Shown here in pieces: positions 1 through 64,000 of a stretch of 64,000 bases of DNA. The notes beneath the pieces are model-generated. The model did not search any database and was not told the origin of the DNA. It worked only from the letters and a program-made list of their open reading frames with translations. The stretch spans positions 53,092 through 117,091 of the forward strand of contig JAQSCO010000045.1 of the NCBI GenBank assembly GCA_029945445.1, in the 5' to 3' direction. The translations under genes and the position numbers were made by a program. The stretch is from Lacunisphaera sp. Lineage in GTDB: Bacteria; Verrucomicrobiota; Verrucomicrobiia; Opitutales; Opitutaceae. How positions within the stretch are numbered: the first letter of the stretch is position 1; every line of letters starts with the position of its first letter.

Positions 1-75
1 CCGCCCCCCCGCGGCCGGTCAGGAGACCGGCCCTCCATGCCATCGCAACCCGGCCCGCAGAGACGCGGGCCCTCC
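1..75. repeat. Two short palindromes with a shared GGCCCTCCAT end (repeat family F)
   Basis: Two hairpins occur in tandem: GGCCGGTC-agga-GACCGGCC at about 13-32 and GGCCCGC-agag-acGCGGGCC at about 53-72. Each is followed by CTCCAT. The stem sequences differ but the tail and geometry are the same, as in REP-type intergenic repeats. No gene is visible in the first 209 bases. Confidence 0.5.
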
Positions 76-209
76 ATTTTTTGCGCCTTTTGTGCTTTTT
101 GTGGCCACCACGCCTTGGCCTCACCCCGGCATTGACACCCGGCGAAAATCCCCGCCAATCTGCGCGTTCGGCCCTGCATTCGTAAGCAGGACCAAAACCA
201 ACCACCGTC

Positions 210-2120
210 ATGTCCATGTCTCCGCTGGAAGAACTCCGCCACTCGGCCTCGCACGTGCTGGCGACCGCCGTCCTCCGTCTTTACCCTGACGCCAAACTCG
301 ACATCGGTCCGCCCACGGACACCGGCTTCTACTACGACATCGACCTGGAGCACAAGCTGACCATGGACGACCTCGCGAAGATCGAGGCCGAGATGAAGAA
401 GATCGCCGACGAGAACCAGCGTTTCGACCGCAAGGAGGTCTCGCGCGAGGAGGCCATTGAGATCATCAAGGCCCGCGGCCAGGAGCGCTACAAGCTCGGC
501 CGGCTCGCGGACATCCCCGCGGACGAAAAAATTTCGTTCTACACCAACGGCGAGTTTACCGACCTCTGCGCCGGCTCCCACATCCGCTACACGGCGAAGC
601 TGAAGGCCTTCAAGCTCCTCTCCATCGCCGGTGCCTACCATCGCGGCGACGAGACCAACCAGCAACTGCAGCGCATTTACGGCACCGCCTTCCCCACGAA
701 GGAGGAACTCGCCAATTACCTCGTGCAACTCGAGCAGGCGAAGCTCCGCGACCACCGCAAGCTCGGCAAGGAACTCAAGCTTTTTCACATCGACGAGGAC
801 GTCGGTCAGGGCCTCATCCTCTGGACGCCGAACGGCGCGATCGTCCGGCAGGAGCTGCAGAATTTCATCGCCGGCGAGCTGAAAAAGCAGGGCTATTCGC
901 AGGTCTTCACGCCGCACATCGGCCGCCTCTCGCTCTACAAGACCTCCGGCCACTTCCCCTACTACAAGGACTCGCAGTTCCCTCCGGTCGTCGAGCGCGA
1001 CGCCCTTGACCAGCTCATCTCCTCCGGCTGCTCCTGCGCCGAGATGTCGAACCGCATCGACGCCGTCTCGTCTCACCTCGCGGAGAAGGTCAACAGGCTC
1101 ACCGGCGCCGAGACGATCACGAAGGACCGCGTCCTGCCTGACGACCAGCTGATCGACGGCTTCCTGCTGAAGCCGATGAACTGCCCGCACCACATCAAGA
1201 TCTTCGCCTCGCAGCCGCATTCCTACCGCGACCTGCCCGTGCGCCTCGCGGAATTCGGCACCGTCTATCGCTGGGAACAGTCCGGCGAACTCAACGGCAT
1301 GACGCGCGTCCGTGGCTTCACGCAGGACGACGCCCACCTCTTCTGCACCGAGGAGCAGGTGCAGGCCGAGATCCTCGGCTGCCTCACGCTCGTCAAGATC
1401 GTCCTCAATACGCTCGGCATGACGGACTATCGCGTGCGCATCGGCCTGCGCGATCCCGACTCCAACAAATACACCGGCGCCCCCGCCCTCTGGGACAAGG
1501 CTGAGGCCGCGCTGCGCGACGCCGCCAAGACCATCGGCATGACCTACACCGAGGAGCCCGGCGAGGCCGCGTTCTACGGCCCGAAGATCGACTTCATGGT
1601 TAAGGACGTCATCGGCCGCGAGTGGCAGCTCGGCACCGTGCAGGTGGACTACAACCTGCCCGTGCGCTTCGACCTCACCTACATCGGCGCCGACAACGCC
1701 GCGCACCGCCCCGTGATGATCCACCGCGCGCCCTTCGGCTCGATGGAGCGCTTCTGCGGCGTGCTGATCGAGCACTTTGGCGGCGACTTCCCGCTCTGGC
1801 TCGCGCCCGAGCAGGTCCGCCTGCTGCCCATCTCCGACAAGGTGATGGACTACGCCAAGGCCACGTTCGACCAGATGCTCGCCGCCGACCTGCGTGTGAC
1901 GCTCGACACCCACTCCGACAAGCTCGGCGCCAAGATCCGGCGCGCTGAGCTGGAGAAGGTGCCCTACGTGCTCGTGCTCGGCCAGAAGGAGGCCGAGGCC
2001 CTGAGCGCCTCGGTCCGCTCGCGCGCCAAGGGCGACGAGGGCGTCCACCCGGTCGCCGACCTCATCGCCCGCTTTAAGTCGGAGGTCGCCAACCGCGCGC
2101 TGCCGGTGAAGAAGGCCTGA
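210..2120 (+). CDS. thrS: Threonyl-tRNA synthetase lacking the TGS domain
   Basis: Charges tRNA-Thr with threonine in the cytosol. The 636-residue protein begins directly at the editing domain (HSASHVL near residue 12, and CAGSH with the editing Cys/His near residue 120). The class II core follows: KPMNCPHH with the zinc-binding Cys near residue 323, motif 2 in RVRGFTQDDAH, motif 3 in HRAPFGSMERF, and a C-terminal anticodon-binding domain. The usual N-terminal TGS domain is absent. An in-frame TAA at 183-185 rules out a longer start. The length is nevertheless normal because about 60 extra residues (roughly 255-318, containing CSC) lie between the start of the catalytic core and the KPMNC motif. 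The function is certain from the motifs; the insert has no function I can assign. Confidence 0.97.
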   Translation: MSMSPLEELRHSASHVLATAVLRLYPDAKLDIGPPTDTGFYYDIDLEHKLTMDDLAKIEAEMKKIADENQRFDRKEVSREEAIEIIKARGQERYKLGRLADIPADEKISFYTNGEFTDLCAGSHIRYTAKLKAFKLLSIAGAYHRGDETNQQLQRIYGTAFPTKEELANYLVQLEQAKLRDHRKLGKELKLFHIDEDVGQGLILWTPNGAIVRQELQNFIAGELKKQGYSQVFTPHIGRLSLYKTSGHFPYYKDSQFPPVVERDALDQLISSGCSCAEMSNRIDAVSSHLAEKVNRLTGAETITKDRVLPDDQLIDGFLLKPMNCPHHIKIFASQPHSYRDLPVRLAEFGTVYRWEQSGELNGMTRVRGFTQDDAHLFCTEEQVQAEILGCLTLVKIVLNTLGMTDYRVRIGLRDPDSNKYTGAPALWDKAEAALRDAAKTIGMTYTEEPGEAAFYGPKIDFMVKDVIGREWQLGTVQVDYNLPVRFDLTYIGADNAAHRPVMIHRAPFGSMERFCGVLIEHFGGDFPLWLAPEQVRLLPISDKVMDYAKATFDQMLAADLRVTLDTHSDKLGAKIRRAELEKVPYVLVLGQKEAEALSASVRSRAKGDEGVHPVADLIARFKSEVANRALPVKKA

Positions 2121-2123
2121 CTC

Positions 2124-2202
2124 ACCACGCAGCCACGAAGGAACACGAAGTTTTCAGAAACCAAAACCTGATCCTGCTTCGTGAACTTCGTGCCTTTGTG
2201 GT
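2124..2202. repeat. Inverted repeat of CACGAAG type (family A)
   Basis: The left arm (2124-2150, ACCACGCAGCCACGAAGG...) pairs imperfectly with the right arm (2177-2202, CTTCGTG...CTTTGTGGT) to form a long hairpin between thrS and the TPR gene. Shorter one-armed copies lie at 14676-14694, 21659-21675, 60781-60812 and 61759-61788. It could act as a terminator or stabiliser of the thrS transcript, but there is no clear poly-T tract. Confidence 0.6.
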
Positions 2203-2211
2203 AAATTAATC

Positions 2212-2694
2212 ATGGGCGATACTTGGAAAGACGAACTCGCCGCCATCACCGGCGCGCGCGCTCACGGGCAGTCGCGGGAGATTCTTCCCCGGCTGCAGCA
2301 ACTCGACGCCAAGCACCCGAACGTCGCCGAGATCAACCACCAGCTCGCGTGGACCTGCGACGTGCTTGGCCGCGCGCGGGAGGCCCTGCCCTATTACGAA
2401 AAGGCCATCGCGCTCGGACTGCCACCGAACGAATTATCCGGCGCGCTGGTCGGCCTCGGCCACACGTTGCGCGCACTCGGCCAGCTCGAGCGCTCCGCCG
2501 AGGTGCTGCGCTCCGGTCAGGTCCAGTTTCCTGACAATGCCGAGTTCGCGGTCTTCCTCGCGCTGACCCTGCATGCCCAGGGAAAACCCGCCGAGGCGCT
2601 GCGGCTCACGCTCGAGACCCTCTGCGCCACGACCGAGGACCCCGGTCTCACCGCCTACCAGCGCGCCATCCGGCACGAGGCGTCGAAATTATAG
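2212..2694 (+). CDS. Small TPR protein
   Basis: A 160-residue, probably cytosolic protein made almost entirely of tetratricopeptide-type helical repeats (for example residues 39-72, with LGRAREALPYYEKAIALG). It resembles the short TPR_5-like proteins common in bacteria, which act as interaction scaffolds; no partner can be named. It has no signal peptide. It follows thrS by 91 bases that are filled by a hairpin repeat, so co-transcription is uncertain. Confidence 0.8.
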   Translation: MGDTWKDELAAITGARAHGQSREILPRLQQLDAKHPNVAEINHQLAWTCDVLGRAREALPYYEKAIALGLPPNELSGALVGLGHTLRALGQLERSAEVLRSGQVQFPDNAEFAVFLALTLHAQGKPAEALRLTLETLCATTEDPGLTAYQRAIRHEASKL

Positions 2695-2837
2695 TCGATC
2701 CGGTCGGCGAGGCCGCCGCTGGCGATTTTCATTAGTGAACCATAGGTTCAAATATGGTATTGAATGATACGCGCCGTCGCCCTAATTCATTAGCCAACCT
2801 CACCGCTCTTACCCGGCGGTTCCCAACCTACACCCCT

Positions 2838-5800
2838 ATGAACTCAAGTCATCGACCTGAACTGTCGGTGCGCAAGCTGGTGCTTGCGCACTTCTGCCTC
2901 CTGCTCGGCGCCGCGACGGCCTCCGCTCAGACCACCGCTCCGAGCAGCACCGCGCCGGAACCGGCCCCGAAGAACGTGCCGGTCGTCGTCAGCGCCGAGG
3001 CACCGGCGAAAGACGAGACCCTGGTGCTCTCGCCCTTCGAGGTCGTGGCCAACAACAAGGGCTACTATTCCGCCAACACGATGTCCGGGACGCGCTTCAA
3101 CACGAAGCTCGACGACCTCGCGTCCTCGATCACCGTCATGACGAAGGAGCAGATGGCCGATTTTGGCATGCTCGATGTCAATGACGTGTTCCTCTACGTC
3201 GCCGGCACCGAGGGCACGGGCACCTACACGGACTACACTCTCGACCGCAACGGCAGCCTCGGGGACAACGTCCAGAACAACCCGACCAGCGCCAACCGTG
3301 TGCGCGGCATCGCCCCGGCCAACATCTCGCTGGGCAACATCGAGACGATGGGCCGCGTGCCGGTCGATCCGCTCAGTATTGATTCCCTCGAGGTCAGCCG
3401 CGGCCCCAACGCCAACGTCTTCGGCCTCGGCAATCCTTCCGGCACCGTCAACCAGGTGCCGGCCTCGGCCAACCTGACGCGCAATCGCGCGAGCACGACA
3501 CTCCGCGCCGACAGCTATGATGGCTCCCGCGCGACCCTCGACCTCAACCAAGTTCTGATCAAGGGCCGGCTGGCTGTCCGTGGTAGCGCGGTCTACCAGC
3601 AGGATCGTTTCGAGCGCAAACCCTCGGGCGTGGACACCGAGCGCTACAACGCGATGATCAAATACCAGCCGTTCAAGTATACGACGATCAGCGGCAGCAT
3701 GAACTATTACCACGCCTACGGCAACCGGCCGAACGCCCTGCCGCCCCGCGACAACCTCTCCTACTGGCTCAGCCAGGGCAGTCCGACCTGGGATCCGGTC
3801 ACGCAGCAGATTCACAATTCCGACGGCTCGCCGCGCGGCGCGCCCGTGACCGCCACGACCTACAACGGGCCCGATGTCTTCAATGCCGGTTACCTCGGCA
3901 ACAACCACGGCATGATGTTCATCGACCAGACCGGCCTCTCCTACTGGTCGACGCCCCAGGCCACCAGCAGCACCACGAGCCCCGTCGGGACCACGCTGCA
4001 GGCCGCCCGCTACCTCCAGACCAGCGCGGTCGCCGGCGCGGTTTTCTCCGGCACGGCCCCCCGCCCCTTCGCCCAGTATCTGTTCAACACGACCCCGACG
4101 ATCAGCGACAAGGGTATCTACGACTGGTCCTCGATCAATCTCTCGGCGCCCAACAGCTTCTGGGACAAGACTGCCACCTGGAACGCCAACATCGACCAGA
4201 TGATCCTCAACACCCCCACCCAGACGCTCGCCGCCCAGTTCTCGTTCATGCGCGAGGACTCAGAGCGCTGGACCCGCAACCTCGTGGGCACCGCCAATGA
4301 CAACGGCCAGTCCGGCCAGCTCATGGTGGACATCAACGAGCGCCGCCTCGACGGCTCGGTCAATCCCTTCTTTCTGCGGCCCTACCTCAGCGTCGACAAG
4401 CCCCGCACCCAATACAATCCGCAGAAGTGGGACACCACCCGCGCGCAGCTGGCCTACCGCCTCGATCTGACCGAGAAGGACAACTTCCTCAAGCACCTCG
4501 GCTGGTTCCAGCTCACCGGTTACGGCGAATACAAATACCGCGTCAACCGCCAGTATTCCTACCGGGACGCGATCGCCTCGCCCTCAGTTGCCTGGATCCC
4601 CGCCGGCACCTACCGCGGCACCCAATCCAACCCGACCGGCACGCCCGCCATCATCAACCTCACGCAGGGCCTCTACCGCTACTATGTCGGCGACAAAACC
4701 GGCAACAACGTGGACTACGCCCCCGGCAGCTTCAGCTTCGGCACCTATCCGTTTGTCTGGGGCAACGCCGCCACCGGCGCCTTCACCACCGACAACCTGC
4801 TCCTCGCCCCGGTCGCCGCGGACAAGTCCGGCGGCACCTTCAACACCAAGACCACGCTCAAGACCATCGGCGGTGTCATGCAGAATCACCTGCTGAGCGA
4901 CCGCCTCGTCGTCACCCTCGGCGCCCGCTACGACCAAGTCTCCACCCAGTTCGGCAATCCGGGCAATCCCGTGAACAACTACATCAATGCCGACGGCATC
5001 ACGTTCAATTACGACGCGACCGACGGCTGGGCCGCGGCCAGGAACTCGAACGGCGGCCGCACCACCAACGTCCAGTTCGTCGCCCGCCCCTTCGTGGACA
5101 CGCCTGTGGTGAGCAAGCTGAACTCGATGGACCATCACTTCGTGGCCGATCTGCTCAGCGGCCTGTCCGTGAACGCCAACCGGTCCAACAGCTTCCTCCC
5201 GCTGAACCCGGCCCAGGATCTCTTCAAGAACATCCTGCCCAATCCGACGGGCACGGACAAGAGCTGGGGTCTCGGCCTCAACCTGTTTGATGGCAAGCTG
5301 GTCATCCGCGCCACCCGCTATGACAACCTGCAGAAGAATTCCCAGAACAACGATATCAACACCATGGCCGGCCGCGTCCTGCGCGTTGACTTCCTCACCA
5401 GCGGCGCCGGCAGCCCCACGCCCTCGCACAATCTCTACACCAATGCGGTGCGCTGGGTGACATTCGCCAACCCGACTTGGACCACCGACCAGATCACGGC
5501 TGAGGTTCAACGCCAGACCAAGTTCAGCACGGCGGATAACGCCTACTACTCCAATGCGACCCCGCCGATTGCCGCCACCACCGATATCCGCTCGGTCGGC
5601 ACGGAGATCGAGGTCAACTACAACCCCACCCGCTTCTGGACCGTCTCGGGATCCGTCACCGACACAAAGTCGATGAACCAGAATATCTCCAAGGCGCTCG
5701 TCGATTGGATCAACCTGCGCCTGCCGGTCTGGACGACGGCCGTCGATCCGTCGATCAGCGACGCCAATGCCCTCGCCGAGGGCAACCCGGGAAAACTCTG

Positions 5801-6353
5801 GTGGCTGCACCATTATACGCAATCGGGCACGGCTTCCCTGCCTGGCACGGCCGCGACCTTCACCGCCACGGCCGCGACTCCGCAGGATAACTACAATGCG
5901 TTCGTGGCCGCGCCCTTTGGCATCATCCGGGCCCAGGAAGGCAAAACCAACCCTCAGGTCCGCCGCTACGCGTTCCGGGCCAGCACCAGCTACAAGCTCG
6001 CGGGCTTCAGCGACAACAAGGTACTGAAGAGCATGACCATCGGTGGCGCGCTGCGCTGGGAGGACAAGGGGGCCATCGGCTACTACGGCCTCCAGTCCCT
6101 CCCCGCCATCATCACCGACCTCGACCCGAACCGCCCGATCTACGACAAGGCCCACTACTACGTCGACGCGTTTGTGACCTACAAGACGAAGCTCTGGCGC
6201 GACAAGGTCGGGGCGAGCTTCCAGTTCAACGTCAAGAACCTCGGCGAAGGCGGGCGCCTGCAGCCCGTGGGCGCGTTCCCCGACGGCACGATCCATACCT
6301 TCCGCATCGTCGACCCGCAGCAGTTCATCCTGAGCGCGTCGTTCGACCTCTGA
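2838..6353 (+). CDS. TonB-dependent outer-membrane receptor
   Basis: A 1171-residue outer-membrane transporter. The start at 2838 is chosen because it gives a normal signal peptide (LVLAHFCLLLGAATASAQ); the frame stays open for 28 codons upstream. A TonB-box-like stretch (TLVLSPFEVVANN, about residues 60-72) precedes the plug domain (about 75-215, with SSITVMTKEQM and VSRGPNANVFGLGNPSG). A very long beta-barrel follows and ends in the terminal Phe-Asp-Leu typical of barrels. The SPFEV motif and the size match the greatly expanded TBDR family of Opitutaceae. The substrate is unknown; related receptors take up glycans, siderophores or peptides. It appears monocistronic and is followed by a terminator hairpin. 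Confidence 0.95.
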   Translation: MNSSHRPELSVRKLVLAHFCLLLGAATASAQTTAPSSTAPEPAPKNVPVVVSAEAPAKDETLVLSPFEVVANNKGYYSANTMSGTRFNTKLDDLASSITVMTKEQMADFGMLDVNDVFLYVAGTEGTGTYTDYTLDRNGSLGDNVQNNPTSANRVRGIAPANISLGNIETMGRVPVDPLSIDSLEVSRGPNANVFGLGNPSGTVNQVPASANLTRNRASTTLRADSYDGSRATLDLNQVLIKGRLAVRGSAVYQQDRFERKPSGVDTERYNAMIKYQPFKYTTISGSMNYYHAYGNRPNALPPRDNLSYWLSQGSPTWDPVTQQIHNSDGSPRGAPVTATTYNGPDVFNAGYLGNNHGMMFIDQTGLSYWSTPQATSSTTSPVGTTLQAARYLQTSAVAGAVFSGTAPRPFAQYLFNTTPTISDKGIYDWSSINLSAPNSFWDKTATWNANIDQMILNTPTQTLAAQFSFMREDSERWTRNLVGTANDNGQSGQLMVDINERRLDGSVNPFFLRPYLSVDKPRTQYNPQKWDTTRAQLAYRLDLTEKDNFLKHLGWFQLTGYGEYKYRVNRQYSYRDAIASPSVAWIPAGTYRGTQSNPTGTPAIINLTQGLYRYYVGDKTGNNVDYAPGSFSFGTYPFVWGNAATGAFTTDNLLLAPVAADKSGGTFNTKTTLKTIGGVMQNHLLSDRLVVTLGARYDQVSTQFGNPGNPVNNYINADGITFNYDATDGWAAARNSNGGRTTNVQFVARPFVDTPVVSKLNSMDHHFVADLLSGLSVNANRSNSFLPLNPAQDLFKNILPNPTGTDKSWGLGLNLFDGKLVIRATRYDNLQKNSQNNDINTMAGRVLRVDFLTSGAGSPTPSHNLYTNAVRWVTFANPTWTTDQITAEVQRQTKFSTADNAYYSNATPPIAATTDIRSVGTEIEVNYNPTRFWTVSGSVTDTKSMNQNISKALVDWINLRLPVWTTAVDPSISDANALAEGNPGKLWWLHHYTQSGTASLPGTAATFTATAATPQDNYNAFVAAPFGIIRAQEGKTNPQVRRYAFRASTSYKLAGFSDNKVLKSMTIGGALRWEDKGAIGYYGLQSLPAIITDLDPNRPIYDKAHYYVDAFVTYKTKLWRDKVGASFQFNVKNLGEGGRLQPVGAFPDGTIHTFRIVDPQQFILSASFDL

Positions 6354-6376
6354 CGCGTAGACTGCCCGGTCCTTTC

Positions 6377-6414
6377 ATCGCCGCCCGCCGCAAGGCCGGC
6401 GGCGATTTATTTTT
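6377..6414 (+). terminator. Rho-independent terminator of the TonB receptor
   Basis: The stem ATCGCCGCC (6377-6385) pairs with GGCGGCGAT (6398-6406), followed by TTATTTTT. It lies 24 bases after the receptor stop codon. Confidence 0.8.
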
Positions 6415-6475
6415 GTGGTCGGTCGTGCAGTCGAATAATGTCGCCGCCTCCCGCCCGCCTTTTTAGTTAGCCCAC

Positions 6476-8353
6476 ATGTCCAAGCGCCCCAGCCCGCCTC
6501 CCGCCGCGTCGCCTGCTCGCGCGGACGTCGGATCGTGGCTGGCCGGCTGGTGGTGCGCCCTGGTTTTCCTGCTCATCCTCGTGGCCTACCTGCCCGCCCT
6601 GTCGGGCGGCCTGCTGTGGGACGACAACGGCCACATCACCCGCACTGACCTGCGCTCGTGGGAGGGCCTCTTCCGCATCTGGTCCGAGATCGGCGCCACG
6701 CAGCAATACTATCCGCTGCTGCATTCGGCCTTTTGGCTGGAGCACCACCTGTGGGGCGACGCCACGCTCGGCTACCACCTCCTCAACGTCCTGCTGCACG
6801 CCACCACCGCCTGCCTCTTCGGCCGTTTGTTGCAGCGGCTCGCGGTGCCCGGCGCCTGGCTGGCCGCCCTGCTGTTTGCCCTGCATCCCGTCTGCGTCGA
6901 GTCGGTGGCGTGGATCTCCGAGCAGAAGAACACCCTCTCCGCCGTGTTCTACCTGGCCGCCGCCCTCGCCTACCTGCGCTTCGACGACGGCGAGCGCACG
7001 CCCCGCCGCTATGTCCTCGCGACGGGCCTGTTCGTGCTGGCGCTGCTGACCAAGTCCGTCACCGCCACGCTGCCTGCGGCCCTGCTCGTCGTCGGCTGGT
7101 GGCGGCGCGGCCGGCTGGACTGGCGGCGTGATGTGCGGCCGCTGCTGCCGTGGTTCGTGCTCGCCGGCGCCTCCGGCCTGTTCACCGCGCATTTCGAAAG
7201 CGCGCTCATCGGGGCCCAGGGCGCGGACTTTAACCTCGGTGTCCTGCAGCGCTGCCTGCTCGCTGGACGCGTGGTCTGGTTCTACCTCGGCAAACTGGCT
7301 TGGCCTGCCGACCTGATCTTTATCTACCCGCGCTGGACCATCGACACCGCGGTCTGGTGGCAGTGGCTGTTCCCGCTGGCCGGACTCGCGTTGCTCGGCG
7401 GACTCGCTTGGTGGAGCCGACAATCGCGCGGGCCGCTCGCCGCGGCGCTGCTGTTTGGCGGCACGCTCTTCCCTGTGCTCGGGTTCGTGAACGTCTACCC
7501 CTTCGTCTTTTCCTTTGTCGCGGACCATTTCCAATACCTCGCCAGCCTCGCGGTCTTCGCACTGGCCGCCGCGGGGCTTGCGCAGGCCTCGGCCCGCTTC
7601 CCGGCCCGGGCTCGCTACGCCGCCGCCGCCGCACTGCTGGCCGTCCTTGGCGCCCTGAGTTGGACCCAGAGCGGGATGTATCGCGACGTCTACACACTCT
7701 ACCAGACCACCTTGGCGCGGAATCCTTCCTGCTGGATGGCGCACAACAACCTTGCCCTCGCCCTCAGCGCGGACGGCCGGATCGAGGAAGCGATCCAGCA
7801 TCTCGAGCAGAGCCTCCGGCTCAAACCCGACTACGCCATCGCCGAAAACAACCTCGGCGACAACCTGGTCAAGCTCGACAGGTTCGTGGAGGCTGTCCCG
7901 CACTTTGAACGCGCTGTCCGGCTCCAGTCCAACTACGCCGTCGCCCACCGCAACCTCGGGCTCGCCCTGGCCATGAGCGGCCGGACCGCGGAGGCAATAC
8001 CCCATTTCCAGGAGGCGGTGCGGCTGAACCCCGTTGACGCCGACGCCGAGCTGAAATGGGCCACCGGGCTCATGCTGACGGATCGTTTTCCCGAGGCTGT
8101 CCCGCATTTTGAGCGCGCCGTCGCCCTTGCGCCGGAAGCGATCGATGGCTGGTTCACTTATGGGCGGGCGCTCATGCGCGCGGGCCGTTTCGAGGAGGCC
8201 ATCGGGCCATTCGAACAGGCCCTCCGGCTCGACCCGGCCTACGCCGAAGCCCACTTGAACCTGGCCCTCGTGCTGCGGCAACTCGGCCGCCGGCAGGGCG
8301 CACTTGAGCACTTCCAAGAAGCCATCCGCCTTAACCCGGCACTGGGCCGCTAG
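6476..8353 (+). CDS. TMTC-like membrane glycosyltransferase/TPR protein
   Basis: A 625-residue protein with two parts. Residues about 25-405 form a polytopic membrane region resembling GT-C glycosyltransferases, with an acidic GGLLWDDNGHI motif in the first loop and HPVCVESVAWISEQKNTLS in a later loop. Residues about 410-625 carry about six TPR units (repeated AIxHxxxAxRLxPxYA). The layout matches eukaryotic TMTC O-mannosyltransferases and their many uncharacterised relatives in Verrucomicrobia and Planctomycetes. A role in protein O-glycosylation is inference. The gene converges on the cyclase gene with only 12 bases between the stops. Confidence 0.75.
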   Translation: MSKRPSPPPAASPARADVGSWLAGWWCALVFLLILVAYLPALSGGLLWDDNGHITRTDLRSWEGLFRIWSEIGATQQYYPLLHSAFWLEHHLWGDATLGYHLLNVLLHATTACLFGRLLQRLAVPGAWLAALLFALHPVCVESVAWISEQKNTLSAVFYLAAALAYLRFDDGERTPRRYVLATGLFVLALLTKSVTATLPAALLVVGWWRRGRLDWRRDVRPLLPWFVLAGASGLFTAHFESALIGAQGADFNLGVLQRCLLAGRVVWFYLGKLAWPADLIFIYPRWTIDTAVWWQWLFPLAGLALLGGLAWWSRQSRGPLAAALLFGGTLFPVLGFVNVYPFVFSFVADHFQYLASLAVFALAAAGLAQASARFPARARYAAAAALLAVLGALSWTQSGMYRDVYTLYQTTLARNPSCWMAHNNLALALSADGRIEEAIQHLEQSLRLKPDYAIAENNLGDNLVKLDRFVEAVPHFERAVRLQSNYAVAHRNLGLALAMSGRTAEAIPHFQEAVRLNPVDADAELKWATGLMLTDRFPEAVPHFERAVALAPEAIDGWFTYGRALMRAGRFEEAIGPFEQALRLDPAYAEAHLNLALVLRQLGRRQGALEHFQEAIRLNPALGR

Positions 8354-8365
8354 GTCGCGCCGAGG

Positions 8366-9478
8366 TCAGGCCCCCGTTCTATTTTCCAGGTTGCCAGCCG
8401 ACTCGGCGAACCCGCCCACTGGGTCGGTCAAGTTGTGGGCGAACGGTGGCGCGGTGCGCTCCTCCTCCGGCAAGGCCATCTCCGGCGGCGCGGCCTGGCC
8501 GGATATATCCATGGCCAGAATGGCCTCCGGGGTGTATTTATAGGCCGCCACCGGCTCGGCGATATTCTTGAGGACTATTTCCTCCACGGCGCTCGGCGGA
8601 AGCGGCAGTTTGCCTTTGACGATGGCGTAGACCACCCCGCTGAGGCAGATTCCCCCGTTCGGCGCCTTGGCTTCCAGCCGCGAGGCGACGTTGACGCCAT
8701 CGCCGGCGATGCCCCCATCCGGCAGCAGCGCAACATCGGCAATGTGAAGGCCAAAACGATGCCGCAACCCCTCGGCGCCGCTGGCCAAATTCAAGGCCCG
8801 TTGCATGTCCAGCGAGAACCGGACCGCCTGGATCGCACTGGGGAAAATCATCAGCATGCCGTCGCCCATCGTGTTGACCAGCATCCCGCCCTGCTTCTCC
8901 CCTTCGGTCTGCATGCGCTGCAGATCCGCCCGCACCTTCTGGATGGTCAGGCCCTCGTTGACCTGCATCAGGGCCGAATAACTGACGACATCGGTAAAGA
9001 CGACGGCTTGGAGCCGGCGGGTATTGAGCCGCATCGCCTTCTCGTGCTCCGCCGAGACCCAGGCCTCGCGCTTGATCAAATCCAGTTCGCAGGTGGCGAA
9101 CTGCTCGTTGAACCGCTTCTCCGTCTGCGCCAGGAAGCCCTCCTTTCTTTTAAAATCGTCCCGGCGCTGTTCCAACTCGGTCCGCAGGGCCACCAGTTCG
9201 CCTTGCTCCAGCAACTGGGCGAATTGTTTCTGATAAAGCAGCTTTTGGTTTTTCAGCAGCATCTCCGCCTCGTGCAACGTTCGCGTCCTGGTCTCCAGGT
9301 CGTTGCGTTTGGCGTCGAGCTGCTCCGTTTGCTCGTGCAGCGTGTTTTCCAATTCGACCAGCTCGGCGAAGCGCTGCTTCAGCACCTTTTCGCGCTCCCC
9401 CAGGAGCGAAATGAGGCCCGACTTGCTGGGCAACGCTAATTGCGGTCGCGTATCCGTCGGCTTGGGAAAGTCGGCCAT
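8366..9478 (-). CDS. Class III adenylate/guanylate cyclase with N-terminal coiled coil
   Basis: A 370-residue soluble protein. Residues about 20-150 are heptad-rich and predicted coiled coil. Residues about 155-320 form a class III nucleotidyl cyclase domain. The first metal-binding aspartate is in VVFTDVVSYSALM, the second in NTMGDGMLMIFPS, and the asparagine/arginine pair of the active site is in GDGVNVASRLEAKAPNGGI, so the domain looks catalytically complete. The product (cAMP or cGMP) cannot be decided here. It has no membrane segment or receiver domain, so the coiled coil is the likely dimerisation or input module. The C-terminal 40 residues are low in structure. Confidence 0.9.
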   Translation of the reverse strand: MADFPKPTDTRPQLALPSKSGLISLLGEREKVLKQRFAELVELENTLHEQTEQLDAKRNDLETRTRTLHEAEMLLKNQKLLYQKQFAQLLEQGELVALRTELEQRRDDFKRKEGFLAQTEKRFNEQFATCELDLIKREAWVSAEHEKAMRLNTRRLQAVVFTDVVSYSALMQVNEGLTIQKVRADLQRMQTEGEKQGGMLVNTMGDGMLMIFPSAIQAVRFSLDMQRALNLASGAEGLRHRFGLHIADVALLPDGGIAGDGVNVASRLEAKAPNGGICLSGVVYAIVKGKLPLPPSAVEEIVLKNIAEPVAAYKYTPEAILAMDISGQAAPPEMALPEEERTAPPFAHNLTDPVGGFAESAGNLENRTGA

Positions 9479-9628
9479 GTGGTCTTAATCATGACATCCA
9501 CCAAGGCTGCTTGCCATGGGGCATGCACCCCGCCCGAGTGCGCCTTTCATCTCCGGCCGGACCGGCCAGACACCGTCGGCCAAAGAACACCGCGCTAAGG
9601 CCGTCGGGCTGAATCCGGGCCTCGCCCG

Positions 9629-11218
9629 TTAGGCCACGGGATCGCGCGAGACCTCGCCATTCACCATCCGCAGCAGCTTGAGCGGATTGGCGTTCTGCAA
9701 CTCGGGTGGCAGCAAGTCGTCGGAAAATCCTTGGTAACACACCAGCCGCGTCCAGCGGTAGAGCGCGCGGGTGCCGACCGACGTGCTGCGGCCGCCGTCG
9801 CTCGTCGCGGGATAGGGGCCGCCGTGCACTTGGGCGGGGCTGACCTCCAGCCCCGTCGGGTAACCGTTCAGGATCACGCGCCCGGCCTTCGCGGCGAGCA
9901 CGTCCACGAGCTCGCCCTGGGCCGGCGCCTCGGCCGCGCCGGCGTGCAGCGTGGCGGTCAGCGTGCCCTCGAGCTCGTGCGCGACCGCGAGCATCTCCGC
10001 CCGGTTTTGGCACATGACCACGACCGAGCTCGGGCCGAAGATTTCCTCCGACAGCGCGTGGTTGCCGAGAAAAGTCTGCGCGTCCGTCTCGAACCACACC
10101 GGCGCGGCGCTGCACATCGACATCGCGTTGCCTTGCGCCAGCACCTTCACGCCCGGCAGATGCGCCCGCGCGGTCGTGCTGGCCACAAAGTTTTTCCGGA
10201 TGCCGGGCGTGAGCATCACACCCTCCACCGTGGCGGCGAGCCGCGTCGCCAGATCCTTGACAAATTGCGCGGCGGCCGGCGAACGCTCGAGCACGATCAA
10301 ACCGGGATTGGTGCAGAACTGGCCGACCCCGACGGTCGACGAAGCATAGAGGCCCTCGACCAGGCCCGCGGCGCGCTCGGCGATGGCGCCGGGCAGGATG
10401 AACACCGGGTTGATGCTGCCCATCTCCGCGTAGACCGGAATCGGCTCGGGCCGCGCCGCGGCGAGGTCCGTGAGTGCGCGCCCGCCCTTGAGCGAGCCGG
10501 TGAAACCCACGCCCTTGACCAGTGGGTGCTGCACGAGCGCCTGACCGACCTCGAAACCGGCATCGAACAGCAGGGAGAACGTGCCCTCGGGCAGACCGCA
10601 CTCGCGCACGGCGTGGAGGATCAGGCGCCCGACCATCTCGCTCGTGCCGGGGTGCGCCGGGTGCGCCTTCACGATCACCGGGCAGCCGGCGGCAAAGGCC
10701 GACGCCGTGTCGCCGCCCGCCACCGAGTAGGCGAAGGGAAAATTGCTGGAACCGAACACCACCACCGGGCCGAGCGGGCGCAGCAGCGAGCGGTGGTCGG
10801 GCTTCGGCAGCGGCTGGCGGTCGGGCCGCGCCGTCTCGATCCGCGCGTCGAGCCAGTCGCCGCGCGCGGCCGTCGCGCCGTAAAGCCTCAGCTGGCCGGC
10901 AGTGCGGGCCACCTCGCCCTTCAGCCGCGCCTCGGGCAGGCCGGTCTCCTGCAGGGCGCGGGCGACGAGGATGTCCGACCTGGCCTCGAGCTTGTCGGCG
11001 ATGGCTGCCAGGAATTTGCCGCGATCGGGGCCGGACAGCCTTGCCCAGGCCGGCGCCGCGGCGGCCGCGAGCTGCACGGCCCGGTCGACGTCCTCGGTCG
11101 TCGCCGACTGGAAGGTCGGCTCGATCGGCGCGTTGCGCGCGGGATCGAAGGCCTTGAACGGCGCGCCGCCCAGTCCGCTGGAACCAAAGCCAATGAGGGA
11201 GCCGCCGTCAGGTTTCAT
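9629..11218 (-). CDS. 2-oxoglutarate semialdehyde dehydrogenase (hydroxyproline pathway)
   Basis: A 529-residue NAD(P)-dependent aldehyde dehydrogenase. It shows FGSSNFPFAY (catalytic Asn159), GFTGSLKGGRAL, the general base Glu265 in YAEMGSIN and the nucleophile Cys302 in VGQFCTNPG. This sub-type (SSNFPFA, EMGSINP, GQFCTNPG) is the KGSADH group of sugar-acid and hydroxyproline catabolism, oxidising 2,5-dioxopentanoate to 2-oxoglutarate. It is the last gene of a four-gene minus-strand set with a DapA-type deaminase, a D-amino-acid dehydrogenase and a hydroxyproline epimerase, which supports the assignment. A gap of 121 bases separates it from the deaminase, so an internal promoter is possible. 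Confidence 0.92.
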   Translation of the reverse strand: MKPDGGSLIGFGSSGLGGAPFKAFDPARNAPIEPTFQSATTEDVDRAVQLAAAAAPAWARLSGPDRGKFLAAIADKLEARSDILVARALQETGLPEARLKGEVARTAGQLRLYGATAARGDWLDARIETARPDRQPLPKPDHRSLLRPLGPVVVFGSSNFPFAYSVAGGDTASAFAAGCPVIVKAHPAHPGTSEMVGRLILHAVRECGLPEGTFSLLFDAGFEVGQALVQHPLVKGVGFTGSLKGGRALTDLAAARPEPIPVYAEMGSINPVFILPGAIAERAAGLVEGLYASSTVGVGQFCTNPGLIVLERSPAAAQFVKDLATRLAATVEGVMLTPGIRKNFVASTTARAHLPGVKVLAQGNAMSMCSAAPVWFETDAQTFLGNHALSEEIFGPSSVVVMCQNRAEMLAVAHELEGTLTATLHAGAAEAPAQGELVDVLAAKAGRVILNGYPTGLEVSPAQVHGGPYPATSDGGRSTSVGTRALYRWTRLVCYQGFSDDLLPPELQNANPLKLLRMVNGEVSRDPVA

Positions 11219-11339
11219 GCTCGTGAAGTTGTAGGGCGGGGTCGCTGACCCTGCCAGATTGTTCTTTGCGCCAAACGTGCAACAGAATGGGCGAGCAAGC
11301 CGGCCGCTGGCGACGGCTGGCGATGCCCCGTCACACCCC

Positions 11340-12233
11340 TCACAGCTTCGGGTGCATCTTGCGGGCCACTCGCAGGACGGACTTGGCGTGGTCCAGGTCG
11401 GCGCCGGTCAGCGGCAGGCGCGGCGGGCGCACATGCGGCGTGCCGTGGCCCATCTCGGTCTGCACCCACTTGATGAGCTGGACGAATTTCGGCACGGTAT
11501 CGAGCCGCAGCAGCGGCAGGAACCACTCATAGAGGGCGGCGGCGCGCACCTTGTCGCCCCGGCTGGCGTAGTCGAACAGCGCGACCGATTCGGCCGGAAA
11601 GGCGTTCACCAGGCCGGCAATCCAGCCGACCGCCCCGGCGTAGATGCTCTCGACGATGGCGTCGTCCATGCCCACGAGGATCTCCAGCCGGCGGCCCACC
11701 ACGGCCCGGATGGCGGTCACGCGGCGGACATCGCCGCTCGATTCCTTGACGGCATGGAGGTTGGAATGCTCGTCCGCCAGCTCGGCGATCTGCACGGGCA
11801 GGAAATCCGTTTTGTAAGCCGCCGGGTTGTTGTAGAGCATGCAGGAGAGCTTCGTCGCCCCGATCACCGCGCTCACGTGCGCCTTCATCTCTTGCCAGTC
11901 GCTCGAGTAGACGTAGGGCGGCAGGACCATGAGGCCCTTGGCCCCCGCCTCCGCGGCGGCCTCGGCCAGCGCGACCGCCTCGGTGGTGCTCAATGAGGCA
12001 ATGCCCGCCACGACGGGGGCGCGCTTGCCCACGGCGGCGACGGAGGTGCGGACGACGGCGATTTTTTCCTCGAAGGACAGCGTCTGCGCCTCGCCGAGCG
12101 AGCCGCAGCACACGATGCCGGTGCAGCCGCTGTCGATCATCCAGCGGCAGTGCACCGCGAGCGCGGCGTGGTCCACCGCGAGGTCGGCGTCCAGGTTGGT
12201 CGTGATGGCGGGAATGACACCTTTCCAGTTCAT
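11340..12233 (-). CDS. DapA-family deaminase, probably 1-pyrroline-4-hydroxy-2-carboxylate deaminase
   Basis: A 297-residue (beta/alpha)8 class I lyase of the dihydrodipicolinate synthase family. The Schiff-base lysine is Lys163 (LHAVKESSGD) and the catalytic tyrosine Tyr134 (CMLYNNPAAY). The substrate loop reads GSLGE instead of the GTTGE of true DapA, which argues against lysine biosynthesis. Between a D-amino-acid dehydrogenase and a 2-oxoglutarate semialdehyde dehydrogenase, the expected job is to deaminate and dehydrate pyrroline-4-hydroxy-2-carboxylate to 2-oxoglutarate semialdehyde (LhpC/HypD step). The specificity comes from context. Confidence 0.88.
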   Translation of the reverse strand: MNWKGVIPAITTNLDADLAVDHAALAVHCRWMIDSGCTGIVCCGSLGEAQTLSFEEKIAVVRTSVAAVGKRAPVVAGIASLSTTEAVALAEAAAEAGAKGLMVLPPYVYSSDWQEMKAHVSAVIGATKLSCMLYNNPAAYKTDFLPVQIAELADEHSNLHAVKESSGDVRRVTAIRAVVGRRLEILVGMDDAIVESIYAGAVGWIAGLVNAFPAESVALFDYASRGDKVRAAALYEWFLPLLRLDTVPKFVQLIKWVQTEMGHGTPHVRPPRLPLTGADLDHAKSVLRVARKMHPKL

Positions 12234-12245
12234 GGGGTATTATTG

Positions 12246-12313
12246 TGTAGGGCTGCCGCTTGTCGGCAGGCCGGTTTGAATACAACGGCACGGCGACAAG
12301 CGCCGGCCCTACA
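12246..12313. repeat. Palindromic repeat ending TGTAGGGC/GCCCTACA (family B variant)
   Basis: TGTAGGGCTGCCGCTTGTCG at the left is mirrored by CGACAAGCGCC-GGCCCTACA at the right, giving a long imperfect hairpin between the deaminase and dehydrogenase genes. It shares the GTAGGG/CCCTAC termini with the repeats around 23.6, 26.2, 28.2, 28.9, 44.5 and 46.3 kb. Confidence 0.65.
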
Positions 12314-12323
12314 AGAGGAATGT

Positions 12324-13586
12324 TTACGCATATCTATTCGGATTCAACATGCTCAAGTCAACCGACGGCTTCCGTCCGGTCAAAATCTCGGCCACCAGCA
12401 GGCCGGTGATCGGGGCCATCGTCAGCCCGAGCATCGCGTGGCCGCAGGCGGCCGTGAGGTTGGCGTGGCGGCCAAACCGGCCGATGTAAGGCAGGCCGTC
12501 GGGCGTCACGGGACGGTAGCCGAACCACGGCTTGATGCCGGCGAAATCCTGCGGCGTGAAGTCCGGGAAAAAGGCCTGCGCGGCGGCGATGATCTGCCCG
12601 ATGCGCTCGGGCCGGACATTGTCGCTGTGCCCGCTGATCTCCATCGTGCCACCGAAGCGAAGCTTGTCGCCCATCGGCGTCACGGCCACGCGGCGCTCGG
12701 TGAGGATGAGGGATTTGGTCAGCGAGAAGCGCGGCTGCTCGATGGTCAGGCTGTAGCCCTTGCCCGCCTGCATCGGCAGGCGGACGCCCAAGCCGGCGAG
12801 CATCGCCGGCGACCACGAGCCACCCGTGAGCACGAACTCGTCGGCCACCAGCGCGCCGGCCGTCGTGTGCACGGAGGTGATGCGGCCGCCGTCCGACTGC
12901 CAGCCGTAGACCGTGGTGTTCCACTGGAACTGCACGCCCATCTCCTTCAGCAGCGCCGTGAGCGCGGGAATGAATTTCCGCGGCGAGATGTGCGCGTCGT
13001 TCGGGAAATAGACCGAGCCCACGACTTTCATCCGCGCGCCGGGTTCGAGCGCGGCGGTCTGCGCGGCGTTGAGCACGCGGGCCTCGACCCCGAGCTCGTT
13101 GGCGAGGGCGGCGAGGCCGTGCGCCTCGTGGTCGAGCATCTCCGGTGTCTGGCAGAGGTTGAGCAGGCCCTCCGTCTTCAGCTCAAAGCTGTTGCCCGTG
13201 ATGTCCGCCAGCTCCACGAAAAGCTTCCGGCCACCGAGACTGAGGTCGCGCAGGACCGGCGCGGCGCGGCGCGTGTGCTCCGCCGTGCAGTTGCGGGCGA
13301 ACAGCCAGCCCCAGCGCATCAGGTCGCTGTCGAGGCGCGGCTGGATGTAGAACGGGCTGCGCGAGCTCAGCATCCACTTGAGACCCTTCCACACCATGCC
13401 CGGCGACGACAGCGGAATGACGTGGCTCGGCGAGACGTAGCCCGCGCTGCCGTGCGCGCAGGAGTCCGCACCCTCGGCGTTGCGCTCGATGAGCGTGACG
13501 CGGAAGCCCTCGCGGGCGAGGTAGTAGGCCGTGCTCAGGCCGACAATGCCCCCGCCGCAGATGATGACCGACTTTGACTGACGCAT
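12324..13586 (-). CDS. FAD-dependent D-amino-acid dehydrogenase, probably D-hydroxyproline dehydrogenase
   Basis: A 420-residue DadA/DAO-family flavoenzyme. The N-terminus holds the FAD dinucleotide motif (VIICGGGIVGLSTAYYLAREG) and the C-terminus the second flavin motif (PWFGYRPVTPDGLPYIGR). The ATG at 13586 is chosen because it sits one base after the epimerase TAA and directly before the FAD motif; the frame extends 12 codons further into the epimerase gene. It would oxidise cis-4-hydroxy-D-proline, the epimerase product, to pyrroline-4-hydroxy-2-carboxylate. Being single-subunit, it differs from the multi-subunit LhpBEF type. Substrate is inferred from the operon. Confidence 0.88.
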   Translation of the reverse strand: MRQSKSVIICGGGIVGLSTAYYLAREGFRVTLIERNAEGADSCAHGSAGYVSPSHVIPLSSPGMVWKGLKWMLSSRSPFYIQPRLDSDLMRWGWLFARNCTAEHTRRAAPVLRDLSLGGRKLFVELADITGNSFELKTEGLLNLCQTPEMLDHEAHGLAALANELGVEARVLNAAQTAALEPGARMKVVGSVYFPNDAHISPRKFIPALTALLKEMGVQFQWNTTVYGWQSDGGRITSVHTTAGALVADEFVLTGGSWSPAMLAGLGVRLPMQAGKGYSLTIEQPRFSLTKSLILTERRVAVTPMGDKLRFGGTMEISGHSDNVRPERIGQIIAAAQAFFPDFTPQDFAGIKPWFGYRPVTPDGLPYIGRFGRHANLTAACGHAMLGLTMAPITGLLVAEILTGRKPSVDLSMLNPNRYA

Positions 13587-13587
13587 A

Positions 13588-14517
13588 TTAGCGGATACCC
13601 CAGACGAACGGATCGCCGGCATCGAGGATTAAAGTCGCCTCGCCCGTGACAAAGGCCGTGCCGGTGATGGTCGGGATGATCTTGTCGCCCTGTTTCCGGT
13701 ATTTGCCGCGGAAAACACTGCCGACGATGCTCTCCTGCACCCACTCGTCGCCGGGGGCCAGCTTGCCGTCGGCGGCGAGGCAGGCGAGCTTGGCGCTGGT
13801 GCCCGTGCCGCAGGGCGAGCGGTCGTAGGCCTTGCCGGGGCAGAGGACGAAATTCTTGCTGTTCACGCCGGGTTTCTTGGACGGGACGAAGAGCTCAACA
13901 TGGTCAATGTCGGGGAAACCGGAATCGGTGACCGCCTGCCGGATGCGTGAGCAGTAATCGGTCAGCTGCGCAATGTTCGAGAGCTCAAGGGTCTGGTCGT
14001 GATTTTCAATCAGGCAGAACCAGTTGCCGCCCCACGCGAGATCGACGTTCACGTCGCCGACCCCCGGCAGGTATAGAGGGAGATCCTTTTCCTTGCGGTA
14101 GCTCGGGATGTTCGTGAAGGCCACTTCCCCACTCGCGAGCAACTGCGCCTCGATCGGACCGACGGGCGTGTCGAGCTTCACGGGGCCGGTCTTGACGCGG
14201 CCGAGGTGCGCGAGAGACACGATGAGGCCGATGGTGCCGTGGCCGCACATGCCGAGGTAGCCGACATTGTTGAAGAAGATGACGCCGAACTGGCAGGTCT
14301 TGTCGTGCGGCTCGACGAGGAGCGCGCCCACGATGACGTCGGAGCCGCGCGGCTCGCCCACAATGGCCGAGCGGAAGTTGTCGTGCTTCTCCTTGAAGAC
14401 CTTCACGCGGTCGGCGAGCGGTCCGCTGCCGAGATCCGGGCCGCCCTCGAGCACGAGGCGCGTCGGTTCGCCGCCGGTGTGGGAATCGAGGACCTTGATG
14501 CGTTGCACGGTGGCCAT
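13588..14517 (-). CDS. 4-hydroxyproline 2-epimerase (proline racemase family)
   Basis: A 309-residue cofactor-independent epimerase. Both catalytic cysteines are present: Cys91 in MCGHGTIG and Cys236 in SPCGTGTSAK. This is the Cys/Cys signature of true epimerases and racemases, rather than the Thr-containing signature of trans-3-hydroxyproline dehydratases. The start at 14517 (MATVQRIKVLDSHTGGEPT) matches the family N-terminus; the frame is open 36 codons upstream but that part is unlike the family. It would convert trans-4-hydroxy-L-proline to cis-4-hydroxy-D-proline, the first pathway step, and is the first gene of the set. Confidence 0.93.
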   Translation of the reverse strand: MATVQRIKVLDSHTGGEPTRLVLEGGPDLGSGPLADRVKVFKEKHDNFRSAIVGEPRGSDVIVGALLVEPHDKTCQFGVIFFNNVGYLGMCGHGTIGLIVSLAHLGRVKTGPVKLDTPVGPIEAQLLASGEVAFTNIPSYRKEKDLPLYLPGVGDVNVDLAWGGNWFCLIENHDQTLELSNIAQLTDYCSRIRQAVTDSGFPDIDHVELFVPSKKPGVNSKNFVLCPGKAYDRSPCGTGTSAKLACLAADGKLAPGDEWVQESIVGSVFRGKYRKQGDKIIPTITGTAFVTGEATLILDAGDPFVWGIR

Positions 14518-14602
14518 GGCGAGATTTAAGCACACGACTCCGGCGCCAAATCGCCAGATAAAATCACGCCATAATACCAACGTGCCAACCGCCACAGGCA
14601 GA

Positions 14603-14660
14603 CAGGTGGAGCGGCTTGACCCCAAGACGCTGAAGCGCGCTGAGGTCAGTGCGCTTTACC
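14603..14660. repeat. Family E repeat, copy 1
   Basis: CAGGTGGAGCGGCTTGACCC... matches 15960-16017 over 58 bases with about ten differences. The element is itself an imperfect palindrome (GGTGGAgCGgcCTGACC against the complement of GGTCAGcGCGttCCACC in the other copy). Confidence 0.65.
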
Positions 14661-14754
14661 CCAGCAATCGGTCTTAACCACGAAGGACACGAAGCCAGAA
14701 CCTGGAACTTGCAACCCGAACCTTGAACTGCGGACTGGCTGCAGGCCGCTTTAA

Positions 14755-14796
14755 GTCAGCAGCCGCACGATCAGCTGGCAGCGGGACTCAACTACA
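14755..14796 (-). pseudogene. Remnant of the 3' end of a LuxR-type regulator gene
   Basis: Read on the minus strand this encodes VESRCQLIVRLLT, almost identical to the last residues (VQSRCQLIVRLLA) of the LuxR-type ORF at 15777-16085. Nucleotides 14755-14784 match 15781-15810 with two differences. Sequence further upstream no longer matches, so only about 12 codons survive. Confidence 0.6.
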
Positions 14797-14811
14797 CCGT
14801 ATCCATCGCTT

Positions 14812-15660
14812 CTAATGAGCTTGGTTCGCTTCGTCCGCCCGCAGGTGTGCCAGCATTTGCACCAGGGCACCGGGCTCATCGGCCGTGGCCTTGAGGGCCG
14901 TCAGAAATTTCTCCGCGTTCTGGTTCTTCGGGTCGAGTTCCAGCGCCTTTGCATAGTTGCGCAGGGCGGCCGCGCGGTCGTCGTTCTTCACGTTGGCCTC
15001 GCCGAGGCTGTCGTAGACGTTGCCGGAGGCGGGGTAGAGTTCGACGTTCCATTGCAGCACCGCCAGGGCCGCGGGTAGGTTGTCACCCTTGGTGAGGTAT
15101 TTGTAGCCAAGGTTGTTCAACTGGCTCTCGCTGACGTAAAGACCGTCGAACTTCGCGGCTTGGACCTCGGCGAACTTCGCCTGCGCGGCGGCCAGCCCTG
15201 CGGTGTCGATGGTTTCCTGCAACAGGTCGGCCAGGCCATGGGCCTTGATCTCGAGGACCTCGATGTCGAAGCGCAGCGTGGAATTCGGCGGAATCGCGCC
15301 GCGCTGCTTGGCGCCGTAGGCCAGGTCGGGCGGAATGATCATCGTGCCCTTGGCCCCCACCCCGAAATAACCGAAGGCCTCCTCGACACCCTTGATGACC
15401 TGTTTTCTGCCGAGCGTGAAAGCGAACGGAGTCTTCCGGTCGAAGCTACTGTCGAAGACCGTGCCGTCCGGCAGCGTGCCCTTGTAGTGATAGATGATGA
15501 CCTCGCCCGCCTTCGCCAGCGCACCAGTGCCGTGCTCCGTGATCAAATACCGCAGGCCTGATGGCGTCGTGATCAGATTAGCCGGTTCGGTCGCGCCCAA
15601 GGCAGACACGGCCAAAGCCGCCACCCACACCGGCAAAAAACGGGAGAGGGAATGATTCAT
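14812..15660 (-). CDS. FKBP-type peptidyl-prolyl isomerase with C-terminal TPR region
   Basis: A 282-residue exported protein. It has a signal peptide (residues 1-23, ending ALGA), an FKBP domain (about 30-140, with GEVIIYHYKGTLPDGTVFDSS, VIKGVEEAF and IPPDLAYG) and a helical C-terminal region (about 150-275) with a TPR-like pair (YPASGNVYDSLGEANV, RNYAKALELDPKNQNA). The FKBP part catalyses prolyl cis-trans isomerisation and should assist folding in the periplasm. The gene sits between two LuxR-type fragments, which suggests that the locus has been rearranged. Confidence 0.93.
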   Translation of the reverse strand: MNHSLSRFLPVWVAALAVSALGATEPANLITTPSGLRYLITEHGTGALAKAGEVIIYHYKGTLPDGTVFDSSFDRKTPFAFTLGRKQVIKGVEEAFGYFGVGAKGTMIIPPDLAYGAKQRGAIPPNSTLRFDIEVLEIKAHGLADLLQETIDTAGLAAAQAKFAEVQAAKFDGLYVSESQLNNLGYKYLTKGDNLPAALAVLQWNVELYPASGNVYDSLGEANVKNDDRAAALRNYAKALELDPKNQNAEKFLTALKATADEPGALVQMLAHLRADEANQAH

Positions 15661-15716
15661 GGGATCAATTTAATCCAGCGGCCCAATCGAGGCAATCGTC
15701 CAAAGGTGCCAAGTGT

Positions 15717-15777
15717 ATGTGGCGCGGCTTCCAGCCGCAGATCTGTCAGGCTCACCGGCTGGAAGCCGGTGCCACAT
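15717..15777. repeat. Palindromic repeat with GCGGCTTCCAGCCGC core (family C)
   Basis: The outer arms ATGTGGC and GCCACAT enclose two hairpins (GCGGCTTCCAGCCGC and ACCGGCTGGAAGCCGGT). A second two-hairpin copy is at 25659-25709 and a single hairpin at 23683-23701. Its right end touches the stop codon of the LuxR-type ORF. Confidence 0.75.
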
Positions 15778-16085
15778 CAAGCCAGCAGCCGCACGATCAA
15801 CTGGCAGCGGCTTTGGACGCCGAGCTTGCGCATGGCCGAGGATATCTGGTGCTTGATGGTCGCCTCCGCCCGGCCGAGGGCGGAGCAGATCTCCTTGTTC
15901 GACATCCCGTGCGCCGCGTGGATGGCGACGAGCCGTTCGGCAGGGGTGAGCTGAGAAAGCAGGTGGAGCGGCCTGACCCCAGGACGCTCAAACGCACTGA
16001 GGTCAGCGCGTTCCACCGGCAACTGGCAGCTCGCACCGTCCAGATAGCTGGCGGGCACGAGGCGGGAATGAGTTTCAGAAACCAT
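15777..16085 (-). pseudogene. Orphan LuxR-type HTH, probably a truncated response regulator
   Basis: The last 57 residues form a complete LuxR/GerE helix-turn-helix (LTPAERLVAIHAAHGMSNKEICSALGR..., ending SRCQLIVRLLA). The first 45 residues match nothing in the family, and residues about 22-45 are translated from the family E repeat at 15960-16017. The usual receiver domain is missing. I read this as the 3' part of a response-regulator gene cut off by the repeat; expression as a short DNA-binding protein cannot be excluded. A fragment of a second copy lies at 14755-14796. Confidence 0.6.
15960..16017. repeat. Family E repeat, copy 2
   Basis: CAGGTGGAGCGGCCTGACCC...GGTCAGCGCGTTCCACC, an imperfect palindrome matching 14603-14660. 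It lies inside the reading frame of the LuxR-type ORF. Confidence 0.65.
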
Positions 16086-16190
16086 GGAAATCAGAGAGAC
16101 AGATGACAGAGATCAGAAGTCAGAGCTCGTATTTGGTGTATCGGTCTTTCAACTCTCAGCACTCATCTTTTAACTGCGGCGTTGCGCCGC

Positions 16191-17372
16191 TCACAGCTTC
16201 AGCAGCCGCTTCACTTCCTGCTCCAGCATTTCACCGGTGGTGTTGGTCGAAACGACCCGGCCTTCCTGGTCCAGCAGGAACTTTGCCGGGATAAACTGGA
16301 TGTTGAAGCGGGTGGAAATTTCATTCGGTCCCGCTTTCTCGGAAAGATACTGCGGCCAAGGCATGGCCTGCGTGGTAATGAAGTCGGCGAGCACTTTTCT
16401 GGCCTTCGCCAGCTTGGTGGCGATCTCAGCCGGCGAATCGCCGGGCTTCAACTTGGTTTGTTGCAGCGCAACTCCGATGATTTCAAATCCCTTTTCGTGA
16501 TACGCGGCGTAAACTCTCTTAAGGTCGGGAAGCTCGGCGACACAGGGACCGCACCACGTGGCCCAAAAGTCGATCAACACCACCTTGCCCCGGAGGCGCT
16601 GCAGATCCACCTCGCGGCCATCGACCGCGGTGAAGGTCAGGTCAAGCGGTCGGCTGAGCTCCGCAAGAAAACTCAGCTGATCGGCGGCTTTCTTCCGCAG
16701 CGCGGCGTTTCCCGCGCTCCCCAGTTGTCGCCAGGCTTTCTCGCCGGCGCCCGGCACACACCGGTCGAACTGGTCGAGGAAACTGCTCGCCCGGTTCACG
16801 ACCACGTCCAGCGCCGCATACTTTTCGATATGGGCCATGAACCGTTGAAGGAACGGCCCGAAATCGCCGGGACCCTCCTTGGTCCCTTTTTCCTGGGCGG
16901 CTAGGAAATCCTTGAAGAGTCGCAGCCACTCCGCCTGTTCCCGCAATGCCACCGTGACCTCGGGGGACGCGATCAAACTGTCGGTCAGCTGCTCGATTTT
17001 TTTCGTCCAAGCCTGCTTGGCGTCTTCATCCACCACCACGGCGGCCATACCCCGGGTTTCCACGTCGGGACCAATGCTCTGCACAAACAATGGAGGCTGC
17101 TTGGCCAGCACAAGCACCACCTCCCAACGACGTGGGTCGGCAGGATAGGTGTTGTAAAACGCCAAACCGGCCGCCGCCAATTCGTGACGGTTCTTGTCGA
17201 CCCAAGTCACGACTTTCGCCGCGCCTTCAGCCTGCAGCGTTTCGGACGGACGCTCCTGGCTCAGGGATATGAAGGCCGCATAATCGGCGTCTGCAGAGTT
17301 CGGGACCGCCCGGACGAAGAGAACCGAGGTCAAGAACAGACCGAGAGTGAAGACTTGGTGGCGTAACGACAT
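16191..17372 (-). CDS. Exported thioredoxin-fold (TlpA-like) protein with a novel N-terminal domain
   Basis: A 393-residue protein with a signal peptide (residues 1-23), a helical N-terminal region (about 25-235) and a C-terminal TlpA/AhpC-TSA-type thioredoxin domain (about 240-393). The redox motif is FWATWCGPC and a cis-Pro loop is in NIQFIPAKFLLDQEG. The N-terminal region carries FYNTYPADPRRWEVV, a motif shared with the upstream paralogue (17394-18398). It follows that gene by 21 bases and probably belongs to the same operon as the FecI/FecR/TonB receptor genes. A periplasmic disulfide reductase role is inferred from the fold. Confidence 0.85.
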   Translation of the reverse strand: MSLRHQVFTLGLFLTSVLFVRAVPNSADADYAAFISLSQERPSETLQAEGAAKVVTWVDKNRHELAAAGLAFYNTYPADPRRWEVVLVLAKQPPLFVQSIGPDVETRGMAAVVVDEDAKQAWTKKIEQLTDSLIASPEVTVALREQAEWLRLFKDFLAAQEKGTKEGPGDFGPFLQRFMAHIEKYAALDVVVNRASSFLDQFDRCVPGAGEKAWRQLGSAGNAALRKKAADQLSFLAELSRPLDLTFTAVDGREVDLQRLRGKVVLIDFWATWCGPCVAELPDLKRVYAAYHEKGFEIIGVALQQTKLKPGDSPAEIATKLAKARKVLADFITTQAMPWPQYLSEKAGPNEISTRFNIQFIPAKFLLDQEGRVVSTNTTGEMLEQEVKRLLKL

Positions 17373-17393
17373 GGGCAGAGTTGTTAACTGGTT

Positions 17394-18398
17394 TTAGTAG
17401 GCACGTTCACGGCGTTGTTTTTCTCCGAGTTCCACGATCGCAGCATCCACCTTGATCCCTGCGCGGGCGAGGGCAGCCTCGAGGATGACCTCGCCTTCGT
17501 GGTAACCGCTCGAGGTGTCCGCGAGCCGACCTTCCCGGTCGATAATGAACACGGTGGGGATGCCCGAAACTCGATAAAGTGTTTTGGCGGCCCGGGCATC
17601 ACCTTTTCCCTGGGGATCATGCGCCCACACAAAATTGGGATACTGGTGCCCATAAGTCCGGACCCATTTCTCAAAATTCTCCCGCGTGTCCTGAGTGCAG
17701 GAGGCGAGCACGACCACCCCCTGGTCCTGATATTTGGCCGCCACTTCCTGATTGTGCGGCATGGCCTTCTTGCAGGGGGTGCACCATGGCGCCCAAAAAT
17801 CGAGGACGACCACCCGGCCCCGGAAATCGGAGAGCTTCACTTCATTTCCCGCCAGATCCTGCATCGGAAAATCGGGCGCGCGCTGGCGCGACCGGGCCCA
17901 ATCCTCAAACGCCGTTTTTTCCCGGATGTGGGTTTCCTTTCTTTTCTCCAGTTCCGCCCAGCGCTGTCTCAATTCAGGCGGAATATCCGGAGCGGAGGCC
18001 ATCTCGGCCTTCAAGGCCGCCACCTTGGCCCGCCAAGCCCCGGCCAGGGTCTCGTCAACCTCTTGGGCAGTCGGCACACCCGCGGGATTAAGCGCCCAAA
18101 ACTTGCCGAAGGTGGGAAAGCCCGGCAAGAACGTGTCAACCAGCAGCCAGCGCCGCGGATCCGTGGGATAATTTGACAGGAACTCCAGGAGGAGATCGCG
18201 TCGTTTGAGCGCTCGGCCGTCCGCCCATTGATACAACTCAAGCATGGAACGGCCGTCGTCCGGGTCCGGGTTCTTGTTCAATTCATTGAACTCCGCGATG
18301 AGGCGGTCCGCCCCGGAGGCGGTGCCGGTGGGCTGCGTCTCAGCCTGGACGGTCCAGGCCAAGAGCAGCGTAAGCAGCAGGTATCGTTTCGTGGGCAT
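17394..18398 (-). CDS. Exported thioredoxin-fold (TlpA-like) protein, paralogue of its neighbour
   Basis: A 334-residue protein with a signal peptide (residues 1-19), an N-terminal helical region (about 20-165) with FLSNYPTDPRRWLLV, and a thioredoxin domain (about 170-315) with FWAPWCTPCKK and the cis-Pro motif SGIPTVFIIDREG. The domain order matches the neighbouring gene at 16191-17372, but the N-terminal part is shorter. It starts 50 bases after the stop of the STN-type TonB receptor, which suggests joint expression. It probably keeps cysteines reduced in the periplasm; the YPxDPRRW domain is not one I recognise. Confidence 0.85.
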   Translation of the reverse strand: MPTKRYLLLTLLLAWTVQAETQPTGTASGADRLIAEFNELNKNPDPDDGRSMLELYQWADGRALKRRDLLLEFLSNYPTDPRRWLLVDTFLPGFPTFGKFWALNPAGVPTAQEVDETLAGAWRAKVAALKAEMASAPDIPPELRQRWAELEKRKETHIREKTAFEDWARSRQRAPDFPMQDLAGNEVKLSDFRGRVVVLDFWAPWCTPCKKAMPHNQEVAAKYQDQGVVVLASCTQDTRENFEKWVRTYGHQYPNFVWAHDPQGKGDARAAKTLYRVSGIPTVFIIDREGRLADTSSGYHEGEVILEAALARAGIKVDAAIVELGEKQRRERAY

Positions 18399-18448
18399 GT
18401 TGCTGAAAGCGGCCGGTGACGATGAAGGATTTCGCGCAGGCTTGGCGC

Positions 18449-21400
18449 TCAGAAGCCCTTTTTCAGCGTGATCGTGTAGCTCGCCAGCCGGGGATCGTTA
18501 TACCCGTTGTAAGAATAAGCCGAGGCATCGAACGTTGGATAGGTATTCAGGACATTCTTCACCCCAATCTGGAGTTCGGTCCGCCGCAGCAACTTGGAGC
18601 CGGAGGATCCAAATCGATAACCCACATAAACGTCGTGGAATACCTGACTGTCCACGCGGCCGCCGTTACCTTGCAGCGGAATCGAAGATGCCAGTAATTC
18701 CTTGGACAATAAGTAGGAATCGAAATAACGGAGAGTCCATCCGGCCGACCAAGCACCCCGGTTCCAGTTAACCCCGATATTACCCTTCAATTTCAACGGG
18801 TAGTTCGAACCGGAACCAATATTTATCAATGATGCATTGTTGGAAGTGCCAACGTTCTCCACGATGGCTTCACCTGGAAAGGTTTGGGTCTCATAATGGG
18901 TCGCTTTCGTGGCGACCGCAAAGAAGTCGAAGGTGCCCAGCGACTGGGAGTCCCAACGATAGTCGAGCTGGATGTCATAGGCTTCCAAGTTGGCGCGGGC
19001 GATGTTAACCGCAGTGACGTAAAGTTCCGTGATAGGGCCGGACCAGCTCGCCGGATCACCGGGGAGCTTCGGACCACGCACCACCCGCACCTGAAATCGA
19101 TCCTCATTGTTGAGGATGAGCTGCGCGTTAGGGTTATTCACGATGTTGTCCGTTTTCTCTATGCGGAGCCAATCAACCGAAAGTCGCAGACCGGGAATGG
19201 CCCGGGGCGTCAGGACGAGGCCGGTTGAATACGTTTTTGATTTCTCCGGGGTGAGATTGGGGTCACCCCCAAAGTAGTAGGCCCCGCCCGACGGAGACGT
19301 GCCGCCTCGTTTCGGGTCGGACAAGCCGAGGAAGCCCAAAATACCAAGGAAAGGATCATTGGCCGAAAGTTGCGTGATATTGGGCGGAAGAAATCCAGTG
19401 CCATAGCTGGCCCGGACCATCAGGTCCGGTGTCGGCACCCAGCGCAAGGCGATGGTGGGGTCGGTTGACGAAAGCTTGTTGGTCACGTATTTGATGGCCG
19501 CAACCGTGGTCGGGGTGTTGGCCCCCAGGGTGTCGTATTCGTCGCGGCGTCCAGCCAGTTGCAGGTCGAGTGCCCGCACAAAGGGCAACGCATTGTCCGG
19601 GCCCACGAGCGGTATCTTAAGTTCAATGTAGGCGCTGCGGACCGATTGCTCGCGCGCCGGCAAGATGCGATTGCCAATAGACCAGAATCCGGCGCCGGTT
19701 TTTTCCTCCCGATCCTCCAGCAGGACGGCGGCCGTCGGACGACCCCCGGGCAGCGTCCAAACCGGTCCGGAGGCACGCACCACCGCATCCCGCAAAGTCA
19801 CCTTGAGCGGGGTGGCCAGAACGCTGACGGGGGTGCGATAGCGCGCTGCGTCGATCGGATAGGCAACCAGGTCGCGGAAAACATCAATCGCTCCGCTGTT
19901 GATCGCCGGAGGATAGGTGAGTGTACTGGAAGAATTCTGGGACGACAGGGAGGATTGATTGTAGGTGTAATCCGCACCGATCTGCCATTCGCCGGGCACC
20001 TTGACGATCACCCCGGCCACCCCCCGCCGATCCTCCGATGTCGATACCGCCTCAACCGGGTCGATGTATTGGGGAAACGACACGATGATTGGTTGATTAA
20101 ACGGGTTGCCGGCGGCCGACGCCTGCACGTTAAAGGTCGGGGAGGAACTTGACCAGCCGCGCTTGTGACCGGTGTTCTTATTAAGCCCAAAATCGACGAA
20201 TGCCTGAAACCGGTCCGAGAACTGACGGCGGACACTCGCGCTGAACGACTCGATGGTCGGAGTGTTGATCAAGGACGTCAGATTGCTGCCCGCATCCTGG
20301 CCGTTGGAGAGGTCGAAATTGTGATGACCCGCGTTGGCGATCAGGCCGGCACCGTTGTCCGAGGCCGGTCCCGCGTAACCATACGGCACATAGGTGATGG
20401 TGGAGTTCACCGCCCCGCCGCCATATTGGGGCTTGAGGGTGAGATTCTGACCGTTCGTGCTCCGCACGTTGGACGTGGCACCTGTATACGGGATCGACCG
20501 GAATTTATAGGTGGGATCATTGGCGTCGATGGTCAGCCGGTTGCGTTTCAGAAATCCCCGATCCTGCTCCAGCAGGGAATTGCCATCGGAATAACTGGCC
20601 GCCAGCAGGACATTGGTCTTGCCGCCCTCAAGGGTGAACCCGGCGCTGACGTCCACCCGCCGGATGGCGGAGTCCGTATCAAAGCTGTTCGTGTAGGAAA
20701 ACTTGGCCTCCGCCCCTGCGTAATCGCGGCGGAGAATGATGTTCACCACTCCCCCCGTCGCACCGCCCCCATAGATGCCCGAGGCGGTGGTCGGCAAAAT
20801 CTCGATCCGCTCGATCGCAGCCAGGGGAATCCCGTTGAGATCCGGCTGCAGTAACGAATCGATGGTCGTCGAACCTGCAACCCGGTGGCCATCCACGAGG
20901 ATAAGCGTCTGCCCGGGACCAAGCCCGCGAAGGTTGATCGTGCTGCGCGAGCCATAGGCGGTGTTGGGTTGCTGCGACTCGGAAGTCACCGTTGTCTCCA
21001 TGGGCAGCCGCTGGCGCAGCAGGTCCTCGAGGTTGGTGGCACCGGATCGTTCGATTATCGTGCGATCGAAAATGACGTAGGGCTGGGCGTCATCGCGACT
21101 GCGCGGCTTGTCCATGTTGAGCAGCCTCGAGCCCATGACCTCGAACTTGTCGAGGACCAGCTTGCCCTCCGCGACTTTCGCCGGCGCCTCATCCTTTTGG
21201 GGCCGGCCGGGGGCGTTTGGGCCCGCATCCCTCTTCACCACGATGGCGCCAGTCTTGGCGTCCTCCAAGGCCGTCAGCTCGGTGCCGGCGAGGAGTTGGT
21301 CGAGGCCTTCCTTGACCGTCAACTCGCCCTGCACGGCGGCGGTCTTGACCGCGCCGACCGGCTGGACGGGGAAAAGTATCTCGCGCTTCGCCTGCGCGGC

Positions 21401-21562
21401 GAACTGCTTGAGGGTCTGCGCCGCATCGCCGGCGGGGACATCGAACTTCACCTTGGCGGCATCCACGGCAAAGGCCGCGGACTGGAGGAGGAACGGCAGA
21501 GTAACCAAGACGAGCCGGAGGGCCCGGAAACAATTCAGCGGTGCAGGGTGGTCGGGTTTCAT
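18449..21562 (-). CDS. TonB-dependent receptor with N-terminal STN signalling domain
   Basis: A 1037-residue outer-membrane receptor. It has a signal peptide (about 1-33), an STN (secretin/TonB short N-terminal) domain (about 36-112, with FDVPAGDAAQTLKQFAAQAK) and a linker with a TonB-box-like LVLDKFEVMGS. The plug follows (about 155-290, with STINLRGLGPGQTLILVDGHR and ASGIYGGGATGGVVNIILRR), then the barrel ending in TITLKKGF. The STN domain is the part that contacts a FecR-type regulator, and fecR- and fecI-like genes lie directly upstream. Ligand binding would therefore switch on expression of this operon. The ligand is unknown. Confidence 0.95.
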   Translation of the reverse strand: MKPDHPAPLNCFRALRLVLVTLPFLLQSAAFAVDAAKVKFDVPAGDAAQTLKQFAAQAKREILFPVQPVGAVKTAAVQGELTVKEGLDQLLAGTELTALEDAKTGAIVVKRDAGPNAPGRPQKDEAPAKVAEGKLVLDKFEVMGSRLLNMDKPRSRDDAQPYVIFDRTIIERSGATNLEDLLRQRLPMETTVTSESQQPNTAYGSRSTINLRGLGPGQTLILVDGHRVAGSTTIDSLLQPDLNGIPLAAIERIEILPTTASGIYGGGATGGVVNIILRRDYAGAEAKFSYTNSFDTDSAIRRVDVSAGFTLEGGKTNVLLAASYSDGNSLLEQDRGFLKRNRLTIDANDPTYKFRSIPYTGATSNVRSTNGQNLTLKPQYGGGAVNSTITYVPYGYAGPASDNGAGLIANAGHHNFDLSNGQDAGSNLTSLINTPTIESFSASVRRQFSDRFQAFVDFGLNKNTGHKRGWSSSSPTFNVQASAAGNPFNQPIIVSFPQYIDPVEAVSTSEDRRGVAGVIVKVPGEWQIGADYTYNQSSLSSQNSSSTLTYPPAINSGAIDVFRDLVAYPIDAARYRTPVSVLATPLKVTLRDAVVRASGPVWTLPGGRPTAAVLLEDREEKTGAGFWSIGNRILPAREQSVRSAYIELKIPLVGPDNALPFVRALDLQLAGRRDEYDTLGANTPTTVAAIKYVTNKLSSTDPTIALRWVPTPDLMVRASYGTGFLPPNITQLSANDPFLGILGFLGLSDPKRGGTSPSGGAYYFGGDPNLTPEKSKTYSTGLVLTPRAIPGLRLSVDWLRIEKTDNIVNNPNAQLILNNEDRFQVRVVRGPKLPGDPASWSGPITELYVTAVNIARANLEAYDIQLDYRWDSQSLGTFDFFAVATKATHYETQTFPGEAIVENVGTSNNASLINIGSGSNYPLKLKGNIGVNWNRGAWSAGWTLRYFDSYLLSKELLASSIPLQGNGGRVDSQVFHDVYVGYRFGSSGSKLLRRTELQIGVKNVLNTYPTFDASAYSYNGYNDPRLASYTITLKKGF

Positions 21563-21658
21563 GAGTGGGTGGTTAACCCAAGATGCCGGAGGAAAACTTT
21601 TCCGCTAAAGATTCACCCAATATTTCCCGGAAGGCGAGCAGTGCGGGGAATTGATTTC

Positions 21659-21675
21659 ACCACGAAGACACGAAG
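21659..21675. repeat. Family A repeat (ACCACGAAGACACGAAG)
   Basis: A short copy of the CACGAAG repeat upstream of the STN-type receptor gene, next to the longer inverted repeat at 21691-21766. Confidence 0.55.
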
Positions 21676-21690
21676 CTTCATGGCAATGTC

Positions 21691-21766
21691 TGTCATTCTG
21701 AGCGGAGCGAAGAATCCAGTTGGATGCGCACCTGCCGCTGGATCCTTCGCTTCGCTCAGGATGACA
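21691..21766. repeat. Inverted repeat of TGTCATCCTGAGCGAAGCGAAGGATCC type (family D)
   Basis: The left arm 21691-21719 (TGTCATTCTGAGCGGAGCGA...) and right arm 21738-21766 (...TTCGCTCAGGATGACA) pair over 29 bases with three mismatches around an 18-base loop. This sequence type is widespread in unrelated bacterial genomes. It lies between fecR and the TBDR gene and could attenuate or stabilise the operon mRNA. Confidence 0.7.
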
Positions 21767-21825
21767 ATCCAAGGGGAAGCATCTCTAAACTTTGCTAACT
21801 TTGCTTTCTTTGTGTAAGAACCCTC

Positions 21826-22860
21826 TCAGCGGCGGCGGAGCGTGATCGTGCCGTCGGTGCGGTCGGCGCGGACGCTGAAGCCGGCCTCGAGCAGGCGGAT
21901 GAAGCCCTCGACGTTGTCCGAGCGCAGCGAGGCGCTGACCTCAACGTCGGCGAGATCGGTATCGGCGATTACGAGATGGACGGGCGCATTGCAGCGGTTG
22001 AACTCGGCCACGACACCGCGCAGGGGCGCCGAGGTGAACTCGAGCATCTTCGGCTGCCACGCGAGCATCTCACTGGCCTGCTCGGGCGGCACCACGGCGA
22101 CGCGCGGCGGTGTGCTGACCGGCACCAGGGGGACCACGGCGCGCTCACCCAGACCAAGCTCCGATACCACGGTCTCGCGTCCGCCCGCGGCCGCGGCGTT
22201 TTCCTGATCGACCCGCACCTTGCCCTCGGTCACGAGGACCTCAACCGCCGAGCGGCCAAGCCGGACGTCAAAAGCCGTGCCGACAGCACGGACATCGACT
22301 CCGGAGGCGGAAACGATGAACGTCCGCGCGGTGTTATGGGCGACGGTGAAATGGGCCTCACCGCGCACGAGCCGCACACGGCGCTCAGCGGGCGTGTAGT
22401 CGACCGCGACCTGACTGCCGCGGTTGAGCTGGACGACGGAGCCGTCCGGGAGCGTCAGCTCCTCAATGGCGGCAATGTGGGTCGACACCGGATTCTCCGT
22501 CGGCGCCGGTGCCACCGACCACTGCACATAAGCGACAAAGGCCAGCGCCGCGGCCGCCGCGAGTGAGAGACCCGTGATCCAAGTCCGCGGAAAGCGGACG
22601 ACCTTGGCCGGCGGCGGCGCGAGGAGATCGCGGTTCGGGCGCGCGCTGTGCTCGGGGCGCCATTGTCCGAGGAGGTTGAGGCGGTCCCAATTCTGCCGGT
22701 GCCGGGCTAGTGCCGCGGGATGCCGCCAGTCGATCATGAGCCAATGGAGAAATTCATCCTGCTCCGCCGCCGTGAGCCCGCGGTCCTGACGGAGAACCCA
22801 GGCGGCGGCCTGATCCTCAATGGAATTCGGCGGGGTGGATGAGGGGGCGGGGTCTTTCAT
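21826..22860 (-). CDS. FecR-type transmembrane anti-sigma regulator
   Basis: A 344-residue inner-membrane signal transducer. The N-terminal cytosolic part (about 1-100) has the FecR DUF4880-like WLMIDWRHPAALARHRQNWD motif. One membrane helix follows (about 104-124, ITGLSLAAAAALAFVAYV), then the periplasmic FecR domain (about 140-240, LPDGSVVQLNRGSQVAV, VRGEAHFTVAHN, VRAVGTAFDVR) and a C-terminal STN-like segment that should contact the receptor. It overlaps the sigma gene by 4 bases (ATGA), implying translational coupling. Confidence 0.93.
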   Translation of the reverse strand: MKDPAPSSTPPNSIEDQAAAWVLRQDRGLTAAEQDEFLHWLMIDWRHPAALARHRQNWDRLNLLGQWRPEHSARPNRDLLAPPPAKVVRFPRTWITGLSLAAAAALAFVAYVQWSVAPAPTENPVSTHIAAIEELTLPDGSVVQLNRGSQVAVDYTPAERRVRLVRGEAHFTVAHNTARTFIVSASGVDVRAVGTAFDVRLGRSAVEVLVTEGKVRVDQENAAAAGGRETVVSELGLGERAVVPLVPVSTPPRVAVVPPEQASEMLAWQPKMLEFTSAPLRGVVAEFNRCNAPVHLVIADTDLADVEVSASLRSDNVEGFIRLLEAGFSVRADRTDGTITLRRR

Positions 22861-23399
22861 TGGCGGGACGACAGGGGGGTGCCGTGCTGGGCGAAGTATT
22901 CACCGAGCTTGCGGAGGGCGATCGTGCCCTGGGCCTCGACCGTGTGCTCGGAGATGCCCATCTCGGCGGCGACCTCGCGCTGGGACAGGCCATAGATCTT
23001 GCGCAAGGTGAGGATCTGGCGGCAGCGGGTGGGCAGCGATTGGATGGCCTGGGTCAAGAGTTCGAGTTCCTGGGAGTGCGCGACGTCATTGGCGACATCG
23101 GCGCTATCATCCAAGATGCCGGCGAAGGCGTTTTCCGTTAAGGCATCCTCGCGGGCGACCGCCCGGTGGCGGAGCTGCATGAGCATGACGTTGCGGGCGG
23201 TGACGAACAGGAACGCCTTGGGCGAATGGACCTCGCCGGCGGCCCGGGCCTTCAGGACGCGCATGTAGGCTTCCTGGACGATGTCGTCGATGTCGCCCTC
23301 GTTACGGAACTGGGCCTTGAGCCAGGCACGCAGCATGGGCTCGTGCGGCTGCAGCTCAGCCGCGAACCAACGCGCTTCTTCTGTATCTTGGGGAGGCAC
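22857..23399 (-). CDS. FecI-type ECF sigma factor
   Basis: A 180-residue extracytoplasmic-function sigma factor. Region 2 (about 20-85) includes DIDDIVQEAYMRVLKA and KAFLFVTARNV; region 4 (about 115-165) includes LPTRCRQILTLRKIYGLSQREVAAEMGISEHTVE. The start is a GTG at 23399 with no clear ribosome site. It heads the unit sigma-fecR-TBDR-thioredoxins and should direct transcription of the receptor operon once released by FecR. Confidence 0.93.
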   Translation of the reverse strand: MPPQDTEEARWFAAELQPHEPMLRAWLKAQFRNEGDIDDIVQEAYMRVLKARAAGEVHSPKAFLFVTARNVMLMQLRHRAVAREDALTENAFAGILDDSADVANDVAHSQELELLTQAIQSLPTRCRQILTLRKIYGLSQREVAAEMGISEHTVEAQGTIALRKLGEYFAQHGTPLSSRQ

Positions 23400-23762
23400 G
23401 GATGCGAGAGGTGACCGGACAGCATCGGTGTCCCGGCCGGGCGCAAAGGCGAGTCGATTCAGCCAGAGCGAAACTTTCCTGAAAAAATCGTGGGATCGCT
23501 TAGCGGAAAGTTACGGCGGGCGCATCTGAGAGGGTTTCCCAGGGGCTCCAAACGGGCGCGGACGAGCCGCGCCCCTACACCGATCACGTTGCCGCCCCGT
23601 CCGCTCCCCCTGTAGGGGCGCGCCTTGTGCGCGCCCGCGAAGGCGATGCGGCCCCAAACGGGCTACAAACAGCCCGTAAGAACTGCGGCTGGAAGCCGCA
23701 GCCACTCAGCATAAAGCCGACCCCCGTGAAGAGGCCGGCTCGTGAATGTCTCTGGCAGAGGG
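23400..23762. other. Intergenic block of palindromic repeats
   Basis: This 363-base gap has no credible gene. It holds two family B hairpins (23553-23579 and 23611-23637), a hairpin ACGGGCT...AGCCCGT (23658-23677) and a family C hairpin (23683-23701). The sigma-factor promoter must lie in the first part. Confidence 0.7.
23553..23637. repeat. Pair of family B repeats (CGCCCCTACA...TGTAGGGGCG)
   Basis: CGGGCGCGGACGAGCCGCGCCCCTACA (23553-23579) and a mirrored copy with the GTAGGGGCGCGCC-ttgt-GCGCGCCC form (23611-23637) face each other with TACA/TGTA ends inward. The same inward pairing is seen next to the RAYT gene. Confidence 0.8.
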
Positions 23763-24107
<345 letters not shown>

Positions 24108-24126
24108 TTATGGGCTGAGGTTGGGC

Positions 24127-25578
24127 TCAGGACTTGGCTTCCATGATGTAGCCTTCCTCGCCGTGGTCGGTGAGGTCGAGGCCCTGCTGTTCCTCGTCGG
24201 CACTCGGGCGGAGGCCGATGACGGCCTTGAGCGCGTAGGCTATGACGACCGTGGCCACCACGGAGAGCGCGAGGGTCAGGCCGATGGCCTTGAGCTGCTC
24301 GAGCCAGAGCGACTTGCCGACGATGTCCTTCAGGTTGGTGGTCAGGTTGCCATTGACCGAGGCCGTGGCCAGGACGCCGGTCAGGAACGCCCCGAGCGTG
24401 CCGCCGATGGCGTGGACGCCGAAGGTGTCGAGCGCGTCGTCATACTTGAAGAAGCCCTTGAGCTTGGTGCAGGCGAGGAACGGGACCGCGCCGGCAAGGA
24501 CGCCGACGATGATGGCGCCCGTGCTGTTGATGAAACCACAGGCCGGGGTCACCACGACGAGGCCCGCGACGGCGCCGGAGCAGAAGCCCAGGACCGAGGC
24601 GTGCTTGCGGGTGACGTATTCGAGGCCGGCCCAGACGAACGAGGCGACCGCGGTGGCCAGCGTGGTGGTGGTGAAGGCGTTGGCGGCCACCCCGTCGGCG
24701 GCGACGGCCGAGCCGGCGTTGAAACCATACCAGCCGACCCAGAGCATGCCGGTGCCGACCATGCAGAGCACCATGCTGTGCGGGGGCATCGGCGTCTTGC
24801 CGAAGCCGAGGCGGGGCCCGAGGATCAAGCAGAGGAGCAGCGCGGACCAGCCCGAGGACATGTGCACCACGGTGCCGCCCGCGAAGTCGATGGCCTTGAT
24901 CGCGGCGCCGGCGTTCCAGACACCATTCATGAAGCCGGTGATGCCCCACACCATGTGCGCGAGCGGGAAGTAGACGGCGAACATCCAGACCGTGATGAAC
25001 AGCATGATGGCGGAGAACTTCATGCGCTCGGCGATCGCGCCCACGATCAGCGCGGGCGTGATGATCGCGAACATCAGCTGATACATCGCGAAGACATTTT
25101 GCGAAACCCAGTAGGCATAGTCGCCATTCGGTGCGCTCGTCACGCCTTTCAGGAAGAAATACTCCGAGCCACCCAGGAAGGGGCTGTTGAAGTTCTTGCC
25201 GAAGACCAGGCTGTAGCCGAAGGCCCACCAGAGGATCGTCACCAGGCCGGCGCAACCGAGGCACTGCGCCATGACGGAAAGGACATTCTTCTTGCGGACC
25301 AACCCGCCGTAGAAGAGCGCCAGGCCGGGCAGGGTCATGAAGAGCACCAGCGCCGAGCTGGTCATCATCCAGCCGTTGTGGCCGGGTCCGGGCGTGTCCT
25401 TCAGCGATTTGCCCGGATCGGTATTGTTGACGTAAGCCTCGAGCGCGGCGATGCGCTCGTCAGGCGTCGGGGCCGTCGGAGCGGCCGCCGGAGTTTGGGC
25501 AAAAGCGGAGCCGGCGAAGAGGAGCGCCAGACCCGTGAGGGCTGCGATACGCAGCAGTCGAGGTAACGTGGTATTCAT
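24127..25578 (-). CDS. amtB: Ammonium transporter AmtB
   Basis: A 483-residue Amt/Rh-family channel that imports ammonium. The start at 25578 (MNTTLPRLLRIAALTG) gives a signal peptide ending at AFAQ, as in Gram-negative AmtB; 37 open codons upstream are not AmtB-like. About 11 membrane helices follow, with ALFYGGLVRKKNVLS, FAGGTVVHMSSG (first pore histidine-region signature), DDALDTFGVHAIGGTLGAF (second pore histidine) and a cytosolic C-terminal tail. PII genes lie on both sides. Confidence 0.96.
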   Translation of the reverse strand: MNTTLPRLLRIAALTGLALLFAGSAFAQTPAAAPTAPTPDERIAALEAYVNNTDPGKSLKDTPGPGHNGWMMTSSALVLFMTLPGLALFYGGLVRKKNVLSVMAQCLGCAGLVTILWWAFGYSLVFGKNFNSPFLGGSEYFFLKGVTSAPNGDYAYWVSQNVFAMYQLMFAIITPALIVGAIAERMKFSAIMLFITVWMFAVYFPLAHMVWGITGFMNGVWNAGAAIKAIDFAGGTVVHMSSGWSALLLCLILGPRLGFGKTPMPPHSMVLCMVGTGMLWVGWYGFNAGSAVAADGVAANAFTTTTLATAVASFVWAGLEYVTRKHASVLGFCSGAVAGLVVVTPACGFINSTGAIIVGVLAGAVPFLACTKLKGFFKYDDALDTFGVHAIGGTLGAFLTGVLATASVNGNLTTNLKDIVGKSLWLEQLKAIGLTLALSVVATVVIAYALKAVIGLRPSADEEQQGLDLTDHGEEGYIMEAKS

Positions 25579-25597
25579 GGTGGTTGCAGCACCCCCA

Positions 25598-25614
25598 AAG
25601 CAAATCCGATGCCA
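25598..25614 (-). promoter_or_regulatory. Sigma-54 promoter of amtB
   Basis: On the minus strand the sequence reads TGGCAT-CGGAT-TTGCTT. The GG and GC dinucleotides have the exact spacing required by RpoN (consensus TGGCAC-N5-TTGCW). Ammonium transporter genes are classic sigma-54 targets. The predicted transcript start would be only about 10 bases before the amtB ATG, which is short and is the one point against it. Confidence 0.6.
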
Positions 25615-25658
25615 CGGATATTTTTTCTTCTCAACCTCGTGACATAACCCCGCGGGCC

Positions 25659-25709
25659 GTGGCTGCGGCTTCCATCCGTAGTATTTCACCGGCTGGAAGC
25701 CGGTGCCAC
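25659..25709. repeat. Family C repeat, second two-hairpin copy
   Basis: GTGGC...GGCTTCC...CACCGGCTGGAAGCCGGTGCCAC. The second hairpin is perfect, while the first (TGCGGCTTCCATCCGTA) has decayed relative to the copy at 15717-15777. Confidence 0.7.
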
Positions 25710-25789
25710 CTCCAAGCCGGATCCAACCCGTAAAAAGGCCGGCGCTCAGAGGAGGGCCGGCCGGCGGAAGAAAGCAGGAAGCGAAACGG

Positions 25790-26170
<381 letters not shown>

Positions 26171-26203
26171 TCAGCGCAAGCCTAGGTTCGAGGGTCGCCG
26201 TCA

Positions 26204-26259
26204 TGTAGGGGCGTGCCTTGTGCACGCCTTCTCGGGCGCGGACAAGCCGCGCCCCTACA
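26204..26259. repeat. Pair of family B repeats
   Basis: TGTAGGGGCGTGCC-ttgt-GCACGCC (26204-26228) followed by CGGGCGCGGACAAGCCGCGCCCCTACA (26233-26259). The pair ends ten bases before the aspS stop. Confidence 0.8.
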
Positions 26260-26269
26260 GCAATCTTTC

Positions 26270-28048
26270 CTACTGTGGCGGCACGACGGTCGTGATGTGC
26301 AGGTCCTTGAGCTGCTTCGCCGTGACCGGCGTCGGGCTCTGGGCCATGAGGTCCTGCGCTTTCTGCGTCTTGGGAAAGGCAATGACGTCGCGGATGCTCG
26401 TCGTGCCGCAGAGCAGCGCGACCATGCGGTCGAGGCCGAAGGCGATGCCGCCGTGCGGGGGCGCGCCAAACGTGAAGGCCTTGAGCATGTAGCCGAAGCG
26501 GCTCTCGACCACGTCGGCCGGGATCTTGAGCACGTCCTCGAAAATCTTCTTCTGCAGCGCCGGCTGGTGGATGCGGATCGAGCCGCCGCCGAGTTCCATG
26601 CCGTTCAGCACGACGTCATAGTGCTGGCCGCGCACGGCCTTCGGGTCGCTGTCGAGCAGCGCCGCGTCCTCCGGCACCGGCGAGGTGAACGGGTGGTGCG
26701 TGGCGACGTAGCTCTTGCGCTCCTCGTCGTAGCTCATGAGCGGGAAATCGACGACCCAGAGGAAATTCCACTGCGTGGCGGAAATGCTGAGCTTGCCGCG
26801 CTTCACGAGCAGCTGCGCCGCCTCGAGCCGGGTGCGGCCGAGGATCGCGCAGGCGCGCTCCCACGGGGCGGCGGCGAAGAAGATGAGGTCGCCGTCGGCG
26901 ACGTTGAGGCGCTTCGTCAGCTCGGCCTTCTCGGCCTCGGTGAAGAATTTCACGATCGGCGACTTCCATTCGCCCGCCTCGACCTTGATGAAGGCGAGGC
27001 CCTTCGCGCCGAGCGACTTGGCGATCTCCTCGAGCGCGCCGATCTCGCCCTGCGTGATGTCGGCCAGGCCCTTGGCGTTGACCGCCTTCACGCTGCCGCC
27101 GGCGGCGACCGTGGAGGCGAAGACCTTGAAGCCGGAGGTCTTGAAGAGTTCCGAGAAGTCGACGAGCTCCATCGCAAAGCGCGTGTCGGGCTTGTCCACG
27201 CCATAGCGGTTCATCGCATCCTTGTAGGCGAGGCGCGGGAACGGCGTCGGCAGGTCATGATTGAGCACGTCCTTCCAGACCTGCTTGAGCATGCCCTCGA
27301 AGAGCGCGTAGATACCCTCGCGGTCGATGAACGAGGCCTCGACATCGATCTGCGTGAACTCCATCTGCCGGTCGGCGCGCAGGTCCTCGTCGCGAAAGCA
27401 GCGGGCGATCTGGAAATATTTCTCCACGCCCGCGACCATGAGGATCTGCTTGAACTGCTGGGGCGACTGCGAGAGGGCATAGAACTCGCCGGGATGAATG
27501 CGCGACGGCACAAGATATTCGCGGGCGCCCTCGGGCGTGCTCTTGAAGAGCGCGGGCGTCTCGACCTCGATGAAGCCCTGCGCGTCGAAGTAGTCGCGCA
27601 CGGACTTGGTGGCGCGGTGGCGCACCTGGAGGTTTTTCCGCATCTTCGGCCGGCGCAGGTCGAGGTAGCGGTAGGTCAGGCGCAGGTCCTCGTTGACCTT
27701 GTCGCCGCCGGCGTCGGTCAGCGGGAACGGGGGCGTGTCGGAAATATTGTGCACGACGAGCTCGGTCGCATCGACCTCGATCTCGCCGGTCGGCAGGCTT
27801 TTGTTCATCATCGCGTCGGGGCGCGGCTCGACCTTGCCCGCGACGGCAATGACCGACTCGTCCTTGAGTTGCGCCGCCCGTTCGCGCAGCGCGGAGTCAA
27901 ACTTCACCTGCGTGATGCCCTCGCGGTCGCGGAGATCCACGAAAATAATGCCGCCGTGGTCGCGGACGGAGTCCACCCAGCCGGCCAGCGAGACGGTTTT
28001 GCCGAGATCGGCCTTGGTGAGTTGGGCGCAGTGATGGGTGCGTTTCAT
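26270..28048 (-). CDS. aspS: Aspartyl-tRNA synthetase
   Basis: A 592-residue class IIb synthetase. It has an N-terminal OB-fold anticodon-binding domain (about 1-120), the catalytic core with motif 2 (FRDEDLRADRQMEFTQID) and motif 3 (GIAFGLDRMVALLCG), and the bacterial GAD insert between them. The start at 28048 (MKRTHHCAQL) fits the family; the frame runs 15 codons further upstream into RAYT-derived sequence. Discriminating or non-discriminating type cannot be settled here. Its promoter region lies within the 3' end of the RAYT gene. Confidence 0.96.
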   Translation of the reverse strand: MKRTHHCAQLTKADLGKTVSLAGWVDSVRDHGGIIFVDLRDREGITQVKFDSALRERAAQLKDESVIAVAGKVEPRPDAMMNKSLPTGEIEVDATELVVHNISDTPPFPLTDAGGDKVNEDLRLTYRYLDLRRPKMRKNLQVRHRATKSVRDYFDAQGFIEVETPALFKSTPEGAREYLVPSRIHPGEFYALSQSPQQFKQILMVAGVEKYFQIARCFRDEDLRADRQMEFTQIDVEASFIDREGIYALFEGMLKQVWKDVLNHDLPTPFPRLAYKDAMNRYGVDKPDTRFAMELVDFSELFKTSGFKVFASTVAAGGSVKAVNAKGLADITQGEIGALEEIAKSLGAKGLAFIKVEAGEWKSPIVKFFTEAEKAELTKRLNVADGDLIFFAAAPWERACAILGRTRLEAAQLLVKRGKLSISATQWNFLWVVDFPLMSYDEERKSYVATHHPFTSPVPEDAALLDSDPKAVRGQHYDVVLNGMELGGGSIRIHQPALQKKIFEDVLKIPADVVESRFGYMLKAFTFGAPPHGGIAFGLDRMVALLCGTTSIRDVIAFPKTQKAQDLMAQSPTPVTAKQLKDLHITTVVPPQ

Positions 28049-28061
28049 GGGAGCGGAACGC

Positions 28062-28775
28062 TCAACCAAACGGCCCGCCCCACCCCGGGGCAATCAGATT
28101 TTGACCCTCTATGACACGCGCGAAATAGGGCATTCGTAGGGGCGTGCCTCGCGCACGCCCTGGCTCACATCGCTCAACCGGGCAGCCCATTGTAGGGGCG
28201 CGCCTTGTGCGCGCCCTCGTGCGCTCCCCTGCTCCCAGCCCCGCAAACCTCGCTTCCGGCCACTCGATCCACTCCCGGGGTGGCTGGCCTTGCGGCCCGA
28301 GCAACTCGATGAATTTGAATACCTGCGGCTCCGGCACCCACCAGCCCGGCCAAACTTCATTCCGTGAGAGCAACCCAGCGCGATAAGGATTAAGGAGAAG
28401 GTAAAGCCCATAGTCCTCCCACGGTTCCTCATGGCGCAAGCGGTGTTCCCAAAAATCGCGCTGCCATGCCCCCGCATATTCCGACGCCTTGCGCCCTTTC
28501 GTCTTCCAGCGAGACACGCACCGTCCGACATCAAGCCGTTGCCCCAGCCTGAAGAGCACATGCACATGATCCGGCATCACGGTCGCCGCTAACACCGCCC
28601 CATCACCCTCCGCATGCCAACTGCGCAGCGCTGCGAGCATAGCGGCGGCCGGCTCACTCTGCGCCAGCCAGGCCGCTCGATTTGCCGTCACGAAAGTCAC
28701 AAAGTAAATCGCCCCGGGCTCCGAGACACGACCAAGGTGCAACTGCTCGGTCGTGCGCCGGTGTGTTGCAGGCAT
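28062..28775 (-). mobile_element. REP-associated tyrosine transposase (RAYT)
   Basis: A single-strand-DNA transposase of the Y1/HUH IS200-like superfamily. The HUH pair is His70 and His72 in MPDHVHVLF. The catalytic tyrosine candidate is Tyr125 in DYGLYLLLNPYRAGL, with the NPxRAGL motif typical of RAYTs. WQRDFWEHRLRHEEPWED also matches the family. The core ends near residue 190; the last 45 or so residues are translated from family B palindromes (28136-28216), so the native stop was probably lost. Known RAYTs recognise and may mobilise REP palindromes; here such palindromes lie at the 3' end and upstream of the gene. It looks intact enough to be active. Confidence 0.88.
28136..28216. repeat. 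Two family B repeats inside the RAYT 3' end
   Basis: GTAGGGGCGTGCC-tcgc-GCACGCCC (28136-28160) and TGTAGGGGCGCGCC-ttgt-GCGCGCCC (28191-28216), both in the same orientation. The second is identical in its hairpin to 28907-28932 on the other side of the gene. Confidence 0.85.
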
Positions 28776-28797
28776 GGCGCAACGTCCGCCAAAACCA

Positions 28798-28932
28798 GGG
28801 CGTGGTCAAGCCACGCCCCTACAGGTTGCCGCAATGTAGGAGCGCGCGTTGTGCGCGCCCGCATGGCTCAACCGGACGTGGTCAAGCCACGCCCCTACAG
28901 CCCATTGTAGGGGCGCGCCTTGTGCGCGCCCT
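28798..28932. repeat. Cluster of four family B repeats upstream of the RAYT gene
   Basis: Hairpins lie at 28798-28824, 28836-28862, 28876-28900 and 28907-28932. They form two facing pairs joined by short spacers (CCCCTACA-ggttgccgcaa-TGTAGG and CCCCTACA-gcccat-TGTAGGGG). This is the BIME-like layout of RAYT-linked REPs. The cluster ends three bases before the gpmI stop. Confidence 0.85.
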
Positions 28933-28935
28933 CGC

Positions 28936-30519
28936 TCACCCGAGGATCAAACTCTCGCCCGTCATCTCCGCCGGCTTGGGCAGGCCCATGAGCGCGAGCA
29001 CGGTCGGCGCGATGTCCGCCAGCCGGCCGCCGGTGCGCATTTTTGTTTTGCCGGCGACGAGTCCGTCGCCCACCGCGAAGACCTCGACGAGGTTCAGCGT
29101 GTGCGAGGTGTGCGGGCCGTTGTTGACGAAATCCCACATCTGCTCGGCGTTGCCGTGGTCGGCGAGGATGACGGCCTTGCCGTTCATCGTGGCAAGCGCG
29201 GCGAGCAACTCCCCCACGCCGCGGTCGGTCGCCTCGACGGCCTTGATGGCCGCGGGCAATGAACCGGTGTGGCCGACCATGTCGGGATTGGCGAAATTGA
29301 CGACGAGCAGACCGTATTTGCCGGAAAGGATCGCGGCCTTCGCGGCGGCGGTGACCTCGGCCGCCGACATCTCGGGCTGCAGGTCGTAGGTCGGCACCTT
29401 GGGGCTCGGCGGGCAGGCGCGGTCCTCGCCGGGGAACGGCTCGCTCCGGTAATTGTTGAAGAAGAAAGTCACGTGCGGGTTCTTCTCCGTCTCGGCGCAG
29501 CGGAACTGCGCGAGCCCGGCATCGCTCACGACCTCGCCGAGGATGTTTTTCAGCTTCGCCGGTTTGCCGGAGATCACATGCACCGGGAGGCCCTTCTCAT
29601 ACTCGGTCATCGTCGCGTAGTAGAGATCGAGCTTCGCGCCGCGGTCAAAGCCTTGGAAATTATCGCTGACAAACGCCTTCGTGATCTCGCGCGGGCGGTC
29701 GCCGCGGTAGTTGTAGAAGAGCACGGCGTCGCCGTTGCCGATCGTGGCCACCGGCTTGCCGTCCATGCCGACAACCCACGTCGCCGGCACGAACTCGTCG
29801 CCATGCTGCGTCGCGCTGAGTGGCTTCGCGTAGTAATTCGACACCGCCAGCTCCGCGCTCGGCGCGGTGGCGAACGCCTTGCGGCCGGTCAGCATGTCGT
29901 AGGCCTGCTGGACGCGCTCCCAGCGGTTGTCGCGGTCCATCGCCCAGAAACGGCCGCACACCGTCGCGATCTGGCCGACGCCGATGGCCTGGCACTGCGC
30001 CTCGACCTGCTTGACGTAGCCGAGCCCGCTCTGCGGCGGCGTATCGCGGCCGTCGGTAAACGCATGGATGAAAACCTCGGTGAGGCCGTCGGCCTTCGCC
30101 TGGCGCAAAATCCCATACAAATGCTCGAGCATGCCGTGCACGCCGGCGTCGGACACGATGCCCATCAGGTGCAACTTGGATTTGCGCGACTTCACTCGGT
30201 CGACGGCAGCCCGCCACACGGGATTGGCCGCCAGCTTTCCTTCCAGGAAAAGCTTGTTCAGGCGCACGAGTTCCTGGTCGACGATGCGGCCCGCGCCAAT
30301 GTTCTCGTGACCGACCTCGCTGTTGCCCATCACGCCGTCGGGCAGCCCGACGTCCAGCCCGGAGGCCGCGACGAGCGTCACGGGATACTTCGCATGCAGC
30401 AGGTCGTCGCACGGCTTCACGGCCTGCACGGTCGCGTTGACCTTGTCCTGGGCCGGATCGGGATTCTTACCCCAACCGTCACGGATGATGAGCAGCACGG
30501 GCGCACGCATGGCATTCAT
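28936..30519 (-). CDS. gpmI: 2,3-bisphosphoglycerate-independent phosphoglycerate mutase
   Basis: A 527-residue alkaline-phosphatase-superfamily enzyme that interconverts 3- and 2-phosphoglycerate in glycolysis. It shows the start MRAPVLLIIRDGWGKNPDP with the first metal aspartate, the phospho-serine in VMGNSEVGHENIGAG, the substrate motif FTDGRDTPPQSG and the C-terminal metal site (VVNFANPDMVGHTG, ILADHGNAEQMWD). ATGs at 30519 and 30510 both fit; the frame remains open further but only antisense to hemH. Divergent from hemH with 93 bases between. Confidence 0.95.
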   Translation of the reverse strand: MNAMRAPVLLIIRDGWGKNPDPAQDKVNATVQAVKPCDDLLHAKYPVTLVAASGLDVGLPDGVMGNSEVGHENIGAGRIVDQELVRLNKLFLEGKLAANPVWRAAVDRVKSRKSKLHLMGIVSDAGVHGMLEHLYGILRQAKADGLTEVFIHAFTDGRDTPPQSGLGYVKQVEAQCQAIGVGQIATVCGRFWAMDRDNRWERVQQAYDMLTGRKAFATAPSAELAVSNYYAKPLSATQHGDEFVPATWVVGMDGKPVATIGNGDAVLFYNYRGDRPREITKAFVSDNFQGFDRGAKLDLYYATMTEYEKGLPVHVISGKPAKLKNILGEVVSDAGLAQFRCAETEKNPHVTFFFNNYRSEPFPGEDRACPPSPKVPTYDLQPEMSAAEVTAAAKAAILSGKYGLLVVNFANPDMVGHTGSLPAAIKAVEATDRGVGELLAALATMNGKAVILADHGNAEQMWDFVNNGPHTSHTLNLVEVFAVGDGLVAGKTKMRTGGRLADIAPTVLALMGLPKPAEMTGESLILG

Positions 30520-30612
30520 GCCGCTGTTGTCCGGCTTCCCGTGCCGCCCGGCAACCATAAATGACGCCGTGCCGGTTGACATTGCGGGCGAAAACCACAC
30601 CAATTTTCCCCC

Positions 30613-31650
30613 ATGCCCAAGCCAGCGGTGCTCCTGCTCAACCTCGGCTCGCCCGACTCCACCTCCGTCCCCGACGTGAAGCGCTACCTGCGCGAATTCC
30701 TCGGCGACGAGCGCGTGATCGACCGGCCGGGCAGCCGCTTCCTGCGCCGCCTGCTGGTCAACGGCCTCATCATCCCTTTCCGCGCCAAGAAGTCTGCCCA
30801 CGCCTACGAACAGGTCTGGACCGCCGAGGGCTCGCCGCTGGTCGTCACCAGCAAGCACACGCAGGCCGCGCTGCAGAAGCAGACCACCCTGCCCGTCGCG
30901 CTGGCCATGAACTACGGCAACCCGTCCATTCCCGACGTGCTGCACAAATTGCGCGCCGACGGCATCGACCACCTGCTGCTGTTCCCGCAATACCCGCACT
31001 ATGCCATGTCCAGCTGGGAGACCGTCGTGGTGAAGGTCCAGCGCGAGGCCGCGAAGATCGCGCCCGACATGCGGATCGAGTGCGTGCTGCCTTACTTCGG
31101 CGACGACGACTACATCGCCGCCCTGGTCGAGAGTGCCCGCCCCTACCTCGCGCAGCCCCACGACCACCTCCTCTTCAGTTATCACGGCATCCCAATCCGT
31201 CACCTCACCAAGGCCGACACCTCGCACGCGCACTGCCAGGTCGTGGCGGATTGCTGCAATTCCTGTTCGCCGGTCCACGGCACCTGCTACAAGGCGCAGG
31301 TCACGCGCACCACGCACCTCTTCGCCAAGAAAGCCGGGCTCGATCCCGCCAAGTGGTCCATCTCCTTTCAATCGCGGCTGGTCGGGGAACCGTGGATCTC
31401 GCCCTACACCGATCACCTCCTTGAGGAACTGCCCAAGCAGGGCAAAAAGCGCCTGCTGGTCATCACGCCGGCTTTCGTCACGGACTGCCTCGAGACCCTC
31501 GAGGAAATCCGCATGCAGGGCGCCGAATCGTTCAAGGAGGCCGGCGGTGAGACCTTCGCGCACATCCCCTGCCTCAACGACCAGCCGGTCTGGATCGATT
31601 TCCTGGCCAAGCGGCTCCAGCGCTGGCAGCAGTCCGGCCTCCTGGCGTGA
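30613..31650 (+). CDS. hemH: Ferrochelatase with a cysteine-rich loop
   Basis: A 345-residue enzyme that inserts ferrous iron into protoporphyrin IX to make heme. The metal-binding His191 lies in FSYHGIP and the catalytic glutamate region in DCLETLEEI (about 291-299). Directly after the active-site histidine, residues 208-225 hold five cysteines (C208, C214, C215, C218, C225). Several bacterial ferrochelatases have Cys-rich segments, some binding a [2Fe-2S] cluster; whether these do is not known. Start ATG at 30613. Confidence 0.95.
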   Translation: MPKPAVLLLNLGSPDSTSVPDVKRYLREFLGDERVIDRPGSRFLRRLLVNGLIIPFRAKKSAHAYEQVWTAEGSPLVVTSKHTQAALQKQTTLPVALAMNYGNPSIPDVLHKLRADGIDHLLLFPQYPHYAMSSWETVVVKVQREAAKIAPDMRIECVLPYFGDDDYIAALVESARPYLAQPHDHLLFSYHGIPIRHLTKADTSHAHCQVVADCCNSCSPVHGTCYKAQVTRTTHLFAKKAGLDPAKWSISFQSRLVGEPWISPYTDHLLEELPKQGKKRLLVITPAFVTDCLETLEEIRMQGAESFKEAGGETFAHIPCLNDQPVWIDFLAKRLQRWQQSGLLA

Positions 31651-31781
31651 GCCATTCCCTGGTGCGGGTGCTTCACCCCACTAGCCCCGGAAAAGCCTTA
31701 TGAAGTATAGTTGGCGGTGAACTGGCATAATTCAGGGCTCGCCGCATCGGGCCGGATAATTACAAAAAGCCGCATCAGGGA

Positions 31782-34484
31782 GTGAACACATCTTCCACCA
31801 ACACCTCTTCGGCCAAGGGCCAGACCACGGGGGCCGCGGTTCTCGTGCTCGATACCGACGGCCGCATCCAGGTGGCCAGCGCCGCGGCGTGTGCGCTCGT
31901 GCAGGCCTTGCCCACGGAGCTGGTGAACGATTTCTTCCCGAATCTTTTCAGCTTCGACGTCGTCTCGCGGGAGCCGGACTGGATCCAGTCGCAATGGGAA
32001 GTGCTGCTCGCCGCCGGCCAGGGCCAGCCCATCACGTTGAAGCTCCAGCCCAAGGAAGCCGCGGCCGTCGACGCCCTCGTGCGCATCGAGAAGGCCGGCG
32101 ACGACCCGGTGCGTTACTTCGCCTTCATCAGCCTGCTCGGCGCGGCGGCGGCCCCCGCGGCCGCCCCCCGCCCGGCCAGCGCGGCCCCGACCGGCGCGCC
32201 CGACAGCTTCCTCACGCAGCTCAATGAGCGCAGCCCGCTGGGCTTCTTCGACCTGAATTTCCTGAAGAACGAGGTGTATTACTCGCCGACGTGGAAGCGC
32301 CTGCTCGGCTACACCGACGCCGCCCTGGCCAACACCTACGAGACGTGGCTGGCCCTCATCCACCCCGACGACTCCGCGGCGGCGCCCGACCGGCAGGGCC
32401 GCGGTGGCGGCACCGGCGCGCGGCCGTTCACGCTCGAGTTCCGCATGAAGCACGCAGCGGGACACTACGCGTGGGTGCAGAGCGTCGGACTCCAGATCTA
32501 CGGCCCCAACGGCGCGCTGCAGCGCGTCATCGGCGCGCACCTCGACGTCTCCGATCGCAAGGAATTTGAGGAGTCCGGCCTCCGCGCCGAGGAACGGCTC
32601 GCGCAACTCGGCGACCGCGGCCGCGTCGGCGTCTTCGACCTGGATTTCTCCTCCGGCCTCTACTGGCTTTCGCCCGGCTTCAAGTCGCTGCTCGGCTACG
32701 CGGACGCCGACCTGCCGGATACGCTCGAGTCCTTCCTGCGCACGCTGCCGCTCGACGAGACCGTCGGTGGCGTGCAGGCCTATTTCCTCGCGCAGCATCC
32801 CAGCCAGGTCGCCTATTTCGACACGCTGCGTCTGCGCCACCGCGAAGGCCGCGAGGTGCTGGTCTACGCCTGCGTCGCCCGGCAGATTTCCCGCCGGAAG
32901 GAACTGCAGCGCGTCCTCGGCTTCGCCGTGCCGATGCCCGAAGGTCTCACGCCCGGCGGCGCGCGGGCTGAGTCCAGCCTCGGGCTGACCGCCGCGCACC
33001 TCACCGTGCTTTTCGCCGAGGTCCAAGAGGCGCTGCTCCTCGCCGACGCCGGCGGCCAGGTCGTCTTCCTGAATCCGAAGGCCGAGAAACTGCTCGGCCG
33101 CACCAGCGCGCAATGTCTGGGCCAGGAGGCGTGGGAAGTCTTCCGCCTCGTCCACCGCGAGAGCGGCCAGCCCGGCGAAAGCCCGGTGGCCAAGGCCATC
33201 ATGTCCGGCGAGGCGACTGCGCTGAACACGGAGTTCGCGCTCGAGACCGGCGCGAAGGCCACGCCGATCGCGTTCAGTGCGCGCGCCGTCCTCGACTCGG
33301 CCGGCAAGCCCTCCGGCGCCGTCCTCGTGTTCCGCAACCCCGACGAGATGACCCTCACGCCCGAGGAACTCGTCAAATCCAACCGTTTCACGTCGCTCGG
33401 CGAACTCGCGGGCGGCATTGCGCACGACTTCAACAACCTCCTCACCACGATCCTCGGCGGCGTCTCGCTGGCCAAGGACTCCCGCGATTCCTCCGGTCTC
33501 GAGAACAGCGAACGCGCCTGCCTCGCGGCGAAGGGCCTCAGCAAGCAGCTCCTCACCTTCTCCCGGGGCGGCACCGGCGTGCGCCAGGTCGTGAAGCCCG
33601 TCGACATCCTCAACGACGCCTTGCGCCTTGCCGCGGCCGGCTCGACCGTGAAGATCGAGATCAAGGTCGCCCCCGAGACGAACACCATCTGCGTCGACCG
33701 CGCGCAGATCCTGCAGGTGTTCCAGAACCTCATCATCAACGCCATCCAGGCGATGACCACCGGGCAGGGAAACATCTGGATCACCGCCAGCAACATCGTG
33801 CTCGCCGACGGGCAGATCGCGCCGCTGCCGGCCGGCACCTACGTGGCCGTCGAGGTGCGCGACAACGGCAGCGGCATCAAGCCCGAGCACCTCGAGAAGA
33901 TTTTCGACCCGTTCTTCACCACCAAGAAGACCGGCACGGGCCTCGGCCTCGCCACCGTGCTCTCGATCGTGAAGCGCCACGGTGGCCAGATGGGCCTCGA
34001 ATCCGAGGTCGGCACCGGCACGGCGTTCACCGTTTTCCTGCCGCAGGCCGACAAGCCCGAGGAGATCGAGGCCCGCCGCGCTCCCACCCTGTCCGTTGCG
34101 CAGCGCACCAACCGCATCCTGTTCATGGACGACGACGAGCAGATCTGCGCGCTCACCCGCGGCATGCTTGAGAGCATGGAATACAAGTGCGACATCGCCC
34201 GCAACGGCGAGGAGGCGATCCAGTTCTACAAGCGCTACCTCAACATCGGCCGGCCCTACGACGCGGTCATCATGGATCTTACCATCATCGGCGGCATGGG
34301 CGGCGAGCAGACCTTCAAGCTCCTGCGCGAGCTCCATCCCGAGGTGCGCGCCATCATCGCCAGCGGCTACGACAACGACGACATGGCCCGCCAGTTCTAC
34401 GACATGGGTTTCTACGGCTACCTGCCCAAGCCCTACCGCGTCGCCGAGCTCGGCAAGATGCTCCGCACCGTCCTCGGCAAGTAG
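31782..34484 (+). CDS. Hybrid sensor histidine kinase with PAS domains and receiver
   Basis: A 900-residue, apparently soluble protein. It has a poorly conserved N-terminal sensor segment (1-135), PAS-like domains (about 140-265 and 275-390) with PAC motifs such as YAWVQSVGLQIYG, and a further PAS domain (about 405-520). The kinase core has phospho-acceptor His548 in GELAGGIAHDFNNLLT, an N-box (NLIINAIQAM), G1 (VRDNGSGI) and TKKTGTGLGLATV. A C-terminal receiver domain has Asp832 in AVIMDLTI and the switch lysine in YLPKPY. The start is a GTG at 31782 preceded closely by AGGGA. The signal and output are unknown. Confidence 0.92.
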   Translation: MNTSSTNTSSAKGQTTGAAVLVLDTDGRIQVASAAACALVQALPTELVNDFFPNLFSFDVVSREPDWIQSQWEVLLAAGQGQPITLKLQPKEAAAVDALVRIEKAGDDPVRYFAFISLLGAAAAPAAAPRPASAAPTGAPDSFLTQLNERSPLGFFDLNFLKNEVYYSPTWKRLLGYTDAALANTYETWLALIHPDDSAAAPDRQGRGGGTGARPFTLEFRMKHAAGHYAWVQSVGLQIYGPNGALQRVIGAHLDVSDRKEFEESGLRAEERLAQLGDRGRVGVFDLDFSSGLYWLSPGFKSLLGYADADLPDTLESFLRTLPLDETVGGVQAYFLAQHPSQVAYFDTLRLRHREGREVLVYACVARQISRRKELQRVLGFAVPMPEGLTPGGARAESSLGLTAAHLTVLFAEVQEALLLADAGGQVVFLNPKAEKLLGRTSAQCLGQEAWEVFRLVHRESGQPGESPVAKAIMSGEATALNTEFALETGAKATPIAFSARAVLDSAGKPSGAVLVFRNPDEMTLTPEELVKSNRFTSLGELAGGIAHDFNNLLTTILGGVSLAKDSRDSSGLENSERACLAAKGLSKQLLTFSRGGTGVRQVVKPVDILNDALRLAAAGSTVKIEIKVAPETNTICVDRAQILQVFQNLIINAIQAMTTGQGNIWITASNIVLADGQIAPLPAGTYVAVEVRDNGSGIKPEHLEKIFDPFFTTKKTGTGLGLATVLSIVKRHGGQMGLESEVGTGTAFTVFLPQADKPEEIEARRAPTLSVAQRTNRILFMDDDEQICALTRGMLESMEYKCDIARNGEEAIQFYKRYLNIGRPYDAVIMDLTIIGGMGGEQTFKLLRELHPEVRAIIASGYDNDDMARQFYDMGFYGYLPKPYRVAELGKMLRTVLGK

Positions 34485-34531
34485 GCCGACCTCGCCCGCC
34501 CGCCACCCTGCGGCGCCGGCCGCCAGGTCCG

Positions 34532-34599
34532 AATGTCAACCAATAGTATACTACTCGCCCGGGGGCCGACCGAACCTTAGTATACTATTGGTTGACATT
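34532..34599. repeat. Perfect 22-bp inverted repeat between convergent genes
   Basis: The left arm 34532-34553 and right arm 34578-34599 are exact reverse complements (AATGTCAACCAATAGTATAC...), with a 24-base GC-rich spacer. The arms are strikingly AT-rich for this genome. It lies 47 bases after the hybrid kinase and 17 bases from the sulP stop. It may be a bidirectional terminator or a binding site; no poly-T follows. Confidence 0.8.
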
Positions 34600-34616
34600 T
34601 GCCCTGCACCGCCCGG

Positions 34617-36305
34617 TCACTTGCCTGTGGTCAGGCGGCGCGCGCGGGCGACGGCCGACTCGATGTCGGCCGCGACATTGTCCCGGCCGAGCACGTCGAA
34701 AAACCCGGCCTTCTCCATCATGAAATACGGCTGCGTGTGCGGGCCGCTCAGCACAAGGTGCTTGCCGCGGCGCGCCAGCTTGGTGTGCAGGTTCTCGACG
34801 CGGTTGAGCGCCGTGGCGTCCATCGCCGTCACCGCCGCCAGGTGCAGGATGACCACCGTCGTGTCGCCGCCGCTCCGGCGGATGATGCTCTCCAGTTTCT
34901 CCGCCGAGCCGAACAGCAGCGCGCCGAACACGCGGTAGATCATCACGCCCGGCGGCACGTTGGCCACCGGCTCGTGCCCCTGCCCGCCCGCCGCGGCCTC
35001 CTCGCCCGTCATGGAATGGATCTGCGTCGTGTCGGCCACGCGCTTGATGAAGGTGACCGCCGCGAGCACCATGCCGACCTCCACCGCGACCGTCAGGTCG
35101 AACAGCACGGTCAGGGCGAAGGTCGTCAGGAACACCGCGGCGTCACCCCGCGGCTTCTTGTGCAGCAGGGCGAATTCCTCCCACTCGCCCATGCGGATGG
35201 CCACCACGGCCAGCACGGCGGCGAGCGCGGCCAGCGGCACGCCGCTCGCGAGCGGCGCCGCCACCAGCAGGACGATCAAGAGAAACCCCGCGTGCACGAG
35301 GCCGGCCACCGGCGTGCGCGCGCCGCAGCGGATGTTCGTCGCCGTGCGGGCGAGGACGCCCGTGACGGGCAGGCCGCCGAAGAGCGGCACGACAAAATTT
35401 GCCGCGCCCTGCGCCATGAGTTCCTGGTTTGAGTCATGCCGGTCGTCGATCAGGCCGTCGGCCACCACGGCCGCGAGCAGCGACTCGATGGCGCCGAGGA
35501 GCGCGATGGTGAACGCGGGCCGGATCAGACTGCTGAGATGCCCCAGGTCGATCGCGGGAAAACTGAAAGCCGGCCAGCCCTGCGGGATGCCGCCATATTT
35601 GCTGCCGATGGTCTCGACCGGCAGCTTGAGCACCGCCACCAGCACCGTGCCCACCACCACCGCCACGATCGAACCGGGCACGCGACTCCAGCCTTTCGGC
35701 CAGAGCAGGATGATCGCGAGCGAAAGGCCCGCGACCGCCGAGGTCGCCCACGTCATCGTCGGCAGCGCGCCAGCCAGCGTGCCCATTTTTTGCAGGAACT
35801 CCGCGGGCTCGGCCGCCCCCAGTTGCAGCCCGAGCAGCGCCCGGATTTGCGTCGAAAGGATCGTGATCGCGATGCCGCAAGTGAAACCGACCGTCACCGG
35901 GTGCGGCACGAACTTGATGAGGCTGCCCAGCCGCAACGCGCCCATCACGAAGAGAATGACGCCCGCCATCATCGTGCACAGCAGCAGGTCGGCCAGGCCG
36001 AACTTCGCCGCCATGAGGGCGATCAGGCCGACGAACGCGCCGGCCGGCCCGCCGATCTGCACGCGCGAGCCACCCAGCGCCGAGACCAGGAACCCGCCGA
36101 TGATGCCCGAATAGAGCCCGGCCTGCGGGGTCACCCCCGACGCGATGCCGAGCCCGATGCAGAGCGACAACGCAACAATGCCTACGGTCAGCCCCGCGCC
36201 GAGGTCGGCGAAGAACTTGTCCCGCGAATAATCCCGGAGCGCCTCGAGCAGCCGCGGCCGGAACCGCATGACCTGCTGGGAAAAAGGCGCCGTCGTATCA
36301 TGCAT
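34617..36305 (-). CDS. SulP-family anion transporter with STAS domain
   Basis: A 562-residue inner-membrane transporter. About 12 to 14 hydrophobic segments span residues 30-420, with the SulP signature LGLGIASGVTPQAGLYSGIIGG written here as CIGLGIASGVTPQAGLYS. The cytosolic STAS domain (about 445-555) has VVILHLAAVTAMDATALNRV. Family members carry sulfate, bicarbonate or dicarboxylates; the substrate is not deducible. The start could be 36305 or the ATG 12 codons in. GTATACTAT occurs upstream (about 36345) and also in the inverted repeat after the gene. Confidence 0.92.
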   Translation of the reverse strand: MHDTTAPFSQQVMRFRPRLLEALRDYSRDKFFADLGAGLTVGIVALSLCIGLGIASGVTPQAGLYSGIIGGFLVSALGGSRVQIGGPAGAFVGLIALMAAKFGLADLLLCTMMAGVILFVMGALRLGSLIKFVPHPVTVGFTCGIAITILSTQIRALLGLQLGAAEPAEFLQKMGTLAGALPTMTWATSAVAGLSLAIILLWPKGWSRVPGSIVAVVVGTVLVAVLKLPVETIGSKYGGIPQGWPAFSFPAIDLGHLSSLIRPAFTIALLGAIESLLAAVVADGLIDDRHDSNQELMAQGAANFVVPLFGGLPVTGVLARTATNIRCGARTPVAGLVHAGFLLIVLLVAAPLASGVPLAALAAVLAVVAIRMGEWEEFALLHKKPRGDAAVFLTTFALTVLFDLTVAVEVGMVLAAVTFIKRVADTTQIHSMTGEEAAAGGQGHEPVANVPPGVMIYRVFGALLFGSAEKLESIIRRSGGDTTVVILHLAAVTAMDATALNRVENLHTKLARRGKHLVLSGPHTQPYFMMEKAGFFDVLGRDNVAADIESAVARARRLTTGK

Positions 36306-36395
36306 TCATGGAGCATGGCGACGCGCGCCGGGACTGGCAAGGGGGTATACTATGCACCGATTGCCAACAGCAACGCACCCACCCGCATAAGCGAC

Positions 36396-36995
36396 TCACG
36401 AAGCCCGCCAGGTGAACGCGTGGCAGAGCGCCACGGCCGCGGCGTCCGACTCGTCAAGCGCCAGCGTGCGCCCGTGACCGAGCAGCCCCATGACCGTGCG
36501 CGCGACCTGCTCCTTGCTGGCGTGGCCGCGGCCGACGACCGCCTGCTTCACCCGCAGCGGCGCGTATTCGAAGACCTCGCGCGACTGCAGCGCCACCGCG
36601 GCGATGGCCGCACCGCGCGCCGCGCCGAGGATCTGCGCCGTCTGGAAGTTCTGCACGTAGATCGTCTGCTCCAGCGCCACGTGGTCCGGGGCAAAATCCG
36701 CCACGAACGCCGCCACCGCACGGTGGATCTCACCGAGGCAGTGCGCCATCGAGAGTTTCGCCGCGATCTTCACCGTCTGGCAGCGCAGCAGCACCGGCGG
36801 GCGGCCGGGCGCAAACTCGATCAGGGCCAAGCCGGTGCCGCGCAGGCTCGGGTCGATGCCCAGCACCCGCCCGGAAAACGCCGGCCGCGAGAGCGTCGGA
36901 GCGTCGGGCCATGATTTGGGCGCGAGCTTCCCCTCGAGTTTCGCCTTCCACATCTGCCGGACGGATGATGTCGCCATAAGGGTGGAGGATCGCAT
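36396..36995 (-). CDS. ruvC: Holliday junction resolvase RuvC
   Basis: A 199-residue endonuclease resolving Holliday junctions during recombination. All four acidic catalytic residues are visible: Asp48 ([11 protein letters not shown]), Glu109 (VALEQTIY), Asp181 and Asp184 ([15 protein letters not shown]). About 42 residues precede the usual family start. An internal ATG at 36977 would shorten this to about 36, and neither start has a clear ribosome site. Convergent arrangement with nothing; divergent from the TPR gene at 37109. Confidence 0.93.
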
Positions 36996-37108
36996 ACACG
37001 CAACCCGCGGAAAGAAGAAGCGGAATGTTCCGCGTCACAGTGCCAGTTGTTCCAGCTTGTGAAATCTCCGTTCCTCCCACCACTCTAGGCCGAGCCGGTC
37101 TGCCGCAA

Positions 37109-38929
37109 ATGAAAAAATTCGCCCCGCCTGCAAGCCACCCGGTCCCCGAGCGGACCAAGACCCCCTTCCCGAGTTTACGACAGCTCACTTGGCGGGACCT
37201 GAAGTCGTTTCACTGGCGCCACGCCTGGTGGCATCTGCTGGACCATTGGGATACGCGGCGGGGCCTCCGCCGGTTTGCCTACAGCCTGTTCGCCGGGCTG
37301 GTGCTGCTCGGGGCCCTGGTTCTTTGGGGTTACCCCGAATGGAACAAGCGCAATGCCGTCCGCGTCGCCCGCGCCTGGCTTGCCAGCGGCCATCTGCGTT
37401 ACGCGGCGGAGGCCGCGCAGCGGGCCGCCGAGTTGGCGCCCGAAAATCCCGAACCATGGCAGATCGCCGCCGAGTTGGCCCGGCTCGGCGGACAGAAGGA
37501 CAAAGCCCTCGAATACACGCGGCGGGCGGCGGAACTCGCCCCCACCAATCCCGAGGTGCTCACCGGTTGGGCCGCGGACGCCCTCCGGGCCGACCAAATC
37601 GACGAGGCCTACCGGGCCCTCGACAAAATACCCGTCGAAGCTCAGGCCCAGTCCGCCCACATCCAGCGGCTCAAGGGGGAGATGTCGCGGCGGCAATCGC
37701 GGCTCACCGCGGCCAAGGGATATTTTGAGGCGGCCCAGCGGCTGGAAGGCCCGCTGGCCGTGAATGAAGTGCCATTGGGCCTGATCCTCCTTCAGTCGAC
37801 TGCCCCCACGGTGCGCCAGAGCGGCCTGGAACTTCTGGTCAAGTGGACCGCGGACCGCGAGTGGGGCGCCACGGCACTGCGCACCCTGCTCGCCGATGCC
37901 CTGAGCCGGGACGACCGCCCGGCCCTGCGTAAATGGGCGGATGCGCTCTATCGTCACCCCCGACACCTGCGGGGTGATATCCCGCAGTGCCTGCTGGCCT
38001 TGGCCCGGAGCGATGAGGCGCGGTTAGCCGAGGTTCTCGCACAACTGGAACGCGACCACGCCGTGAGCCCCGCCGCGGCGGTCCAGTTGCTCAGCTGGCT
38101 GAACCAGATCGGCCAGGCGGCCGAGGCGGTGCGGTGGATGAAAACCCTTCCGGCGGCCGCCCTGCACCGTCCCCCCCTGGCCGCAGCCGCGGCAGAATCG
38201 CTGCGCCTCACCGCGGACTGGACGGCCCTGGCGGACTGGACGCGCGACGGCGATTGGGGCCCGGAGGCTGAATTTCTCCGCTGGACCTACGGCCTGCAGG
38301 CCGCCCGTCAGCTCGGTGACGCGAATCGCGCCGACGAACTCTGGCGCACGCTTTTCAGCCACGCGCAATTGGACAGCGCCCACGCCCTGTTCGCCGCCGC
38401 CAACATCTACAGCTGGGGCCTGGTAAAGGAAGCCGAGGCGCTCTGGTGGCGGGTCGGGGAGCAGGAAGGACCCAACGCGATCGAAGCCTTGGGCACGCTG
38501 GCGCGGTATTACCAGACCGGGCGCGACGCCGAAGGGCAATATCGGGTGTTCCGTCAGCTGCACCTCCTGAAACCGACGGACCATGCCATCGGGAACAACT
38601 TCGCCTTTTTCGCCGCGCTCACCGGACGCGATCAATCCCCGGGGGAAAAGGTCGCGCGCGCGAACCTGGCCCGGGAGCCGCAAAACCAGGCCTACGTCGC
38701 GACGCTGGCCTTCACGCTGCTCCAGCTGGGCCGCACGAACGAAGCCGCCAGCCTGCTCAAACCCAAGGCGCGCGAGGCCGCCAATTCGCCGGCCCTTTGC
38801 TTTGCCTACGGGCTCACCCTCGCCCGCAGCGGCCGGCGCGATGAAGCCCGCCAGCTGCTGAAGACGATCCCGCCGGATTCAATTACTTCGCTCGAGCTGC
38901 AATTGATCCGGACCGCCTTGGGCGACTAG
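37109..38929 (+). CDS. Membrane-anchored TPR protein
   Basis: A 606-residue protein with a basic cytosolic N-terminus (1-55), one membrane helix (about 57-80, AYSLFAGLVLLGALVLWGY) and a long outer part of helical TPR-type repeats (about 90-600, for example YAAEAAQRAAELAPENPEPW and ALEYTRRAAELAPTNPEV). Start ATG at 37109 (MKKFAPPASH) is preferred over the frame start at 37025, which lacks any family-like sequence. No enzymatic motif. It probably scaffolds an envelope complex. Its TAG stop overlaps the stop of the convergent surface-protein gene. Confidence 0.82.
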   Translation: MKKFAPPASHPVPERTKTPFPSLRQLTWRDLKSFHWRHAWWHLLDHWDTRRGLRRFAYSLFAGLVLLGALVLWGYPEWNKRNAVRVARAWLASGHLRYAAEAAQRAAELAPENPEPWQIAAELARLGGQKDKALEYTRRAAELAPTNPEVLTGWAADALRADQIDEAYRALDKIPVEAQAQSAHIQRLKGEMSRRQSRLTAAKGYFEAAQRLEGPLAVNEVPLGLILLQSTAPTVRQSGLELLVKWTADREWGATALRTLLADALSRDDRPALRKWADALYRHPRHLRGDIPQCLLALARSDEARLAEVLAQLERDHAVSPAAAVQLLSWLNQIGQAAEAVRWMKTLPAAALHRPPLAAAAAESLRLTADWTALADWTRDGDWGPEAEFLRWTYGLQAARQLGDANRADELWRTLFSHAQLDSAHALFAAANIYSWGLVKEAEALWWRVGEQEGPNAIEALGTLARYYQTGRDAEGQYRVFRQLHLLKPTDHAIGNNFAFFAALTGRDQSPGEKVARANLAREPQNQAYVATLAFTLLQLGRTNEAASLLKPKAREAANSPALCFAYGLTLARSGRRDEARQLLKTIPPDSITSLELQLIRTALGD

Positions 38930-39822
38930 GCCGCCGGCGGCGCACCGGATCGGCGGAAACGCCGCAACACAAACAGGCCAAAGGCCAGCGCCACCGGCAG
39001 GATCGTGCCCACTTCCGGAATCACCCGGCCATCGATGGTAACGCCCGAGCCCACCTGGTAGACCAGCAGGCCGCTGGGGTTGGGCGTATTGGAGCCGCTG
39101 CTGCCCGTTGTGCTGTTCGTGTTCGCGACCACCACATAGATGTAATTCGTGCCGATCACGAATTTGGAGTTGTTCGTGCCGCCGCCCGAGGTGCTGTTGC
39201 CCAAGGTGAAGGCGGAGGTGTTGTTCCAGGCCGAAGTGCCGCTGGCCGACGCCGCCGTGCCGCCGGTGCTGATCGCGCCACTGTTGTTGACGGTCGGCGA
39301 GGAAACCGGATTGACGTAAACGGTATACGCATCGTCCGCAGCAATCGTCATCGAGATCTGGAGGTTATTCGTCACTGTGCCGGTGCCCGTGCCCACAATT
39401 GTGAAGGCCAGCCGGTAGACATAGTAGGCGCTGTTGCTGCCGCTGGTGCCGTTGCCGGGCAGATAGTCGCCGCCGACATTGGCCGTGCCGCCACTGGCCG
39501 CGGTGCTGGCGCCGGGTGCCGTGACCCACTGGGCCGTGCTGGTGTTTGCCACGTAGGCGGGATCAATATAGGCGCTGCTCAGGACATAGGCCGAGCCCGT
39601 GTAGGTGCTTGTGCCCGTATAGTTCGCCCCTCCCACCCGCGCATAGGTGACCGTCCAATTCGGGTCGGCCGCCCCGCCCGCCAGCAAGCCACCGCTGCTG
39701 TTGACGCCGGTGTAGTAGAGGCCGTTGACGTCGGTCACCGATCCCGCAAATGCCGTCACCCCCATGCCCACGCCAAGCGCAGCTAGGAGGGAGAAGCGAA
39801 GGAGGAAGCGGATCATGTTCAC
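38926..39822 (-). CDS. Exported protein with a PEP-CTERM-like sorting tail
   Basis: A 298-residue protein with a signal peptide (1-27, ending AFAG), a Gly/Ser/Thr/Asn-rich low-complexity body with no cysteine, and a C-terminal tripartite signal: IPEVGT, a hydrophobic helix (LPVALAFGLFVL) and RRFRRSG. This is a variant PEP-CTERM/exosortase-type tail (PEV instead of PEP). The protein is probably processed and surface-attached or secreted. The start is GTG at 39822 with an ATG two codons later. The body matches no family I know. Confidence 0.8.
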   Translation of the reverse strand: MNMIRFLLRFSLLAALGVGMGVTAFAGSVTDVNGLYYTGVNSSGGLLAGGAADPNWTVTYARVGGANYTGTSTYTGSAYVLSSAYIDPAYVANTSTAQWVTAPGASTAASGGTANVGGDYLPGNGTSGSNSAYYVYRLAFTIVGTGTGTVTNNLQISMTIAADDAYTVYVNPVSSPTVNNSGAISTGGTAASASGTSAWNNTSAFTLGNSTSGGGTNNSKFVIGTNYIYVVVANTNSTTGSSGSNTPNPSGLLVYQVGSGVTIDGRVIPEVGTILPVALAFGLFVLRRFRRSGAPPAA

Positions 39823-39823
39823 G

Positions 39824-39885
39824 ACCCTAATATAGGGTGTTTATCCTATTATTCAATGGGTAATACCAGTACCCTAATATATTAT
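39824..39885 (-). promoter_or_regulatory. AT-rich palindromic control region of the PEP-CTERM-like gene
   Basis: ACCCTAATATAGGGT (39824-39838), a near-perfect palindrome, covers the ribosome-binding region just before the GTG start. A second ACCCTAATATA copy begins at 39871. The stretch between is unusually AT-rich for this genome. The repeated motif suggests an operator or transcript-level switch; no known regulator site is recognised. Confidence 0.4.
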
Positions 39886-39915
39886 TAGTAATAGGCTAGT
39901 TACAATAATATTGGC

Positions 39916-40662
39916 TCACAGAAAGAGCAATTTAAGCGCCGCCAGGACAGTCAGACCGAGGGCGACAGCTTCGAACATCCGTTGGTTCATCAGCGACGCC
40001 GCATAACGGCCGGCCAGGCAGCCGAGGATCACGGCCGGGGCCAGTTTCAGATTCAGCCACAGGCTGTCATGATTGATCAGCCCGAGGTTTACCATGAACG
40101 GCACCTTGAACCAGTTCAGCAGCAGGAAAAACACGGCGTTCGTGCCGAGGAAACCGAGTTTCGGCAGCCGCATCGCCAGCAAATAGATGGTCATCACGGA
40201 GCCGGCCGCGTTGGCCACCAGCGTCGTGAAACCAGCGAGCAAGCCCGTGCCGGCAGCGACCCACCCCGGAGCGTGAGCGACCGTGTCTTCCGCCGGGGCC
40301 GCCCGCGACTTTCGCCAGAAATGCAGGACGACCAACAAGGCGAGGATCACGCCGATCAGGCGCTTGGTCTGCCCATCGTCGATCCGCCCGAGCGCGAACC
40401 ATCCGAGCACCACGCCCGCGGCCGTCCACGGGAAAAGTTTCCAGAGATGCCGCCACTCCGTGTGCCGCCGGTAAAGCAGCACACCGAACACGTCGCCGAG
40501 GATCAGCAGGGGCAGGATGACGCCCGTGGCCTGGCGCGCCGGCATCGCGTTGGCGAGGAGGCCGACGAACAGGATGCTCACCCCGGGCACGCCGGTCTTC
40601 GCCAGCCCGACCATCACCCCGCCCGCAATCAGCAGGGCCCATTGCCAGGGTTCGAAACTCAT
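39916..40662 (-). CDS. TauE/SafE-family (TSUP) permease
   Basis: A 248-residue inner-membrane protein with about eight hydrophobic segments and the family motifs GLAKTGVPGVSI (N-terminal half) and LLAGFTTLVANAAGSVMTIYLL (C-terminal half). TSUP proteins export or import sulfur-containing and organic anions. The start at 40662 overlaps the recF TGA in ATGA, giving translational coupling with recF. A functional link to recF is not obvious. Confidence 0.9.
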   Translation of the reverse strand: MSFEPWQWALLIAGGVMVGLAKTGVPGVSILFVGLLANAMPARQATGVILPLLILGDVFGVLLYRRHTEWRHLWKLFPWTAAGVVLGWFALGRIDDGQTKRLIGVILALLVVLHFWRKSRAAPAEDTVAHAPGWVAAGTGLLAGFTTLVANAAGSVMTIYLLAMRLPKLGFLGTNAVFFLLLNWFKVPFMVNLGLINHDSLWLNLKLAPAVILGCLAGRYAASLMNQRMFEAVALGLTVLAALKLLFL

Positions 40663-41744
40663 GTCGCCGCAGGCTGGGCGGAAACATTTCCGTTGGCCAC
40701 CTGCAAAACCTGCCAGGCCGCGGCATCCGCCGGTAGACTGGTGCCGGTGGCGATGACCTGCGGCTCGCCGTCGAGCGATGCCCAGAATTTCGCGCGGCGC
40801 GCCGGGTCGAGTTCCCCGAGCACATCGTCGCAGAGCAGCACTGGCGTCACCCCGCCCTTCGCGCGGAAATACGCCGCCTGCGCCAGCCGCAACGCGATGA
40901 CGAGGCACCGCTGCTGGCCCTCGGAAGCAAATTGCTTTGCGGGCCGGCCGTTGAGCAGCAGTTCGAGATCGTCGCGGTGCGGGCCGCGCTCCGTGGACTT
41001 CAGCAGCATGTCGCGTGGACGATTCTTCAGCAGCAGCGCCGCGAAATCCCCGCGCGTGGCTGCCGCGGTATCGGGCGCGTAGACCAACCCGGCGGTCTCG
41101 CCCTCGGGCACGAGCCGCGCGTGGGCGCTGCGGAAGAATTCATTCAACTCGGCCAACCCGGCCGTGCGCTTCGCCACGAGAATGACCGCGTGCGCCGCCA
41201 GCTCGTGCTCGAACGCCTCCAGCGCGCCGGCGTCGCGGCCGCCCTGCTTGAGCAGGATGTTCCGCTCGGCCACGGCGCGCGTGAAGGACTGCAGCGCGAC
41301 CAGATACGACGTGTCCATCGCCGCGAGCGTCAGATCGAGCCAGCGGCGCCGCAGCGAGGGCGCGCCACGCAGGAACTGGTTGTCGTGGGAGGAAAACACC
41401 ACGGTCGGAAATTTTCCGATAAAGTCCGCCAGCCGCGTCACCCGGCCCTGCTCCCACATGACCTCGCGGCCCTCCGCGATGAGCGTGACGGTGATCCGGC
41501 TCTGGGCGAACTGCTCGTGCTCGACCGCGAAGGCCAGGCCGGCTTGCGGCGAGCCGAGCCCGATGAGCGCCCGCGTCTCCGCCCCGCGGAACGACCGCAG
41601 CGCCGTCACGTAGCCGAGCGCCTCGAGAACGTTGGTCTTGCCCTGCGCGTTCGCGCCGCAGAGGAACGTCCGCGACCCCGCCAGCCGGACCTCGGCCAGC
41701 GCGAGATTCCGAAAGCCCTGCAGGGTGACCGAGGTGAAACGCAC
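40659..41744 (-). CDS. recF: DNA replication and repair protein RecF
   Basis: A 361-residue SMC-like ATPase for loading RecA at gaps. Walker A is GANAQGKTN near residue 30, the signature region lies at ASEGQQRCLVIALRLAQAAYF, and Walker B with D-loop is in VLLCDDVLGELDPARR. The start is a GTG at 41744. The usual dnaA/dnaN/gyrB neighbours are absent. Instead it is coupled to a TSUP permease gene. Confidence 0.95.
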   Translation of the reverse strand: MRFTSVTLQGFRNLALAEVRLAGSRTFLCGANAQGKTNVLEALGYVTALRSFRGAETRALIGLGSPQAGLAFAVEHEQFAQSRITVTLIAEGREVMWEQGRVTRLADFIGKFPTVVFSSHDNQFLRGAPSLRRRWLDLTLAAMDTSYLVALQSFTRAVAERNILLKQGGRDAGALEAFEHELAAHAVILVAKRTAGLAELNEFFRSAHARLVPEGETAGLVYAPDTAAATRGDFAALLLKNRPRDMLLKSTERGPHRDDLELLLNGRPAKQFASEGQQRCLVIALRLAQAAYFRAKGGVTPVLLCDDVLGELDPARRAKFWASLDGEPQVIATGTSLPADAAAWQVLQVANGNVSAQPAAT

Positions 41745-41778
41745 GGCCCCCAGTCAGGCAACCGTCCCCGCGCCTGTC

Positions 41779-41792
41779 CATTTGGTTCTTGC
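41779..41792. repeat. 14-bp direct repeat, left copy
   Basis: CATTTGGTTCTTGC, exactly repeated at 43805-43818. The two copies frame the S9-like gene. The left copy is 35 bases upstream of the recF start. Confidence 0.7.
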
Positions 41793-41892
41793 ACCCCGCC
41801 TGTGCGACCCAGTTGTTTCGGCTAGCGGCAGAGCGGGATATCAGCCTAAGATTTTGGGAGAGCCGCACACACACAACCTTGGCACTACGTTT

Positions 41893-43791
41893 ATGAGAAA
41901 CCTCCTCGCTGCCGCTTTGGCGTTGGTTTTATCCACCCTGTCCCTCAGCGCGGAGCCGCTGCCACTGGACCTGTTCCTTAAGGCACCTGAATTCCGCACG
42001 CCCAAGCTTTCGCCTGACGGCCGGTTTTATGCGCTAGTAAGAACGCATGAGGATCTCGAATATTTATCAATCGTAGATCTGGCTACGGCTCAGACCAGAC
42101 CGGTCGTAACTTTCGCCAACCTCAAGCTCGTCAATTATTGGTGGAAAAGCAGCGGAGCCATCTTGTTTCTCGTGGAAGACAACACCGGCCAGCAGGACTT
42201 CCGCTCATTTGATCTGGAGACCAAAAAAACCAACTCGCTGCGGAGATTTAATGCCCAAGGCGGGTTCTTTGTGAATCCCTTGCTCGATGACGAGAAGAAC
42301 ATCCTGGTTTCGACCATTGATGGCTCTGGTTACGATCTGAAAAAAATGGATGTCGGTTCCGGCAAAGTGAAAACCCTGCAGGCCAATGTTGGCTACATAC
42401 AGCGCTGGCTGACCGACCGGAAAGGGCAAATCGTGGCCGGGTTCGGCCGTCTCCAAAATGATAGCTGGTTCATGACGTTCCCGACGGACTCGGGCAAGAG
42501 CTGGCGGCAGATCCTGCTTGGCAATAAAGGACTGCCCGACTTCTGGCCGCTAAACGTGGCGCCAGATCAGCATAGAATCCTTGGCCTCGACTACCTAGCT
42601 GGCGATACCACCAAGGCCGTTCTCTGGAATCCACTGGATGATACAAAGGAAGTCCTGGAGGAATCGGCCGAGGTCGACATGGACTACGATCTCATATGGG
42701 GCGATGACTTTACTCACCCGCGCGCCATTGCCTTCCAGACCGACCGACCCGGCTTCCACTACCTTGACCCGGCTGATCTTGCATTGGCTAAATCCATTGA
42801 TGGAGCCCTGCCGGGCACCGTAAACATCATCGTCAGCGCTTCGGCTGATGAATCCCGACTGATCATCATGAGCTACAGCGACACCCTGCCTGACCGCTAC
42901 CTGCTTCTGGATAGGAAGGCCGGTCGTATTGCCCTTTTGGGTTCCGCTCACTCGCAAATCAACCCTGAGCAAATGGCTACGAGCAAGTATTTCACCTTTA
43001 CGGCCCGCGATGGACTCAAGCTGCACGGTCGAATCACCCTGCCGAAAGAGCTAAAAGCGCCGCATCGCACTGTGTTGCTCGCGGGGACAAGCCTGGACGG
43101 AGAACGCACCAGTTTCGTTTTCCAGCCTTACATGCAGTTGGTTGCGAGCCGAGGCTATGCCACGGTTGAAATCGATCAGAGAGGAACGAAGGGCTATGGG
43201 CTTAAATTCGCCGAGGCGGGCAACCTCCAAATCTCCGGCGCCATGACGGATGATCTGGCCGATGGGCTGCGCTACCTCATTCAGGAAGGTTTGGTTGATC
43301 AGGATCGGATCGCCATTTTGGGGCAATACAAGGGCGGCATAATCGCTCTGCACACCTTGGCGCGTTACCCCGAGATGTTCAAAGTTTGGATCAATTTCTC
43401 CACTCCGATGAAACCCGACTACTGGGGATTCGAAGATGTGACTTTTGGCCGATACACCCCCGAAGAACTCCCGGTTCGCATGGGCGGGAATAAGGCGGGC
43501 AAGGCCTACATCAGTTCACTCGATCCGATGCCACTCCTGAGCAAGGTGCGTGTGCCGTCATTTCACTATTATCCCACGCTGACCAATGAGAGCAGGCTAG
43601 CCTATCACGGTGACCGCGCTGAAAAATATTTCGGCAAGGCCGGGCTGCCCTACTCCTTTATCAAGGGAAGTGAGATACCGCGCCTGTCGGACATCCACGG
43701 CACTTTGGGCCAATTGCAACGCAAGGAAACCGAGCGCGTGTATACCGAGCTGATTACCTTCCTCAATCAGCATCTTGCTGCCCGGAATTAG
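41893..43791 (+). CDS. Exported S9 (prolyl oligopeptidase)-like protein lacking the catalytic serine
   Basis: A 632-residue exported protein. It has a signal peptide (1-20, ending LSLSAEP), a beta-propeller-like N-terminal region (about 25-365, starting at LSPDGRFYALV) and a C-terminal alpha/beta-hydrolase domain (about 370-630). The nucleophile elbow, normally GxSxGG, reads GQYKGG at 477-482, so the serine is Tyr479. The usual catalytic Asp region (HGxxDxxV) reads YPTLTNESRL. His602 in SDIHG remains. It is therefore probably not a peptidase but a binding pseudoenzyme or a decaying gene. The start at 41893 is chosen for the signal peptide. Codon use looks more AT-rich than in the neighbours, and 14-bp direct repeats flank the gene. 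Confidence 0.85.
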   Translation: MRNLLAAALALVLSTLSLSAEPLPLDLFLKAPEFRTPKLSPDGRFYALVRTHEDLEYLSIVDLATAQTRPVVTFANLKLVNYWWKSSGAILFLVEDNTGQQDFRSFDLETKKTNSLRRFNAQGGFFVNPLLDDEKNILVSTIDGSGYDLKKMDVGSGKVKTLQANVGYIQRWLTDRKGQIVAGFGRLQNDSWFMTFPTDSGKSWRQILLGNKGLPDFWPLNVAPDQHRILGLDYLAGDTTKAVLWNPLDDTKEVLEESAEVDMDYDLIWGDDFTHPRAIAFQTDRPGFHYLDPADLALAKSIDGALPGTVNIIVSASADESRLIIMSYSDTLPDRYLLLDRKAGRIALLGSAHSQINPEQMATSKYFTFTARDGLKLHGRITLPKELKAPHRTVLLAGTSLDGERTSFVFQPYMQLVASRGYATVEIDQRGTKGYGLKFAEAGNLQISGAMTDDLADGLRYLIQEGLVDQDRIAILGQYKGGIIALHTLARYPEMFKVWINFSTPMKPDYWGFEDVTFGRYTPEELPVRMGGNKAGKAYISSLDPMPLLSKVRVPSFHYYPTLTNESRLAYHGDRAEKYFGKAGLPYSFIKGSEIPRLSDIHGTLGQLQRKETERVYTELITFLNQHLAARN

Positions 43792-43804
43792 CCCGGCCCC
43801 ATGT

Positions 43805-43818
43805 CATTTGGTTCTTGC
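43805..43818. repeat. 14-bp direct repeat, right copy
   Basis: CATTTGGTTCTTGC, identical to 41779-41792. It lies 14 bases after the S9-like stop and 34 bases before the cyclophilin start. Confidence 0.7.
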
Positions 43819-43852
43819 GGCGTGGCGCGGGGCGGTGCTTTTTGGCCCTTCC

Positions 43853-44374
43853 ATGAGCAAAGATCCCGCCTCCAACGAAGTCGCCGTGTTCAAGACCAGC
43901 TACGGCGAAATGACCCTCGCCTTCTGGCCCGACGTCGCCCCGGCGACCGTCGAGAATTTCAAGAAGCTCGCCCGCGCGGGCTTCTACGACGGCACTGCAT
44001 TCCACCGCATTATCAAGGGTTTCATGATTCAGGGCGGTTGCCCCAACACCAAGGCCGGCGAGTCCGGTACGCCCGGCACCGGCGGCCCCGGTTACAAGAT
44101 CAAGGCCGAGTTCAACAAGAAGGCCCACGTCCGCGGCGTCATCTCCATGGCCCGCTCCTCCCACCCCGACTCCGCCGGCTCCCAGTTCTTCCTGGTGCAC
44201 GGCGACGCCAAGTTCCTCGACAACCAATACACCGCCTTCGGCGCGCTCATCAAGGGCGAGGAGGTCCTCGAACAACTGGCCAACGTCCCGACGAAGTCGG
44301 GCGGAGGCGGCGAGAAGAGCACGCCCATCGAGCGCGTCGCGCTCGAGAGCGTGAAGATCGTGCCCGCCGCCTGA
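43853..44374 (+). CDS. Cyclophilin-type peptidyl-prolyl isomerase
   Basis: A 173-residue cytosolic cyclophilin that speeds prolyl bond isomerisation in proteins. It shows FYDGTAFHRIIKGFMIQGG with the catalytic arginine, SAGSQFFLVHGD and YTAFGALIKGEEVLEQL. Start at 43853 (MSKDPASNEVAVF); no signal peptide in this reading. Followed by a strong terminator. Confidence 0.95.
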   Translation: MSKDPASNEVAVFKTSYGEMTLAFWPDVAPATVENFKKLARAGFYDGTAFHRIIKGFMIQGGCPNTKAGESGTPGTGGPGYKIKAEFNKKAHVRGVISMARSSHPDSAGSQFFLVHGDAKFLDNQYTAFGALIKGEEVLEQLANVPTKSGGGGEKSTPIERVALESVKIVPAA

Positions 44375-44402
44375 GTCTAACGCGACGGATAACCTTCAAA
44401 CA

Positions 44403-44434
44403 AAAAGCCCCGCGGCCTTGGCCGCGGGGCTTTT
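44403..44434. terminator. Bidirectional terminator after the cyclophilin gene
   Basis: AAAAGCCCCGCGGCC (44403-44417) pairs perfectly with GGCCGCGGGGCTTTT (44420-44434), giving A-tract and T-tract flanks on both strands. Confidence 0.92.
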
Positions 44435-44492
44435 GCTTGAATATGCCTAGAGCGGTTCAAATAGAAGTGTAGCCGTTGGATTGCCCCCAAAC

Positions 44493-44554
44493 CGGGCGCG
44501 CACAAGGCGCGCCCCTACGATGAGGCATGCAGGGGCGTGGCTCGTCCACGCCCG
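44493..44554. repeat. Pair of family B repeats
   Basis: CGGGCGCGC-acaa-GGCGCGCCCCTAC (44493-44518) faces CAGGGGCGTGG-ctcgt-CCACGCCCG (44530-44554), between the cyclophilin terminator and the alanine dehydrogenase stop. Confidence 0.8.
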
Positions 44555-44591
44555 ATTCGGCTAAGACATTTCTTAAACCGCCCTAGCCGAC

Positions 44592-45686
44592 TCAGGCGTG
44601 GTCGAAACCGACGGCCTTGGCGACCGCGTCGTAGGTGATGCGGCCGTTGCGGGTGTTCACGCCCTTGGCGAGGCCCTTGTGCTCGCTCAGCGCGCGCTCG
44701 ACGCCCTTCTGCACCATCATCGCGACGAACGGCTCGGTGGCCTGCGTCAGGCCCATCGTCGAGGTGCGGCCGACCAGCGCCGGCATGTTGGGCACCGCGT
44801 AATGGATGACGCCATGCTCCTTGTAGACGGGTTTCTGGTGCGACGTGGCGTGGATGGTCTCGATGCAGCCGCCCTGGTCGATGGCGATGTCGCAGATGAC
44901 ACTGCCCGGGCGCATCTGGGCGACCATCCGGTCGGAGACGACGATCGGGGCCTTCGCCGCCGGGATGAGCACCGCGCCGATGAGCAGGTCGGCGTCCGCG
45001 ACGGCATGCTCGATGTTGGCGGGGTTGGACATGAGGGTGACGATCCGGCCGCGATACTCGGTGTCGAGCGCCTCGAGGCGGCGGGTGTCGAGATCCAGGA
45101 CGGTCACGCGGGCACCCATGCCGGCGGCCATCTGCACGGCGTGCGCGCCGGAGTTGCCGCCGCCCACCACGACGACGTGGCCGGGCATCGTGCCGGGGAT
45201 GCCACCCAGCAGCACGCCCGAGCCGCCAAGCTGCGACTGGAGGAAGTAGGCGCCGATCTGGATCGAGAGGCGGCCGGCGATCTGCGACATCGGCTTGAGC
45301 AGCGGGAACTGTCCGTCCACGCCCTCGACCGTCTCATAGGCGATGCCGAGGATGCCCTTGCGACAAAGTTCCTTCGCCAGCGCCGGGCCGGCCGCGAGGT
45401 GCAGGTAGGTGAAGATGGTCTGGCCGTGCTGCATGAGGCCGTATTCGGACTCGAGCGGTTCCTTGACCTTCAGGATCATGCCCGCGGATTTCCAGACCTT
45501 CGCAGCGTTGGGCGCGAAGGTGGCGCCGACGGACTTGTATTCTTCGTCGGTGAAACCGGCGCTGTGGCCGGCGCCTTTTTCCATGAGCACCTTGCCGCCG
45601 AGCGCGGTCACGCGCTTGCACAGGCTGGGGGTCATGGAAACGCGGGTTTCTCCGATCTTAACTTCCTTGGGGACTCCGATAATCAT
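44592..45686 (-). CDS. ald: Alanine dehydrogenase
   Basis: A 364-residue NAD-dependent enzyme interconverting alanine with pyruvate and ammonia. It has the family start [20 protein letters not shown], the catalytic lysine in [12 protein letters not shown] and histidine in TYLHLAAGP. The Rossmann motif is [22 protein letters not shown], seen as [14 protein letters not shown]. Full family length. Divergent from folA. It links to nitrogen balance like the PII/AmtB locus but is not adjacent to it. Confidence 0.96.
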
Positions 45687-45797
45687 AGACCGCTATGACA
45701 CGGAGTTTCTGCCCGGCAGGCAATGATGGAAGCACCCGGCGGATTGCCCTTGCGGCGGATTAATCCGTTGGAGTTAGCTGGCCGGCTCAAACCCCTG

Positions 45798-46283
45798 ATG
45801 TCCAAGTCCCTCTCCCTCATCGTCGCCTGCGCCGAGAACCGCGTCATCGGCCGCGACCGCCGGCTCCCGTTCCACATCCCCGAGGACAAGGTGTGGTTTC
45901 ATGAGAAGACTGCCGGCCAGACCGTGGTGCTCGGGCGCATCTGCTTCGAGACCTGGCCAAAAGTGCTGGCCGATGGACGTCAGCCGGTCGTCATCACGCG
46001 CGACGCGTCTCTGGCCCGCCCCAATGTTCGTATTACGAACAATGTCCCCGCCGCCCTCGCCCTCGCGCAGACGCTGCCGGGCGAAATCATGATCTGCGGC
46101 GGCCAGCGCATCTACGAGGAAACCTTGCCCCTCGCCGACCGCCTGCTGCTCACGCTCGTGCACGCCGAGGTGCCCGGCGACACGTTCTTCCCCGAGTGGC
46201 GGCAGATGCCGTGGCGCGAGACGTGGCGCAAGGAAGGCGCAGACGCGAACTACCGGTATACGTTTTCGATCCTTGAGCGGTAG
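45798..46283 (+). CDS. folA: Dihydrofolate reductase
   Basis: A 161-residue NADPH-dependent enzyme making tetrahydrofolate. It starts SLIVACAENRVIGRDRRLPF, has the acidic active-site residue in FHIPEDKVWF, and the NADPH motifs TVVLGRICFETW and IMICGGQRIYEETLPLADRL. The start at 45798 is chosen because the 25 upstream codons are not DHFR-like. The TAG stop is formed by the left end of a family B palindrome. Confidence 0.94.
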   Translation: MSKSLSLIVACAENRVIGRDRRLPFHIPEDKVWFHEKTAGQTVVLGRICFETWPKVLADGRQPVVITRDASLARPNVRITNNVPAALALAQTLPGEIMICGGQRIYEETLPLADRLLLTLVHAEVPGDTFFPEWRQMPWRETWRKEGADANYRYTFSILER

Positions 46284-46336
46284 GGGCGCTGGCCCTCAAG
46301 CGCCCTAGCAGGGCCGGTGGGGGCAACGGCCCCTAC
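46280..46336. repeat. Family B-type palindrome supplying two stop codons
   Basis: GTAGGGGC (46280-46287) at one end and GCCCCTAC (46329-46336) at the other, with internal hairpins. The TAG of folA (46281-46283) and, on the other strand, the TAG of the carbonic-anhydrase-like gene (46333-46335) are the two ends of this element. Confidence 0.7.
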
Positions 46337-46860
46337 CTCTGCAGCGCCGTGTGCGCTTTCGCCACCTCGACGTATTTCTCCGCCCAACCACGCAGGCTTT
46401 TCATCTCCGCCTCGGTCAGCGGACGCACGATCTTCGCGGGCGCGCCGAGGATCATCGAGCCCGGCGGCGCGATGAAGCGCTGCGTCACCAGCGCATTGGC
46501 GCCGACGATGCAGCGGTCGCCGATCTTCGCGCCGTCGAGGATGGTCGCGCCCATGCCGATGAGGCACTCGTCGCCGATTTCGCAGGCGTGGATGATGGCC
46601 GTGTGTCCGATGGTGCAATAGCGGCCGATCGTGGTGCCGTAGTCGTCGGCCAGGTGCACCATGGCGAGGTCCTGGATGTTCGTCCCCTCGCCGATCACGA
46701 TCGAGTTGATGTCGCCGCGGAGCACGGCGCCATACCAGACGCTGCTCAGCGCACCGAGGGTGACGTCGCCCAGCACGGTGGCATTGGGGGCAATGAAGCC
46801 CGCGCGGGCGAGGTCGGGGGTTTTGCCAAGATGACGGGCGAGGCGTTCCGTAATATCCAT
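46333..46860 (-). CDS. Gamma-carbonic-anhydrase-family hexapeptide protein
   Basis: A 175-residue left-handed beta-helix protein built from hexapeptide repeats (GDVTLG, VWYGAVLRGDIN, IGEGTNIQD, IGHTAIIHACEIGDECLIGMGA). The histidines expected for zinc are present (VHLADD, IGHTAIIH). Family members are gamma-carbonic anhydrases or metal-binding relatives such as YrdA; activity is not assured. Start ATG at 46860. Confidence 0.93.
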   Translation of the reverse strand: MDITERLARHLGKTPDLARAGFIAPNATVLGDVTLGALSSVWYGAVLRGDINSIVIGEGTNIQDLAMVHLADDYGTTIGRYCTIGHTAIIHACEIGDECLIGMGATILDGAKIGDRCIVGANALVTQRFIAPPGSMILGAPAKIVRPLTEAEMKSLRGWAEKYVEVAKAHTALQR

Positions 46861-46910
46861 GCGGACACGCTACCCGCGCGACCCGCGCGCGCCAAGCCCG
46901 CAGAAGCGGA

Positions 46911-47033
46911 CTACTCGCGCTGCGCCCAGCGGCCGCCGGCCAGCCAGACCACCAGGCCCAGCAAGCCGATCAGGCTGACCGCCACCGCCGCCAACACCGT
47001 GCCCAACGCGAGGATTAGATTTAGGAGGTGCAT
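46911..47033 (-). CDS. Possible 40-residue membrane peptide
   Basis: MHLLNLILALGTV... is a single hydrophobic helix followed by RWAQRE. The 47033 ATG is preceded at some distance by AAGGAGAC. No homologue is known to me. It sits between the carbonic-anhydrase-like gene and the nucleoside transporter, both on the same strand. Confidence 0.35.
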   Translation of the reverse strand: MHLLNLILALGTVLAAVAVSLIGLLGLVVWLAGGRWAQRE

Positions 47034-47118
47034 GGGATTACGGCCCGTCTCCTTAAAAGACGATGCGGCGGCATCCCGGTTACAGGGGCCCGGGCAAACC
47101 AACGGCGGCCGGCCCGGT

Positions 47119-48384
47119 TCAGATGATGATGCCGGCGAGCGTCGCGGACAGATACGAGGCGAGCGTGCCGCAGAGCAGTGCCTTCAGGCCGAGCTTGGCC
47201 AGATCGGTGCGGCGCTCGGGCGCGAGGGCGCCGATGCCGCCGATCTGCATGCCCACGCTGCTGAAATTCGCGAAGCCGCAGATGGCGATGCTCAGGATGA
47301 GCAGGCCCTTCTCGGTGACGATCGGCACGCGGTGCGTGGTCAGGTTCTGGAAGGCCACGAATTCATTGATCGTCAGCTTCTGGCCGAGCAGCGTCGCGAC
47401 GTTGTTGATGTCCGCGGACGGCACGCCCATGGCCCACGCCATCGGGTAGAACAGCTTCCCGAAGATCCAGTTCAGCGACAGGTCGAGGGTCGGGCTGAAG
47501 AGATGGCCGATCGAGACCAGGATCCAGTCGATGCAGGCGATCACCGCGATGAAGCCGATGAGCATGGCGATGACGTTCATCGCGATCTTGAAGCCGTCGC
47601 CCGCGCCGTGCGAGACGGCGTCGATGACGTTGCTGTAGTCGCTCTTCACCTCGAGCTTCACCGTGCCCATGGTCTGGCTCTCCTGCGTCTCGGGGAAGAC
47701 GATCTTGGCGATCACCAGCGCGCCCGGCGCGGCCATGAGCGAGGCGGTGATGAGCTTCGGGGCGAGGTCCATGCCGGCCGCGGCGCCCATGTTGGCGTAG
47801 ACGACGAGAATGCCGCCCGCGATGCACGCCAGGCTGCCGCTCATCGAGGCGAGGAGTTCGCTGTTGGTCATGCCCGCGAGGTAGGGCCGGATCATCACCT
47901 GCGCCTCGACCTGGCCGACGAAGGCGCTGGCGACGTTGCTCAGCGACTCGGCGCCGCTGACGCGCATGACGACGTTCATCGCGCGGGCGATGAGTGCCAC
48001 CACCCGCTGCATGATGCCGAAGTGGTAGAGGATCGCGACGAGGGCGCAGACGAGAATGATCGTGGCGGTGACGTTGAAGGCGAAGACGAACCCGCCGCCG
48101 CTGAAGTAATTGGCAAAGCTGCCGTCCGGCTGTTGCACCACGATGCCGCCGTAGACGAACGAGGCGCCCGCCTTGGCGAACGACTCCAGCTTGCCCATGC
48201 CGTGCCCGAGCAGGGTGAAGAACCGCGCGACCGGCCCGACCTTGAAGATCAGGAGCGCGATGATGATCTGCAGCGCGATGCCGGTGCCCACCAGCCGCCA
48301 GTTGATCTTCGCGCGATTGTTCGAGAACAAGATCGCGATGCCGAGGATGAAGGCGACGCCGATCAGGCCATGTAGACGGTCCAT
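47119..48384 (-). CDS. CNT-family concentrative nucleoside transporter
   Basis: A 421-residue inner-membrane symporter of the NupC type. It has a short N-terminal module (residues 1-50), a gate domain (GAESLSNVASAFVGQVEAQVMIRPYL, seen as GAESLSNVASAFVGQ) and a C-terminal core with FANFSSVGMQIGGIG. Family members import nucleosides with sodium or protons. The start at 48384 (MDRLHGLIGVAFIL) is chosen over the upstream frame extension. Confidence 0.94.
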   Translation of the reverse strand: MDRLHGLIGVAFILGIAILFSNNRAKINWRLVGTGIALQIIIALLIFKVGPVARFFTLLGHGMGKLESFAKAGASFVYGGIVVQQPDGSFANYFSGGGFVFAFNVTATIILVCALVAILYHFGIMQRVVALIARAMNVVMRVSGAESLSNVASAFVGQVEAQVMIRPYLAGMTNSELLASMSGSLACIAGGILVVYANMGAAAGMDLAPKLITASLMAAPGALVIAKIVFPETQESQTMGTVKLEVKSDYSNVIDAVSHGAGDGFKIAMNVIAMLIGFIAVIACIDWILVSIGHLFSPTLDLSLNWIFGKLFYPMAWAMGVPSADINNVATLLGQKLTINEFVAFQNLTTHRVPIVTEKGLLILSIAICGFANFSSVGMQIGGIGALAPERRTDLAKLGLKALLCGTLASYLSATLAGIII

Positions 48385-48499
48385 AGGGAATAGTAGGTGT
48401 GTTAGACGCGGCCTTACCGCGCGACCGGCGGACACTGCGCGACCGCCCGCGGGAATTCAACCCCGGATAAGTACCGCGGGGATCCCGCGGGGGTCGCGG

Positions 48500-50461
48500 T
48501 CAGGCCAGGACCGGCGCGTCCGGACCGTGCAGCAGCTCCCGGACGTTTTTCAGGAGTATTTCAACGGTGAACGGCTTGGACATGAACGCCGTCGCGAACT
48601 CGCAGGGTTTCGCCCGCGTGTAGAGGCTGGCAATGCCGCTCATGGCCAGGATTTTCAGCGCCGGGCGGGAAGCCCGCAGGAGGCCGGCCAGGGTCGACCC
48701 ATTGAGGAGGGGCATGTCGAGATCGGTGATGATCAGGGCAATTTCGGTCCCTTGCACCTCAAAGATCTCGAGCGCCTCGGCGCCGTCGGCGGCCGTGACG
48801 ACCCGGTAACCGAACTTGACGAGAATGGCCTCGGCGATGTCCCGAATGGATTTCTCGTCATCGACGAGCAGGATGAGTTCGCTCCGGCCGTGGGCGACGG
48901 GGTGCGGGTGGGTGGAGTCGCTCGCCGCCAATGACTTGAGATCGGCGGGCAGGTAAACACTGACGATGGTGCCGCGGCCCGGCGCCGTCTGCAGTGTCGT
49001 GAAACCCTGGTAAGTCGCCACGATGCCCCGCACGGTGGAGAGGCCGAGACCCGTGCCGAGGCCGGCAGCCTTGGTGGTGAAGAACGGTTCCCAGACCCGG
49101 GCGAGCACCCCAGGGGAGATGCCGGTGCCGGTGTCTGCCACCTGCAGCATGAGCCAGGCACCCGGGGCGGCGCCCTCGATGGCGCGCGCGGCGACGGCAT
49201 CGAGCACGCAATTCTCGGCGCATAGGGTGAGCGTGCCGCCCGACGGCATGGCGTCGCGGGCGTTGACGCAGAGGTTGAGCAGCACCTGGTGAATCTGGGT
49301 GGGATTGGCGAGGACGGGCCAGAGGTCGTTCGGCACCTTCTCGTGGAGGGCGATCGACTTGGGGAAGGTCTGGGTGATGATCCCGGCGATGTCGTGCAGC
49401 AGGTGCTTGACCTGCACCAGCCGCGCTTCGCCGCCGATGCCGTGGACGAAGCCGAGGATCTGGCGGACGAGGCCGGCGCCACGCTCGCCGCTTTTCTCCA
49501 GGATATCGAGCAGCCGCAGGTCGCCGCTTTCCGACAGCTTGTGGCGGAGGAGGCTCACCGCCATGCTGATGGGCGCGAGGACGTTGTTGAGATCGTGGCT
49601 GATCCCCGCCGCGAGCAGGCCGATGCTCTCGAGCCGCTGGGCGCGGAGGGAGATTTCCTCCAGCTGCTTGCGGTCCGTGATGTCATCCGCCACGCCGACG
49701 ATGCGGTAGATCGCGCCGGCCACGTTGCGCACCGGGTAGGCCTTGCTGTGGATCCAGCGCAGGGTGCCATCCGGCCGGACGATCCGGAAGGATTCGTCGA
49801 ATCTTCCGTCGAGCTGTTTTTCCCGGACCGCCTCGTCATAGCGCTGCCGGTCCCCGGGATAGATGCTGTCCGCAAAATGATTCGGGGAGGCATAAAGCTT
49901 GGCCGGGGACTCGCCCCAGATCTCATCGTAGCTGGGGCTGACATAAATGACCCGGTCCCGCGTCAGGTCGATGATCCAGAATACCTCGCGGATGCTCTCC
50001 ACCACCTGGCGGAAACGCTCCTCGCTGGCGCGCAAAGACTCCTCCACCTGCTTGCGCGCCGTGATGTCGCGGGCGATCTTGGTGACCCCGACGATCTGCC
50101 CGTGCCCGTCCTTCACGGCCGCGAGGCGCACGCCGACGTGGATGGTGCTCCCGTCCTTTCTCCGCCGGACGGTTTCATATTCATTCACGCCCTCGCCCTG
50201 TGCGACCCGGGCCAGAATATGCCGCTCCTCGTGGACCCAGTCCGGCGGGATCAGGATCTGCACGTGCTGGCCGACGGCCTCCGCCGCGGTGTAGCCGAAC
50301 AATTTTTCCGCACTGGGGCTCCAGCTGGTGATGACGCCTTCCGGTGTCTTGCCGATGACGGCATCGCCGGGAAATTCCACAATCGCGGCATAGGGCGGGC
50401 CGGCACCCGGTTTGACGGTGAGCGCAGTCGCTTCGGCCGGCGGATTGGGTGGCGCGTTCAT
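48500..50461 (-). CDS. PAS-PAS hybrid histidine kinase with receiver
   Basis: A 653-residue soluble sensor kinase. PAS/PAC domains span about 20-145 (VITSWSPSAEKLFGYT) and 150-275 (YVSPSYDEIWGESP, ending ADDITDRKQLEE). The dimerisation domain has the phospho-acceptor histidine in AAGISHDLNNVLAP. The ATPase has NLCVNARDAM, VADTGTGIS and TKAAGLGTGLGLSTV. The C-terminal receiver (about 525-645) has phospho-Asp in LIITDLDMPLLNG and MSKPF. The target is unknown and no separate response regulator adjoins it. Confidence 0.93.
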   Translation of the reverse strand: MNAPPNPPAEATALTVKPGAGPPYAAIVEFPGDAVIGKTPEGVITSWSPSAEKLFGYTAAEAVGQHVQILIPPDWVHEERHILARVAQGEGVNEYETVRRRKDGSTIHVGVRLAAVKDGHGQIVGVTKIARDITARKQVEESLRASEERFRQVVESIREVFWIIDLTRDRVIYVSPSYDEIWGESPAKLYASPNHFADSIYPGDRQRYDEAVREKQLDGRFDESFRIVRPDGTLRWIHSKAYPVRNVAGAIYRIVGVADDITDRKQLEEISLRAQRLESIGLLAAGISHDLNNVLAPISMAVSLLRHKLSESGDLRLLDILEKSGERGAGLVRQILGFVHGIGGEARLVQVKHLLHDIAGIITQTFPKSIALHEKVPNDLWPVLANPTQIHQVLLNLCVNARDAMPSGGTLTLCAENCVLDAVAARAIEGAAPGAWLMLQVADTGTGISPGVLARVWEPFFTTKAAGLGTGLGLSTVRGIVATYQGFTTLQTAPGRGTIVSVYLPADLKSLAASDSTHPHPVAHGRSELILLVDDEKSIRDIAEAILVKFGYRVVTAADGAEALEIFEVQGTEIALIITDLDMPLLNGSTLAGLLRASRPALKILAMSGIASLYTRAKPCEFATAFMSKPFTVEILLKNVRELLHGPDAPVLA

Positions 50462-50575
50462 AGCATGGGGATGCGTTGCGACGCATCCGATCGGCCCCTC
50501 ACGGATACGAGGTACGGAACCTAACCGGATACCCCGGCCGGGAACATGGGGTATAACCCGCCCAGGCCGGACGCC

Positions 50576-50944
50576 CTACTTCCTGATCCACTGGCCGCTC
50601 TCGTCCTGCACCCAGACGCCGGGCCGGCTGTTCGCGGCGATCTGCTTGGCGCGGGCGCGGGCGACCGACTCGGGCGTGGCGCCGGTCTGCGCCGCGAGCA
50701 GGGCATAGACCGCCCCGCGGTCGCGGTTCTCATCGGAGACAATGGTGCTGGCACCTGGGGTGCCGCTCTTGCGTTCCTCGAGGAGGCCGCGGTTGTTCTC
50801 GCCCAGGACTTCCTGGGCCTTGAGGGCGTCGATCTGAGGCAGGCGCTGTTCCATGCGGCCGCGGAGGGCGGTGGCGCTCTCGGCGAAGGCCGGGGCGGCG
50901 AGCAGGCAGAGCGTGGCAAAGAGGAGGCAGAGTCGGGTCTTCAT
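50576..50944 (-). CDS. ydbL: YdbL-like DUF1318 periplasmic protein
   Basis: A 122-residue exported protein with a signal peptide (1-21, ending AFAE) and a DUF1318/YdbL body (GRMEQRLPQIDALKAQEVLGENNRGLLE, seen as LKAQEVLGENNRGLLEER; AANSRPGVWVQDESG). It overlaps the ynbE-like gene by 4 bases. In enterobacteria YdbL works with YdbH and YnbE in outer-membrane lipid balance. Confidence 0.88.
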   Translation of the reverse strand: MKTRLCLLFATLCLLAAPAFAESATALRGRMEQRLPQIDALKAQEVLGENNRGLLEERKSGTPGASTIVSDENRDRGAVYALLAAQTGATPESVARARAKQIAANSRPGVWVQDESGQWIRK

Positions 50945-51144
50945 GGCTTGGTCGCCGGGGTGGCGATGGTCGTGGATTTTTTGTCGAGGTCGCCGAAGAA
51001 ATCATCCAGCGCCTTCTCGACCCTCACGTTCACGTCGACGGTGATGTGGATCGGCTTCACCTCGATGGGCTCGGTCTTCACGTTGAGGCAGCCGCCCAGG
51101 AGGAGCGGCGCGCAGGCAACGGCAATAAGGAGTGGGCGGTTCAT
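50941..51144 (-). CDS. ynbE: YnbE-like lipoprotein
   Basis: A 67-residue lipoprotein with lipobox LLGGC (Cys19) and the short YnbE-type body ITVDVNVRVEKALDDFFGDLD. In E. coli YnbE is an outer-membrane lipoprotein that stacks onto the YdbH bridge. It lies between the ydbH-like and ydbL-like genes in the same order as in enterobacteria. Confidence 0.87.
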   Translation of the reverse strand: MNRPLLIAVACAPLLLGGCLNVKTEPIEVKPIHITVDVNVRVEKALDDFFGDLDKKSTTIATPATKP

Positions 51145-51195
51145 GATTACCTGTGGTTAGTCAGCGACCGGGGCCGATGGTTGCCGCAACCGGAA

Positions 51196-52683
51196 CTATT
51201 TTCCAGTCCCGAAGTTGAGCCGCGAATCCAGGCCCATGTTGAGGAGCTTCTCCAGCGGGCCGTTGACGTTCAAGTCGAGGGTCACGGGGGCCTTCACGCC
51301 CGGATCCAACGGCTGCCCGGCGATGTGCAGCGTGGCCGAGCGGCCCGGCGGCGCGTTCGGCGGCCGGAGGTCGAGCCGCAGCTCGCTGATCGCCAGCTTG
51401 AGCAGGCCGGACTCGACCTTCTTCAGGACGGCGTAGCTGGGACTGTTGGTCGACAGGCCGCGCGTGAGCAGCCCGGCGGCGTTGAACTGGATCTCGGCCG
51501 CGACCCCGGGCGTGAGTTGCAGCCAGCCGGTGCCGAGACGCACTCCGGTATCGTCCACCCGGATGGGGAAACGCCCGTTGACCCGGCCCGTGGCCTTGGC
51601 CGGCAGGTCCTGCGTCAAGGCCATGACCTCCTCGATGTTGATGCCTTCCACCAACACCACCGCCTCCAGCTCGCGCTGGTTGAGGAAATACTTGAAAGGC
51701 TCCAGGGCCGCCGTGCCGCCCAGGCCCTTGAGCGTGGCGCGGGTCACCACGATCTTGTTGGCCTCCTCGAAGGCAAACTCCGCGTCCACGTCGCGCAGCG
51801 TCAGCCGGCCGGTGCGCAGCTCGGCGATGCGCAGCGTCCCCGGCTTGGTCCGGAAATGGTCGAGGTCGGAGAATTCCAAGTCAGCCTCCACCCCATCGGC
51901 CGCGACCGCGTGCTCGGTGTGGGCGGCGTGACCGCCGCGGAGCCGCACCCGGGCCGTGGCCGTGAATTCCTTGCCGGCCCACCGGCCCTCGGCACTGGCG
52001 GTCGCCTGGCCGGCCAGGTCCCAGCCGCCGCCGGGCAGCAGCGCGAGGCGCTGCACGAATTGCTGCCAGGGTTTCAGGTCGAGCGCTATTTCCGGCACGT
52101 GGAAATCGAGGGCCTTCGTCGCGGGGTTGAAGGTGCCTTCCGCTTTCACTGCCAGGCCGGGGCCTTCCGCCGAGGCGCGGCCGGTCCACTTGTTATCCGC
52201 GGTCAGGTGCGCCTCGATCTTCACCGCGAGCGCCTGGTCCGGCAACGCGGCCGCCTTGATGATCAGCTGGCCGTCCACGTAGATTTCCTCGAGCGGCACG
52301 CGCGGAGGCACGGCGGGGGTCTGGCCGTTCTGGTAGGTGGCCCACGACAGCGCGTTCGTGTCGGAGCCGTCGACCGTCAGCGGCAGCCGCGCCCCCTCGA
52401 TCCGGAGCGCGCCGAGCGAGGGCGTCCACCAGTGCGTGCGGTGGAGTGTCAGCCGCCGGGCCGCGAAGGCCTGGGTGCGGACGCGGAAATCCATGTTCTC
52501 GACCACCACGGCCCAGGGCGAGGCGGCCGCCAGGTCGAACTTGATCTCGGCCGCACCGGCCTGCGCCAGCAGCGTCCGCAGGGCCAGCCCGGTGAGGGCC
52601 AGGCGCGCCGCCACGCCGGCGGCCAGCAGGACCAGCACCGCGGCGGCGGTCCCGAGCAGGCGGCGTTTGGTCAGCAGCGGCAT
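51196..52683 (-). CDS. ydbH: YdbH-like AsmA-type intermembrane bridge protein
   Basis: A 495-residue protein with an N-terminal membrane anchor (about 8-30, [18 protein letters not shown]) and a long beta-rich periplasmic part. The C-terminal [20 protein letters not shown] region is typical of YdbH. YdbH, TamB and YhdP are AsmA-like proteins implicated in phospholipid transport to the outer membrane. It is about 60% of the E. coli length. The ATG at 52683 is preferred; the frame extends to a TTG at 52737. Confidence 0.85.
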
Positions 52684-52828
52684 GAGGTTAATAGACTCGG
52701 CATCCGGGCCGGAGTCGCTAGTTTTTTTGCGGGCCAATCAATTAACCGGAGTTCCGCCACGCCATGAAAAAATTGACCCGAGTCGCGTTCGCGCCGCCCT
52801 GCGGGACGGCCAATCCGCCGTAATCACC

Positions 52829-53353
52829 ATGAGGCGGGCCGTCACGGGCCTCCGGCGCACGGCGATCGCCGTGCTGGCGGTGTGCTGCCTGGCCCCCGCC
52901 CTCGACGCCACGACGCGCAAGGTGCCGGTCAAGCTGCGCGAATTCGCGGGCCGCGTGATCCGGGTCAAGGATGGCGACTCGCTCGAGGTGCAGAAGGACG
53001 GCGACGTCTACGAGGTGCGGCTCGCCCGGATCGACGCGCCGGAGCTGCACCAGCCGCGCGGGGAACAGGCAAAGGAGTTCACGCGGATGAAGGTTGAGGG
53101 CCACGCGGTCATCGTGCGCGCCAAGACCATCGACCAATACGGCCGCTTCATCGGCGACGTCACCTACCGCGGCGGGCGCTCGCTCAACGAGGACCTCGTG
53201 GCCGCCGGCTGGGCGTGGTGGTTCAAGCGGCTCTACGCCACGGACGCGGTCATGGCCGCCCTCGAGCGCCGCGCCCGCGAGCAGAAGCGCGGGCTCTGGC
53301 AGGACCAAAATCCGGTGCCGCCGTGGAATTACCGGGAGCAGCAGAAGAAGTAG
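52829..53353 (+). CDS. Secreted thermonuclease (SNase) family protein
   Basis: A 174-residue exported nuclease: signal peptide (about 1-27, ending ALDA) and a staphylococcal-nuclease fold. The calcium aspartate is in VKDGDSLEV, the Arg/Asp/Glu cluster in [11 protein letters not shown] and the second catalytic arginine in [10 protein letters not shown], so it looks active. It degrades DNA or RNA outside the cytosol. The start at 52829 gives the signal peptide; the frame upstream is antisense to ydbH. Confidence 0.93.
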
Positions 53354-53360
53354 GATTTGG

Positions 53361-53419
53361 GGAGGCGGGGTGCGCCCACCCCGCGAGCGGACGTTGCGAG
53401 GTGAGGGCACCCCGCCTCC
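53361..53419. repeat. Palindromic repeat GGAGGCGGGGTG...CACCCCGCCTCC (family G)
   Basis: Two hairpin units (53361-53384 and 53400-53419) face each other, with outer ends GGAGGCGGGG and CCCCGCCTCC. A second copy lies at 60833-60894. Confidence 0.75.
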
Positions 53420-53428
53420 AGCCAAGCG

Positions 53429-55924
<2,496 letters not shown>

Positions 55925-56055
55925 GGGAGGGAGAGAATCACAAGGCGTGCCAACGGCACAGGCAAGGCGGGATTAGCTTTGCCGGGCGGCCCGGCCCGGA
56001 CAAACACCGGCCGGCCCGCAGGCCGGAACGGTGCACTGCCGAGCAGTTGCCACGT

Positions 56056-57840
56056 TCAGCGCTGAAACCTGCGCCCCAGTTCCCCCTTGCTCAGCTCGAA
56101 ATGCGTCGGCCGGCCCGCGGGGCTCGTGTGCGGCTGCCCGCAGGCGAACAGCTGCGCCACCAGCGCCAGCGCCTCGGCCTCGCCGACCGTCGCGGGCAGC
56201 CGCACGGCCTTCTGCGCCGCCAGCCGCGCGAGTTCCTCATTCGCCAGATCCGTCTTTTTCTCGTCGAGCCGGCCCTCGCGCATCAGGCCGATGACATCGC
56301 GCAGGAACAGCTCGGCGTCCTCCGGCTCCAGCCAGACCGGCACCGCCTCGATGCGGAAAAAGTGCCGGCCGAACTCCCCCACCTCGAGCCCGTGCCGGTG
56401 CAGGAATTTCAGGCGGTCGGTCAGCAGCGCGCTCGCAATGGCGTCGAGCTCGACGGGCAGCGCGAACAGCAGCCGCTGGCTCGCCACCTCGCCGCGGGCG
56501 AACTGCGCCGCCAGCCGCTCGAACCAGACACGCTCGTGCGCCGCGCGCCGGTCGAGCACCACGACGCCGCCCGGCGCCTCGAAGAGCGCATAGTCGCCGT
56601 GCGCGGTGCCGAGGAAACGCCAGCCCATCAGCGCGGACGCGCTGGCTTGCGGGTGGCGGGTGGCGGGTGGCGGGTTGGCCGGGGCCGGCGCCAACGGTGG
56701 AGCGATTGGCCGCTGGGGTGCAGTCACCGGAAATGAAGTGAAGGGCCGGAACGGCTGCGCCATCACGCTCGGCCGCGGCGCGGCGGGCGCGGGCCTGACC
56801 GGATCGCCCGGCATGGTTTCGGCGGGAGGCGCGACGGGCTGCGGTGCGGGCGCGCCGAATTCGCGCAGCGCCTGCAGCACGGCGCGGATCACGAAGCCGC
56901 GGACCTCGCCCTCGCTGCGGAAGCGCACCTCGCGCTTCGCCGGGTGCACATTCACGTCCACCGCGGCCGGATCGAGGTCAAGGAAAAGCACGGCGACCGG
57001 GTAGCGGCCCTTCGGCAGCGAATTCGCATACGACTCCAGGACCGCGTAGTTCAGCGTGCGGCTGTCCACCGGGCGGCGATTGACGAACATCAGCATCTCG
57101 TGGCGCGTCGCCCGGCTGGTCCCCGGCGGGCCGATCAGGCCGCTGAGCTTGCAGCCCGCCTCGGTGACCTCCACCGGCAGCAGGCCCGCGGTCATCTGCC
57201 GGCCGAAGATTTCCGTGACGCGCTCGGTGAGCGTCGTGCACACCGGCGACTGGAACAGCACGCGCCCGTCCTCGATCAGGGTGAACGCCGTCGCCGGGCA
57301 GGCCAGCGCGTAGAGGCGGACCGTCTGGATGATGTGCGCCGACTCGGTGGCGTCGGTCTTGAGGAACTTGCGCCGCGCCGGCACCGAGTTGAACAGGTGC
57401 GAGACGGTGATGCGCGTGCCGGCCGCCACGCCGCATTCGCGCACATGGACGAGCTTGCCGCCGTTGACGAGGATCTCGGTGCCGGCGCCGTCCGCGGGGC
57501 GTGTCTGCAGCTCAAAGCGCGACACGCTCGCGATCGACGGCACGGCCTCGCCGCGGAAACCGAAGGTCCCGAGCCGGTCGAGGTCGGCCGTCTCCACGAG
57601 CTTGCTGGTGGCGTGGCGCTCGAGCGAGAGCAGGGCGTCGTCCTTGGTCATGCCGCTGCCATTGTCCGCGATGCGGATGTAGCTGCGTCCGCCGTGGCGG
57701 AACTCGACCTCGAGGCGGGTCGCGCCGGCGTCGAGCGAGTTCTCGACGAGTTCCTTCACCACCGCCGCGGGCCGCTCGATGACCTCGCCGGCCGCGATCT
57801 GGTTCGCGACGCGGTCGGAGAGGATGCGGATGGCGGGCAT
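56056..57840 (-). CDS. mutL: DNA mismatch repair protein MutL
   Basis: A 594-residue GHKL ATPase coordinating mismatch repair. N-terminal motifs: IAAGEVIERPAAVVKELVEN, DNGSGMTKDD, ATSKL and GFRGEA. A Pro/Ala-rich linker (about 345-405) leads to the C-terminal dimerisation domain (about 410-594). The endonuclease motif DQHAx2Ex4E appears as DRRAAHERVWFE: the acidic residues are kept but QH is RR. Near the end CGQPHTSPAGRPT replaces CPHGRPT. Nicking activity is therefore uncertain. Confidence 0.95.
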   Translation of the reverse strand: MPAIRILSDRVANQIAAGEVIERPAAVVKELVENSLDAGATRLEVEFRHGGRSYIRIADNGSGMTKDDALLSLERHATSKLVETADLDRLGTFGFRGEAVPSIASVSRFELQTRPADGAGTEILVNGGKLVHVRECGVAAGTRITVSHLFNSVPARRKFLKTDATESAHIIQTVRLYALACPATAFTLIEDGRVLFQSPVCTTLTERVTEIFGRQMTAGLLPVEVTEAGCKLSGLIGPPGTSRATRHEMLMFVNRRPVDSRTLNYAVLESYANSLPKGRYPVAVLFLDLDPAAVDVNVHPAKREVRFRSEGEVRGFVIRAVLQALREFGAPAPQPVAPPAETMPGDPVRPAPAAPRPSVMAQPFRPFTSFPVTAPQRPIAPPLAPAPANPPPATRHPQASASALMGWRFLGTAHGDYALFEAPGGVVVLDRRAAHERVWFERLAAQFARGEVASQRLLFALPVELDAIASALLTDRLKFLHRHGLEVGEFGRHFFRIEAVPVWLEPEDAELFLRDVIGLMREGRLDEKKTDLANEELARLAAQKAVRLPATVGEAEALALVAQLFACGQPHTSPAGRPTHFELSKGELGRRFQR

Positions 57841-57858
57841 GGGAACGGAGTGAAGAAA

Positions 57859-57894
57859 TCGCGGAAACGCGAAAGGGCGGAAACGCGGAATTAT
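57859..57894. repeat. Left inverted-repeat arm at the GxxExxY gene
   Basis: TCGCGGAAACGCG...GGAAACGCGGAA matches the reverse complement of 58266-58301 with about eight differences over 36 bases. It overlaps the stop codon of the GxxExxY gene. Confidence 0.7.
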
Positions 57895-58265
57895 TGAGTC
57901 AGCACTACCCGCCGGATGTCGAGCGTCGGGCGGGCAAAGTTAACGACCAAGGCAAGCTGGAGCGAAGTCGCCTTCAAATAGGACCGGGCGGTGGCGAGGT
58001 GGGCGCCGTCGATGGCGCTTGTCGCTTTCAGCTCGAGCACGACCAATCCCTCGACCAGCAAATCCACCCGGTGCTCCCCCACTGGCTTCCCGTCATACAG
58101 GACAACTATCGTCTTTTGCCTCTCATATCGCACGCCCGCCCTGTCCAGCTCGTGGCTCAGCGCTTCCTCATAGATTTTCTCCAGAAATCCCGGACCGAGC
58201 GACCGGTGGACGGTGATGCAGCAGCCGATTATGCGCTCCGAAAGCTCTGCGTGGATCAGGGGCAT
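57891..58265 (-). CDS. GxxExxY protein (PD-(D/E)XK nuclease-like)
   Basis: A 124-residue protein of the GxxExxY family, with the name motif at residues 26-32 (GFLEKIY). A PD-(D/E)XK-like signature follows: Asp68 in HRVDLLV and Glu78-x-Lys80 in VVLELKAT, the layout of Holliday-junction-resolvase and restriction nuclease folds. The biological role of the family is unknown. The start at 58265 coincides with the inner edge of one inverted-repeat arm and the stop lies in the other, so the gene and repeats form one unit between mutL and argH. A 56-codon upstream extension of the frame is antisense to argH and is not used. Confidence 0.85.
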   Translation of the reverse strand: MPLIHAELSERIIGCCITVHRSLGPGFLEKIYEEALSHELDRAGVRYERQKTIVVLYDGKPVGEHRVDLLVEGLVVLELKATSAIDGAHLATARSYLKATSLQLALVVNFARPTLDIRRVVLTQ

Positions 58266-58301
58266 TTTTCCGCGTCTCCTCTCTTCCGCGTTTCCGCGTT
58301 C
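58266..58301. repeat. Right inverted-repeat arm at the GxxExxY gene
   Basis: The reverse complement reads ACGCGGAAACGCGGAAGAGA..., matching 57859-57894. It begins immediately before the GxxExxY start codon and supplies its purine-rich ribosome-binding region. Confidence 0.7.
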
Positions 58302-58308
58302 TCTGCCT

Positions 58309-59709
58309 TTAACCGAGCAGCTTCTGCCAGCGCTTGAACTGGAGCGCGACCTGCGCCGGGCCGGGCATGCCGGTGCCCTGGCGGCGCGCCATCGCCTTTT
58401 GCAGGTGGAACGTTGCCTCCCAGCCCTTCGCAAATTTGGGATGCACCGCGCGCACCTCGGCGAGCGTCAGCCGGTCGAGGGCGACGCGCTTCCGCTCCGC
58501 GAGCCGGACGACCGCGCCGACGGCATGGTGCGCCTCGCGGAACGCGACGCCCTTGCGCACGAGATAGTCGGCAAGATCGGTGGCGAGCAGCGCCGGGTCG
58601 GCGACGGCCGTCGCGCACTTTTGCCGGTAGACCTTCAGGCCCGCGACCGTGCCGGCAAGCACCTGCAGGCACAGCACCGTCTGGTCGTGGCTGTCGAACA
58701 CCGGCGGCTTGTCCTCCTGCAGGTCGCGGTTGTAGGTCAGCGGCAGGCCCTTCACGAGCGTGAGCAGCGTGTGGAGGTTGCCCTGCAGGCGCGCGGACTT
58801 GCCGCGCAGCAACTCGAGCGAGTCGGGATTCTTTTTCTGCGGCATCAGGCTCGAACCCGTGCAGAACGCGTCGGGCAGCTCGATGAGCTTGAACTCCTGG
58901 GTGGCCCAGAGGATCAGGTCCTCCGCGATGCGCGAGAAATGCACGCCGGCCAGCGCGCACGCCGCGGCGAACTCGATGTAGGTGTCGCGGTCGCTGACCG
59001 CGTCCATGCTGTTCCGCGTCGGCCGCGGCCGGCCGGCCTCGTCGACAAAGCCGAGCCGCTTGGCGGTGAACTCGCGGTCGATGGGCAGCGTCGTGCCGGC
59101 AATCGCCCCCGAGCCGAGCGGACACCAGTTGGCGTGGTCGGCGACGGTCGCGAAGCGCCCGGCGTCGCGGGCCAGCATCTCGAGGTAGGCGAAAAGGTGG
59201 TGCGTCAGGTAAACCGGCTGGGCCCGCTGCAGGTGGGTATAGCCGGGGATGAGCACGTCACGGTTCTTCTCGGCGATCCGGAGGATCGCGCGCTGGGCGG
59301 CGGTGATGTTCGTGATGATCTCCGCGCAGGCGGCCTTGAAGTAGAGCCGCATGTCGGTCGCGACCTGGTCGTTGCGGCTGCGCGCGGTGTGGAGCTTGGC
59401 GGCGGCGGGCACGCGCTTCGTCAGCGCGTGCTCGATGTTCATGTGCACGTCCTCGAGCTTCGTCTGCCACTTGAATTTGCCCGCCGCGATCTCGCGGCCG
59501 ATGGCGTCGAGCCCGCGGTGAATGGCGGCGCGCTCCCGGCGCGTGATGAGCCCGACCTTGGCGAGCATGGCGGAGTGCGCCTTGCTGCCGGCGAGGTCGA
59601 AGGGGGCGAGGCGGTGGTCGAAGGAAACCGATTCGCTGAAACGCAGCATGAGCCCGGCGGGACCCGCCGAGAAACGTCCGCCCCAGGTGGCCTGTGCCTG
59701 CTTTGCCAT
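58309..59709 (-). CDS. argH: Argininosuccinate lyase
   Basis: A 466-residue enzyme of the fumarase/aspartase superfamily that splits argininosuccinate into arginine and fumarate, the last step of arginine synthesis. The signature [13 protein letters not shown] contains the catalytic serine loop. The start [14 protein letters not shown] matches the family, as does [13 protein letters not shown]. Start ATG at 59709; the frame is open further upstream but not ArgH-like. Confidence 0.96.
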
Positions 59710-59827
59710 AGGGGGCGACGCAACGGCCCGCCGCCGGTCTTGGCAACGCGAAATGTGGGGTGACTGCCCCAGCCCGGCGGGCAAGTTCCCGTTTGCGCAC
59801 CGCGCCGCCGGCCACATGGTGGAAGCG

Positions 59828-60289
59828 ATGAGACTGTGCCTGCTTATTTCAGTGCTGCTGTCCGGGGCCCTCGCGCCGCTGCGCGCCGACGTCCCGGCGG
59901 CCGCCGTCACGGGCTGGGACCGGGTGGACATCGCGCCGATGAAGACCTCCTTCCTCATCGGCAGCGTGACGCTCACCACCGAGCCCTTCGTGCGCAGCGG
60001 CTCGACGCTGGCCGCGAACTACGAGGCGAAGGTCTGGCCGTGGTTCTTCTGGAGCGAACGCGGCCGGATCACCATCGCGCTGACCGACGCCAACCTGGCG
60101 AGCATGGCCAAGAGCGAAACGGCGGAGTTCACCGGCAACGCGACCAACCACAAGAACAAGCCGCGCCACGTGACCGGACGGACACAACCCGTGGACGCCA
60201 GTTCCGGGAAGTTCAAGATCCGCATCAAGGCCGACGGCTACGAACTGGTCTTCAACGGCGACTACCATTTCGGCGACGTGAAGAAGTAG
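59828..60289 (+). CDS. Exported protein of unknown function
   Basis: A 153-residue protein with a clear signal peptide (about 1-21, ending LRAD) and a small beta-rich mature part ([31 protein letters not shown]; short form [15 protein letters not shown]) with no cysteine and no motif I recognise. Start 59828 is chosen because GGTGGA lies five bases upstream; an ATG at 59816 is also in frame. Divergent from argH. Confidence 0.75.
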
Positions 60290-60353
60290 GCAGGGCGGGG
60301 CGTCCCGCCGAGCCCCGCGAACCTTCGGCGCATCCGGAGGATTCGCCCTACCC

Positions 60354-60767
60354 TCACCCTTCCCAGTGGAACGTCACGGGCCGCTCGATGGCCGGATGCA
60401 GGGTGTGGTGCACCGGGCAGTTGAGCGCGGCTTTTTCCAGCACGCCCTGCGGGTCCTTCGCCTTCGGAAACGGCAGCCAGATCTGCGTCGCGATCCGCAC
60501 GATGCGACGCGGGGCGTCGGCGGACATCTCCTTCGTCACCTCCCAGCGCACGCCGGGGATGTCGAAGCCGAGCTTGGTCTTGGCCGCGATGGCCATGGTG
60601 GTGACCATGCAGGCGGCGAACGACGCGGTCGTCAGGTCGGTCGGGGAGAACGCGAGGCCGCGACCGTGGTTGTCCTTCGGCGCGTCGGTGTCGATCGTCG
60701 AGCCCGAGGGGCCGTGCGTGAGCTGGCAGTTGAGTTCGCCCTGGTAGGTGCCGGTGCTTTTGACCAT
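60354..60767 (-). CDS. OsmC-family protein
   Basis: A 137-residue OsmC/Ohr-fold protein. Both redox cysteines are present: SFAACMVTTMAIAA and ALNCPVHHTLHP. Such proteins reduce organic peroxides with thiols, but many YhfA-type members lack a known substrate. Start ATG at 60767 (MVKSTGTYQGELN). Preceded by a family A repeat at 60781-60812. Confidence 0.9.
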   Translation of the reverse strand: MVKSTGTYQGELNCQLTHGPSGSTIDTDAPKDNHGRGLAFSPTDLTTASFAACMVTTMAIAAKTKLGFDIPGVRWEVTKEMSADAPRRIVRIATQIWLPFPKAKDPQGVLEKAALNCPVHHTLHPAIERPVTFHWEG

Positions 60768-60780
60768 ACGGTGATTTAGC

Positions 60781-60812
60781 CCACGAAACTCACGAAAAGA
60801 CACGAAAAAAGT
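60781..60812. repeat. Family A repeat
   Basis: CCACGAAACTCACGAAAAGACACGAA, three degenerate CACGAA units upstream of the osmC-like gene. Confidence 0.5.
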
Positions 60813-60832
60813 CCTGAGCCTTTCGGACCATT

Positions 60833-60894
60833 GGAGGCGGGGTGCCCTCACCCCGCTGCTTAAACCCCCCCGGGGGTGCGGCCACCCCGCCTCC
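60833..60894. repeat. Family G repeat, second copy
   Basis: GGAGGCGGGGTGCCCTCACCCCGC (60833-60856) faces GGGGGTGCGGCCACCCCGCCTCC (60872-60894). It ends two bases before the PIG-L deacetylase stop codon. Confidence 0.75.
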
Positions 60895-60896
60895 AT

Positions 60897-61745
60897 TCAG
60901 CCAAACTTTTTCAATCGCGCTGCCACATCGGCGTGCAGCCGGTCGATGTAGGCGAGCGTGAATTTTTCGACGGAGAGCTGGTCGTCCCGCACGAGGGGCG
61001 TGAGGTCCAGCGCCCACGTGAGCGCGGTCGCCCGATCGGTGGCATGCGAGGTATGGAAGGTGGCGTTGGCCAGCTTGCGGCCGGCGGTGGCGAGATCGTA
61101 GCGCTTGCCGCCGGCGATCTGGGACTGAAATACGGCCACGAGCTTTGCCGCGAGCTTCGGGTAGGCGGAGTCGTCGAGCACCTGCTTGTCGGGGTCGAGC
61201 AGCCAGTCGAGATTGCGCCAGACCTCGCAACCATAGACCTGCTTCGGCCGCTGCGCCTTCGGCAGCGCGCGCAGCGCCTCAAGGCAGCGCAGGAACAGCG
61301 CCACGTGCGTGTCGTGCTTGTCGGCGGGATTGTGCAGGTAAACCGTGTGTGGTGCGGTCGCGCGCAGGATCGCCACCAAGTCGGCGTGCACGGCGGCGGA
61401 CTTCGCTGTCTTTACCACGGCGCTGGGATGCGCCAGTTGGATTGCCGCGGCGTATTTTCCGATTTTGGCGGCGCGACGCTGCTCGGTCCGGCGCACGGCT
61501 TTCATTTGCTCGTCGGAATACCTGGCAAACCGGCCGGCGCGCGGGCTGCCGCTGCCGTCGGTCACCACCACGCCGGTGAACCAGCGGTCCTTCCGGCCGA
61601 AGCACGCGGCAATGCCGTGGTAGGCCATGATCTCGATGTCGTCCTGATGCGCGGCGAGGCAGAGGTGCGTCGTGCGCGCCAGGGCCGCAGCGACGGGGCG
61701 GCGGTCCGGCACATAGATGTCGGCGGCAGGTTGCGAGAAGTTCAC
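60897..61745 (-). CDS. PIG-L (LmbE-like) family deacetylase
   Basis: A 282-residue zinc-dependent hydrolase of the PIG-L family. The N-terminal metal motif is AHQDD (residues about 32-36) and the third zinc ligand is in KHDTHVA. Family members remove acetyl groups from N-acetylglucosaminyl conjugates such as bacillithiol precursors or lipid-linked sugars; the substrate here is unknown. The start is a GTG at 61745. Confidence 0.9.
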   Translation of the reverse strand: MNFSQPAADIYVPDRRPVAAALARTTHLCLAAHQDDIEIMAYHGIAACFGRKDRWFTGVVVTDGSGSPRAGRFARYSDEQMKAVRRTEQRRAAKIGKYAAAIQLAHPSAVVKTAKSAAVHADLVAILRATAPHTVYLHNPADKHDTHVALFLRCLEALRALPKAQRPKQVYGCEVWRNLDWLLDPDKQVLDDSAYPKLAAKLVAVFQSQIAGGKRYDLATAGRKLANATFHTSHATDRATALTWALDLTPLVRDDQLSVEKFTLAYIDRLHADVAARLKKFG

Positions 61746-61758
61746 GAGCAGGATTTAG

Positions 61759-61788
61759 CCACGAAAAGTCACAAAAAGACACCAAAAG
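61759..61788. repeat. Family A repeat
   Basis: CCACGAAAAGTCACAAAAAGACACCAAAAG, a degenerate tandem of the CACGAA unit between the deacetylase and phosphoesterase genes. Confidence 0.45.
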
Positions 61789-61864
61789 AAAACGACCGGA
61801 CGATCGCAAGGCCGCGCGACGGTTTTGCCTGCCAGCCGTAGTGCTTGGCGAAGGCTGGTGGCCA

Positions 61865-62641
61865 TTAAATTCTGAGGCTCAGCCACTCCACCCTGTCGGC
61901 GCGGCCGGTGGAGCCAAATTCCACGAGCGCGGCGGACAGGCGGTTGTCGCCGGTCGCCACGCCGAAGCGCCGCGGCATGCTGTCGAGGAAACGCCCGACG
62001 ACCGGCTCGATCTCGCGGCCGAGCACCGACTCGTGCGGGCCGGTCATGCCGACGTCGCACATGAACGCCGTCTGCTGGCGCAGCAGCGACGCGTCGGCCG
62101 TGGCGACGTGCGTGTGCGTGCCGAGCACGGCGGTCACGCGGCCGTCGAGGTGCCAGCCCAGCGCCTGCTTCTCGGAAGTCGCCTCGGCGTGGATCTCGAC
62201 CAGCGCGCCGTCGAACTGGCCGGCGAGTTTCTTCAGCAGCGCATCGGCCCCGAGGAACGGGCACTCGGCCTTCACGCCCATGAAACTGCGGCCGAGCATC
62301 GTGCAGACCAGCAGCCGGAAACCGCGTTGCGCAACGATGACATGGTCGCGGCCCGGATTGGAGGCGGGCAGGTTCGCCGGACGGCAGACACGGTCGAACG
62401 AATTGATCTCGCTTTCAAAACCCTTCTGGTCCCACACGTGGTCGCCGAGCGTGATGACATCCACGCCGGCCGCGAGGAGCGACTGGCAGATGGCGCCGGT
62501 GATGCCGGCGCCCGCGGCGGCGTTCTCGCCGTTGGCGATGACAAAATCGATGCCCCGCTCGGCGCGCACTTTCGGCACGAGGGCGGCAACGAGGTCGCGC
62601 CCGGGCTTGCCGACGATGTCGCCGATGAAGAGGAGCTTCAT
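61865..62641 (-). CDS. YmdB-family metallophosphoesterase
   Basis: A 258-residue calcineurin-like phosphoesterase (TIGR00282/YmdB type). Metal motifs: LLFIGDIVGKPGR, VIANGENAAAGAG, TLGDHVWDQK and VLGTHTHVATAD. Characterised relatives hydrolyse 2',3'-cyclic nucleotides. It starts 3 bases after the TolB-like gene stop, so the two are co-transcribed. Confidence 0.93.
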   Translation of the reverse strand: MKLLFIGDIVGKPGRDLVAALVPKVRAERGIDFVIANGENAAAGAGITGAICQSLLAAGVDVITLGDHVWDQKGFESEINSFDRVCRPANLPASNPGRDHVIVAQRGFRLLVCTMLGRSFMGVKAECPFLGADALLKKLAGQFDGALVEIHAEATSEKQALGWHLDGRVTAVLGTHTHVATADASLLRQQTAFMCDVGMTGPHESVLGREIEPVVGRFLDSMPRRFGVATGDNRLSAALVEFGSTGRADRVEWLSLRI

Positions 62642-62644
62642 GAA

Positions 62645-63826
62645 CTACGGCGCGAGGTAGGCCGGGCTCAGGGCGTTGCCGAAGGAGGTCGGGCTCAGGC
62701 GCGTGGCCTTGCCGGACTCGGTGTCCAGGATGTAGAGGCTGCGGGTGTTGGCGGCGCGGAAGGTGCAGACCACATGGCGGCCGTCGGCCAGCCACGCGGC
62801 CTCGATGGCGTCGGTCGGCGCCTTCGAGACAATCTTGCTGGCGCCCGCCGCCATGTCGTAGACGGCGATCTGGTAGCCCGAGCCCACGCCGGCGGTGAAC
62901 ACGATTTTCTTCGGGTCGGCCGCGCTCCAGTCGGGCTCGGCGCAGTATTTGGAAATATTGGTGGCGAGACGCGTCGGCGTGCCGCCGCCCGCCGACATGA
63001 TGTAGAGCTGGGGGCCGCCGGCGGCGTCGGACACGAACAGCAGGCGCGAGCCGTCGGGCGACCACACGGGCGAGGCCTCGACCGACTGGTTGTTCGTGAG
63101 GCGGCGGATCTGCCGGCCCTGCGCGTTGCCGACATAGACCTCGGGGTTGCCCTCGCCTGAGAGCACCATGGCGACCTGCTGACCATTGGGGCTGTAGCGG
63201 CCGCCGCTGTTGGTACCCTTGAAACTCGCGAGCAGCGAAATGCGGCGGTTGTTCAGCTCGAGCACGTAGATGTCGGGGAAGGTCGTGCGGTAGCTGGTGA
63301 AGACGATCTTCGAGCCGTCCGGCGCCCAGCGCGGGCCCATCACCTGCTTGCCGTCGCCGGTCCACTTCAGGACGTCGCCGAAGAACAGGTCGGACGTGTA
63401 GATCTCGGTCTTGCCGGTCTTCTCGCCGACGAACGCGAGCCGGCCCGCGAAGAAGCCGCGCAGGCCGCTGGTCTTCGCGACGGCGACGTCGGCGGCGCGG
63501 AGCAGGGCGTTGCGCTGGTTCGCGCCGGTGACGGTCTCGCTCGCGACCGGCGTGCCGGCGGCGCCCTTGGTGATGGTGACGGTGACCTGATTGGGACCGG
63601 CGGACGCGAAGTTCACGCTGAACGCCGCGCCGCTCGCGACGAGCCGGTAGCGGCCGTGCGCGCTGAAGGCCCGCAGCGCGAGGTCCTGCAACTCGGGCGA
63701 GGCCGAGGTGACGTTGAGCGGGATGGTGGTGGTATCGGCGTCGACGTTGACGACCCCGATGTCGCGCTGGGCGAAAAGGGACGCGGTAAGCGCGAGCCCG
63801 AGGAGGAAACGAAAAGCGTTCTGCAT
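62645..63826 (-). CDS. TolB-like beta-propeller protein
   Basis: A 393-residue periplasmic protein: signal peptide (1-19, ending LFAQ), an N-terminal TolB-type alpha/beta domain (about 20-145) and a propeller of PD40 repeats (about 150-390, each with RWAPDGSKIVFTSYR or WSPDGSRLLFVSDA-type blades). TolB links the Tol system to Pal at the outer membrane during division. No tolA, tolQ, tolR or pal gene lies next to it, so the name is by fold and order only. Confidence 0.85.
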   Translation of the reverse strand: MQNAFRFLLGLALTASLFAQRDIGVVNVDADTTTIPLNVTSASPELQDLALRAFSAHGRYRLVASGAAFSVNFASAGPNQVTVTITKGAAGTPVASETVTGANQRNALLRAADVAVAKTSGLRGFFAGRLAFVGEKTGKTEIYTSDLFFGDVLKWTGDGKQVMGPRWAPDGSKIVFTSYRTTFPDIYVLELNNRRISLLASFKGTNSGGRYSPNGQQVAMVLSGEGNPEVYVGNAQGRQIRRLTNNQSVEASPVWSPDGSRLLFVSDAAGGPQLYIMSAGGGTPTRLATNISKYCAEPDWSAADPKKIVFTAGVGSGYQIAVYDMAAGASKIVSKAPTDAIEAAWLADGRHVVCTFRAANTRSLYILDTESGKATRLSPTSFGNALSPAYLAP

Positions 63827-63941
63827 GAGAGTGGGACGGGAATTAATGACGGAAGTTCGCAGCCGGTTTTTGTTTTACTCCCGGCCGCCTACTCACAAGG
63901 TCAAAAGCGCCCCGTTTTCCAAGCAATTTTCTCCCCCTATT

Positions 63942-64000
63942 GTGACCACCGACGCCCTCAAGGAAGCCCTCAAGCAAGTGAAGTATCCCGGATTCAGCCG
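63942..64000 (+). CDS. Mrp/ApbC-type iron-sulfur ATPase, start only
   Basis: From a GTG at 63942 the frame reads MTTDALKEALKQVKYPGFSR and runs off the window. This is the usual N-terminus (MIP18/DUF59 domain) of Mrp/ApbC P-loop ATPases, which carry Fe-S clusters. Only 19 codons are visible. Divergent from the TolB-like gene. Confidence 0.6.
   Translation, partial: MTTDALKEALKQVKYPGFS

Follow-up and report, generated by a model that had tools for sequence, protein, structure and literature searches.

What two exported thioredoxin-fold proteins contribute to a cell-surface signaling unit is the question raised by a locus of the window, the whole 64,000-nucleotide stretch of Lacunisphaera sp. 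DNA analyzed here. On its minus strand, genes for a FecI-type ECF sigma factor, a FecR-type anti-sigma regulator, a TonB-dependent receptor and the two thioredoxin-fold proteins, P2 and P1, run head to tail from 23399 to 16191. The FecI protein (22857 to 23399) exceeds the cut-offs of Pfam Sigma70_r2 and Sigma70_r4_2 and of NCBIfam sigma70-ECF, and its gene overlaps by 4 bp that of FecR (21826 to 22860; Pfam FecR over cut-off). The 263-bp gap between FecR and the receptor contains an imperfect inverted repeat (21696 to 21761; two matches in opposite orientation, with 0 and 3 mismatches), and such a repeat arose in 0 of 100 shuffles; downstream, 50 bp separate the receptor gene from that of P2, and 21 bp separate P2 from P1. 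The receptor (18449 to 21562) passes the Pfam cut-offs for Plug and TonB_dep_Rec_b-barrel. Its putative STN domain reaches 20.6 bits against a Pfam cut-off of 28.4; residues 35 to 119 also give weak phmmer matches in the PDB to the signaling domains of PupB (E 6e-4) and HasR (E 0.003), which lends this reading some further support. P2 (17394 to 18398; AhpC-TSA, 80.6 bits) carries the motif CTPC and P1 (16191 to 17372; Redoxin, 60.6 bits) the motif CGPC, and both are labeled exported on signal peptides assessed by eye.

An earlier note on this DNA had described these five genes and both CxxC motifs, and all are present as described. Its locus ended with the thioredoxin genes, however, whereas the unit extends past them to a LuxR-type HTH gene on the same strand (15777 to 16085; 102 aa; Pfam GerE, 47 bits). 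This is a recurrent last gene of the module with relatives in many module loci, and 18 of the 87 domain-bearing thioredoxin genes discussed below have a small same-strand HTH gene no more than 800 bp away. Possibly the unit also includes the gene for an FKBP-type prolyl isomerase with a TPR-like tail (14812 to 15660, minus strand; FKBP_C passes its cut-off, TPR models do not), whose product shares 51 to 58% identity with the N-terminal region of FKBP-domain-thioredoxin fusions (L176, L221, and L156) that occur naturally in three genomes.

The N-terminal halves of P1 and P2 are homologous (BLASTP E 4e-8) and share the motif YPxDPRRW, as YPADPRRW and YPTDPRRW, which bears out the common domain proposed for them. 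The claim that this domain is of a new type stands insofar as the 10 aligned members have no convincing match to a Pfam family (the best, at E 0.033, falls short of the cut-off), and Pfam TPR models match none of the 10 at E 0.1; it gives way in that the model of P1 residues 24 to 240 (pLDDT 83.1) is nearly all-helical and TPR-like. Structural comparison of the model by VIA gave IFIT1 as the best neighbor (Z 9.5), the others including TPR-CHAT, BamD, and YbgF, in a range common for helical repeats, and Foldseek a best E of 0.083, both lists being dominated by generic helical repeats. The model of full-length P2 was poor (pLDDT 50.5) and was not used. The domain thus looks like a divergent TPR-like solenoid. 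The thioredoxin fold that follows retains a CxPC motif in 83 of 87 domain-bearing genes. The best PDB match of P1 is ResA (E 4.5e-16), and the thioredoxin proteins score below the curated NCBIfam cut-offs for ResA (85 to 93 bits versus 170) and, with lower scores, for TlpA and DsbE.

The earlier note had named as refuting its reading a domain that occurs mostly outside such loci; this is not the case, and the association with receptors is real. Across the window and related genomes, 69 of the 87 domain-bearing genes, at 53 of 71 loci, have a receptor on their own strand no farther than 5.5 kb away, and one has a receptor on the opposite strand. These neighborhoods cover the domain matches of two initial searches plus the best match in 40 of the 53 genomes new in a later search, the other 13 comprising 12 weak matches and G659, which has an interrupted frame; L107 and L108 were weak initial matches with no domain by our local model. 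Only 46 of the 87 genes have a same-strand FecI gene inside 8 kb, so the constant partner is the receptor and not the full FecIR unit. Where no receptor is nearby (18 of 71 loci), upstream sequence is shorter than 2.6 kb in only four cases (L174, L176, L194, and L197), and most absences are therefore real. The modules carry one to three exported thioredoxin proteins, often with an HTH gene. The domain occurs largely within one bacterial family (65 of 250 genomes), and its profile found nothing in 296 genomes from the phylum of Mucilaginibacter (L015), which we take to be Bacteroidota, an empty answer that shows little since this search had no positive control.

FecR matches in seven genomes, once those with E above about 1e-12 and two better ones (G080:C18:84710 and G126:C1:5380739) had been set aside, gave 16 further regions, of which 13 (L157 to L169) lack a thioredoxin gene and three (L170 to L172) have one. 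In a 78-row FastTree tree with some long branches, thioredoxin-linked receptors are scattered over several clades, and on this ground a single ligand common to all modules is rejected; FecIR receptors without thioredoxin (15 rows) show 5 label changes versus 13.9 in shuffles.

Related modules also share a neighborhood. In 17 of 21 domain-positive versus 2 of 19 domain-negative genomes, DsbD has a receptor, usually accompanied by its thioredoxin module, no more than 7 kb away, and in 14 of 21 versus 0 of 19 a cysteine-synthase-like gene sits beside it. Genomes of the same genus do not count as independent here, and the linkage may reflect an inherited neighborhood rather than independent events. 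The comparison leaves out G610 (contig edge), G564 and G310 (no match), and second DsbD_TM matches in frames below 300 aa, and it counts G164 as domain-negative despite a marginal match (E 0.009). The cysteine-synthase-like proteins fall just under NCBIfam cut-offs (338 versus 344 bits). A second module of the same genome, consisting of FecI, FecR, a receptor, a 1238-aa protein with six thioredoxins, and an HTH gene, adjoins genes for an M16 peptidase, a cysteine-synthase-like enzyme, and DsbD. Including this module, an M16 peptidase occurs at eight loci, a minority of the total, one of them without a receptor (L191), and at none of 33 comparison loci (13 thioredoxin-free FecR loci and 20 epimerase loci); at three of the eight, its gene lies between those of the receptor and the thioredoxin. 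Among 40 DsbD neighborhoods, M16 appears only in L242 and L250, both already counted. The L248 and L249 stretches hold a receptor, an HTH regulator, and a cysteine-synthase-like gene only; the corresponding thioredoxin genes are found in L104 and L141, which overlap these stretches. The window locus has neither DsbD nor M16 next to it, and a motif search of the window found no M16 gene; the links come from the relatives and the second module.

We read the locus, with a probability of roughly 0.55, as a signal-controlled import module with built-in periplasmic reduction of its cargo. The observed basis is the gene content, its recurrence, the intact CxxC motifs, the DsbD linkage, and the scarcity of cysteine in the receptors. 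The receptor would capture a ligand outside the cell, and its STN domain would signal to FecR, which, following the FecI-FecR-FecA paradigm, may free FecI to turn on the receptor and thioredoxin genes. After import through the receptor into the periplasm, the ligand would be reduced by the thioredoxin-fold proteins, perhaps docked via the TPR-like solenoid, with electrons that DsbD presumably carries to them across the inner membrane. Since M16, FKBP, and cysteine-synthase-like genes recur beside the relatives' modules, disulfide-containing peptides or small proteins are the likeliest ligand class, and the ligand is probably of this kind; the three neighbors could then serve in digestion, proline isomerization, and sulfur use, respectively. 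Reduction of an imported ligand had been suggested from the window locus, and the DsbD, cysteine-synthase-like, and M16 neighbors of related modules support it independently. More tentatively, these loci might represent a TonB-dependent system of a new class, which would take up polypeptides still folded and held by disulfide bonds, or other disulfide ligands, and break them down by reduction, with DsbD feeding arrays of up to six thioredoxin domains, M16 cutting the product, and its sulfur being assimilated. If true, this would be a signaled pathway for scavenging cystine-containing proteins, greatly expanded in one bacterial family.

The cysteine counts bear on two other roles for the thioredoxins. 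The earlier note had also considered redox control of the signaling chain. A disulfide switch in either the receptor or FecR, set by the thioredoxins, would then adjust the sigma factor, and the thioredoxin genes do lie on the same strand as FecI and FecR. However, cysteine is absent beyond residue 110 in 48 of 61 thioredoxin-linked receptors and from the last 200 residues of 31 of 41 linked FecR proteins; FecR proteins without a thioredoxin link are equally cysteine-poor (10 of 13 have none). In the window itself, the only cysteine of the receptor is residue 11, within the leader, and FecR has one, residue 290, inside the last 200. In addition, the thioredoxin is kept in modules (L146, L148, L211, and L217) that have a divergent HTH regulator but no FecR within the sequence fetched. 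Disulfide switches within receptor and FecR are thereby already largely refuted, we reject them as candidates, and redox control as a whole becomes very improbable. With so little cysteine in the linked receptors, the probable target of the thioredoxins is the cargo and not the signaling chain, and their substrate is probably neither receptor nor FecR. The same scarcity leaves most linked receptors with nothing to act on if the thioredoxins, and FKBP, instead assisted the folding or protection of envelope proteins, the receptor among them. The FKBP-thioredoxin fusions and the presence of BamD among the weak structural neighbors of the domain model would suit such a role, but the specific pairing with these receptors and DsbD would be unexpected, and we consider it improbable.

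Two further alternatives concern the cargo. FecI-FecR receptors classically serve iron, and the best solved relatives of the window receptor are B12 and siderophore receptors, so that the receptor might import a ferric or copper complex whose metal the thioredoxins reduce or strip from a thiolate chelator. We regard this as unlikely, as those PDB matches lie mainly over the plug region, the great diversity of receptors is unlike that expected for one chelator, and the M16, FKBP, and cysteine-synthase-like neighbors, within the part of the neighborhoods scanned, better fit a peptide. A narrower possibility is that hydroxyproline-rich peptides are the cargo in this lineage, since same-strand genes downstream (14625 to 9629) encode 4-hydroxyproline-epimerase-like, D-amino-acid-dehydrogenase-like, DHDPS-family, and aldehyde dehydrogenase proteins of trans-4-hydroxyproline catabolism, and the first three follow a module in the same order in a congeneric genome (L170). 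The link looked compelling in these two genomes, but in the 20 other genomes covered, out of 33 others with a match, the cluster shows no receptor on the fetched stretch, upstream sequence being short in at least L222, L232, and L240; we rejected the link, and such a cargo appears unlikely. The L232 epimerase locus has a domain-thioredoxin gene downstream.

Several known systems come close to this module. The ferric citrate system of Escherichia coli, FecI-FecR-FecA, likewise has an ECF sigma factor, FecR, and a TonB-dependent receptor in one run; the receptor here has a putative STN-like domain that scores below the Pfam cut-off, and the module additionally encodes exported thioredoxin proteins, in many cases together with an HTH protein. 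Some SusC/SusD loci of Bacteroidota combine an outer-membrane importer, TlpA proteins, and M16 peptidases, the same trio of importer, thioredoxin, and peptidase per locus. With TlpA/ResA oxidoreductases and their reductant DsbD, the modules share an exported redoxin domain, CxxC, and, beside related modules, DsbD; they differ in the predicted N-terminal solenoid, the receptor partner, and the unreached NCBIfam cut-offs. Protease-associated import (FusA-FusC; YddB-PqqL) shares with the related loci a TonB-dependent receptor and an M16 protease, unlike the window locus, where no M16 gene was found. The M16 protease of L172 is most similar to PqqL (PDB 9ldy, E 1.7e-59), followed by 6b03 and 6brs (about E 1e-33), annotated as "putative zinc protease" and presumably FusC. 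The window receptor found no FusA in a phmmer search of the PDB to E 10, a single-sequence search that can miss it, and matched BtuB best, over residues 150 to 325. PMC6793856 also puts forward redox enzymes as alternative processing factors, and a term search of this paper returned no thioredoxin, disulfide, FecR, or sigma factor.

The individual parts of the receptor-thioredoxin-DsbD module are familiar, and no description of the whole was found in titles and abstract beginnings of the open-licence literature. The joining of a receptor with exported thioredoxins and often DsbD suggests that cargo is chemically reduced on arrival. To our knowledge, few cases of TonB-dependent import of whole proteins have been described. 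The ferredoxin case is discussed in PMC6071955. With a module that couples such receptors to the electron supply of the periplasm, reductive processing of cargo could be tested directly, and a module so widespread would point to a function for many unassigned receptors in these bacteria.

On the regulatory side, a consensus promoter and terminator scan of the window gave nothing above shuffles, and no aligned ECF promoter motif was found upstream of FecI or receptor genes. GGAAA occurs upstream of fewer than half of the listed FecI and receptor genes, and of three GGAAARGTTT matches in the window, one lies upstream of the receptor.

The FecI-FecR-receptor-P2-P1 run proposed in the earlier note is borne out by gene calls and family models, all on the reverse strand: a FecI-type ECF sigma factor (22857-23399), FecR (21826-22860), a TonB-dependent receptor (18449-21562), and the redoxin-fold proteins P2 (17394-18398, CTPC) and P1 (16191-17372, CGPC), both predicted to be exported. 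FecR and the receptor are separated by 263 bp holding an inverted repeat, and the other gaps of the unit are 50 and 21 bp. The repeat (21696-21761) is imperfect and looks like a dispersed intergenic repeat. A LuxR-type helix-turn-helix (HTH) gene of 102 aa starts 105 bp after P1, and neither a DsbD nor an M16 gene adjoins the locus.

P1 and P2 share a homologous N-terminal half (E 4e-8). Across a ten-member alignment, their common YPxDPRRW motif keeps P and D without exception; the P after D, the first R, and W are almost invariant. No convincing Pfam or NCBIfam model covers the domain in P1 and P2, and the best Pfam hit among the ten members (E 0.033) falls short of the cut-off. A model of the P1 domain, built from an alignment of just the two window sequences (pLDDT 83.1), displays helices and two short strands, with YPxDPRRW in the turn joining helices 28-52 and 59-68, a site that resembles a TPR hairpin turn. 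Among the model's structural neighbors are the TPR proteins IFIT1, TPR-CHAT, BamD, and YbgF. We call the predicted fold TPR-like, not a proven TPR, because the Z scores of about 8 to 9.5 are at a level common among helical repeats, Foldseek gives at best E 0.083, and E is as high as 0.33 for the sequence-profile match to YbgF.

Among 177 genomes of the order, a single-sequence search with the P2 domain matched 7; two of these matches were marginal and not upheld by the local model. The domain profile was found in 16/387 genomes at phylum level, of which 12 belong to the family of the window, and in a search of that family in 65/250 genomes and 17/49 genera; a search of the phylum of the fetched locus L015, run without a positive control, gave 0/296.

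To count associations, a gene needed both domain and thioredoxin, and neighborhoods were labelled by local HMMs made from window and related proteins. The sample comprised 87 genes at 71 loci, including the window's two genes. Independence cannot be assumed for these loci, among which are the ones used to seed the profile. A same-strand receptor lies within 5.5 kb of 69/87 genes (53/71 loci) and an opposite-strand receptor beside 1/87, so the note's refuting case, a domain mostly outside such loci, does not apply. The window's genome carries 34 receptor plugs in 4.17 Mb, for a chance expectation of about 0.05 per gene; its four other thioredoxin matches lie at least 33 kb from any same-contig plug or on plug-free contigs. 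FecI lies on the same strand within 8 kb of 46/87 genes, and a small HTH gene lies within 800 bp of 18/87. Eighteen of the 71 loci are receptor-free, four of which have less than 2.6 kb of upstream sequence. Conversely, among 16 further FecR regions from 7 genomes, the thioredoxin gene is absent in 13 and present in 3, and the pairing is therefore specific to a subset.

At eight loci (L141, L146, L148, L150, L206, L210, L211, and L217), the local model identifies a divergent regulator of 392 to 416 aa ending in the module's HTH. Modules with this regulator mostly lack their own FecR; L150 also has a FecI/FecR-like frame. Regulator-size HTH proteins detected by this model include L146:12973-14157, in which Pfam confirms GerE, L150:5209-6429, without a Pfam family match at E 1e-5, and L253:14384-15625, without an NCBIfam family match at E 1e-20.

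DsbD is an inner-membrane protein that hands electrons to periplasmic thioredoxins. The window's genome and two congeners encode one DsbD each, every one beside a module. In 40 further genomes, 20 with and 20 without the domain, DsbD was matched in 38, with one long-frame match each and some extra matches in frames below 300 aa. Using overlapping loci where a fetched stretch was cut, we observe a receptor, usually with its thioredoxin module, no more than 7 kb from DsbD in 17 of 21 domain-positive genomes (the first three included) versus 2 of 19 domain-negative ones, namely, L265 (thioredoxin module) and L275 (receptor only). A cysteine-synthase-like gene adjoins DsbD in 14/21 versus 0/19. 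Fisher tests, which ignore shared ancestry, give p = 8e-6 and 6e-6, respectively. The 17 genomes span eight genera by database labels, and the four domain-positive neighborhoods in which this is not seen are L255, L256 (at a contig edge), L259, and L262. These modules are not one orthologous unit: the L110 receptor belongs to a different main clade from those of L105 and L171, which themselves fall in separate subclades of the receptor tree.

In the window's genome, contig 57 carries DsbD and the cysteine-synthase-like gene on one strand; its opposite strand encodes an M16 peptidase, FecI, FecR, a receptor, and a multi-thioredoxin protein. The last gene runs past the contig end, and the ends of contigs 57 and 14 match exactly over 55 bases. 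Joining the frame split by the assembly (L110:3-2903, reverse; L109:3-869, forward) yields 1,238 residues, predicted to be exported, in which four of six tandem thioredoxin units carry CGPC and the other two are degenerate; comparable proteins in other genomes have up to five recognized units. The HTH gene that follows is 63% identical to the window's.

M16-motif genes occur at eight loci (L110, L142, L172, L187, L190, L191, L193, and L220), between receptor and thioredoxin gene in L187, L190, and L193 and, in receptor-free L191, immediately upstream instead. All five scanned (L110, L172, L187, L191, and L220) exceed the Pfam M16 cut-off. The motif is found in 0/33 comparison loci (L157-L169 and L222-L241). 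Just two of the 40 DsbD neighborhoods have it, L242 and L250, and these cover the same loci as L110 and L142. In addition, an FKBP protein beside the window module is 51 to 58% identical to the front part of three proteins (L176:1278-2843, L221:8440-10266, and L156:9092-10594) in which an FKBP part leads into the domain's second half and then a thioredoxin; L176 and L221 are receptor-free. This natural fusion links proline isomerization with the thioredoxin.

The CxPC motif is kept in 83/87 genes. Of 61 receptors linked to a thioredoxin gene, 48 are cysteine-free beyond residue 110, versus 7 of 17 unlinked ones, and the window receptor has cysteine only in its leader. FecR does not separate the two groups, since its last 200 residues are cysteine-free in 31/41 linked versus 10/13 unlinked proteins. 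Because linked receptors and FecR are mostly cysteine-free, the thioredoxins most likely act on imported cargo. From the DsbD, cysteine-synthase-like, and M16 neighbors, we infer disulfide-bonded peptides or small proteins as the simplest cargo.

In its working, the module would resemble protease-associated import (Fus), as a relative of it under FecIR signalling. A 2019 study (PMC6793856) reports FusA relatives in Proteobacteria and FusC relatives in 12/24 sequence clusters, and suggests redox enzymes as alternative processors in such systems; a term search of it returned no mention of thioredoxin, disulfide, FecR, or sigma factor. Assignment to Fus itself was rejected, as the window locus has no M16 gene and no FusA appears among its receptor's PDB matches in a single-sequence search up to E 10. 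No description of a receptor-thioredoxin-DsbD module was found in the open-licence literature, which leaves out most subscription journals.

Directly after the window module, four reverse-strand genes (9629-14625) resembling 4-hydroxyproline epimerase, D-amino-acid dehydrogenase, the DHDPS family, and aldehyde dehydrogenase probably form a trans-4-hydroxyproline pathway. Despite L170, where the first three follow a module in the same order, this link is a lead only, because no receptor was observed next to the pathway in 20 other family members whose loci were fetched, out of 33 that gave a match. Elsewhere in the window, a 1,199-aa receptor-like protein (2754-6353, forward) has a weak Plug match that is over the cut-off, and a candidate 616-aa frame without a Pfam match (6467-8317, reverse) lies opposite a 625-aa frame. 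At 23763-26128 (reverse) is what we take to be an ammonium-transporter-like gene with a PII-like gene on each side, all in one orientation.
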